Notes under the pieces: generated by a model
The model's database searches: none
What the model was told of the DNA's origin: nothing
Seen by the model: only the letters and a program-made list of their open reading frames with translations
Translations under genes and position numbers: made by a program
Source: a virus
Length of the DNA stretch: 34,164 nt
Virus record (IMG/VR): IMGVR_UViG_3300024520_000282
Coordinates: 1 to 34,164 of that record
Direction: 5' to 3' (one strand)
Shown: in pieces, positions 1 through 34,164 of the stretch
Layout of the letters: every line of letters begins with the position of its first letter
Position numbering within the stretch: position 1 is the stretch's first letter

Positions 1-1
1 G

Positions 2-661
2 TTTTATTCAGCCATTTCTTGGGCTGGGAATAACGATATTTATATAACTCAAACGGGCACAGGTCTAACTTTAACAATTGACCAAATTGGTGCCACTAAT
101 ACAATAGGTACAAGTGGTACTAGAGCTGTTATATCGGGCACCAGTATGACGGTGGACTTAGATCAAATAGGTTCTAGCAACAGCATTGTGGCTAGTATTC
201 TACAGGGTAATTCTTCCAGTTGGACTTACAGTAATACAGGTTCTAGTGCTTCAGCTACTTTCGCAGTGGGAGCAACAGGAGATGTAGCAGGGTCAGATTT
301 TGATTGGACCGCTACAGGGGGAGATGGAAACGATTTAATTTTTACCCAGGGTTCTGCTGCTACAGCAACTTCAGGAAACCAAGATTTTTCAATTACAGGA
401 GCTTCTAATAACTTAAATGTTAAATGTGAGGTCATAGGTTGTATAAATAATTGGACTGTTTCTGGAAACTCAAACGATATAGACACTGTGCAAACAGGGG
501 CTAATGATCACGCAATTACTGTTAATCTAACAGGCAGCTCAATGGATATTGATATTGACCAGACTGATGCCACAAGCACAAATGTAGCTAATTTATTACT
601 ACAAAGTAGTGGTGGATCAGGAAGTTCAGTCAATATTGACCAATGCGCCAGTGGCTGTTAA
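2..661 (+). CDS. Curlin-repeat-like protein, 5' end missing (partial)
   Basis: The reading frame is open from the first bases of the window, so the gene starts upstream; the Met at 146 is only an internal codon. The visible part is low in charge and rich in Ser, Thr, Gly, Asn and Gln. It has recurring short beta-strand units of the type N-x-I-x-I-x-Q-x-G (DIYITQTGTG, TIDQIGATN, DLDQIGSSN, DIDIDQTDA, NIDQC), the pattern of curlin repeats in CsgA/CsgB amyloid subunits. It ends in a Cys-containing tail (IDQCASGC). By family analogy it would be an exported, amyloid-forming or adhesive surface protein; any signal peptide lies outside the window. Its stop overlaps the start of the FecR-domain gene by 19 bases, implying translational coupling. 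It could instead be another beta-solenoid adhesin or a virion fibre. Confidence 0.7.
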   Translation, partial: FYSAISWAGNNDIYITQTGTGLTLTIDQIGATNTIGTSGTRAVISGTSMTVDLDQIGSSNSIVASILQGNSSSWTYSNTGSSASATFAVGATGDVAGSDFDWTATGGDGNDLIFTQGSAATATSGNQDFSITGASNNLNVKCEVIGCINNWTVSGNSNDIDTVQTGANDHAITVNLTGSSMDIDIDQTDATSTNVANLLLQSSGGSGSSVNIDQCASGC

Positions 662-1725
662 TACTATTTTTTGCTACTAATGCTTACTCTGAGATAGGAG
701 AAATATCGGAACTTAGGGGTAATGGAGAAATCCTAAGACAAGCAGGTGGAGACAAACTTCTTGCAGAGCTTGCTTTAGATATTCTTTCTTATGATAGTAT
801 ATTTACTGGTAATGGGCGCATCGCTATTGAATTTATTGATGAGTCTATTATAAAGCTGACAGAACATTCCAAAATTGTCATAGACGAATACATATACGAC
901 CCTGACCCATCTAAAAGCAAACTAGCCCTCAATATGGCTAGTGGTACTGCTCGTTTTATAACAGGCGCACTAGGAAAGATAGATAAGAAAAACATATCTA
1001 TTAGAACTCCATCAGCAAACATAGCTATAAGGGGTACAGATTTTACTACAACAGTTGATGAACTTGGCAGGAGTTTGGTCATATTATTACCTGATGCAAA
1101 TGGAACCACCTCTGGAGAAATAGCTGTAGAAACGTGGTCAGGCACGGAAATTCTTAACAAACCCTTTCAAGCTACAATGGTTTCTACCTTTGAATCAAGA
1201 CCTACCAAAGCAGTTGTATTAGGTGGCATTACGTTGGGATTAATAGACAATATGTTAATCATCAATCAACCGCCAGAGGTAACTGAAGCGATAGAAGAAC
1301 AACAAGCGGAATCAAAGACTGAATTGGATAAAGACTTCTTTGAAGAAGGTAATGATTTAGAGAAAGATTACTTGGAAATTGAAGAAGAAATCAGTCGCTT
1401 GGATATAGATTTGTTAAGTTTTGATTTTCTAGTTGATCTATTAGCAATGGTGGAAGCAGGCTCTAAAAAGAAAACTGAATCAGGAGGAGAGTTAGACGGA
1501 ATAAAGTTAATGGGCATTGTGCCTGGATTTGATCCAGTTTATCAAACTTATTCTTTTGTGGAAGGCGAACACTTATATTTAGTTCATCAGGGCAGCAATA
1601 CATTCGACATTGGTTTAGATAAATACGCAGCAACTTATTTGAATATAAATACAGCAGGAATCATAATGGAGATAGAGGTTAATGGTGCAGGTGACAATAC
1701 TATTATTATTTTTCAGTCTCCTTAG
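643..1725 (+). CDS. FecR-domain secreted protein
   Basis: This 360-residue protein begins with a signal peptide (about residues 1-16, MRQWLLILFFATNAYS). A FecR-type domain follows at about 17-185: the segment around FIDESIIKLTEHSKI, then SGTARFITG, then TPSANIAIRGTDF near residues 122-134, which is the typical signature. The second half is acidic, with a helical Glu-rich stretch around residues 210-260 and a beta-like C terminus. FecR domains sense or relay signals in the periplasm, and stand-alone FecR proteins often sit next to CHASE2 cyclases in bacteria, as here two genes downstream. The start lies inside the preceding curlin-like gene and the 3' end overlaps the next gene by 44 bases, so all are probably translated from one message. 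The domain call is firm; a sensory partnership with the cyclase is inference. Confidence 0.8.
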   Translation: MRQWLLILFFATNAYSEIGEISELRGNGEILRQAGGDKLLAELALDILSYDSIFTGNGRIAIEFIDESIIKLTEHSKIVIDEYIYDPDPSKSKLALNMASGTARFITGALGKIDKKNISIRTPSANIAIRGTDFTTTVDELGRSLVILLPDANGTTSGEIAVETWSGTEILNKPFQATMVSTFESRPTKAVVLGGITLGLIDNMLIINQPPEVTEAIEEQQAESKTELDKDFFEEGNDLEKDYLEIEEEISRLDIDLLSFDFLVDLLAMVEAGSKKKTESGGELDGIKLMGIVPGFDPVYQTYSFVEGEHLYLVHQGSNTFDIGLDKYAATYLNINTAGIIMEIEVNGAGDNTIIIFQSP

Positions 1726-2485
1726 TTGTAGCGTTTTTGCAGGTGATAACCTGATTACCCTACAAACAAAAGGAAGTGGCTCTACTATAACAATTAAACA
1801 AACTGGGAACAGCAACACCACAGGTATTTATTGTGGGTTAGGCAGTTTTGATAATTCATTGGTGAACACTCATACTTGCGACAATGCCACCATTACCGCA
1901 ACAGTAATAGGCAACTTAAATATAGTTTATTTACAGTCGGTATGGTCTAACCATACAGGGCAAAGCTGGATAACAACTGTTGACGGAAATGATAATTATG
2001 CAGTTATAGACATGGATGAAGATGACAACACTTCAACCATTATTCAAGACGGAAATGATAACGATGCTTGGATTTTAGGCTCTGGAGACAATAGTGTTTA
2101 TAAAATAGAGCAGTTAGGAGATGATTATTACGCCAAGATTTATGCTTTTTCAGATAATTCTGATGTTTGGATTACCCAAGAGGGCACAGGAGATCATAAT
2201 GCTTATGTTCTTAACTACTCAGGTGGAGATAATAACTCTACTAGATTAATTCAAAAGGGATCGGGAGTAAAAGATGCAGATGTATATTTTTACAGTGGGG
2301 CTGATGATAATGACGTTAATTTAACACAACAAGGAAACGGCTCACATACTGCATATATGAGATTTTATACTACGGATTATGATGTAACTGTAATTCAAAA
2401 AGGTTCATCCAATCAATCTTATTCAGCTCAATTTAATTGTACTGGCGGTGGTTGCGATAAAACTATTTCAATAACCCAACAATGA
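1682..2485 (+). CDS. Secreted curlin-repeat-like protein
   Basis: This 267-residue protein has a clear signal peptide at residues 1-20 (hydrophobic core ILLLFFSLLSCSVFA), followed by about eleven loose repeats of roughly 20-25 residues. They are rich in Asn, Asp, Gly and Gln: TIKQTGNSN, TTVDGNDN, IIQDGNDND, KIEQLGDD, WITQEGTGDHN, RLIQKGSG, NLTQQGNGSH, TVIQKGSSN, SITQQ. The alternation I/V-x-Q-x-G-x-x-N is the curlin-repeat pattern. Four Cys residues sit near the two ends and could form disulfides after export. The alternative Cys in the signal region (LLSC) is a poor lipobox. The gene overlaps the FecR gene by 44 bases, and its stop shares ATGA with the cyclase start. An amyloid or adhesin role is inferred; no curli export genes (CsgE, F, G) are visible in the window. 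Confidence 0.75.
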   Translation: MVQVTILLLFFSLLSCSVFAGDNLITLQTKGSGSTITIKQTGNSNTTGIYCGLGSFDNSLVNTHTCDNATITATVIGNLNIVYLQSVWSNHTGQSWITTVDGNDNYAVIDMDEDDNTSTIIQDGNDNDAWILGSGDNSVYKIEQLGDDYYAKIYAFSDNSDVWITQEGTGDHNAYVLNYSGGDNNSTRLIQKGSGVKDADVYFYSGADDNDVNLTQQGNGSHTAYMRFYTTDYDVTVIQKGSSNQSYSAQFNCTGGGCDKTISITQQ

Positions 2486-4251
2486 ACAAATGGTTAATTG
2501 GGGTGCTGATTACAGGCGCTTTAATGGTGCCTTTATTATTTAGCTGGAATGCTTTAGAAATAATTAAGCTCAAAACTTTTGATGCTTTAATTCCAGAGAA
2601 AGAAACATCAGGTTATTTCTCTATTCTTAATATAACTGAAGAAGATATTGCACGCGAAGGAGGCTATCCCTTACCTAGACAGCGATTAGCTGAAATACAG
2701 GTTGATTTATTAAACAAGGGAGCGATTGGAATAGGTTGGGTTATGGCTTTTCCACAGCCTGATCGACTCGGAGGAGATTCCATATTTGCAGAAACACTAG
2801 CCTATGCGCCCACTGTCTTGGCAATGTTTGAAAATAATAGTGGAGATTATCCCTCAACTACAGGCACTGTCATCATGGGAGAAGATCATGGAGGAATTGA
2901 TGCAGAAGGAGTTATTCAAAATATTGAGGTTCTTAAACAGAGCGCTAGTCAAGGCATTGCCGTAGCTAGAACAGAGGTTGATTCTTTAGTTAGAAGATTA
3001 CCCTTATTATTAAGAACTCCTGATGGATGGGTTTCCGCCTTTGGTACGGAGGTTTTAAAAATATTGGCTGGTGCAGACACTTATCTTATAAAAACAAACG
3101 ATAATGGTATAGAACAGATAAGAGTTAAAGGGCTGTCACCAGTCTCTACTGATTCACTAGGAAGAAAATGGATTAGTTGGGTAGATACACCACAAACAAA
3201 TTTAGAACAAATGGATGTTAAAGATAAGTTTGTTTTTGTCGGGTTCACAGCAAAAGGAATAATGCCTCAGTTAAGCACTCCTGCTGGATATTTAGAGCCT
3301 CACAAGATACAAGCGGCATTAGCAGAAAGCATATTAATTGAAGATAGTCCATACGTTCCAGATTGGGGTCTGGCAGCAGAAGTTTTAGCTTTTGGTGTTA
3401 CAGTGCTCTTAGCATGGTGTTTGATAAATATTTTTGGAATAACTTTAGGCATATCTTTTAGTGGTTTATTGTTTTTATTAACAGCAGGAAGTGGGTACTA
3501 TTTAATACAACAAGGACTTCTTATAGATGTTACTTGGACTTTAATGTCGCAATTTATCATAGCGTCCACAGCATTTTATTTACGTTTCAGAGAACAATAT
3601 AAGTTAAGACAGCAGATCAAAGCTCAATTTGGCAAGTATCTTGATCCAAGAATGGTTAAGAAATTACAGGATAATCCTGAGTTATGCCAAGTAAATGGCA
3701 AAAGAGTTGATTGTTCTATTATATTTACAGACCTTAGAGGATTTACTAGCTTATCTGAGTCAGTAGAGCCTGAAATGGTCACCTATATAATGAACAATGT
3801 TTTAGATGTGCAAGTAAAGGCAGCTAATAAATACTTTGGATGCACAGACAAATTCATTGGTGATGCGGGTATGTTTCATTGGAACACTATAATCCCACAA
3901 GAAGATCACCATACGTTAGCTTTAAAAGCTGCTAAAGAAATAGAAAATAACATAGACCAGTTAAATATTAAATTTAAAGAAGAAGGCATACCTGAGATAG
4001 CTATAGGTATAGGGGTTAATTCAGGTATTTGTATAGCTGGTAATTTTGGAGCAACAGATAGATTTTCATTTAGCTTAATCGGAGACCCCTGTAATGTAGC
4101 TGCTAGATTAGAGTCAAGCACGAAGATCGCAGGAGTAGGAGTGTTAATAGGCGAACAAACTGCAAAAAATACAGATTTTAAGTTACAATTATTAGAACCT
4201 ATTAAAGTTAAAGGTAAAGCTAAAGCATTAGAAGTTTATACATGGGCATAA
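2482..4251 (+). CDS. CHASE2-domain membrane-bound class III adenylate/guanylate cyclase
   Basis: This 589-residue protein converts ATP or GTP to a cyclic nucleotide. Order of parts: an N-terminal membrane segment (about 3-22), an extracytoplasmic CHASE2 sensor (about 25-285), two or three membrane segments (about 295-365), the linker QFGKYLDPRMVKKL, and a catalytic domain (about 395-589). Catalytic residues are present: metal Asp417 in FTDLRGFT and Asp461 in FIGDAGM, base-reading Lys457 and Asp535 in IGDPCNVAARLE, with Asn538 and Arg542 in the same motif. Lys/Asp at the purine-reading positions favours ATP. The motif after Asp461 (GMFHW) departs from the usual VMAFW. It starts within the stop of the curlin-like gene (ATGA) and ends three bases before the spanin gene. 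A CHASE2 cyclase beside FecR is a familiar bacterial arrangement, but its place next to phage lysis genes is unusual. Confidence 0.9.
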   Translation: MNKWLIGVLITGALMVPLLFSWNALEIIKLKTFDALIPEKETSGYFSILNITEEDIAREGGYPLPRQRLAEIQVDLLNKGAIGIGWVMAFPQPDRLGGDSIFAETLAYAPTVLAMFENNSGDYPSTTGTVIMGEDHGGIDAEGVIQNIEVLKQSASQGIAVARTEVDSLVRRLPLLLRTPDGWVSAFGTEVLKILAGADTYLIKTNDNGIEQIRVKGLSPVSTDSLGRKWISWVDTPQTNLEQMDVKDKFVFVGFTAKGIMPQLSTPAGYLEPHKIQAALAESILIEDSPYVPDWGLAAEVLAFGVTVLLAWCLINIFGITLGISFSGLLFLLTAGSGYYLIQQGLLIDVTWTLMSQFIIASTAFYLRFREQYKLRQQIKAQFGKYLDPRMVKKLQDNPELCQVNGKRVDCSIIFTDLRGFTSLSESVEPEMVTYIMNNVLDVQVKAANKYFGCTDKFIGDAGMFHWNTIIPQEDHHTLALKAAKEIENNIDQLNIKFKEEGIPEIAIGIGVNSGICIAGNFGATDRFSFSLIGDPCNVAARLESSTKIAGVGVLIGEQTAKNTDFKLQLLEPIKVKGKAKALEVYTWA

Positions 4252-4254
4252 AAA

Positions 4255-4650
4255 ATGAGTAAAATTTTACTAGGTGTAATTAGTGTTCTGTTACTGATAT
4301 GTGGTTTTCTTTACTATCAGAACAAAAATCTATACACATTAAATCAAGCTTATGAATTAAGAGATTCTGAGCAAAAGGCTGCAATAGAATCATTACAAAA
4401 TGATTTTACCCTTCAAACAGAAAGTTTATTAAATATACAGTCAAGAAATCAAGAGATAGAAGCAGAAATGAGTAGATACCTTGATATTTTTAACCGACAT
4501 AATTTAAGTAAATTGGCTGCTGCTAAACCAGGGTTAATAGAGTCAAGAGTAAACAATGGGACAAAAGATGTATTTGACAGTATCGAAGAAGCTAGTCGCA
4601 ATATTGATAATCTCGATGATGGCTTGCAGTTGCAGCCTAATACCAACTAA
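4255..4650 (+). CDS. Inner-membrane spanin (Rz-like)
   Basis: This 131-residue protein has one N-terminal membrane anchor (about 4-22, ILLGVISVLLLICGFLYY) and then a mostly helical, charged periplasmic part (about 30-110) with heptad-like spacing, as in Rz-type i-spanins. Such proteins pair with an outer-membrane lipoprotein and fuse the two membranes in the last step of lysis. The assignment rests on topology, size and setting: a lipoprotein gene is embedded out of frame in its 3' end and a lysozyme follows. It begins three bases after the cyclase stop. No sequence-level match to lambda Rz can be claimed by eye. No obvious holin gene is seen in the cassette. Confidence 0.7.
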   Translation: MSKILLGVISVLLLICGFLYYQNKNLYTLNQAYELRDSEQKAAIESLQNDFTLQTESLLNIQSRNQEIEAEMSRYLDIFNRHNLSKLAAAKPGLIESRVNNGTKDVFDSIEEASRNIDNLDDGLQLQPNTN

Positions 4651-4954
4651 AAAAGTTGAGATTGTAACTGCGCCTATAGAAAGAAAGATAGTTCAACCTA
4701 TCTTGCCTCGCGAAATAGACTTAAAAGAGCCTTATTGGTATGTTGTTTCAGAAAAAAATATAGATGAGTTTTTAGGCAGATTAGAAGAAGAACAAGGGCA
4801 GCTCGTATTCTTTGCCATGTCGGTTCCAGATTATGAGCTTATGGCATATAACATGCAAGAATTGAAGAGGTATATAAATGAACTTAAAGAAGTGGTTGTT
4901 TATTATAGGACAGTTACTACGAATACTTCATCAGAGAGAGAGGAGGAGCAGTGA
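4556..4954 (+). CDS. Outer-membrane lipoprotein spanin (Rz1-like)
   Basis: This 132-residue protein is encoded in a different frame from the i-spanin and overlaps its last 95 bases. It has a basic start, a hydrophobic run (KKLVAILIISMMA) and Cys at residue 24 in the context SMMAC, a plausible although imperfect lipobox. An equally likely start is the Met at 4568. The mature part begins with a Pro-containing linker, followed by a conserved-looking segment (DYELMAYNMQELKRYINEL) ending in VVVYYR, a pattern met in small lysis-associated proteins of marine phages. An embedded lipoprotein gene directly before the endolysin is the classic Rz/Rz1 layout. Its stop lies one base before the lysozyme ATG. 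Confidence 0.7.
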   Translation: MGQKMYLTVSKKLVAILIISMMACSCSLIPTKKVEIVTAPIERKIVQPILPREIDLKEPYWYVVSEKNIDEFLGRLEEEQGQLVFFAMSVPDYELMAYNMQELKRYINELKEVVVYYRTVTTNTSSEREEEQ

Positions 4955-4955
4955 T

Positions 4956-5414
4956 ATGAGCGATGGAAATAGGTCTATATCGGCAGAGGGAATGGCACTA
5001 ATAAAAAAGTTTGAAGGATGTAAATTAGAAGCTTATTTAGATGCTGTAAACGTACCTACAATTGCTTATGGAAGAACTAAAAATGTAAAAATGGGAGATA
5101 GTTGTACTAAAGAACAAGCAGATTCTTGGGTTGAAGAAGAGATGCAAGAATATGAAGGTTATATAAACAACCAAGTGAAAGTTGACTTAGAGCAATATCA
5201 ATTCGATGCTCTTGTTGCTTGGGTTTATAATTTAGGACCAACTAATTTAAAAAATTCTACTTTATTAAAAGTATTAAATGAAGGTAATTATAATGATGTT
5301 CCAGCACAAATAAAAAGATGGAACAAAGCTGGAGGCAATGTTTTGGACGGATTAATAAGAAGAAGAGAAGCAGAATCTTTGCTTTTCCAAGAAAAAGAAT
5401 GGTACAAGGTTTAA
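4956..5414 (+). CDS. Endolysin, GH24 lysozyme
   Basis: This 152-residue enzyme hydrolyses the glycan strands of peptidoglycan at lysis. The start at 4956 is chosen because a strong purine-rich ribosome site (GAGAGAGGAGGAG) lies just before it and the spanin gene stops at 4954; the same frame is open further upstream but would overlap that gene. The T4/P22 lysozyme triad is in place with exact spacing: Glu20 in KKFEGC, Asp29 in AYLD and Thr35 in PTIAYG. The C-terminal GH24 signature is also there (AGGNVLDGLIRRREAE). There is no signal peptide or N-terminal anchor, so release needs a holin not identified here. The typical TIGYGHT reads TIAYGRT. Confidence 0.93.
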   Translation: MSDGNRSISAEGMALIKKFEGCKLEAYLDAVNVPTIAYGRTKNVKMGDSCTKEQADSWVEEEMQEYEGYINNQVKVDLEQYQFDALVAWVYNLGPTNLKNSTLLKVLNEGNYNDVPAQIKRWNKAGGNVLDGLIRRREAESLLFQEKEWYKV

Positions 5415-5415
5415 T

Positions 5416-7281
5416 ATGCCTTTATCAAAATATAAATTTAGACCTGGTATAGATCGGGAAGGAACTAATTATAGCAACGAAGGCGGATGGTATTCTGCAG
5501 ACAAAGTTAGATTTAGAAGGGGCAAGCCAGAAAGAATAGCTGGATGGGAAAAAAATACGCTCGACTCTTTTACAGGCACTTGTAGAAATCTTTACTCTTA
5601 TAGAGATCAAGGACAAACTGATTATGTAGGAGCTGGCACTCATCTAAAATACTATGTATTACAAGGAGATGACTTTAATGACATTACTCCTATTAGAAAA
5701 ACATCTACAAACAGTATTACATTCGCTGCCACAGATGGCTCTTCAACTCTAGTTGTTACTGACTCATCTCATGGTGCAGTAGCTAATGATACTGTTACGT
5801 TTGCAGAAGCAGTTTCTTTAGGTGGAGTTGTTACAGCAGACGTTTTAAATCAAACTTATATAATAGTTAGAACATTAACTGTAAATACATATGAAGTCAC
5901 TGCAAAAGATACCTCTGGAGATACAGTAACCGCTAATGCTAGTGATTCTGGTAATGGCGGCTCTGCGGTAGATGGAGTTTACGAGATAAATGTTGGATTG
6001 GATGTTTATGTTAAAGGTACTGGTTGGGGGGCTGGAACATGGAGCGCTCTTACTTGGGGGTCAGTTAGTCCAATTTCTTCTTCAAGTCAATTAAGGTTAT
6101 GGTCTCAAGATAATTTTGGTGATGATCTAATTTCATGCATCAGGGGTGGTGGCGTTTACTATTGGGATGAAAGCGCAGGAGCTACCCAAAGAGCTGTGCC
6201 TTTTTCAGATTTAGGAAGTGCTAGTAATGTGCCAACATTAGGCTTGCAAATTATGGTTTCCGATGTAGATAAACATATTATTTGTTTTGGCGCTAATGCT
6301 ATTGGGGAGTCAGTTGTTAATCCGCTATTAGTTAGATGGTCTGATACAGAAAGTGCAAGCGATTGGACACCAACATCAACGAATCAATCGGGTGGCGTTC
6401 AATTATCACAGGGCTCTACAATAATTGGTGCTTTACAAACAAGACAAGAAATATTAATTTGGTCTGATGCAGGCTTAACCTCTATGCGATTTGTTGGAGA
6501 GCCCTTTATATTCTCATTTATAGAAGTTGCATCTGGTCCATCTTTAATATCGCCAAACTCAGCAGTCAGTGCAAATAATAAAGTTTATTTTATGGACAGA
6601 GGTGGGTTTTATGTTTATTCAGGCTCAGTATCTAGACTGCCCTGCACTGTATTAGATTATGTATTTTCTAATATAAATTTAGGTCAGCAGTTCAAATGTT
6701 TTGGAGCATCAGTAGAAAGTGCAAATGAAGTTATTTGGTTTTATCCATCCAAAGATAGCTTAGAAATAGATCGTTATGTTACTTATAATTATTTGGAAAA
6801 TGCGTGGTCAATTGGTACTACAGATGATGGATTTACAAGAACAGCATGGATAGAAGCTGAATCATTAGATTATCCTTTGGGTGCTGGAAAAACATCGGGC
6901 AGCAATACCAACTATCTTTATAATCAAGAAAAAGGGCATTCAAACGATGGCGGTGAATTTACTGCATACATAGAATCAAGTGACTTTGATCTTAATCCTG
7001 ATGGAGAAAGACTTATGTTTCTTTCTAAATTAATTCCTGATGTGGAATTTAGAGATCAAGATACAACTGATGATACTGTTACTTTTACAATAAAAGGAAG
7101 AAATTATCCTTTAGGTACTCTTTCAACATTACAGACAGTTAATGTAACACCTGAATCTACCTTTACTAACCTAAGAGCTAGAAGTAGACACGCTGCAATT
7201 AGAATATCAAATACCAGTATAAATTATGGTTGGCGAGTTGGAGATTTAAGATTAGAGATAAGACCTGATGGGAAAAGATAA
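5416..7281 (+). CDS. Virion structural protein, P22 gp10-like DNA-stabilisation/tail accessory protein
   Basis: This 621-residue protein begins YKFRPGIDREGTNY followed by NEGGWYSADKVRFRRGKPE. That opening is shared by phage proteins usually annotated as packaged-DNA stabilisation or tail-hub proteins related to P22 gp10. The remainder is beta-rich, with many aromatic, Gly and Thr residues and an inserted Thr/Val/Asp-rich segment around residues 95-200. P22 gp10 forms part of the short tail that closes the portal; 621 residues is longer than gp10. It starts one base after the endolysin stop, and its stop shares a base with the next ATG (TAATG), so it begins the late structural run. The family call is from remembered pattern, not alignment. 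Confidence 0.65.
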   Translation: MPLSKYKFRPGIDREGTNYSNEGGWYSADKVRFRRGKPERIAGWEKNTLDSFTGTCRNLYSYRDQGQTDYVGAGTHLKYYVLQGDDFNDITPIRKTSTNSITFAATDGSSTLVVTDSSHGAVANDTVTFAEAVSLGGVVTADVLNQTYIIVRTLTVNTYEVTAKDTSGDTVTANASDSGNGGSAVDGVYEINVGLDVYVKGTGWGAGTWSALTWGSVSPISSSSQLRLWSQDNFGDDLISCIRGGGVYYWDESAGATQRAVPFSDLGSASNVPTLGLQIMVSDVDKHIICFGANAIGESVVNPLLVRWSDTESASDWTPTSTNQSGGVQLSQGSTIIGALQTRQEILIWSDAGLTSMRFVGEPFIFSFIEVASGPSLISPNSAVSANNKVYFMDRGGFYVYSGSVSRLPCTVLDYVFSNINLGQQFKCFGASVESANEVIWFYPSKDSLEIDRYVTYNYLENAWSIGTTDDGFTRTAWIEAESLDYPLGAGKTSGSNTNYLYNQEKGHSNDGGEFTAYIESSDFDLNPDGERLMFLSKLIPDVEFRDQDTTDDTVTFTIKGRNYPLGTLSTLQTVNVTPESTFTNLRARSRHAAIRISNTSINYGWRVGDLRLEIRPDGKR

Positions 7282-7484
7282 TGGCTGATATAAAAACGAT
7301 AGTATTGCCAACACCTAATCCTGAATATGATAGTAATGATGAGGCTGTTACAAGAAGAGTTATAGAACAAGCTGTCGAGGATTTGACTGTAAAGATTACA
7401 AGAGTCCAGAGATTACAGGAAGTAATGACTTCAAAAGCTATGAGGCGGCACCAATTCCTCTTAATGGGGGTTAAACATGGCTGA
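7281..7484 (+). CDS. Small hypothetical protein in the virion gene cluster
   Basis: This 67-residue product is acidic in its first half, then helical and basic (EQAVEDLTVKITRVQRLQEV), and ends in GVKHG. I do not recognise a family. It is accepted as a gene because it starts by TAATG overlap with the gene before, its end overlaps the next start by eight bases, and there is no room for an alternative in this strand. A small structural or scaffolding role is possible but unsupported by motif. Confidence 0.6.
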   Translation: MADIKTIVLPTPNPEYDSNDEAVTRRVIEQAVEDLTVKITRVQRLQEVMTSKAMRRHQFLLMGVKHG

Positions 7485-7815
7485 TATTTTAAAGGTATTA
7501 GGACAGGTAGACGCTGCTGCAACCACTATTACTACGTTATATACAGTTCCTGATATGACTATGACTACTGTTAGCTCAATAGTAGTAGCAAATAGAACTG
7601 GCTCTGCAATAACATTTAGATTAAGTGTTCATGTGGGTGGCGCAGGCGCAGATGACAAACAATATCTTTATTACGATAAATCCGTTGCAGCCAACGATTC
7701 ACAAACAATAGTTATCGGAATTACATTAAATCAAACAGACGTACTAAAGGTTTATACGAGTGGAGCAAATATGAGTTTTAATATATTCGGCTGTGAAACA
7801 AAAGAGGATAGATAA
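7477..7815 (+). CDS. Small conserved phage structural protein (all-beta)
   Basis: This 112-residue protein is predicted beta-rich: a start of the type MADILKVLGQ, the segment LYTVPDMTMTTVSSIVVANRT, then KQYLYYDK and a closing FNIFGCE. This pattern is common in small proteins found next to tail or neck genes of marine podoviruses and cyanophages, where the function is unknown. It fits a small decoration, fibre-base or neck protein. It overlaps the gene before by eight bases and shares its stop base with the next start. Confidence 0.65.
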   Translation: MADILKVLGQVDAAATTITTLYTVPDMTMTTVSSIVVANRTGSAITFRLSVHVGGAGADDKQYLYYDKSVAANDSQTIVIGITLNQTDVLKVYTSGANMSFNIFGCETKEDR

Positions 7816-10487
7816 TGCAAGAATTTAATACAGGAGGTCGAATGAACCTACAACAACAAGTAAATAATGTAGCAGCACAGGGTCGTTATGGCGATTCAAT
7901 GCTGATGCATGTTAATCCAGCAGAAGTGCGAGGGCTATCACAGGTAGCACCAATAACAATTAATCCAGAAACAGGACAGCCTGAAGCTTTCCTACCTTTC
8001 TTAGCGCCATTATTAGGCAGCTTTTTAGGTAGTGCTGCTCTTACAGGAGTAGGAGCAGGAATCTTTGGTGCAGGGGGTCTTAGTTCTCTAGCAGCAGGAG
8101 CTTTAGGTTCAGGACTTGCACAATGGGCAGCCACTGGAGATATAAAGAAAGGATTACTTGCTGGTATAACAGGTTATGGTATTGGTTCTGCATTGCAAGG
8201 CGCAGGTGCAGCAGCAGCAGGAACAGGGGAAGCAGCAAAACAAACCGCAGCATTAACAACAGATGCTACAAATACGCTCTTACAAGACCCAACTATGGTA
8301 ACTCAAGGAACGCAGGCGCTTAATACAGCAGGTCAAACAGCGCTTAATACAACAATGGCTGCAGGTCAACCAGGAATACAATATGCAGGACAAGCAGCAG
8401 CAGATGCTTATACAGGCGCAGGAACAGGCGCTTTAAAAGACGCTTTCTCAGGTACATTTGGGGAAGGTATGAAAAACTTGGCAGCAGGTGCTTCTCAACC
8501 AATGGCTATGGCAGGTATAGCAGGCGGCATGGCTCCAACTGCAGTTATGGAATCGGAAGAGCTATTTGCAAGACAGACTGCTCAAATGGAAAAAGACGAA
8601 GAAGAAAGAAAAAGACAGATGTGGTTAGATTCCCCAGAGCCTATCCTTTATTCCGCACAAGGTGGACCCACCAATATGGATGAGTCACTTATGATGGATG
8701 TAAATTTATTAAGTGGCGCTATGAATGCTGGCGGCAGAACTGGCTATGATTATGGCGGAGAAATTGGGTTTAGCGGTGGCTACAATGGTCCTAATACGTT
8801 TTCAGGAGACCAACAGCGTTTTACTCCTGCCAGACAAGCTTATGATATAAACCCTGCATTTATGGCAGGCTTCCAACCTGAAACTATGTATTTTCAACCT
8901 AATACTATAAATCAACCAGCAACAGCTACTACAACAGGTGGAATGCCTATACTCAATGATCCTTATACTGGAAGTCAAGGTGGATATAATACGATGGGCG
9001 TAGCAGAAGCTCCGCTTCAGACAATAGACCCTTACGCTGCTTATACTGGATCAGCTCCTCAAGGCTTAGTTGAAACAGGTTTTAATCCAGTTCCAGTTCC
9101 TGAGCTTCCTGTGGCTCCAGTCACGCCCCCAGGTACACCTCCAGGTACACCTCCAGTTACACCTCCAGTTACACCTCCTTGGGTTGATCCTTGGGATAAT
9201 CCTTATGACATACCTTTTGAGCTTGGTGATTTAAGAGATTTAGAAGATAAATATGGTATATCTCCAGGTGATTTTATGCCAAATGGAGAAGGAGATTTTG
9301 ATCCATCTACTTTTGATCCATCTGGTTATAATTTACCTGACTTAACAAACCTTGATCCTGATACGTTTAATTTACCTGATGGAAATACATTTACACCACC
9401 AATGCCTGAAGATTATGGAATGAATAACACGCCATTTTCTCTTATGCAACCACCGATGCAGCCACCTGCTATGATTCCAGAACCTATACAACCAGTAATG
9501 CAACCGCCTAGTGTCGGTACACCACCACCATATCCTATGGGGCAAAATCCCTATGAATCACCAATAGTTCCTGGAGAGTTCCAGGAAGCACAAGGGACTC
9601 CAGTGGGTTTAAACCCTGATGGTACTCCTTATACCTCACCTTTACCTCTCGCTGCTCCTGGAGTTCCAGTAGGTCCAACACCTATGCCTCCATCAATAAT
9701 GCAGCCACCAGCAATGCCCACACCACCAGGGCTAGTTAGCACTCCTTTAGCGCCAAGTGATAAACCAATGCTAGGAACTGGAGACCCAAGTAAGCCAAAA
9801 CCTGGAGACCCGCGTAAGCCAGAAACACCAACTGTAGGAAACATATCAACAAATGAAAATGGACATACTGCCGATGAAATTCGGGATATGATTGTAGGAA
9901 CAGCCCCAATGCCAGCAGGTGTAAATTATAACATGGCAGATGCTCAACAATTACAAGCTCAAGACGCTAGCCTTATAGAACAACCAAGTTCGCCAGTGCG
10001 CCCAACAAGAGGCGGAGGCGGAAGAGGCGGAAGAGGCAGAAAAGCAGAAGGAGGAGAAACTGGTAATATAATGCAAGACCCTATTACTCAAGAAGTTGTC
10101 TTGTTTATTACAGGAGAGTCAGATAATCAACAAGCTGTTAATGATTTTGTTACCAAATATGGTGCTGAGACATTCGCACAACTAAGAGATTATGTACTAA
10201 AAGCTCTTACCAATGAGAGCGTTCAGACAGAAGGACAAATAGAGGGTGTTGGCAACAGTGGAATGGCTGATGACATACCTGGAATGATAGGTGCTAATGA
10301 AAAAATAGCCGTATCACAAGATGAATTTATTGTTCCTGCTGATGTAGTTTCGGCTTTAGGCGATGGCAGTTCTGATGCTGGCTCTAACGAACTTTACGCA
10401 ATGATGGACAGAGTAAGGCAAGAAAAAACAGGAACTACTAGACAAGCACCTAAGTTAGCTAATGCTGGAGGTTTGTTGCCAAGATGA
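7815..10487 (+). CDS. Large virion-associated protein with Gly/Ala-rich N terminus and Pro-rich linker
   Basis: This 890-residue protein has three parts. Residues about 50-150 are Ala/Gly-rich and hydrophobic (LAPLLGSFLGSAALTGVGAG), suited to membrane insertion. Residues about 430-720 are Pro-rich, including a 12-base tandem repeat coding TPPG/TPPV near 9125-9179. The C terminus (about 755-890) is a folded acidic region with the segment QDEFIVPADVVSALGDG. Two starts compete: 7815, sharing a base with the previous stop, and 7842, which has a perfect AGGAGG four bases before it and begins MNLQQQVNNVA, giving 881 residues. The order in the cluster suggests an internal or ejected virion protein. 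Function is inferred from position only. Confidence 0.6.
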   Translation: MQEFNTGGRMNLQQQVNNVAAQGRYGDSMLMHVNPAEVRGLSQVAPITINPETGQPEAFLPFLAPLLGSFLGSAALTGVGAGIFGAGGLSSLAAGALGSGLAQWAATGDIKKGLLAGITGYGIGSALQGAGAAAAGTGEAAKQTAALTTDATNTLLQDPTMVTQGTQALNTAGQTALNTTMAAGQPGIQYAGQAAADAYTGAGTGALKDAFSGTFGEGMKNLAAGASQPMAMAGIAGGMAPTAVMESEELFARQTAQMEKDEEERKRQMWLDSPEPILYSAQGGPTNMDESLMMDVNLLSGAMNAGGRTGYDYGGEIGFSGGYNGPNTFSGDQQRFTPARQAYDINPAFMAGFQPETMYFQPNTINQPATATTTGGMPILNDPYTGSQGGYNTMGVAEAPLQTIDPYAAYTGSAPQGLVETGFNPVPVPELPVAPVTPPGTPPGTPPVTPPVTPPWVDPWDNPYDIPFELGDLRDLEDKYGISPGDFMPNGEGDFDPSTFDPSGYNLPDLTNLDPDTFNLPDGNTFTPPMPEDYGMNNTPFSLMQPPMQPPAMIPEPIQPVMQPPSVGTPPPYPMGQNPYESPIVPGEFQEAQGTPVGLNPDGTPYTSPLPLAAPGVPVGPTPMPPSIMQPPAMPTPPGLVSTPLAPSDKPMLGTGDPSKPKPGDPRKPETPTVGNISTNENGHTADEIRDMIVGTAPMPAGVNYNMADAQQLQAQDASLIEQPSSPVRPTRGGGGRGGRGRKAEGGETGNIMQDPITQEVVLFITGESDNQQAVNDFVTKYGAETFAQLRDYVLKALTNESVQTEGQIEGVGNSGMADDIPGMIGANEKIAVSQDEFIVPADVVSALGDGSSDAGSNELYAMMDRVRQEKTGTTRQAPKLANAGGLLPR

Positions 10488-10954
10488 ATCAGCCCGCAGT
10501 AAAACAAGAAGCTAGTGAAGAATATAAGGTTTCTTTAATTATGCCTGACCAGTTAATGATAATATGGGATGATGTAGAAAAATATTTAAGGAAGTCTTGT
10601 AAACGATCCAAAGGAAGAGTAACAACCCAAGATATACTTTATCAATGTCTTAATAATGAAGCTTCTTTATGGATTTCTTTTGACACAGGTAATTTAAAAA
10701 TAATCGGATGTGCCGTAACTCAGATTAGCGATTATCCTTCAGGCAAAAGAATGCTTAATTTAGATCATGTTGCTGGCAAAAATATGTCTAGTTGGTTCGA
10801 TGATGGTTTAAAAATTTTAGAAAAGTGGGCTAAAGATAATAAATGTAGCGGCATTGAAGGTGTTGGTAGAGAAGGTTTTTGGAATTGGATTAAAGACAGA
10901 GATTGGGAAAAAACAGCAGTTTGTTTTGAATATAATTTTGAGGAAATAAAATGA
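10484..10954 (+). CDS. GNAT-like protein in the T7 gp13 position
   Basis: This 156-residue protein has the layout of a degenerate GNAT acetyltransferase fold: helices around MPDQLMIIWDDVEKYL, strands ISFDTGNLKIIGCAVTQI, a helix KILEKWAKDNKC, and an end pattern EGVGREGFWNWIKDRDWEKTAVCFEYNF resembling the aromatic C-terminal arm of GNAT folds. T7 gp13 and relatives, encoded just before the large internal core proteins, show a similar GNAT-like pattern and are needed for assembly of the ejected core. The typical acetyl-CoA loop is not obvious, so enzymatic activity is doubtful. Starts and stops overlap both neighbours by four bases (ATGA). Confidence 0.5.
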   Translation: MNQPAVKQEASEEYKVSLIMPDQLMIIWDDVEKYLRKSCKRSKGRVTTQDILYQCLNNEASLWISFDTGNLKIIGCAVTQISDYPSGKRMLNLDHVAGKNMSSWFDDGLKILEKWAKDNKCSGIEGVGREGFWNWIKDRDWEKTAVCFEYNFEEIK

Positions 10955-12714
10955 GAAGATTTAAAGGCGGAGGTGGTAGTAGTTCACCACCACCACAAGA
11001 GGTAACAACCACCACATCTAATCTGCCCGATTATGTAGAACCTTATTACAAGAGACTTTTACAAAGGGGTGAAGCAGAATCTTTACAGGGATATACGCCT
11101 TATGGTGGACAGCGTTTAGAATACTTTTCACCTGATGAATTAACATCACAAGCAATGGCGCGTGGGTTTGGTACTGCGGGAACACCACAAGAATTTACTG
11201 ATGCCTCTAAAAGATATGGCGATCAAGGAAGTATTGCAGGAGAATATGCTGCAGGCGATGTAAGTTCTGGTTATCAAGCAGGAGCAATGGGACCTGGCTT
11301 TCAAGGTTCTACTTATGGGAGTGGCTATCAAGCAGGTAAATTTGATCCAGGCTACCAAGCAGGGGCAATGGGTCCAGGCTATCAAGCGGGATCAATGGGT
11401 CCAGGTTATCAGGGCGCTACCTATGGAAGTGGTTATCAAGCAGGTACATTTGACCCGGGTTATCAGGCTCAACTAAGGGATTCTCAATATCAAGTAGGAC
11501 AAGGACCTGCGAGCTATTCTCCAGAACAGTACGAAGAAAACATACAGAGGTTTATGTCTCCGTATCAGCAAAATGTTACTGATATACAAAAACGAGAAGC
11601 TAGAAGGCAATCTGAAATATCAAGCAAAGGCATACAAGATGCTGCTTCTTCATCAGGCGGATTAGGTGGTTATCGTGAAGCTATTATGCAATCCGAAAGA
11701 GAAAGAGGTTTATCTCAACAATTAGGAGATATTCAACAACGAGGATCACAAGCTGCTTTTGAAAGTGCACAACAGCAATTAGAAAGAGAAAGAGGAGCAA
11801 GCATGGGCGCTGCCCAATTTGGTTTGCAAAGATTTGGCGCTTTAGAACAAGCAGGACAATCACAAGAACAAATGGCTCAACAAGCATTTAATGCTGGGCA
11901 GTCAGCAAGACAACAGGCTGCACAAATGGGAATGACGGCACAACAACAAGAAGATGCAGCTCGTCAAGCCCAAGAGAAATTCGGTCAGAGCGCTTTTGGA
12001 CAAACACAACAAGCAATGCAAGCATCAGGATCGCAAGGTATTCAGGCTTATCAGGCTGGAGAACAAGCCAGACAAGCATCAGGATCACAGGGAATCCAAG
12101 CCTATCAAGCTGGAGAACAAGCCAGACAACAAGCAGCATCTATGGGTATGACCGCGCAACAACAAGAAGATGCCGCCAGACAGGCTCAAGAAAAATTTAG
12201 TCAAAGTGCTTTTGGACAAACGCAGCAATCAATGCAGGCTCAAGGCGCACAACAGATACAATCCTATCAAGCAGGTGAGTCAGCAAGACAGCAAGCTGCT
12301 AAGTTGGGATTATCTGCGGAGCAAATTGAACAAGCAGGCAAACAAGCTGAAGAGAAATTCAGACAAAGTGGTTATGATTTATCTAGTCGTTATAATCTAG
12401 CAGCAGCTCAAGGGCTAATGCAATCAGGGCAAGGAATACAGCAAGATGCTATTTCTAGAATGCAAATGCTAGAAAATATAGGAAGGCAGCAAAGAGCATT
12501 AAGACAAGCTGGTTTAGACATGGGGTATCAAGATTTCTTAGGTCAAAGAGATTATACCCAACAACAACTTGGTGGGTTCAGTAACCTATTAAGAGGTGTG
12601 CCAGTGCAGCCTCAACAAAACATAAGCACTTATCAACAACAACCTGGATTATTCCAAACCGCAGTAGGTGCAGGATTAAGTGGTCTTGGTTTATATAAAG
12701 GGCTGGGAGGATAG
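10951..12714 (+). CDS. Internal virion protein with GYQAG tandem repeats and Gln/Ala-rich helices
   Basis: This 587-residue protein starts with a Gly/Ser/Pro stretch. Residues about 107-173 carry seven 9-residue units of the type GYQAGxxGP/GYQAGxFDP plus a partial eighth, a 27-base tandem repeat in DNA. A Gln/Ala/Arg-rich helical region (about 200-480) follows, containing an imperfect long repeat with the segments MGMTAQQQEDAARQAQEKF and GIQAYQAGEQAR. Ala/Gln-rich helical proteins ahead of a giant virion protein match the ejected core (internal virion) proteins of podoviruses. Composition is unlike the enzymes in the window but like its neighbours 7815-10487 and 12715-14286. The stop directly abuts the next ATG. 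Confidence 0.55.
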   Translation: MRRFKGGGGSSSPPPQEVTTTTSNLPDYVEPYYKRLLQRGEAESLQGYTPYGGQRLEYFSPDELTSQAMARGFGTAGTPQEFTDASKRYGDQGSIAGEYAAGDVSSGYQAGAMGPGFQGSTYGSGYQAGKFDPGYQAGAMGPGYQAGSMGPGYQGATYGSGYQAGTFDPGYQAQLRDSQYQVGQGPASYSPEQYEENIQRFMSPYQQNVTDIQKREARRQSEISSKGIQDAASSSGGLGGYREAIMQSERERGLSQQLGDIQQRGSQAAFESAQQQLERERGASMGAAQFGLQRFGALEQAGQSQEQMAQQAFNAGQSARQQAAQMGMTAQQQEDAARQAQEKFGQSAFGQTQQAMQASGSQGIQAYQAGEQARQASGSQGIQAYQAGEQARQQAASMGMTAQQQEDAARQAQEKFSQSAFGQTQQSMQAQGAQQIQSYQAGESARQQAAKLGLSAEQIEQAGKQAEEKFRQSGYDLSSRYNLAAAQGLMQSGQGIQQDAISRMQMLENIGRQQRALRQAGLDMGYQDFLGQRDYTQQQLGGFSNLLRGVPVQPQQNISTYQQQPGLFQTAVGAGLSGLGLYKGLGG

Positions 12715-14286
12715 ATGGCTAATTTAGTACAAGTAGCAGAAGAATTAGAATATGTGCCAAAGGATCAGTTGATCCAAATGAGCCAGAATCCTGAATCTCG
12801 ATACCCACAATATTTGGTGTTAAGCGAAATACAACGCAGAACACAGATGGAAAAAATGTATAACGCACAAGAAGCGTCTATGAATCAGCCACAAACAACT
12901 GTCGCTGAAGAAGTAGTAGCTGATTTTGCACAACCACAAGGTTTAGCAGGCATGAATGCTGAGGGTCCAGCTAACGCTGGAGCTTTCTCTCCTGAAGCCA
13001 TGCCTGCGACTCCTATGCAAATGGCAGCAGGGGGCGGTAGAGTTGGCTATCAGAATACAGGCACTACATCTATAAGCGATGGCAATGCTACATATTCTAC
13101 ATTTAGTGGACCAAATGCTAGATTACAATTATTAGCTAGCTTAGGAATTGACCCGACAGAAATGTCAGAGCAAGAAATTCAGCAAGCAATATTGTTTGCA
13201 CAATCAGCTCCAATAGAACAAGAACAATTACCAACTGTAGATACTGGCGTTAATCAACCAGTAGATTTAACAGGAGTGCCTTCTCCTAGCGTTCCTAGCG
13301 TTGATTCAGTAGAAGAAGATAGTTGGTTAGATAGAGCAAGGAGTTGGGCTAGCGAAAGATATACAGATGAAGGAGAAGGACTAGGCTCTGTTGATTGGAG
13401 CAATGTCTTATTGGATGCGAGTTGGGGTATTCCTTTTGGTGGCGCAGCGCTGGGAACTGCTAGAATAGGTAGTAGACTAGGTAGGCTTGGTTTAGGTGCA
13501 GCAAGGGCTAACTGGGGTTCTGGTGCCATGCAACAAGGAGTAAAAAATGTACCTAGTCGTATTAGACAATGGATTAGTCCTTTTCGCTCTCCATTAGTTA
13601 CGAGAGCTAATCCAAGAGTAGTACAAGGACCTGGGTTTTCAATGAGAGGTGCTAACGTTCCAGCTAGACTGCCAAGTGTTACCAGAATTGGTCTCACAAC
13701 GACAGCTCTTGGTGGCGGAAATATGATTAATAATTATTTGAGTGAAGATGAGATTATTGCTTCAAATGAAGATGAACAAGTAATTGTTGAATCAACCCAA
13801 GATAAATTAAACAAACTGTTGGCTGATATTAATAAAACACAAGATACAGGCACAACTGAGAAAAAAGGATTAGATTCATTCTTGCCACAAGTTGAAGGCT
13901 TAGATATGGCACAACTTGGCGGCATTATCATGGGCGCTAGAAACATGAGCGAACTAGGTGCTGGTATTGCTGGTCTTGCTGGATCAATACAAGACAGAAG
14001 AACGAAAGAAAAATTAACAGAGATTCAAGGGGGTTTATATGAAGCACAAACAGCTAAATATGAAGCTGATGTAGAATTTATGGAACCTAATCAATTAGTA
14101 GAGATTCTGCAGAATCTTGAAGATATGCTGAAATTAGAATTGGAAAGCGGTTCGGGAGATCGAGTAGCACAATTACAAGCACAATATGAGGCGGCTTATA
14201 AAAGATATGCTGAAGTAATGGGGATTCCATTTACAACAGAAGCAGAGCGAATGCAGCAGGCTTTAGAATCAGCAAGAAGGCAGTAA
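12715..14286 (+). CDS. Probable internal virion protein
   Basis: This 523-residue protein has an N-terminal helical segment (VAEELEYVPKDQLIQMSQ, then SEIQRRTQME). That is the same sort of start seen in phage structural proteins that also carry an AAGGGRVGYQ-type segment, present here near residue 102. A middle section (about 225-265) is Gly/Ala/Arg-rich (AALGTARIGSRLGRLGLGAARA), and the end is a long charged helix (about 435-523). No enzymatic motif is seen. Position between the Gln-rich protein and the giant polyvalent protein argues for a component of the ejected internal core. A short spacer with a GGAAA ribosome site precedes the next gene. Confidence 0.5.
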   Translation: MANLVQVAEELEYVPKDQLIQMSQNPESRYPQYLVLSEIQRRTQMEKMYNAQEASMNQPQTTVAEEVVADFAQPQGLAGMNAEGPANAGAFSPEAMPATPMQMAAGGGRVGYQNTGTTSISDGNATYSTFSGPNARLQLLASLGIDPTEMSEQEIQQAILFAQSAPIEQEQLPTVDTGVNQPVDLTGVPSPSVPSVDSVEEDSWLDRARSWASERYTDEGEGLGSVDWSNVLLDASWGIPFGGAALGTARIGSRLGRLGLGAARANWGSGAMQQGVKNVPSRIRQWISPFRSPLVTRANPRVVQGPGFSMRGANVPARLPSVTRIGLTTTALGGGNMINNYLSEDEIIASNEDEQVIVESTQDKLNKLLADINKTQDTGTTEKKGLDSFLPQVEGLDMAQLGGIIMGARNMSELGAGIAGLAGSIQDRRTKEKLTEIQGGLYEAQTAKYEADVEFMEPNQLVEILQNLEDMLKLELESGSGDRVAQLQAQYEAAYKRYAEVMGIPFTTEAERMQQALESARRQ

Positions 14287-14298
14287 GGAAAATTAATA

Positions 14299-17200
14299 AT
14301 GTCTATATATAAAGCTCCAGACGGAACTGAATATAATATACCGATTGATCCTGGAGAAAGAGATTATTTTGCTAAGGCAGTGCAATCTGCTTATGGCGAA
14401 GATATAAATCAAACAACAATACTAGGACAAGCTAAAGAGGCTGCAAAAGCATTTCCAAGAGAAGTTGTATCAGGTTTCCAGAGAGTTCCTACAGGTCTTG
14501 CTCAATTATTTGACATTGGTAACGATAACCCAATGACAAAATCTTTCGAGAGACAACAAGAAGAATGGAGAACTGAGGGTCCTTTTGCTGGTGATCCAGC
14601 TTATCAAGATTTATACAGCACTAAAGTTGCAGGTGGTTTAGGTTCTTTCGTTCCCTTTTTAGGCGCAGGCATAGCTGGAAGAGCTTTAGCTGCTAGGGGA
14701 GTGGGTGCAAATCTACCTAGATTTTTAAAACCACAATGGACTGTGCCTTACACTTTTGCTGGACCTTCTGGTATCAGTGAACAAAGTGAGTTTTTACAGC
14801 AAGCTAGAGATGAAGGTAAAGAAGTAGGACCAATAGCAGAAATTTTTGCAGAGCTTGGTGGAGCTGCAATAGGAGCTACGGAACTACTGCCAGTAGAAAG
14901 ATTGCTAAAAAGAGTGCCAAAAAATGCGTTGAATTATCCTGAAGTAAGAAGGATGCTTCGATCTGCGATACAACAAGCTGGAATAGAAGCTGGTCAAGAA
15001 ACCTTTGCTGGTATATCACAAAGACTCTTAGCGCGTGGCTTATACAGTGATGATTTGCCTTTAACAGAAAGTGTTTGGGATGACTTTACAGTAGGCGGTG
15101 GTGTTGGCTTTATAGCTGATGTGGTTGTCAACTCTGTATCAAGAAGAAGCAGAGGTAGAAATTATTTAAAAGATGCTGAACAACGTGCAAGAGATAACAG
15201 AGTTAATCTTAATTCAGAAGGTAAATTTGAAAGAGGAGTTGCCCAAGGAACTCTTCAAGAGGTACAAGATCAACCTGTTGTAACTAAGCCAGAAATACCA
15301 ATCCCTGCTTTAGTGGGTATTCCGCCCAGCTTAGAAGTTATCCAAACGCCTGATAGCAAATTTTCTATTGTCGATTTAAACGCAGTAGAAAACCCAGTAT
15401 TAAAGCAATTTGAAGGCGAATCTGATGCTCTTATATTTAAAAATAAAGAGCAAACAAATTACGAAAGAAAAAAACTTAAAGTTGATATAGACAATGCGGC
15501 TTATGCTTTGGGTATGCCAGATAGTGCGTCTGCCCTAACTGTTGGTAGCACCATTCTTGATCCAAACATTTCTCAAATTAACTTACAGAGCTTAATGGAA
15601 TTTGATTCCAAGCTTTCTGAAGATAATAAAAAACAATTTGCTGCTGAAAGAAAAGAAGCTGGATGGTTTGGAAAGAATGTTCCAAGCGAAATGATTGAGC
15701 GTAAAAGGTCTTTTCTTAAAAAAACCAGCAACTATCTTAATAAAAAAGGATTAGACCTAAAAGCCAGCTATTCAATGGCAGAAGCAAAGAAAGCTTTATC
15801 TGTAAAAGATTATAATTTCCTTCTAAACGATATGTCTAATATTGTTTTTCAGCAATCTGAATCAACTGGAGAACCCTCTATAACTGCTGATAAAGAAAAG
15901 CCTAATGTAAATCTAAAATACATTAAGGATATAGCAGCCTCCAAAAATATTGATTTAGATTTCAAAGACCCTGCGGTTAGATACGCAGCCCTTCAGTGGA
16001 CTGGCACCGCTAATATGTCAAAAACGAGGAATCGTGGCGTAAAAGAATTATTCTTAGCACGACTTCACTCTATCCCCAAGTTCAATAACCGAACTAAATT
16101 CCCAGACTTTAGACCTAGAACATACACGGCACAAGATGTTGCCAATTTTGTTGCGTCTATGGGAAGCAGAAACGTCCAATTTACTGTTAATGATCTTTTA
16201 AAGGTTGGGGTTACAGCTAAAGATAAAACTGCTACAGAACAATTTGTTAATGATTTAGTTGATAGTGGCAGAGCAGAAAAGATTAAAAATACTAATCAAT
16301 ATCAGATTAGAAAGAACCATGAGTTTGATATTGCCAGGAGAGCAGAGGGTTTTGATGAGACTCCAGCAGAGTTTGGCAACAGACTTAGAAACGAAGGAAA
16401 ACTTCCAGAAGAAACCATACAACAATTAGTCGAACAAGAAACTACAAGACAAAGAAGAGTGTTGCCCCCAGAAGAAGTTGAATCTAAAGCAATTAAATTT
16501 AACGAGGCGGTAGAAGAAGGCAGAACAAACGTATTTGCCAGAGAGCTTAAAAAGATATTAGAGGAAAGAGGGTTAAGAGAAACAGGAGTTATTGTTAGCA
16601 ATGATATTCTATCTTCTTCAGCGTTAGCTAGAACCCCACAAGGAGAGATCGTCTTTGATCCGAGAGGGCTAAGACAAACAGCAACAGAGGGTGCTGTCGA
16701 GGGAGAATATGATAAGAACACTGATATTATATTTCTTTCATTAAATGCCGTTAATCCAGATGGAAATGCCTCAACAGATCAGATAAGAGAAAGATTACAC
16801 AAAGTTTTAGACCATGAAATGATACACGCCTTGCGTGAAAAGGATTTGATTACTGAAAAGGAATATCAATATCTAAGAAAAGAAGTTAAGCGAAAAAAGG
16901 TGCCTCAAGGATTTGATCCAAGCTTTAAAGGTCGCTCATTCTATCAACGTGCAAAAGCGATGAATGAAAAGAGAGGAGATTTAGTAGGTCGAAACGAACA
17001 GTTTAAAGAAGAGCTTTATGTAGAAGAAGCTATTGCAGAAATGTATAGATCAAGAAACTTTAAACCTGACATAGCACCTAAGGCAGAAGGTATCTTTAAT
17101 AAGATAGTTGAGTTCTTTAGGTCTATGGGTCAAGCAATGCGTACTTCTGGATTTAAAAAAGCATCAGATGTGTTTTCTGAAATTGAACAAGGAAGAGTTG

Positions 17201-20200
17201 GCGCAAGAGGAAGAGGGGAAATAAGGACTCTACGAGAGCTAGACAAACTAGCACCCGAAGCAGTTGATGCTCCTATCATAGAAGAGTTTAGAGAAGGTGA
17301 AGCGCCTGTTAATGAACCTACTGACGTAGTTACTATAGGCGAAAGCGGAGGGATCGCTACTCCTGTAACTACATTTGAAGATGTCGAAGCTGATATTGAT
17401 CCTATAACTGGGGTTGTGATTTCTCCTAGTGGTTTAGGTCGTACTGGAAGCTCAATATTTAATTTTAGAGGACAAACCAAAGAACAACTAGAAGCTCAAA
17501 GAGCAGCCATAATACAAGAGTTTGGTTATGGTCATGTAAAGAGTGAAGATGTTTTAACATGGCTGTCTAAAAATGCACCAAGCAGAGACTATAAAGTTAT
17601 CGCTGATAGGCTTTTAACGCAAGTTAAAAAACTAAGGCGAATGAAAAAAATAGATTTTCAGTTTCGTATTATTACAAAAGGCACTGACCGCTTATCAATT
17701 CCAGGTCATACAGGAGGATCGCTTAATTGGCATGGAGTTTCTTATGCTCCTTTTTCTTATGAAGGCGGGACTAGACAACAAGTTTATATTGCTGACAGAG
17801 GAAACCCAAGAGGGGAGACAAGAGCAAAAGTAGATGGCGTTAATCTTGAAACAGTATTGCATGAGCTAGTTCATCAAGCAACGCAAGCCGCAACTTATGA
17901 CTTTAATATTGATGCTAAAACAAAAGAAAATTTAGCAGAATTGGAGAAAATAAGAAAACGAGTAAGAGAAGAAATTAATGCAAGAAAACGAGCTGGCGAG
18001 AATATAGATCATTATGTTCAATACGGCACTAAAAACGTACAAGAATTATTAGCAGTAGGGTTTACTGACAGAGAGTTTCAAAAGTTTATGGAATCAATAC
18101 CATATTCTCCTAGAGGTAAAAAATCATTATGGGATAAGTTTACTGAAACTTTAAGGAAGCTTCTTAATATTCCAGCCAAGCAAGGAACTGCGTTTTCAGA
18201 GTTTTTATTGCAAGCTGGAAGAATTACTAACCTTAGCCAAAAACAAATTGCACCTCTTCTTGGAGGGCGGGAAATGTCAGGGCGTGTCGATTTCGGTCCC
18301 CCTGTTGCTGATTACGAAATAAGAAAAAGATTTACTCCTGAACAGGAACAAGTCCTAGACCAGCTAAGTGCTTTAGAGCAAAAAATAATTCCACTTGAAT
18401 CAGAGAAGAATCAAGAGGGATCGTTAATGAGTTCGGCTAATCTAAGAAAATTAAATATTAGATTAAGCAAACTCTACGCTGAAAAAGATTCACTACAACA
18501 ACAGCTTGATAGATTACCTGAAGCAGAGCCTGAACAGGTGCCTTTATTCTCAAGAGGAACAAGATATGTAGACGACAGGAACACCAATGAGAACATACAG
18601 CTCAGAGAAGCCACAGAGAAGGCTGTAGAGGTTGTTAAGAAAACTCCTAGAGGTGAGGTGCCATATTACAATGTAAACGCCTCTGATGTAGCTTTAAAGG
18701 CTGCCATCGACTTCAATGAGGATGCCACTGCAAAAGCGCCTGATGACATACCTAATTTTTCCAGAGCGCCATTACCAGGCTTTGTTCAAGAAATAGCTGA
18801 CAGAATAGGACAGCCTGAACATAAACCGACTAAATCTTCTGGGGCAAGATTAATAGATATAGCTAGTAATCCTGTGCCTAATGTAAGAAAAGCATTTAAA
18901 GGATTTAGAACAGCTATTGTTGATAAGTTAGACCCAATCGTTAAAAGGGAAATGCAGTTTGCTCAAGAAGATGAACAAACATTGCTATTAAATAATACAG
19001 CAGATACGGGTGCAATAGCTGCACTTAGATTAGCTGATAGAGCAAGGGGAATTTTTCAGGGATTGCTTATGCGTGGTTATGCTAGCGATACAATTGACGG
19101 AGTAAGCTCATTAACCAATGTTAAGCAATTAGAAATAAGCACAAGATACAATCCATTTATAGATGGCAACACTGGAACTGGTGGGTTAATGCAAATAACA
19201 GCGCCTCTTTTTTCTGATCCAAGTGTTGATTTAGAGGGTGTGTTTGCGGTTTACGGAAAGCTTAAAAGACAAAAGAGTTTAAACGAACAGGGCAAAGAGA
19301 TAGCCTCACCGATTACTTCGCAAGATATAGAAGCTATTACAGAAATAGAAGCCCGCTTTCCTCAAGTGGTAGAGGTCTATAACAATTATCAATTATGGAA
19401 CAATCAATTGATTACATTTGCTGAATCTAAGGGTTTATTAAGTCCAGAACAATCTGAAATGTGGAGAGAACATTCCAGTTATTATCCGTTCTATAGAGAC
19501 ATGGTGGATGAAACAGGTGATATTACTGCACCAAAAATAGGTGGGGGTATGTTGCCTAATAATCCTTTGAATATAATAATGAAGGGTTCCGAAAAAGAAA
19601 TAAATGTTCCGCCATTAGAGGCTATAGCAAGAAACTCATTGTCTATATTAACTGCCTCCATGAAAAATGATGGTGCAGCAAAACTGATGAGAGACTTCGT
19701 TGCAAACGGAATGGCTCAAAAGGTTTCGGCAAAAGAAGCCTCAGGAAAAATCTCAATACCAGTATTTGAAAATGGTAGAAAAGAATTTTACTTGGTTGAT
19801 GATATAGAGGTCTACGAAGCCATGAGAGGTATTGGCGGTGTGGGTACAGACTTTATTACAAAAGTCTTACAAATCCCTTCAGGAATATTAAGAGATACAG
19901 TAACCCGTGATCCAGGATTTATCATGGTCAACTTACTCAGAGACACTCTCTCTAGTGCTGTTACTGCTGGTAATATTGGATTGGGCGAAGGAAACTTTAC
20001 GCCCATTATAGATACATTTAAAGGCATGGTTAGTGATATGTCAGACTTAGAAAAGTTTGGCATTATTGGTGGTTATGATTTTGCTAATGATGAAGGTAGT
20101 GTTGTCGACTTAATGGCTAGAGCCAGAAGAGCTGAAGGACTAACACCCGATAACGGAATAACAGCTCAAGATGCCTTCTATAAAATATGGGATGGCTTAG

Positions 20201-21489
20201 GTGGTTTAACAACCAAGTCAGACGGGGCTACTCGTTTAGGTGTTTATAAGGCGGTTTATAACAACTTGATTGAAAGGGGTTATACAGAAGCGCAAGCACA
20301 ATCTGAAGCCGCCTATCAAGCGCTAGAGATTATAAACTTTGGACGCAGGGGAAACTCTGTCTTGTTCAGGTATATAACATCAGCTATTCCTTTCTTTAAT
20401 GCAAGAATACAGGGTCTTGATGTCTTGTGGCGTTCAGCATCAGGGCAATATTCTGCAATAGAAAAACAACGAGAAGGGGAGACCCTAAAGGACGTTCAAA
20501 AAAGAATACAGAGGGGTTTCCTCACAAGAGGCGGTCTTATGTTTGTAATTACTGCTATTTATTATGCAATGGTTTCTGATAGAGATGAATACAAAGAAGT
20601 AAAACGGGAAATTAGGGATGATAACTGGCTAATACCAACTCCATTTGATTACACAATTAAGCTACCTATTCCTTTTGAGGTTGGTATGTTGTTTAAAGCG
20701 ATACCCGAAAGGCTTATAGATGAGTTTTTAGGTAGACAAGTAGAGGCAAACCCGTATGAATCTTTGAGAAGGCAACTCGGAACATCAGCTAATGTACCCT
20801 TTATAAGCGGAGACATAGGAATACAGGCGGTTAAGCCTTTATTTGAAGCTGTTACTAATAGAAACTCTTGGACTAACACAGAGATAGTTCCGTACTACAA
20901 ACAAAAAGAATTGCCCGCATACCAGGCTCGGCAATCAACAAACGAAATTGCGAGGCTCATAGGCGAAGGTTTGAATATCTCTCCAATGAAGATAGAGCAC
21001 GTCTTAAAAGGTTATACAGGGACTCTAGGAGGCTACTTACTAGACCTTATGGATGTAACAGCTAGGAGAGTGACTGGCACGCCTCTTATGCCAGCTAACA
21101 TCAACAGCATTCCATTAATCAAAAGGTTTTTAATTGACAATGACAAGGGCGGAGGACTGCAACAATCTTTCTATGAATTAAGAGAGGAAGTTATGGGAGC
21201 TACTGCCACCATTAATGATCTAAGAAATCAGGGCAGAATGGATGAATTAGCCGCTTACAGAGAGCATCATAAGGGCTTGCTTAATGCGAAGGGTCAGGTT
21301 AATGCTATTAATAGGTTTATGACAAATTGGCGAAGGCAAAGAGACAGGCTTTTAAGAAGAACAGATTTATCCGCTATGGTTAAAGCAGATATGATTAGAG
21401 ACTTAGAAACAAGAAGAGATAAGCGATTAGCTATTGTTCCTGCGCTCAGACAAAAAGCTGACGTTCCAAGAGTTTCTTTGGGTAATTAA
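14299..21489 (+). CDS. Giant polyvalent virion protein with two zincin motifs and an LPD38-like region
   Basis: This 2396-residue protein is by far the largest here. Residues about 95-215 are hydrophobic and Gly/Ala-rich. A first metallopeptidase motif H839-E-M-I-H843 is followed by a candidate third ligand in VEEAIAEMY (Glu909/910). A second, H1188-E-L-V-H1192, is followed by NVQELLAVGF (Glu1249). A coiled coil lies at about 1354-1412. The segment from about 1540 to 2150 resembles the large-polyvalent-protein domain LPD38 (LADRARGIFQGLLMRGYA). A hydrophobic helix sits at about 2075-2092 (GGLMFVITAIYYAMV). Such proteins are packaged and ejected with the DNA; peptidase domains may process host or virion proteins. 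It closes the + strand late block. Its last 63 bases overlap a convergent gene. Confidence 0.75.
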   Translation: MSIYKAPDGTEYNIPIDPGERDYFAKAVQSAYGEDINQTTILGQAKEAAKAFPREVVSGFQRVPTGLAQLFDIGNDNPMTKSFERQQEEWRTEGPFAGDPAYQDLYSTKVAGGLGSFVPFLGAGIAGRALAARGVGANLPRFLKPQWTVPYTFAGPSGISEQSEFLQQARDEGKEVGPIAEIFAELGGAAIGATELLPVERLLKRVPKNALNYPEVRRMLRSAIQQAGIEAGQETFAGISQRLLARGLYSDDLPLTESVWDDFTVGGGVGFIADVVVNSVSRRSRGRNYLKDAEQRARDNRVNLNSEGKFERGVAQGTLQEVQDQPVVTKPEIPIPALVGIPPSLEVIQTPDSKFSIVDLNAVENPVLKQFEGESDALIFKNKEQTNYERKKLKVDIDNAAYALGMPDSASALTVGSTILDPNISQINLQSLMEFDSKLSEDNKKQFAAERKEAGWFGKNVPSEMIERKRSFLKKTSNYLNKKGLDLKASYSMAEAKKALSVKDYNFLLNDMSNIVFQQSESTGEPSITADKEKPNVNLKYIKDIAASKNIDLDFKDPAVRYAALQWTGTANMSKTRNRGVKELFLARLHSIPKFNNRTKFPDFRPRTYTAQDVANFVASMGSRNVQFTVNDLLKVGVTAKDKTATEQFVNDLVDSGRAEKIKNTNQYQIRKNHEFDIARRAEGFDETPAEFGNRLRNEGKLPEETIQQLVEQETTRQRRVLPPEEVESKAIKFNEAVEEGRTNVFARELKKILEERGLRETGVIVSNDILSSSALARTPQGEIVFDPRGLRQTATEGAVEGEYDKNTDIIFLSLNAVNPDGNASTDQIRERLHKVLDHEMIHALREKDLITEKEYQYLRKEVKRKKVPQGFDPSFKGRSFYQRAKAMNEKRGDLVGRNEQFKEELYVEEAIAEMYRSRNFKPDIAPKAEGIFNKIVEFFRSMGQAMRTSGFKKASDVFSEIEQGRVGARGRGEIRTLRELDKLAPEAVDAPIIEEFREGEAPVNEPTDVVTIGESGGIATPVTTFEDVEADIDPITGVVISPSGLGRTGSSIFNFRGQTKEQLEAQRAAIIQEFGYGHVKSEDVLTWLSKNAPSRDYKVIADRLLTQVKKLRRMKKIDFQFRIITKGTDRLSIPGHTGGSLNWHGVSYAPFSYEGGTRQQVYIADRGNPRGETRAKVDGVNLETVLHELVHQATQAATYDFNIDAKTKENLAELEKIRKRVREEINARKRAGENIDHYVQYGTKNVQELLAVGFTDREFQKFMESIPYSPRGKKSLWDKFTETLRKLLNIPAKQGTAFSEFLLQAGRITNLSQKQIAPLLGGREMSGRVDFGPPVADYEIRKRFTPEQEQVLDQLSALEQKIIPLESEKNQEGSLMSSANLRKLNIRLSKLYAEKDSLQQQLDRLPEAEPEQVPLFSRGTRYVDDRNTNENIQLREATEKAVEVVKKTPRGEVPYYNVNASDVALKAAIDFNEDATAKAPDDIPNFSRAPLPGFVQEIADRIGQPEHKPTKSSGARLIDIASNPVPNVRKAFKGFRTAIVDKLDPIVKREMQFAQEDEQTLLLNNTADTGAIAALRLADRARGIFQGLLMRGYASDTIDGVSSLTNVKQLEISTRYNPFIDGNTGTGGLMQITAPLFSDPSVDLEGVFAVYGKLKRQKSLNEQGKEIASPITSQDIEAITEIEARFPQVVEVYNNYQLWNNQLITFAESKGLLSPEQSEMWREHSSYYPFYRDMVDETGDITAPKIGGGMLPNNPLNIIMKGSEKEINVPPLEAIARNSLSILTASMKNDGAAKLMRDFVANGMAQKVSAKEASGKISIPVFENGRKEFYLVDDIEVYEAMRGIGGVGTDFITKVLQIPSGILRDTVTRDPGFIMVNLLRDTLSSAVTAGNIGLGEGNFTPIIDTFKGMVSDMSDLEKFGIIGGYDFANDEGSVVDLMARARRAEGLTPDNGITAQDAFYKIWDGLGGLTTKSDGATRLGVYKAVYNNLIERGYTEAQAQSEAAYQALEIINFGRRGNSVLFRYITSAIPFFNARIQGLDVLWRSASGQYSAIEKQREGETLKDVQKRIQRGFLTRGGLMFVITAIYYAMVSDRDEYKEVKREIRDDNWLIPTPFDYTIKLPIPFEVGMLFKAIPERLIDEFLGRQVEANPYESLRRQLGTSANVPFISGDIGIQAVKPLFEAVTNRNSWTNTEIVPYYKQKELPAYQARQSTNEIARLIGEGLNISPMKIEHVLKGYTGTLGGYLLDLMDVTARRVTGTPLMPANINSIPLIKRFLIDNDKGGGLQQSFYELREEVMGATATINDLRNQGRMDELAAYREHHKGLLNAKGQVNAINRFMTNWRRQRDRLLRRTDLSAMVKADMIRDLETRRDKRLAIVPALRQKADVPRVSLGN

Positions 21490-21816
21490 ATCAGCGATCA
21501 TTTTTTCTTCCTTTAAGAGTTTCAGTCTAAAGAAATCCCCATGTTCAGGATGTTTAGCGTGGAATAGGCGGGCATAAAAGCAAATGTAATCATTACTGAT
21601 TTTAAACTCCCCACCTTTTGTTTCTATCTCCCTGTTCCACCTTATCCTGTTCACTATTGCCCAATGAGAATAGTGCCCCCTTCCTGAGTTAATTGCCTCT
21701 AGGGTATATTCCCTAAACTTATCCCATACTTGAGGATTCTCCTTATGCCACCCCCACCATTTCTTTTTTCTTTCCTCTAGCTGTTCCTTTAATTGGGCTT
21801 CAAGCATCATTTTCAT
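21427..21816 (-). CDS. Conserved phage protein of unknown function
   Basis: This 129-residue protein has a Lys/Glu-rich helical start and then a well-conserved-looking core: WDKFREYTLEAINSG, HYSHWAIVNRIRWN, FKISNDYICFYARLF, and HPEHGDFFRLK. I know this pattern as a recurrent hypothetical in phage early regions, with no established function. It overlaps the upstream PD-(D/E)XK nuclease gene by 17 bases, so it is probably translated with it. Its last 21 codons lie opposite the 3' end of the giant virion gene. Starts at 21810 and 21807 are also possible. Confidence 0.7.
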   Translation of the reverse strand: MKMMLEAQLKEQLEERKKKWWGWHKENPQVWDKFREYTLEAINSGRGHYSHWAIVNRIRWNREIETKGGEFKISNDYICFYARLFHAKHPEHGDFFRLKLLKEEKMIADLITQRNSWNVSFLSERRNNS

Positions 21817-22201
21817 CCTCCATTCTACTAAGCGCCTCTTGTTGCTTTAGTAGTTCTTCTTCGTTTAGTTCTTCTTTAAACAACCCCACAAAATGTTCAG
21901 CCTCTACTAAGACTAGCGGTTTACTTCTATTCCTTTTAATAACCACCAATGGTTCATATCCCCTACAATTCTCTTCGGCTTGTGCATAAGCCTTCCACAC
22001 ATTTACTGCCTCCTGGTTTTTACATTCAATAGAATAAGGAAAGCGGTTTCTTGAAAGCCTCCCCATAATAATATCCTCCCCCTGACTTCCCATCGGTCTT
22101 GACTCCATATCTTCCTCATCCAACTCCAATACATCTACAAGCAACTTGGTAAACCATTGTTGTAATTTTCTGCCTTTTGCTTTTGCGCTACTTGTTTTCA
22201 T
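21800..22201 (-). CDS. PD-(D/E)XK endonuclease, resolvase-like
   Basis: This 133-residue protein has the core of a small PD-(D/E)XK nuclease: a basic helical start (KAKGRKLQQWFTKLL), Gly41-Glu42-Asp43 followed by hydrophobic residues (EDIIMG), and Glu59-Cys60-Lys61 in the strand FPYSIECKNQ, followed by VWKAYAQAEE and the strand PLVVIKRN. The layout matches archaeal-Hjc-like or VRR-type resolvases and nickases. In a phage recombination module it would cut branched DNA or recombination intermediates. It has an A-rich leader with a modest AAAGGA ribosome site. A copy of the AATATTATTTACTGG motif lies about 65 bases upstream of its start. Confidence 0.7.
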   Translation of the reverse strand: MKTSSAKAKGRKLQQWFTKLLVDVLELDEEDMESRPMGSQGEDIIMGRLSRNRFPYSIECKNQEAVNVWKAYAQAEENCRGYEPLVVIKRNRSKPLVLVEAEHFVGLFKEELNEEELLKQQEALSRMEDENDA

Positions 22202-22263
22202 TTTTTTTCCTTTTATTTTTTTAACCTATTGCTACGTTATACGCTCCTGTAGTGTGGGAATTA

Positions 22264-22285
22264 TTGACCAGTAAATAATATTTTC
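22264..22285 (-). promoter_or_regulatory. Recurrent AATATTATTTACTGG motif, copy 1
   Basis: On the - strand this reads AAAATATTATTTACTGGTCA, in the 113-base gap before the PD-(D/E)XK nuclease gene. Nearly the same sequence recurs at 29805-29826, 29905-29926 and 33353-33375, all in intergenic DNA and all oriented toward - strand genes or RNA. A promoter or regulator-binding site is inferred from recurrence and position. It does not match a standard sigma70 pair at usual spacing. Confidence 0.4.
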
Positions 22286-22314
22286 TTAGCTGCGTCATCG
22301 CTGCGGCTCCAGGA

Positions 22315-22650
22315 TTAAAACGGAAGATCATCTAAATACCCATATTTTTCTTGTTCTTTAAGTAGCTCTTCAACTTGTTTAAGAAGCTCCTTTTCCGTTC
22401 CATAGGCTTCTTCAAATCGTTTTTTATAGGGATGTCGGCTTATCGGTTCTTTATCGCCACCCTTTCTGTGATGCTCAAAGCATAGGGGTAAAATCTTTAA
22501 GTGTGCGTTAGGTTTGGTTTTGCCTTGAGTATGATGAATTTCTGCGGGGTTACTAAACCCTTTGTTTAGGCAAACTATGCATCCAAGCTCAACAACATCA
22601 GCCATGTGGCTTGCCTCTACCATGTTTGGTTGTCTACCTTTAAGCGCCAT
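22315..22650 (-). CDS. HNH nuclease, Ref-like, with an SSB-type C-terminal tip
   Basis: This 111-residue protein carries a zinc-binding HNH-type motif: Cys24-x-x-Cys27, His39-His40 in AEIHHTQGK, Cys57 in ILPLCFEHH with His60-His61. This arrangement resembles the Ref/recombination-enhancement nuclease family of phage P1 and related phage HNH proteins. A helical Glu/Lys-rich tail follows and ends in YLDDLPF. That acidic-hydrophobic tip closely resembles the C-terminal peptide of SSB proteins, also seen in this phage's own SSB-like protein (DDDIPF). It overlaps the upstream gene by 11 bases. A nuclease role in recombination or DNA degradation is inferred. Confidence 0.75.
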   Translation of the reverse strand: MALKGRQPNMVEASHMADVVELGCIVCLNKGFSNPAEIHHTQGKTKPNAHLKILPLCFEHHRKGGDKEPISRHPYKKRFEEAYGTEKELLKQVEELLKEQEKYGYLDDLPF

Positions 22651-22981
22651 ATCTCCGTCTTTCTTCTCTGGCGTTTACCATTTTAGTTCTCCATTCTTCA
22701 AAGCCTATTTCTAGGGCTTTAAGACCCACCTTTAAAGCAGACAGAGCGCCTTTTGCTACACCCATCTTTAACCTTGATTGGTACAGTTCATCTTGAGATT
22801 CTGCCCATGTCTCTTGACCTGAATGTGTTTTCACTCCGTTTCCTAATGCCCTTAACTTCAATGTTGCTTGCAGTTTCTTGACTTCTGCCTCGCACTTAAA
22901 AACTTCGTATTCTGTTTTCTCTATTAGGGGAGCAAGTTTCCTAATTTGGTGCATCCATGATTCTTCAATCGGTATCGTCAT
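22640..22981 (-). CDS. Small helical hypothetical protein
   Basis: This 113-residue protein begins MTIPIEESWMHQIRKLAPL. The start at 22981 is chosen for its AGGAGAGAAGAG ribosome site; an open frame continues upstream but would overlap the preceding gene heavily. The product is almost wholly helical, with coiled-coil-like stretches at about 18-45 (EYEVFKCEAEVKKLQATLKL) and 60-110, and ends in a basic cluster (REERRRYGA). No family is recognised. It lies between two small genes and the HNH gene in one tightly overlapping - strand operon, so a DNA-metabolism accessory role is possible. Confidence 0.6.
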   Translation of the reverse strand: MTIPIEESWMHQIRKLAPLIEKTEYEVFKCEAEVKKLQATLKLRALGNGVKTHSGQETWAESQDELYQSRLKMGVAKGALSALKVGLKALEIGFEEWRTKMVNAREERRRYGA

Positions 22982-23189
22982 CTCTTCTCTCCTGAAATGC
23001 TTGTTCTTCTCTGCCCGCCAATGTTTCGCATATAACATCCTCAAAGTTTTGTATCTTAGTTAGCAAGCTATCCTTTTGAAGTTCACCCAAAGGCTCAGCT
23101 TTGATGATCGCTTTCACGTTCATTAATATTTCTATATACCCGTCATAGGTTTTAACTTCATAACCTTCGTGGTTTACCATTTCACTCAT
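22965..23189 (-). CDS. Small hypothetical protein
   Basis: This 74-residue acidic protein has a beta-like start (GYEVKTYDGYIEILMNV) and a helical end rich in Glu and Asp (ERRDDDTD). It starts within the stop of the preceding gene (ATGA) and overlaps the next by 17 bases, which supports it as a translated member of the operon. No family is recognised. Confidence 0.55.
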   Translation of the reverse strand: MSEMVNHEGYEVKTYDGYIEILMNVKAIIKAEPLGELQKDSLLTKIQNFEDVICETLAGREEQAFQERRDDDTD

Positions 23190-23413
23190 CTTTTAGTACC
23201 TCTCTTGTTTCTTTTGCCCATAGAAAAACTTAGTCCTTGTAGCCTTTCTTTAACGGAATAGGTCCCGTAGATGTCAGTGAAAACCCGCCTGGAGTCGTGT
23301 TCTGAATATGGCTTTTCACCCATGTCTCTATATTCTTTGTCGTTCATTAGCTTCCATGTTGCATAGTTTGACTCGTATGAAGCTTCTGTGTTGTATTTAA
23401 AAACATCACTCAT
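23186..23413 (-). CDS. Small hypothetical protein
   Basis: This 75-residue protein is rich in Tyr, Asp and Lys (VFKYNTEASYESNYATWKL) and ends in a basic tail (KRNKRGTKR). It has a GGGAGC ribosome site nine bases before the ATG. It is the first well-supported gene after the terminator at 23521-23544, so it may head a separate transcription unit reaching to 21427. No family is recognised. Confidence 0.55.
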   Translation of the reverse strand: MSDVFKYNTEASYESNYATWKLMNDKEYRDMGEKPYSEHDSRRVFTDIYGTYSVKERLQGLSFSMGKRNKRGTKR

Positions 23414-23513
23414 AATCTACGCTCCCAATAAGTTCTTGGTAGTTTTTAGGGTCAGATAACCCTTTGTGGAATCTTGGTATTAACCAAGATATTAACTTAA
23501 TCTTTCTTTTCAT
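23406..23513 (-). CDS. Possible 35-residue ORF after the SSB terminator
   Basis: Reading from the ATG at 23513 gives a 35-residue product starting MKRKIKLISWLIPRF and ending VDYE. Its stop overlaps the next start by eight bases, as with real neighbours. Against it: no ribosome site is present, and the ATG lies eight bases past the stem of a terminator. The longer version reaching 23666 would sit entirely over the SSB-like gene and is rejected. It may equally be a leader region carrying the palindrome at 23472-23491. Confidence 0.3.
   Translation of the reverse strand: MKRKIKLISWLIPRFHKGLSDPKNYQELIGSVDYE
23472..23491. promoter_or_regulatory. 20-base perfect palindrome, possible operator
   Basis: ATCTTGGT-ATTA-ACCAAGAT has eight perfectly matched bases per arm around a four-base centre. 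It lies between the SSB terminator and the start at 23413. A related half-site (ACCAAGAA on the - strand) occurs at about 23430-23437. No U-run follows, so it is not a terminator. An operator or leader hairpin is inferred. Confidence 0.35.
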
Positions 23514-23520
23514 TAATAAA

Positions 23521-23544
23521 AGAGAGCGGATTTCTCCGCCCTCT
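23521..23544 (-). terminator. Rho-independent terminator after the SSB-like gene
   Basis: The - strand RNA folds as AGAGGGCGGA-GAAA-UCCGCUCUCU, a ten-pair stem closed by a GNRA loop, followed by UUUAUU. One pair is G-U in this strand and would be a mismatch in the other, so the - strand is the functional one. It begins 12 bases after the stop of the SSB-like gene. Confidence 0.75.
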
Positions 23545-23556
23545 TCTTTGGGTAGC

Positions 23557-23880
23557 CTAGAACGGGATGTCATCATCGAAGTCATCCACTTCTGGCTCAG
23601 GCGCTGGCGCTGGAGGAGGCGCTGGCTCAGGTTGCTTTTGTAGTTGAGGAACATCCAAGCGGGCATACTTGTATTCGTTGCCGTTCTTAGAGGTTCTATC
23701 CCATAAGGCGACTCTAAGTTCCACGCTATCGGCTCGATCCTCTTTGATTTTGGTTACTAACTCTTTTAAGAGTCCTTTAGTTAGTGCTACCTTGCCCGTC
23801 CAATCAGGCTGTTTTTCAGTCTGTTTGTAGTTATTGGTATAGATTGCCCCATCTGATTGCAGTCTTTCTTCGTATGCCAT
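23557..23880 (-). CDS. SSB-like single-stranded DNA-binding protein
   Basis: This 107-residue protein has a compact beta-rich body (YTNNYKQTEKQPDWTG, ELRVALWDRTSKNG, YKYARLDVP) followed by a Pro/Ala linker (PEPAPPPAPAPEPE) and the tip DDFDDDIPF. Body, disordered linker and acidic tip with terminal I-P-F is the SSB plan, the tip being the docking peptide for recombination and repair enzymes. The body is smaller than E. coli SSB and could be a shortened OB fold. The gene directly follows the annealing protein in the operon, and a terminator follows it. Confidence 0.7.
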   Translation of the reverse strand: MAYEERLQSDGAIYTNNYKQTEKQPDWTGKVALTKGLLKELVTKIKEDRADSVELRVALWDRTSKNGNEYKYARLDVPQLQKQPEPAPPPAPAPEPEVDDFDDDIPF

Positions 23881-23883
23881 AGT

Positions 23884-24600
23884 TTACTCCTTGTTATCTT
23901 GACTATTAGTTTTGCTTTCCTCTACAAGAGAGTTAGCGTGATTTTTGAAAATAATATCTAGTTTCTCTTTGTGTTCAGGGAAATTAGATTTCAATCTTCC
24001 TATTGCTTCTTTATTGGCTTTATAGAAACCAGTTAATGCTTCTCTAGTATCTTGTATAACAATTAGTTTCTCTGTTGCCTCTAAAAAAATATCCGCCCAA
24101 GCCTCATCAAAGGTTTCCTCTGTTGCTTCGGTTTTAGGCTCTTCTTTCTGCGCCTTTTTGGGAGGTGTCTTTTTGTCTTTAGGTTGTTCATCCTTTTCTT
24201 CACTCGGAAGATGATCGTCCCAAACAGCAAAGACACTCATGCCTAAGCCAAACATTGCGAGATTCTTAACTAAGCACCTCATCCTGTTGTCATTCACTTG
24301 TCTAGCGTTAGGATTAACAACAGCATTATTCTTATAGTCCATAATTGGGAGAGCCATACTTCTAGTATGACCTTCAATTTGCACTTTAGTTATAACCTCA
24401 GCAGTCCCGTCAGGCAAAGTTCTATAAGGCAGTGCCTCGTAATCAACAAACGTATATTCTGCTTGTGGGTAATGCTCCATTAAAAGCATCCAAGCTCTTG
24501 ACCATGACAAGTAGGTAAGTTTCATTTTCTCTTCGGTGTGTTTTGAAACATCCACGTTATACAAGGTTTCCCATATCTCTTTAAAAGTTAAATCATTCAT
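23884..24600 (-). CDS. Single-strand annealing protein, DUF1071/Sak-like
   Basis: This 238-residue protein has the DUF1071 pattern in its first half: LTYLSWSRAWMLLMEHYP, then a beta segment with YTFVDYEALPYR, GHTRSMALPIMDYKNNA, and RMRCLVKNLAMFGLGMSVFA. These belong to the phage annealing proteins grouped with Sak/RAD52-type recombinases. They pair complementary single strands after resection by a partner exonuclease. A Lys/Pro/Glu-rich linker (about 130-160) and a helical C-terminal domain (about 165-220) follow; the latter may bind SSB. The exonuclease gene lies directly upstream with an eight-base overlap and the SSB-like gene lies downstream, giving a complete resection-annealing set. Confidence 0.8.
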   Translation of the reverse strand: MNDLTFKEIWETLYNVDVSKHTEEKMKLTYLSWSRAWMLLMEHYPQAEYTFVDYEALPYRTLPDGTAEVITKVQIEGHTRSMALPIMDYKNNAVVNPNARQVNDNRMRCLVKNLAMFGLGMSVFAVWDDHLPSEEKDEQPKDKKTPPKKAQKEEPKTEATEETFDEAWADIFLEATEKLIVIQDTREALTGFYKANKEAIGRLKSNFPEHKEKLDIIFKNHANSLVEESKTNSQDNKE

Positions 24601-25486
24601 CGGTTTTCTCCTCCTGATATTGATTACAAAATTCAGCCACAGGACAATAGCTTTCGCATCTAACTGACTTTCCTAAAGCCACCTCAACACTCAAGTTTTT
24701 CTCGTCCTTATGACCACTCATATACTTATCAGCCTCCTCTTGAGAGTCCAAGACACGCAAGGCGCTCTTTCTACCCTTCTTGATTACTCTGTAAGTATCT
24801 TCTTTCTTCCATCTGTCAGCATCAGAACACTCAGGCAAAATGCCATTGATGAGATACTCTGCTTCTGCTTCTTGATGTAATGAAACTCTTTCTTCTATAA
24901 AACTTTGTTGTTCTTCGTCTGTCCACATTGGGATATTAATGACTGAAACTGGTGCGGGAGGATAGTCACCTCCGCTACGTTGGTGTTGAAACTTTGACCA
25001 ATCCCTGCTGATTGCTATAATATTTAACTGGTTAATAGTTTTCCTGGAGTTCACTCGGTTGAGCCACGCATAACAATTTAATTGTTGTTCCCACTCTGGT
25101 TTGCCTTCTTTCAATGCATTAACAACTGTCCAAACAGAAGTTACTTTGTAATCCTTTAAGATGCCATCCTCTACAGCAATGCTGTCGGTCTGCCCACTTA
25201 TGCGCCATCCCCCCACTTCCCCAAACATTCTTTCTTCGGTTAGAGTTCCTTCTTTGCCTTCGTTTGCTCTTTCTAAAATGGTATGCACACTCTGACCCAA
25301 GAGAATCCATATCCTCTCAGATATATCCGCAGTAAGTTCTTCGTGATGATGCTCGCTCAAAACAGATATTTGAGGAGGTTGTAATAATCCAGTTACTGAT
25401 TTAACTGAATCGCCTTTAGAGTAGCTGTCGTTCTCTACTGCTCTAATGATCTCTATTGGTATGTTATGTTTGTTTGTGTATTTCAT
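24593..25486 (-). CDS. RecB/Cas4-type PD-(D/E)XK exonuclease with Fe-S cysteines
   Basis: This 297-residue protein has motif I His68 in GQSVHTILE, motif II Asp101 in SGQTD, motif III Asp112-Tyr-Lys114 in LKDYK, and motif IV QQLNCYAWL around Gln135. Four Cys residues, Cys220, Cys277, Cys281 and Cys287 (the last three in VRCESYCPVAEFCNQY), are spaced as in the 4Fe-4S clusters of Cas4 and AddB. It would resect duplex ends to expose single strands for the annealing protein encoded next. It is not a CRISPR Cas4: no array or other cas gene is seen. Its start lies within the end of the DUF3310-like gene. Confidence 0.85.
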   Translation of the reverse strand: MKYTNKHNIPIEIIRAVENDSYSKGDSVKSVTGLLQPPQISVLSEHHHEELTADISERIWILLGQSVHTILERANEGKEGTLTEERMFGEVGGWRISGQTDSIAVEDGILKDYKVTSVWTVVNALKEGKPEWEQQLNCYAWLNRVNSRKTINQLNIIAISRDWSKFQHQRSGGDYPPAPVSVINIPMWTDEEQQSFIEERVSLHQEAEAEYLINGILPECSDADRWKKEDTYRVIKKGRKSALRVLDSQEEADKYMSGHKDEKNLSVEVALGKSVRCESYCPVAEFCNQYQEEKTDE

Positions 25487-25703
25487 CGCCCCCGTCCTTT
25501 GAAGAGTTTTTAATAAGTCTTTTTAAGTACCACTCTGCTTTCTTTAAATCTTCTACCCCGTTTTTGATAGACCACCTGTGCATATACTTCTTCACATTAA
25601 ATTCAAGTCCACCTTCATACCTTTCTTTGCTCATGCTGGCTTTTGCATAGTCAATAAACTCTATCTCTGTATCTTTGTAGTAAGGCGGGTTGATTTTATC
25701 CAT
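25464..25703 (-). CDS. DUF3310-like nucleotide-kinase-associated phage protein
   Basis: This 79-residue protein fits the DUF3310 pattern in shortened form: an INPPYY start, EIEFIDYAK, FNVKKYMHRW, KNGVEDLKKAEWYLKRLI. DUF3310 occurs widely in phage early regions, sometimes fused to or beside nucleotide kinases. Its biochemical role is not settled. The ATG directly abuts the stop of the upstream gene and its end overlaps the exonuclease gene by 23 bases. Confidence 0.75.
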   Translation of the reverse strand: MDKINPPYYKDTEIEFIDYAKASMSKERYEGGLEFNVKKYMHRWSIKNGVEDLKKAEWYLKRLIKNSSKDGGDEIHKQT

Positions 25704-25946
25704 TTAGAGCCTCCATATTCCCACTCCATCTTCCATCTGCCTGACAGTAAACTTCTTGCTTGGGTTCTTGTGCCTATACCTAAGAACAAAGTTTCTTATA
25801 ATTTTTACTTCTTGTGCTATTTTTGTTTTTGCCATGCTTATGCGGATGTGATCTCCGACTTCCATTGTGTCTAAAGGTATGTCATATTTTCTAGGCTTCC
25901 CTCTTCCTCGCGGTAAGGGAATGCCCCTGGTGATTTGAAACTTCAT
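25704..25946 (-). CDS. Small conserved phage early protein
   Basis: This 80-residue basic protein starts MKFQITRGIPLPRGRGKPRKY, then DTMEVGDHIRI, and ends in KKFTVRQMEDGVGIWRL. Short proteins with this GIPxPxGRG...MEVGDS-type start and an R-x-x-x-x-x-G-x-x-x-W-R end recur in cyanophages and other marine phages, with no known function; a small DNA-binding role is possible. It is first in the - strand operon, with a GGAGAAT ribosome site, and faces the + strand primase-helicase unit across a 138-base divergent control region. Confidence 0.65.
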   Translation of the reverse strand: MKFQITRGIPLPRGRGKPRKYDIPLDTMEVGDHIRISMAKTKIAQEVKIIRNFVLRYRHKNPSKKFTVRQMEDGVGIWRL

Positions 25947-26084
25947 TATTCTAATTCTCCTGAGTTTATGTTAGTGTAATAAGGTTGGCTTGAGCTAACG
26001 CTCCTCTCTCGAAGGTATATATCATATATCTTTCTCTCTCATATAGATGATGTTTATATTAAGTATAAATGATGTGTTGATAAT
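25947..26084. promoter_or_regulatory. Divergent control region
   Basis: This region separates the leftward recombination operon from the rightward primase-helicase unit. Going left, TCAACA and TATAAA spaced by 16 bases make a possible sigma70-like promoter around 26053-26080. The centre is AT-rich with TATATATC-type runs, and a GAGC/GCTC hairpin lies near 25994-26005. Assignments are by eye and weak. Confidence 0.35.
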
Positions 26085-26387
26085 GTGCAACAAATGATTT
26101 ATCATCTTCTAATGGATAAAAAGATGGTAATGTTGGATGGGTTAATAGTTAAACAAGCGGTCAGAGATGTTGCCTCAAAAAAACCAGAGCTGTCAGATCA
26201 GGCGCTTCTTTATTTTTATTCCAGAGACTTTTTAGATTTATGTGCGAGAAACAAGATAGACGGAAAAGCTATCACTCAAAGCGTAAAAGAATTAGTTGAT
26301 TTCCCAATAATATCAAGAAAAAAAATAGCCAATGACATAGCGAAAGTCATTGATAATTCTTTTGTTGAGGAAGTAGTAAGTAAGTAG
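26085..26387 (+). CDS. Small hypothetical protein ahead of the primase-helicase
   Basis: This 100-residue, mostly helical protein includes VKQAVRDVASKKPELS and ends in VVSK. The longest frame opens with GTG at 26085; ATG codons at 26094 and 26112 are alternatives, and none has a good ribosome site. No family is recognised. Its 3' end already contains the AGTAAGTA octamer that recurs in the array before the next gene. It is the only gene between the divergent control region and the helicase, a place where phages often keep a regulator or an initiator accessory protein. Confidence 0.5.
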   Translation: MQQMIYHLLMDKKMVMLDGLIVKQAVRDVASKKPELSDQALLYFYSRDFLDLCARNKIDGKAITQSVKELVDFPIISRKKIANDIAKVIDNSFVEEVVSK

Positions 26388-26401
26388 GAACTAGATAGTA
26401 G

Positions 26402-26448
26402 ATACTTACTAAGTTTTTAAAAATAAGTATTTACTTATTAGTAAGTAT
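26402..26448. repeat. Nested inverted-repeat array of AGTAAGTA/TACTTACT
   Basis: Outer arms ATACTTACT (26402-26410) and AGTAAGTAT (26440-26448) match perfectly over nine bases. Between them AATAAGTA-TT-TACTTATT (26422-26439) is a perfect inner palindrome. A further AGTAAGTA lies at 26375-26382. The array ends 25 bases before the primase-helicase ATG and its AGGAGG ribosome site. It could be an operator, or iterons of a replication origin. Confidence 0.6.
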
Positions 26449-26473
26449 ATACGTCTATCTTAGGAGGATAAAA

Positions 26474-28267
26474 ATGTTAAGTCAAGAGGAAAAAATAAAT
26501 TGGTCTGATGTAGAAACTACCATTTACTCAGAAATATCTATCAATTCAAAGAGTTACGGGCAACACAAACTGTCTTGTCCAGCCTGTCGTCACACCAGAA
26601 CAAAAAACAAAAGAGATAAACCACTGTCTGTCAACATTGATGGGAGTAAAATTATTTACCATTGTCACCACTGCGGAGTGGAGGGGCTGATTAACACGGA
26701 GAGAAGATTTGTAACAATGACTAAAAAAACAAACGGGAAAGGCACTGCACAGCCCAAAACAGTAAAGATTGCAGACAACAAAACATCAAGCAAGTCAGAA
26801 GAATGGTTACTTTCACGGGGAATAAGTTTAGAAACGGCAGAACGAGCTGGTTGTCTCCTCCTGGAAAAAAATAATAAACCAGTCATAGGTTTTACCTTTC
26901 CTCTGGAGGGTTCTGTGGATGAGTACGAAGCTGTTAAGTATAGATCAGCCAATGGAAGTAAGGATTTTTGGTGGGAAAACAACGCCACAAAGTTGTGGGG
27001 TAGGCAAGTTCATAATGACAGCTTGGAAACCATTGTTGATACCATAGTGATAACAGAGGGCGAGTTAGATTGTTTGGCGATTTTAGAAAGCTTTAAGAAT
27101 GTAGCAAACATAGAAGTCTTTTCAGTTCCAAATGGAGCGCCATCCAAAATAACTGACCACAAGATTGACCCAAGCGAGGACGGAAGATTTAAGTATGTCT
27201 GGGAAGAGAGAGAAAAGTTTGAGAAAGCTAAGAGAATTATCTTGGCTACAGATTCCGATACTGCTGGTGATGTTCTAGCAGATGAGCTGTCTAGGCGACT
27301 TAATAAAGCAAGATGTTATAGAGTTGATTACAAAGGCAACAAAGATGCCAATGATTTATTGTTAAATTCAGATGCAGAAACCCTTAGGAAACAGATTCTA
27401 GGTGCAAAGCCGATACCTTTACATGGTCTGAACAACATAGAGTATTATGCTGAGGAGTTTCAGTCTCTTTATGAGTTGGGAAAACCAAAGGGAGTTTCCA
27501 CAGGAATACAGTCAATTGATAATCTGTTTACGTTACAGACTGGGTATCTAAATATTGTTACAGGCTACCCTGGCGATGGTAAATCAGCGTTTATTGACCA
27601 GTTAATAGTTAATGTGGGCAAAACTTACGGGTGGAAAACTTGTTACTGTTCTTTTGAAAAACCGCCTTCCCTTCATGCAGTTCAATTGGCGCAAGTTTTA
27701 ACAGGAAAGCCCTTTTTTGAGGGGCAAAATCCACGCATGACCCAAGAAGAAAAGGACTATTCTCACGACTGGATTAACGAACACATACTATTTCAAGACT
27801 ATTCTGACTCAGGTATGCCAACAATAGAGGCAATACTAGATAAAAACGCCAGTGCAGTAATGAGATATGGAGTAAGGATTATCGTTATAGACCCATTTAA
27901 CTTTATTCATAGTGATTATAGGGGTTTGGAAAGTGACATGGTTTCAAATATGTTGACCAAAGTGCAGTTGTTTTGTAAGCAACATGACGTACTTTGCTTT
28001 TTTGTCGCGCATCCCACGAAACCAGCAGAGCGAGGAAAAAAATCAGTTGTTACAGGGGTAGACATAGCAAAAAGCATGGCGTGGTTTTCAAAAGCTGATC
28101 TTGGCTTGACTGTTTATCGTGGAGAAAGTAATGTAGAGGTTCACTGTTGGAAGGCAAGGTGGGGTTGGCAAGCGAGAGTTGGCAAAACTTCACTAACATT
28201 TAACCCTTTAAATGGAAGATATGAAGAAGAGCAAGAAGTTGAAGATGACTTCGATTGGGACATCTGA
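26474..28267 (+). CDS. Primase-helicase, T7 gp4/Twinkle-like
   Basis: This 597-residue protein joins a primase and a ring helicase. The zinc finger is Cys35-x-x-Cys38 and Cys64-x-x-Cys67 (CPAC, CHHC). The TOPRIM core has Glu195 in EGELD and Asp260-x-Asp262 in TDSDTAGD. The helicase half has Walker A at residues 364-371 (GYPGDGKS), Walker B Asp473 in IIVIDPFNF, the H-motif segment FFVAHPTKP, and the C-terminal KARWGW segment. Primer synthesis and strand unwinding at the fork follow from the family. The acidic tail DDFDWDI may contact the polymerase or SSB partners, as in T7 gp4. The ribosome site AGGAGG lies six bases before the ATG. The DNA polymerase is outside the window. Confidence 0.93.
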   Translation: MLSQEEKINWSDVETTIYSEISINSKSYGQHKLSCPACRHTRTKNKRDKPLSVNIDGSKIIYHCHHCGVEGLINTERRFVTMTKKTNGKGTAQPKTVKIADNKTSSKSEEWLLSRGISLETAERAGCLLLEKNNKPVIGFTFPLEGSVDEYEAVKYRSANGSKDFWWENNATKLWGRQVHNDSLETIVDTIVITEGELDCLAILESFKNVANIEVFSVPNGAPSKITDHKIDPSEDGRFKYVWEEREKFEKAKRIILATDSDTAGDVLADELSRRLNKARCYRVDYKGNKDANDLLLNSDAETLRKQILGAKPIPLHGLNNIEYYAEEFQSLYELGKPKGVSTGIQSIDNLFTLQTGYLNIVTGYPGDGKSAFIDQLIVNVGKTYGWKTCYCSFEKPPSLHAVQLAQVLTGKPFFEGQNPRMTQEEKDYSHDWINEHILFQDYSDSGMPTIEAILDKNASAVMRYGVRIIVIDPFNFIHSDYRGLESDMVSNMLTKVQLFCKQHDVLCFFVAHPTKPAERGKKSVVTGVDIAKSMAWFSKADLGLTVYRGESNVEVHCWKARWGWQARVGKTSLTFNPLNGRYEEEQEVEDDFDWDI

Positions 28268-28754
28268 TATCCATGTAAATGATGTGGGAAATCCCTATCT
28301 CCACTCCAAACACCGAGTAGGAATAGCTAAATTTAAACAAGGAAACATGGGTCGAGCCATTGTTTTTGACCAACACTTAATAGACATTCTCTATAATGAA
28401 AAACACTTAGATGAAAGACAACACAATGTCTGTAATAAGTATTTATCTGTGATTATAAAAGGGATGCACTTATCGAACCCTTCGCTTGAAGAAAGAATAT
28501 CTACTGGTAAATATTATATTGCTCCGCTTCCCAGGAGTTGTATTCTCATAAAAGTGCAAAGACATCTGAAAAAAACTTGCGGAAGAAAAGTAGAGAGTAG
28601 ATTTTGGGTGCTAATGTCTGGCTCCCCTCGTAAAATAGGAGATCAAGACGTTAAGTTGATGAAAGTATGTGCTGAATCTTTATTGGGGTTCTATTATGTT
28701 AGCCAAGAGTCCCCTGTCTCTTTGTTTCAGCAAGCGCTCCTAAACCCGATTTAG
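28212..28754 (+). CDS. Hypothetical protein overlapping the primase-helicase
   Basis: This frame codes up to 180 residues and overlaps the helicase end. A start at 28245 (MTSIGTSD, 169 residues) would cut the overlap to 23 bases and is quite possible. The product is basic and mixed helix/strand, with segments VFDQHLIDILYNEKHLDERQ, VCNKYLSVIIKGM and ESRFWVLMSGSPRKIGDQDVKLM. I do not recognise a family. Its 3' end runs 56 bases into the convergent ribbon-helix-helix gene. Co-expression with the helicase suggests a replication role. Confidence 0.6.
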   Translation: MEDMKKSKKLKMTSIGTSDIHVNDVGNPYLHSKHRVGIAKFKQGNMGRAIVFDQHLIDILYNEKHLDERQHNVCNKYLSVIIKGMHLSNPSLEERISTGKYYIAPLPRSCILIKVQRHLKKTCGRKVESRFWVLMSGSPRKIGDQDVKLMKVCAESLLGFYYVSQESPVSLFQQALLNPI

Positions 28755-28995
28755 TTTCTTCGTTTTTTATACTGACAGTCGCATTTTCTGTGGTTGGTGA
28801 GCCATTTGCATCATAACCGACAATCACTTCTTTAGTGGGTTGTGGTGTAATACCTAGTTCTTTAGCTTCTTTATGAATCAAATAGATTATCTGACTATTC
28901 CTAGACTTAACAGGCATTTCTACCTTTCTTATCGTTTCTAATAGTTCATTAGTTTCTTCCGAGCATCTAATGAATATTGTTGGTTCTTTTTTCAT
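28699..28995 (-). CDS. Ribbon-helix-helix (Arc-like) DNA-binding protein candidate
   Basis: This 98-residue protein begins with a strand PTIFIRCS, then helix EETNELLETIRKV, then SRNSQIIYLIHKEAKELG. That order of strand, helix, turn and helix with an N-S-Q-I-I pattern fits the Arc/MetJ ribbon-helix-helix fold of small phage repressors, which bind DNA as dimers of dimers. The C-terminal half (about 50-98) is polar and probably flexible. It overlaps the upstream gene by 29 bases and a + strand gene convergently by 56 bases. It is the only DNA-binding regulator candidate visible, making it a suspect for the repeated operators in this window. The fold call is by pattern only. Confidence 0.55.
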   Translation of the reverse strand: MKKEPTIFIRCSEETNELLETIRKVEMPVKSRNSQIIYLIHKEAKELGITPQPTKEVIVGYDANGSPTTENATVSIKNEETKSGLGALAETKRQGTLG

Positions 28996-29290
28996 TTCTT
29001 GGGTCTCCGTATATAATTTCTGGACTATCTATTACCTCGCCAACAGCAACGCTTTCACGACCTGTTTGCCAATACCTGTTTAGTTCAAGACTTTCTATGG
29101 CATGAGCGAGATAATGTTCATTTGCTTGTAGTAAAGGAGAGTCTAATAATGTAATAGCAAAAGCCATTGCATCTACTTCACTTTCAAAAAGCCAAACATA
29201 GTGTTTCCAATCCGCATGAATCTTATAGCTTTTGGGGTTATCGGGTTCTGGGTTTATTATTTCAAACGTGTGTCTTATTACAGCAAACAT
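28967..29290 (-). CDS. Hypothetical protein
   Basis: This 107-residue protein starts MFAVIRHTFEIINPEPDNP. It has a strand-helix core (HYVWLFESEVDAMAFAITLL) and an acidic middle, and ends in a basic, Asn-rich tail (RNEKRTNNIH). No family is recognised. A weak ribosome site (AAAGGAA) precedes it. The upstream region to about 29600 would hold its promoter; TTGCTA and TAATAA spaced by 16 bases near 29307-29334 on the - strand is one candidate. Confidence 0.6.
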   Translation of the reverse strand: MFAVIRHTFEIINPEPDNPKSYKIHADWKHYVWLFESEVDAMAFAITLLDSPLLQANEHYLAHAIESLELNRYWQTGRESVAVGEVIDSPEIIYGDPRNEKRTNNIH

Positions 29291-29351
29291 AAAAATTCCT
29301 TTAGTAATGGCTTATTATTGTATAACAAAATGCTAGCAAAGGGAAAGCCCA

Positions 29352-29367
29352 TGTTCCACATGGAACA
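29352..29367. promoter_or_regulatory. parS-like palindrome
   Basis: TGTTCCACATGGAACA has perfect seven-base arms and differs by one central base from TGTTCCACGTGGAACA, a recognised chromosomal parS (ParB-binding) sequence. ParB/Spo0J centromere sites have this 16-base form across many bacteria. The change falls at the central CpG and may weaken binding. No parA or parB gene is visible in the window, so any ParB would be the host's or lie elsewhere. Confidence 0.45.
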
Positions 29368-29418
29368 CCTATAGCTGTGTTGCAAATACTACGAGCTTTA
29401 AACCTGGTCTCCTGGGCA

Positions 29419-29446
29419 CATATAAATATTTACTGGTATATTATAT
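29419..29446 (+). promoter_or_regulatory. Recurrent motif, + oriented copy
   Basis: CATATAAATATTTACTGGTA is the + strand counterpart of the motif seen at 22264, 29805, 29905 and 33353 on the - strand. It is followed by TATTATATTT. ATATAA and TTATAT arms flank its core. It points toward the terminator at 29601, leaving a short possible transcript with no convincing ORF. Confidence 0.35.
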
Positions 29447-29600
29447 TTAAAGGGTTTCAGGACGATTGTGGTGTTTTTTGGCGTTGTTTAGCCGTCTTTT
29501 CCCAGGCAAATAATACAGCAGTCGGTGGACTATCTATCGCTTTTTTTATATATATGAATCGTGTTAAAAAATTGAAATTAGAATGATTGGAACAAAAAAA

Positions 29601-29624
29601 AGGGCAGTTCCGAAGAACCGCCCT
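29601..29624 (-). terminator. Rho-independent terminator with UUCG tetraloop
   Basis: On the - strand the RNA is AGGGCGGUUC-UUCG-GAACUGCCCU-type, a ten-pair stem with one G-U pair, an ultrastable C(UUCG)G loop and a run of about eight U directly after. The + strand fold has a mismatch at the G-U position and a weaker U-run, so it is mainly a leftward terminator, possibly working both ways. Confidence 0.85.
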
Positions 29625-29805
29625 AACTTTTTGCCTTACCTACCGAGTAAGGACTTATAATCTAACTAGATAGATTGGAGGATAACCATTACTGGTTAAA
29701 TTAATACTAATTGATACGCTTGCAAAATGCAAGACCATAAACACAATATGTTGTATGCCGATCTACAAGCGTATACAAGATGTTGTGGTTTCTGACAAAT
29801 CTCGA
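29601..29805 (-). ncRNA. Candidate structured small RNA between motif and terminator
   Basis: Reading leftward from the motif at 29805-29826 to the terminator at 29601, about 200 bases carry no plausible ORF but several hairpins. These are a closing stem AUACGCUUG/CAAGCGUAU (29714-29722 with 29766-29774), an inner stem CAUACAACA with UGUUUAUG (29736-29757), AACCA-GUAA-UGGUU near 29690-29704, AUCUA/UAGAU near 29660-29676, and CCUUAC/GUAAGG near 29635-29653, then the terminator. An alternative hairpin CUUGCA/UGCAAG competes with the closing stem. No known RNA family is recognised; it is not a tRNA. Confidence 0.4.
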
Positions 29806-29826
29806 TCCTAGTAAATAATATTTTAA
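29805..29826 (-). promoter_or_regulatory. Recurrent AATATTATTTACTAG motif, copy 2
   Basis: On the - strand this reads TTAAAATATTATTTACTAGG. It lies about 200 bases upstream of a - strand terminator with no ORF between, which makes it the most likely start region for the candidate small RNA. Confidence 0.4.
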
Positions 29827-29848
29827 CGTCCTGCTAACCAGATTTTTT

Positions 29849-29870
29849 TGTTAATAATCTGTTAATAATC
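29849..29870. repeat. Tandem 11-base repeat
   Basis: TGTTAATAATC occurs twice head to tail, followed by a partial third (TGTAGAT). CAGATT just before (29839-29844) pairs with AATCTG in the first junction. The stretch is very AT-rich. It could be iterons or a binding site between motif copies 2 and 3. Confidence 0.4.
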
Positions 29871-29904
29871 TGTAGATGAACGGCTGAGGATCAACAAAAT
29901 CAAT

Positions 29905-29926
29905 AGACTGGTAAATATTATTATTC
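29905..29926 (-). promoter_or_regulatory. Recurrent motif, copy 3 (variant)
   Basis: On the - strand this reads AATAATAATATTTACCAGTC. The core TATTTAC is kept while TRG becomes CAG. It is 100 bases upstream of copy 2 and just left of the terminator at 29995, in position to restart leftward transcription. Confidence 0.35.
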
Positions 29927-29994
29927 CTACTCATCTTCCAGGAGACGTTATTTTCTCCTGTAGTATTTGCTTTCACAAATTTTAGGCGAAAAAA

Positions 29995-30028
29995 AAAGGC
30001 GATAACTACCTAAGTAGCTACCGCCTTT
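29995..30028 (-). terminator. Rho-independent terminator after the small-gene cluster
   Basis: The - strand RNA forms a 15-pair stem (AAAGGCGGUAGCUAC with GUAGUUAUCGCCUUU) around a UUAG loop, with two G-U pairs that would be mismatches in + strand RNA. The U-run continues for six more bases after the stem. It follows the stop of the 48-residue gene at 30036 by only a few bases. Confidence 0.88.
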
Positions 30029-30035
30029 AATTTAT

Positions 30036-30182
30036 TTATCCCTCCTTTAGTATCTCGTAATCAAACCAACCCTGAGCCTCGTAAACACCATTTTTAAATG
30101 CCTCAAGCTCTTCTAAGGACTTGAAAGAATAGGTTTTAGTTTCTTCTCCCATTTCTCCCCATTTAATAGTTATCTTATACAT
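30036..30182 (-). CDS. Small hypothetical protein (48 residues)
   Basis: This short gene encodes MYKITIKWGEMGEETKTY and then SFKSLEELEAFKNGVYEAQGW, ending in EILKEG. It starts inside the end of the upstream gene, with a strong AGGAGGAG ribosome site four bases before the ATG, and a terminator follows its stop. Alternating strand and helix suggest a small folded protein. No family is recognised. Confidence 0.65.
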   Translation of the reverse strand: MYKITIKWGEMGEETKTYSFKSLEELEAFKNGVYEAQGWFDYEILKEG

Positions 30183-30366
30183 CAGACTCCTCCTCATAAC
30201 CGCATGAATCACAAGTATCTAAAACATCTTGTGATAACAGCGTTGGTTTATAATCACCATTGGCTACATCAGTAAGGGTTTCGATTATTTCTGGAAGTTT
30301 CCAGTCAGTTCCTAACCAAAACTCAACTTGCCCTTGCGTGACTTTCCTTTCTATTGGATTAGCCAT
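30175..30366 (-). CDS. Small hypothetical protein with C-x-x-C
   Basis: This 63-residue protein starts MANPIERKVTQGQVEFWLG at 30366, chosen for GAGGAGGTGTCTA directly before it; the frame opens ten codons earlier without a ribosome site. A helical middle (LPEIIETLTDVANGDY) is followed by DTCDSCGYEEESDV, whose Cys pair could bind metal only with a partner. It is second to last in the cluster of tiny - strand genes. Function unknown. Confidence 0.6.
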   Translation of the reverse strand: MANPIERKVTQGQVEFWLGTDWKLPEIIETLTDVANGDYKPTLLSQDVLDTCDSCGYEEESDV

Positions 30367-30520
30367 TAGACACCTCCTCTCTGTACTGAACCTCAATATG
30401 AAAAGTAAAAGAATGAGCCTTAATCCCTTCTTCTTTGAGTTCCTTATCTATTATGATGCTTAAAGCTTCAGTAGTCTGTTTATCGAAATCGCCAAACATT
30501 CTTCTTTTTGGTTCATTCAT
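30359..30520 (-). CDS. Small hypothetical protein (53 residues)
   Basis: The start at 30520 (MNEPKRRMFGDFDKQT) is preceded by GAGGAGGTGTCGA, nearly the same site as the following gene's. The product has one helix (TTEALSIIIDKELKEEG) and a strand (HSFTFHIEVQY) and ends in REEVSNG. Overlapping ends with both neighbours make a translationally coupled string. No family is recognised. Confidence 0.6.
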   Translation of the reverse strand: MNEPKRRMFGDFDKQTTEALSIIIDKELKEEGIKAHSFTFHIEVQYREEVSNG

Positions 30521-30767
30521 TCGACACCTCCTCAATGTCATTGTGGACATTGCGAAAAGACAAAGTTCTAACTTCAGACTTTTGCCTATTGGGATAAAGG
30601 ATGTCTAAATTTCTTTGATTAATCTCTACTAACTGATTAAAAGTTTTAACCAGTTCATAGTCAATCTCCAAAATTTCATTTCTTTTTGACCTATCAATGT
30701 GTCGATAAATGTTATTACAAACATCTATCAATCCTTCAACAGTCTTGCCTAATAATTCTCTACTCAT
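30513..30767 (-). CDS. Small helical hypothetical protein
   Basis: This 84-residue protein starts MSRELLGKTVEGLIDVCNN at 30767, chosen for GGAGGAAATT before it; a Met four codons earlier is possible. Long helices (DRSKRNEILEIDYELVKTFNQLVEI) make up most of it. It ends in IEEVSNE, echoing the next gene's EEVSNG. It is the first gene of the cluster; a conserved hairpin element (30831-30850) lies 64 bases upstream. Confidence 0.6.
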   Translation of the reverse strand: MSRELLGKTVEGLIDVCNNIYRHIDRSKRNEILEIDYELVKTFNQLVEINQRNLDILYPNRQKSEVRTLSFRNVHNDIEEVSNE

Positions 30768-30799
30768 AATTTCCTCCATTTAAGTAAGATTATTTAATT

Positions 30800-30858
30800 A
30801 ACTGATTTCAAGCATTTTTGCTATCGTCAGAGGAAAATACACATTTTCCTTATCAGTT
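30800..30858 (-). promoter_or_regulatory. Hairpin element H1 in the leader of the small-gene cluster
   Basis: The - strand RNA contains AGGAAAAU-GUGU-AUUUUCCU (30831-30850, eight pairs), enclosed by AACUGAU/AUCAGUU (30800-30806 with 30852-30858). It is followed by CUGACGAUAGCAAAA. Element H2 at 33304-33321 has the same loop and the same following sequence but different, still complementary, arms. Confidence 0.5.
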
Positions 30859-30898
30859 TTGAATTTGCACCTCATAGAGTGCGTTCTAAGACGTTTTT

Positions 30899-30928
30899 AG
30901 AGGGCTACCCATACCTGAGTAACCCCCT
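30899..30928 (-). other. Strand-specific hairpin after the VWA gene
   Basis: The - strand RNA pairs AGGGGGUUAC with GUAGCCCUCU over ten positions, two of them G-U, around a ten-base loop. No U-run follows (AAAAACG instead), so it is not a standard terminator. It may be an RNA-processing or 3'-protecting structure between the VWA gene and element H1. Confidence 0.4.
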
Positions 30929-30944
30929 AAATCGCCCTTTTTGG

Positions 30945-32279
30945 CTAATACAGAGTTGAAGTATCTACATAAATAACTTCACCGAATGGCAGTCGTTCTG
31001 CATAATAACTCTCTTCCGTAACACACCAAATAACAGGAATCGAAGGCTCAACATCAGCACTTACATCACCCCACCCATCGGTGAAATATATAAATGCTTG
31101 TACGTCCTCAACATCGTTCGAGTAATCATTGAACAAGTTAAAAGGAGGGTCGAAACGAGTTCCGCCTCCGCCTCTTACTTTCAACACTAACTCGTCACCT
31201 TGATCTAGTTCGTAGATATCCCACCACTCGCCCTGTTCGTTCTTGCGTACAGTTGTATCGCAATAGCAGACTCGGATTTTTTCCAAACCACAGTCCTCTG
31301 CCATTGCCTGTATCTCAGTCGCAAACATATTGAGTTCGTATTGTGAAACCGAACCACTTGTATCAATCGCTACCGCTAACTCGCCTCCTTGCGGAGATTT
31401 TGCTTTACTTGGTAGATTGATGCCTCGCCAAGAGTGCCTTCTATTAAGCCTAGCCCAAGAGTTCTCATTGGCAACACTAGATTGTAAAAAGTCGTTAAGT
31501 TCATCTTTCCAATTTACCTTAACGTCCTTTAACTGATCTATTCTATTGCTCATTGAGGAAGTTCCCTCAGTACCCATTGCTTTTTCAAGTTTGTCAGCTA
31601 ATGAAACTGCTCTTTGAATTTCACCTTTGAGTTCGGTGATCGCAGAATCAGATAAGGGTTTACCTTCATCTTGAGCATCCCAAACTTCGCCAGTTGGCAT
31701 TGGGATAGAATCCAAATCAATCTCGCCTACTTGCTCACCAGTTTTTACATCACTAGGAGCAAAATATTTGCCAGTATTTGATTGTTCATCTTGACCGCCT
31801 TCAGTTTCAGAGTTTCCTTCATTGCCTTCGCCCATAGAATCAATAGCCTCTTGCAAAGACTCTTCACTCTTCATAAGTTCCGAGTAAATAGCCTCACTAG
31901 ATTTACCTTGATATTCTCTTGACCACAAACCGCCTTCGGGCAATTCCATCCCAAGATCATAAATAAGTAATCCATTGATTGCATAATCGCAAGATATATT
32001 CCAAACCTTAGGATGTCTTTTGCCTCTTCTTAGCGGATGCTCGTAGACAACGTGCAAAGCCTCATGTATTAAGACAGACCTTAGTTCATCCTCTTCAATC
32101 TCTAGGACGAAATCGGGATTATAAATAATCCTTTTTCCGTCCGTAGCCATTGTTCCGCATTGACTAGAAGAAACCTCAATCAGATCAAGATGTAATAGCA
32201 TAGATGCCATACCAACATGACCTTTCATAAGTTTAGATCGTGACTTAATTAATCTATCGTGTGCTTTTTGGTTAATCAT
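30945..32279 (-). CDS. VWA-like metallopeptidase-type protein (DUF2201-like)
   Basis: This 444-residue protein has an N-terminal zincin-like part with His72-Glu-x-x-His76 and His81 (IHEALHVVYEH), an acidic Ser/Glu/Gly linker (about 135-195), and a C-terminal von Willebrand A-type domain. The VWA metal site is Asp306-x-Ser-x-Ser310 (AIDTSGSVS), with GGGGTRF and FTDGWGD supplying the other ligands. The combination matches the DUF2201 family. The start at 32279 is chosen for its GGAGGG ribosome site. It overlaps the gene before by eight bases and forms a triad with a MoxR-type ATPase, a pairing known from RavA-ViaA-like systems, where the ATPase remodels or loads partners. Its role in the phage is unknown. 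Confidence 0.8.
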   Translation of the reverse strand: MINQKAHDRLIKSRSKLMKGHVGMASMLLHLDLIEVSSSQCGTMATDGKRIIYNPDFVLEIEEDELRSVLIHEALHVVYEHPLRRGKRHPKVWNISCDYAINGLLIYDLGMELPEGGLWSREYQGKSSEAIYSELMKSEESLQEAIDSMGEGNEGNSETEGGQDEQSNTGKYFAPSDVKTGEQVGEIDLDSIPMPTGEVWDAQDEGKPLSDSAITELKGEIQRAVSLADKLEKAMGTEGTSSMSNRIDQLKDVKVNWKDELNDFLQSSVANENSWARLNRRHSWRGINLPSKAKSPQGGELAVAIDTSGSVSQYELNMFATEIQAMAEDCGLEKIRVCYCDTTVRKNEQGEWWDIYELDQGDELVLKVRGGGGTRFDPPFNLFNDYSNDVEDVQAFIYFTDGWGDVSADVEPSIPVIWCVTEESYYAERLPFGEVIYVDTSTLY

Positions 32280-33246
32280 TTTTAGACCCTCCAAAAGCTT
32301 TATCTAAAAAGCCTCCTTTAAGTCCACCAACAGCACCCTTAAGATCATCAGCTACTTGCTTACGTTTTGTTTCGCCAATTTCAGTATCATCCCTAAGGGT
32401 TTCAATTGAATTGATCGTAGCAAAAACAGAAACAAGTTTTTGATGGGCGTTGCGAACAGTAGAGTTGTTTCCCAATATGTCAGAGTTTATCGAAGGGAGC
32501 ATATCAACAGCTTGTCTAAGTTTATCGAAACTAGACTTGTTGAAGAATGACTTACCTTTATCTTTAGGGTCGTACTCGTCTAACTTAGTTGAAACATGAT
32601 CTACCTGTTCAACTAAAGCCTCAACAGTAGTAATAAAGATACTCTTTATATTGTTATTGGCTCTACTCACCGCATCGGTTTCTATCCTTTTGCGAAGTTT
32701 CTCAGAAACATTTAACCTAATGTCATCTCCAAATTGAGGAATCAATGAAAGTTCAAAATCAAATTTAAACTTACTTTCAACCTCTTCTACAGATGGATAG
32801 TCACTAGTTTTAAATGTAGCTCCTAAGTTCCTTTTAGCACCACCGACCATTTCAGGATAGTTTTTGATAAAACTTTTGACTTCTTTAAAGTAATCAAGTT
32901 TTGCATTATCAACCTCAACCTGTAATTTCTCGATATTGCTATTAGGGCATAATCGCCAACCGCTAACTGTATGTCCGTCATCGTCCGTAGAGTTGTCCGA
33001 CCATGCAACAGTTAAAGGATAGTAGTAGTTGTTTCTAAACTGGTTAAGAATGCGCCTAAAATACTTATTCACATCCATACCAAATATATGTTTAGAAACG
33101 TGCAACAGTCTTGCATCGACAACATCGTTATCATCCGCTAGACCGCTACGCAAATCTCTATCTACTTTAAGACCGCTAGGATGTTTCGCTGTAAGGCGAA
33201 CCAAAGTCGCGTTCTCAGATAGAGTATTGGTTATTTTTTTATCCAT
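32272..33246 (-). CDS. Middle protein of the MoxR-VWA triad (DUF3150-like)
   Basis: This 324-residue protein starts MDKKITNTLSENATLVRLT and includes SGLKVDRDLRSGL, the segment HIFGMDVNKYFRRILNQFRNN, GWRLCPNSN, and long helices through the middle. It ends in a Gly/Lys-rich tail (GGLKGGFLDKAFGGSKND). Proteins of about this length annotated DUF3150 lie between a MoxR-like ATPase and a VWA protein in other phages, and the pattern fits, but I cannot confirm the family by eye. The leader carries motif copy 4, element H2 and a GGAGG ribosome site, so this gene probably begins a transcript separate from or internal to the ATPase message. Confidence 0.6.
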   Translation of the reverse strand: MDKKITNTLSENATLVRLTAKHPSGLKVDRDLRSGLADDNDVVDARLLHVSKHIFGMDVNKYFRRILNQFRNNYYYPLTVAWSDNSTDDDGHTVSGWRLCPNSNIEKLQVEVDNAKLDYFKEVKSFIKNYPEMVGGAKRNLGATFKTSDYPSVEEVESKFKFDFELSLIPQFGDDIRLNVSEKLRKRIETDAVSRANNNIKSIFITTVEALVEQVDHVSTKLDEYDPKDKGKSFFNKSSFDKLRQAVDMLPSINSDILGNNSTVRNAHQKLVSVFATINSIETLRDDTEIGETKRKQVADDLKGAVGGLKGGFLDKAFGGSKND

Positions 33247-33303
33247 AATAATCCTCCAATTAGATTAGATAAAGTTGCTGTTTCAAACTTTCGTTATCCT
33301 CAG

Positions 33304-33321
33304 TAGGAATACACATTCCTA
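33304..33321 (-). promoter_or_regulatory. Hairpin element H2 in the leader of the DUF3150-like gene
   Basis: The - strand RNA is UAGGAAU-GUGU-AUUCCUA (seven pairs), followed by CUGAGGAUAACGAAAG. Loop and downstream sequence match H1 at 30831-30850, while the arms differ with pairing kept. It lies 58 bases before the gene start and about 32 bases downstream of motif copy 4. Confidence 0.5.
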
Positions 33322-33344
33322 TACAGCGAGAAGGCTTGAAGGGC

Positions 33345-33378
33345 AGAGAATATATACTAGTAAATAATATTATTCTCT
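33345..33378 (-). promoter_or_regulatory. Recurrent motif, copy 4, inside an inverted repeat
   Basis: On the - strand the core reads AATATTATTTACTAGTATAT, flanked by AGAGAATA (33371-33378) and TATTCTCT (33345-33352), a perfect eight-base inverted repeat. It is the only gap between the ATPase gene and the DUF3150-like gene, so a promoter or operator for the latter is likely. Confidence 0.45.
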
Positions 33379-33401
33379 AACCCCCCAAACTTCAGGTTTT
33401 C

Positions 33402-34164
33402 TTAGACCTCCAAATCTTGATGCTCTACTTTAAATTCAGAATAAGTAGAGGTTTCGATTAGTTCAGACCTAATATTGATGATCGACCTTACAAAGAAAAT
33501 CGCATACTCAGGAGTAGGGAATTTCTTTACATAGGCGAGTGCGTTATCGAAGTAGCCTCCGATTACTTTGCTATCTGCCTCTTTGAGAACAGTAGCAAGC
33601 GCAACAACAGTCGCATACATTAGACCGATATTATCGACAACCTCAACCTCTTCACCATTAACAATATCGTCAAGGTTAGGAACATCATCTTTGAGAGATA
33701 CAAAAGAACAAAATTCAATTGCACCAGTCTCGCCAATATCCGATTCAGCTATCATTTGCCACAGTTCCTTAGGCGGAATAGTTTTCAATGTGTCGCTGAG
33801 TCGAGTCCAAGATCGAGGCGAAGGCTGTGGTGTCATAACCTTAGGGTCAAACACATTTAACCACTCAGGCTGATACTGGATAAATCCCAAAATATCTGTC
33901 TGAACGTCATTTTTAACCGCCCACGCTAGCCAATCGTTAGTGTCATGCTCGAAGTTAATCAAGGAAGTCCTACCGATAACATGAGAGGGAAGTTTGTTAG
34001 ACCCCGCCCTATCCGTTGACCTGTTTCCAGCACAGCAGATTTTCCAACCCTTAGGCATAGCGTACTCGCCTAATCGTTTCTCATAGATCAATTGACCTAC
34101 TACTGCTTGCACAGATGGATGCGCTTGTGCGTATTCATCAAAGAACAATAGACCCTCACCCTCT
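33402..34164 (-). CDS. MoxR-like AAA+ ATPase, 5' end missing (partial)
   Basis: The frame stays open to the right edge, so the N terminus with Walker A is outside the window. The visible part starts with Walker B (GLLFFDEYAQAHP), then sensor-1 type ICCAGNRSTDRAGSN, and an arginine-finger candidate in HVIGRTSLINFEHD. A C-terminal lid-like helical part with SPRSWTRLSDTLK and long helices follows. This order fits MoxR-family ATPases, which act as chaperones or metal-insertion machines together with VWA-domain partners. Here the partner gene lies two genes downstream. No terminator follows its stop; instead the AATATTATTTACTAG motif appears 24 bases on. Confidence 0.8.
   Translation of the reverse strand, partial: EGEGLLFFDEYAQAHPSVQAVVGQLIYEKRLGEYAMPKGWKICCAGNRSTDRAGSNKLPSHVIGRTSLINFEHDTNDWLAWAVKNDVQTDILGFIQYQPEWLNVFDPKVMTPQPSPRSWTRLSDTLKTIPPKELWQMIAESDIGETGAIEFCSFVSLKDDVPNLDDIVNGEEVEVVDNIGLMYATVVALATVLKEADSKVIGGYFDNALAYVKKFPTPEYAIFFVRSIINIRSELIETSTYSEFKVEHQDLEV

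Follow-up and report, generated by a model that had tools for sequence, protein, structure and literature searches.

At the left end of the window, by which we mean the whole 34,164-nucleotide stretch of viral DNA analyzed here, lie the right two thirds of a curli (type VIII secretion) module carried by a marine phage. Four module genes are followed by lysis genes and a structural gene, as listed below.

2..661, + strand: curlin-repeat secreted protein 1 (CsgA/B-like), 5' end cut by the window edge; Pfam Curlin_rpt, E 0.0037
643..1725, + strand: FecR-domain secreted protein; Pfam FecR, 6e-11; PupR CSSD-type predicted fold
1682..2485, + strand: curlin-repeat secreted protein 2, predicted amyloid-type beta-solenoid; Pfam Curlin_rpt, 6e-10
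2482..4251, + strand: CHASE2 membrane adenylyl cyclase (class III); Pfam CHASE2, 5e-24, and Guanylate_cyc, 2e-14
4255..4650, + strand: Rz-like inner-membrane spanin (lysis flank, outside the module); phrog_739, 2e-13
4556..4954, + strand: Rz1-like lipoprotein spanin overlapping Rz (flank); phrog_812, 2e-12
4878..5414, + strand: phage lysozyme/endolysin (flank); Pfam Phage_lysozyme, 2e-45
5416..7281, + strand: virion structural "stabilization" (tail-stabilization) protein, backbone gene; phrog_3287, 4e-73

The four module genes overlap by 19, 44, and 4 bases, exactly as an earlier note on this DNA had read them, and the gap of 3 bases that it gave between the cyclase gene and the lysis genes is likewise present, the next gene starting at 4255. 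That note had delimited the unit at positions 2 to 4251. The gene content stood, while the left limit did not, since the window edge cuts the unit and its true start lies about 1.9 kb further left, as seen in contig L002. This contig, which is 99.88% identical to the window over 14 kb and represents the same virus population, supplies the missing left part, namely, two small membrane proteins, CsgF, CsgG, and the start of curlin 1. Read across both sequences, the full module runs in the order two small membrane proteins, CsgF, CsgG, curlin 1, FecR protein, curlin 2, and CHASE2 adenylyl cyclase. The gene order, which the earlier note had proposed to look up in related phage contigs, was the same in 40 of the 41 loci that could be tested, and every module gene showed a dN/dS of 0.03 to 0.11, reflecting purifying selection, thus indicating that the module is not a chance arrangement. 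No Rfam RNA family was found in the window.

Curlins, secretion components, and small membrane proteins

Both proteins that had been described as secreted and curlin-repeat-like contain Curlin_rpt matches. Curlin 1 has three such stretches, which score below the curated Pfam cut-off, and its family shows a conserved Q/G/N ladder; the complete protein (L002:3509-4198) is 229 amino acids long and carries a signal peptide. Curlin 2 combines the Q-G-N repeat ladder with a curlin solenoid in its predicted fold, two features of CsgA-type proteins. Its profile matched the solved curlin 8c50 (E 1.6e-11) and Escherichia coli CsgA 8enq (0.0035), and its predicted model (pLDDT 82.8, pTM 0.85) was closest to the curli subunit 8c50 (Z 27.1), followed by unrelated solenoids at about 16. 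This fold was missed by Foldseek alone and recovered by VIA-align.

In L002, the pore protein CsgG was recognized (Pfam CsgG, 7e-55). The chaperone CsgF scored just under its Pfam threshold (2.3e-5, 25.0 bits versus a cut-off of 25.8) and matched phrog_35372 (1.7e-31), with both family and position conserved. No CsgE homologue was seen. Upstream of CsgF lie one or two small proteins of 84 to 116 amino acids, each with one transmembrane segment and a coiled coil, which weakly resemble holins (phrog_4898, E 0.012) and in which Pfam detected no kinase domain. The one or two proteins preceding the published module are labeled "histidine kinase" (PMC9599517); this label is probably an annotation error for a membrane protein of 84 to 116 amino acids.

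FecR protein and adenylyl cyclase

The FecR-domain protein, identified as such already in the earlier note, consists of an N-terminal signal-like segment, a FecR/PupR-type domain, a linker, and a beta-rich C-terminal part that terminates in a curlin-like strand, TIIIFQSP. A model of modest confidence (pLDDT 61.8) superimposed on the PupR CSSD (6ovk) with a Z of 15.6 and an rmsd of 2.6 over 137 aligned residues. The C-terminal strand recurred in 44 of 45 FecR proteins of the curli (T8SS) type, compared to a mean of 1.6 in shuffled sequences, the motif being short and the sequences related.

The membrane cyclase has the intact active site claimed for it and is of the adenylyl type. Two metal-binding aspartates, the Lys/Asp pair specifying the purine, and the Asn/Arg transition-state pair, which define class III adenylyl cyclases, are all present; D417, K457, D461, D535, and R542 were conserved in 66 of 66 viral sequences and N538 in 65 of 66. 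The best profile match was CyaB (3r5g, E 5e-43). Since the cyclase CyaD1 makes cAMP constitutively when it lacks CHASE2 (PMC5498481), the CHASE2 domain restrains the enzyme.

Backbone and insertion slot

The phage backbone matches no isolate closely. The stabilization protein is 37% identical to that of phage DSL-LC04 and about 30% identical to that of HTVC023P, and an HTVC023P-type backbone was rejected, as only 2 of the 37 proteins of the window, which is a partial genome, match HTVC023P, at 25 to 30% identity. No tRNA that could serve as a host clue was found in 14 loci.

In the lineage of the window, the module is inserted between a nuclease/transmembrane protein pair and the spanin-lysozyme genes. 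Module-free relatives, found through the stabilization gene, retain the spanin/lysin genes and carry in the same slot a different pair of secreted proteins, without FecR or cyclase, which fits a surface-protein role. One protein of this alternative cargo looks nidogen-like to us from its sequence; the phage collection contained nothing matching it, and no Pfam family was significant. Of the 74 loci whose sequence extends far enough, 66 have the module next to Rz/Rz1/lysozyme or the stabilization gene. In a lineage whose replication genes are HMO-2011-like, convergent DNA replication genes follow the cyclase instead, away from lysis genes, and the lysis genes are therefore neighbors rather than partners of the module. 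The link to lysis is thus particular to the window's backbone.

Proposed function and alternatives

The genes and their order, the intact catalytic residues, the purifying selection, the predicted curlin and FecR folds, and the association of FecR and CHASE2 cyclase with two different export systems for surface proteins are shown. Control of surface structure during infection, as the earlier note had suggested, is the best reading of this conserved, functional-looking unit. We give even chances to a model in which infected cells build curli-like fibers before lysis while FecR and the CHASE2 cyclase report export through cAMP. During infection, the curlins would depend on the host Sec machinery for export and on CsgG and CsgF for passage through the outer membrane. 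Amyloid-type fibers may then form on the cell shortly before it lyses, where they could bring cells and virions together near new hosts or shut out competing phages. The FecR protein would be held at the periplasmic end of the fiber system by its curlin-like C-terminal strand and may touch the CHASE2 domain of the cyclase, the cAMP output presumably reporting on export or on the state of the fibers. In favor of the model, phage curli genes are expressed in metatranscriptomes (PMC9599517); against it, cells infected with phage Melnitz did not clump in the conditions used (PMC9004378), and no CsgE was seen. A wider and decidedly more tentative idea is that FecR, the CHASE2 cyclase, and the two small membrane proteins constitute a portable export sensor, plugged onto either curli type VIII or RTX/cadherin type I secretion, in which FecR would be physically part of the exported polymer, as adhesin N terminus or curlin-like tail, and cAMP would tell the cell that its coat is built.

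The invariant catalytic residues, together with the retention of related cyclases alongside two different export systems, would also suit a cyclase that is itself the main effector, with phage cAMP reprogramming transcription or metabolism in the host, while the secreted proteins supply no more than the input. The alternative cargo lacking FecR and cyclase in the same slot argues against this, as does a literature search in which no suitable paper identified a cAMP receptor for the host, and we regard it as unlikely. Somewhat less probable still is a gated pore of CsgG and CsgF that helps to time lysis, with curlins and cyclase secondary or vestigial. Such a pore has been proposed for Melnitz (PMC9004378), and it would agree with the position of the module immediately ahead of the spanin and lysozyme genes and with the weakly holin-like small proteins. 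Against it stand the curlin and FecR genes, which are complete and evolve under purifying selection, lysis genes that are complete without the module and are kept in module-free relatives with other secreted proteins in the slot, the location of the cyclase-bearing unit away from lysis genes in the HMO-2011-like-replication lineage, HTVC008M, and Melnitz, and bacterial homologues that lie in no phage.

The name and fold of the FecR domain speak for an iron-responsive regulator accompanied by a CsgG pore importing iron or cofactors (suggested in PMC9599517). This seems very improbable to us: no anti-sigma domain was found in the FecR protein, no FecI/FecA-like gene was seen among the surrounding genes examined, the FecR domain either stands alone in a protein that terminates in a curlin-like strand or forms part of an adhesin, and the curlins would be left unexplained. 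The window begins inside a gene, as it would at an assembly join or a prophage border with 4 kb of host DNA on the left. That explanation is refuted and retains a negligible probability, for the near-identity of L002 extends across the border and 47 loci with the window's tail-stabilization gene have module genes upstream. At least 282 viral stretches encode a relative of the cyclase. The unit is thus present in relatives, its left flank is not host chromosome, and the phage source assumed in the earlier note is supported.

If amyloid coats do form on infected ocean bacteria, phages would alter plankton aggregation and encounter rates and not only death rates.

Comparison with known systems

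FecR beside CHASE2 cyclases, cited in the earlier note as a known bacterial arrangement, is real: Campylobacterota have clusters of FecR, CHASE2 adenylyl cyclase, phosphodiesterase, and TPR protein (PMC9239204), and 46 of 72 bacterial CHASE2 cyclases have a FecR protein upstream (median, 1,760 amino acids). The FecR proteins examined for further domains contained RTX, cadherin-like, laminin-G, or VWA domains. These clusters and the adhesin-like loci of Rhizobiales share with the phages a FecR-domain protein beside a class III CHASE2 cyclase but have no curli genes, FecR being part of a large adhesin-type protein or accompanied by phosphodiesterase and TPR protein. In other phage contigs, a related CHASE2 cyclase lies beside TolC, HlyD (type I secretion), and an RTX/cadherin adhesin whose N-terminal part carries a fused FecR domain. 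FecR and CHASE2 cyclase are thus common to two different systems that export surface proteins. The large contigs with type I secretion lack T4 gp23 and are therefore not called T4-like. A search of open-access papers turned up no account of phage type I secretion with cadherin adhesins or of FecR-domain adhesins.

The phage FecR protein shares the FecR (CSSD) fold, as predicted, with the FecR/PupR cell-surface-signaling regulators. Unlike these sigma regulators, which have a transmembrane helix, a cytoplasmic anti-sigma domain, and FecI/FecA partners, it is secreted rather than membrane spanning, has no anti-sigma domain detectable with Pfam, and has no FecI or TonB receptor partner among the surrounding genes examined.

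Rare Caulobacterales chromosomes (2 of 299 and 2 of 398 genomes; L088/L171, L170, and L173) carry a csgF-csgG-curlin-FecR-CHASE2 cyclase operon. It shares the five-component order with the phages, and its FecR and CsgG are about 40 and 48% identical, respectively, to those of the podo-type phage set, but it lacks the small transmembrane proteins and a second curlin between FecR and the cyclase. None of these bacterial copies is part of a phage. Among 385 genomes sampled across the class, no FecR of this type was found, and the operon is therefore rare or unevenly sampled. It contradicts the published view that FecR and adenylyl cyclase are absent from bacterial curli operons, one of two literature points corrected here, the other, probably, being the "histidine kinase" of the module. 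Comparing the phage module with the type I adhesin cassettes and with this operon points to a likely bacterial source of the unit and suggests, for FecR and cyclase genes that had no explanation, a role that can be tested.

As a kind, the unit is not new, since this type VIII secretion (curli) module is already described in pelagiphages (PMC9599517, PMC7029224, PMC9004378), among them pelagimyophages and HTVC023P-type podoviruses (Wittmers et al. 2022, PMC9599517; Zaragoza-Solas et al. 2020, PMC7029224). The same gene order, with both small transmembrane proteins, is present in Methylophilales phage Melnitz and Pelagibacter phage HTVC008M, but their cyclase is only 30 to 32% and their FecR 33 to 38% identical, and their curli region does not adjoin lysis genes. 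The FecR and CsgG of the window lineage group with the Caulobacterales operon and not with the sampled myophages, at odds with the published myophage-to-podovirus picture. With CsgG, CsgF, curlin-repeat subunits, and downstream FecR and adenylyl cyclase in fixed order, the module of the window is a T8SS partner-AMG module like those published, sharing also the optional second curlin and the one or two small proteins upstream, and it differs from them in its backbone, in its slot before the spanin-lysozyme genes, and, relative to the published annotation, in small proteins that show no kinase domain in Pfam.

A complete curli module with an intact cyclase

ORF calling returned the four genes with the overlaps (19, 44, and 4 bases) and the 3-base gap before the lysis genes that had been described from the sequence alone, and Pfam profiles matched their products as follows:

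2-661, curlin 1: Curlin_rpt, 0.0037 (under the cut-off)
643-1725, FecR protein: FecR, 6e-11
1682-2485, curlin 2: Curlin_rpt, 6e-10
2482-4251, adenylyl cyclase (AC): CHASE2, 5e-24, and Guanylate_cyc, 2e-14

The cyclase gene is followed by Rz, Rz1, and then lysozyme. The module is truncated at the window edge, but its leftward continuation is present in L002, a separate contig with 99.88% identity to the window across 14,078 bases, which adds a nuclease, a transmembrane (TM) protein, two small TM proteins (smTM; 97 and 84 aa), CsgF, CsgG, and the start of curlin 1, all spaced as tightly as the genes in the window. Since L002 supplies the left part, the full order is smTM-smTM-CsgF-CsgG-curlin-FecR-curlin-AC.

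The predicted model of curlin 2 (pLDDT 82.8) had the solved curli subunit 8c50 as its best fold match (Z 27.1), while unrelated solenoids reached only about 16; profile searches recovered 8c50 (1.6e-11) and CsgA (0.0035). The FecR model, of modest confidence, matched the PupR cell-surface-signalling domain (Z 15.6). The cyclase, whose closest solved relative is CyaB, carries the Lys/Asp pair typical of adenylyl cyclases. Its active site, called intact in the earlier note, indeed keeps the metal, specificity, and transition-state residues in 65 to 66 of 66 viral copies; these residues presumably have the roles that they play in class III cyclases generally. Across all module genes, dN/dS was 0.03 to 0.11. 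Of 41 loci, 40 preserve the gene order that the earlier note proposed to look for in related phages, the lone exception being a spurious short match.

Only 2 of 37 window proteins matched phage HTVC023P, and a 621-aa structural protein showed 37% identity with phage DSL-LC04 and roughly 30% with phages of the HTVC023P type; the window lineage is without a close isolate. Elsewhere in the window, a 2396-aa protein with an LPD38 domain (14299-21489) gave only partial matches to known phages, and about 0.9 kb (29290-30175) is nearly ORF-free and had no match in Rfam. At 30945-34163, a DUF2201 metallopeptidase/VWA protein lies beside a 324-aa protein and a further ORF whose start resembles, by reading and with no Pfam match, a MoxR-type AAA ATPase, a set unusual for a phage.

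Genomic slot and mobility of the unit

Several comparative facts narrow the likely function and origin of the module. Spanin, lysozyme, or stabilization protein genes come after the cyclase in 66 of the 74 loci with more than 1 kb beyond it. In the HMO-2011-like lineage, convergent replication genes lie beyond the cyclase, which shows that the module does not depend on having lysis genes as partners. Among relatives found via the stabilization protein, 47 had module genes, 14 had none, and 20 were too short. In several module-free relatives, the stretch from the nuclease/TM genes to the lysis genes encodes a secreted protein of 363 to 402 aa with Asn/Thr-rich repeats and a nidogen-like secreted protein of 740 to 823 aa, the latter with no match in the phage collection. 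The slot therefore accepts alternative secreted-protein cargo, read in detail in three contigs:

L219, 4510-7817
L222, 3296-6576
L232, 4699-8362

The nuclease/TM-to-lysis gap of contigs L223, L233, L235, and L243 is a probable further site of this kind.

Contigs L005 and L051, whose backbone somewhat resembles HTVC023P through a 90-base stretch matching at 78% and a 32% identical adaptor protein, carry cyclases with 90 to 92% amino acid identity. The cyclases of L064 and L077, whose backbone has HMO-2011-like replication genes, are about 72% identical. The unit therefore moves between phages. FecR-cyclase units with a cyclase at about 72% were seen in L064, L076, L077, and L080, in a backbone with an HMO-2011-like ribonucleotide reductase and a pelagiphage-like DNA polymerase; L080 also has CsgG and curlin beside the unit.

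FecR and CHASE2 cyclases beside type I secretion genes

In L133, a marine MAG contig, and in many viral contigs, a related cyclase and the two small TM proteins adjoin genes for TolC, HlyD, a fragment of an ABC transporter, and a large protein that is secreted. Phage-like contigs in which a type I secretion cassette (TolC, HlyD, FecR-cadherin/RTX adhesin) lies by a CHASE2 cyclase and the two small TM proteins are:

L133, 3-8253
L253, L265, L288, L291, and L293

The ABC-transporter gene of L133 (3950-4693, about 247 aa) matches the membrane part only, with no ATPase domain found in it. Type I genes accompanied the related cyclase family in 39 of 81 loci checked and curli genes in 12, with both in three. 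Contigs L249 (1926-8890) and L312 each carry two CHASE2 cyclases, one by type I genes and the other by an opposite-strand FecR-curlin-CsgG-CsgF set.

Most of the large proteins of the type I cassettes that are complete have a FecR domain at the N-terminus and cadherin or RTX repeats after it. The adjacency of FecR and CHASE2 cyclases in bacteria, stated in the earlier note, was borne out, 46 of the 72 best-matching cyclases coming after a FecR protein; these FecR proteins have a median length of 1760 aa, and the domains identified in the three that were examined are of RTX, laminin-G/cadherin-like, or VWA type. The FecR protein of the curli modules stands alone, but a curlin-type strand forms its C-terminal end in 44 of 45 sequences, which are related to one another (shuffled mean, 1.6). 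In both systems, FecR is thus linked to the polymer that is exported, and the periplasmic CHASE2 domain of the cyclase would be its natural partner. On this sensor reading, FecR may contact this domain, and the cAMP made may have an effect in the host. That a Sinorhizobium cyclase without CHASE2 is constitutively active (PMC5498481) fits, by analogy, with CHASE2 acting as a restraint.

A likely bacterial source and previously described phage modules

A csgF-csgG-curlin(-curlin)-FecR-CHASE2 AC operon was found among ordinary chromosomal genes in three Caulobacterales genomes, two of them from Caulobacteraceae and the third on a 705-kb contig, which contradicts the published statement that bacterial T8SS operons lack FecR and AC. 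In the FecR and CsgG trees, neither rooted by wider bacterial sampling, the window lineage groups with these bacteria (support 99/97 and 92/90, respectively), apart from the sampled myophages; the myophage group of the FecR tree has long branches and takes in type I adhesin FecR domains. The cyclase tree sets the window lineage apart as a separate clade on a very long branch. Transfer from myophages to podoviruses, as published, does not have to apply to the window lineage.

Annotations of Pelagibacter phage HTVC008M and Methylophilales phage Melnitz show an identical module order. In pelagimyophages, the module has been treated as a curli operon (PMC7029224), a lysis-pore role has been proposed for Melnitz (PMC9004378), and HTVC023P-type podoviruses have a T8SS partner-AMG module with FecR and AC, in which one or two short histidine kinases were reported ahead of CsgF (PMC9599517). 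In all modules inspected, however, this position holds one or two proteins of 84 to 116 aa, each having a single TM helix plus a coiled coil, in which no kinase domain was found; they belong to phrog_18771, represented in the phage collection only by HTVC008M and Melnitz. We infer that the published histidine kinases are probably mislabelled small TM protein genes. The phage module is real, conserved, and of an already described kind, in a backbone without close isolates.
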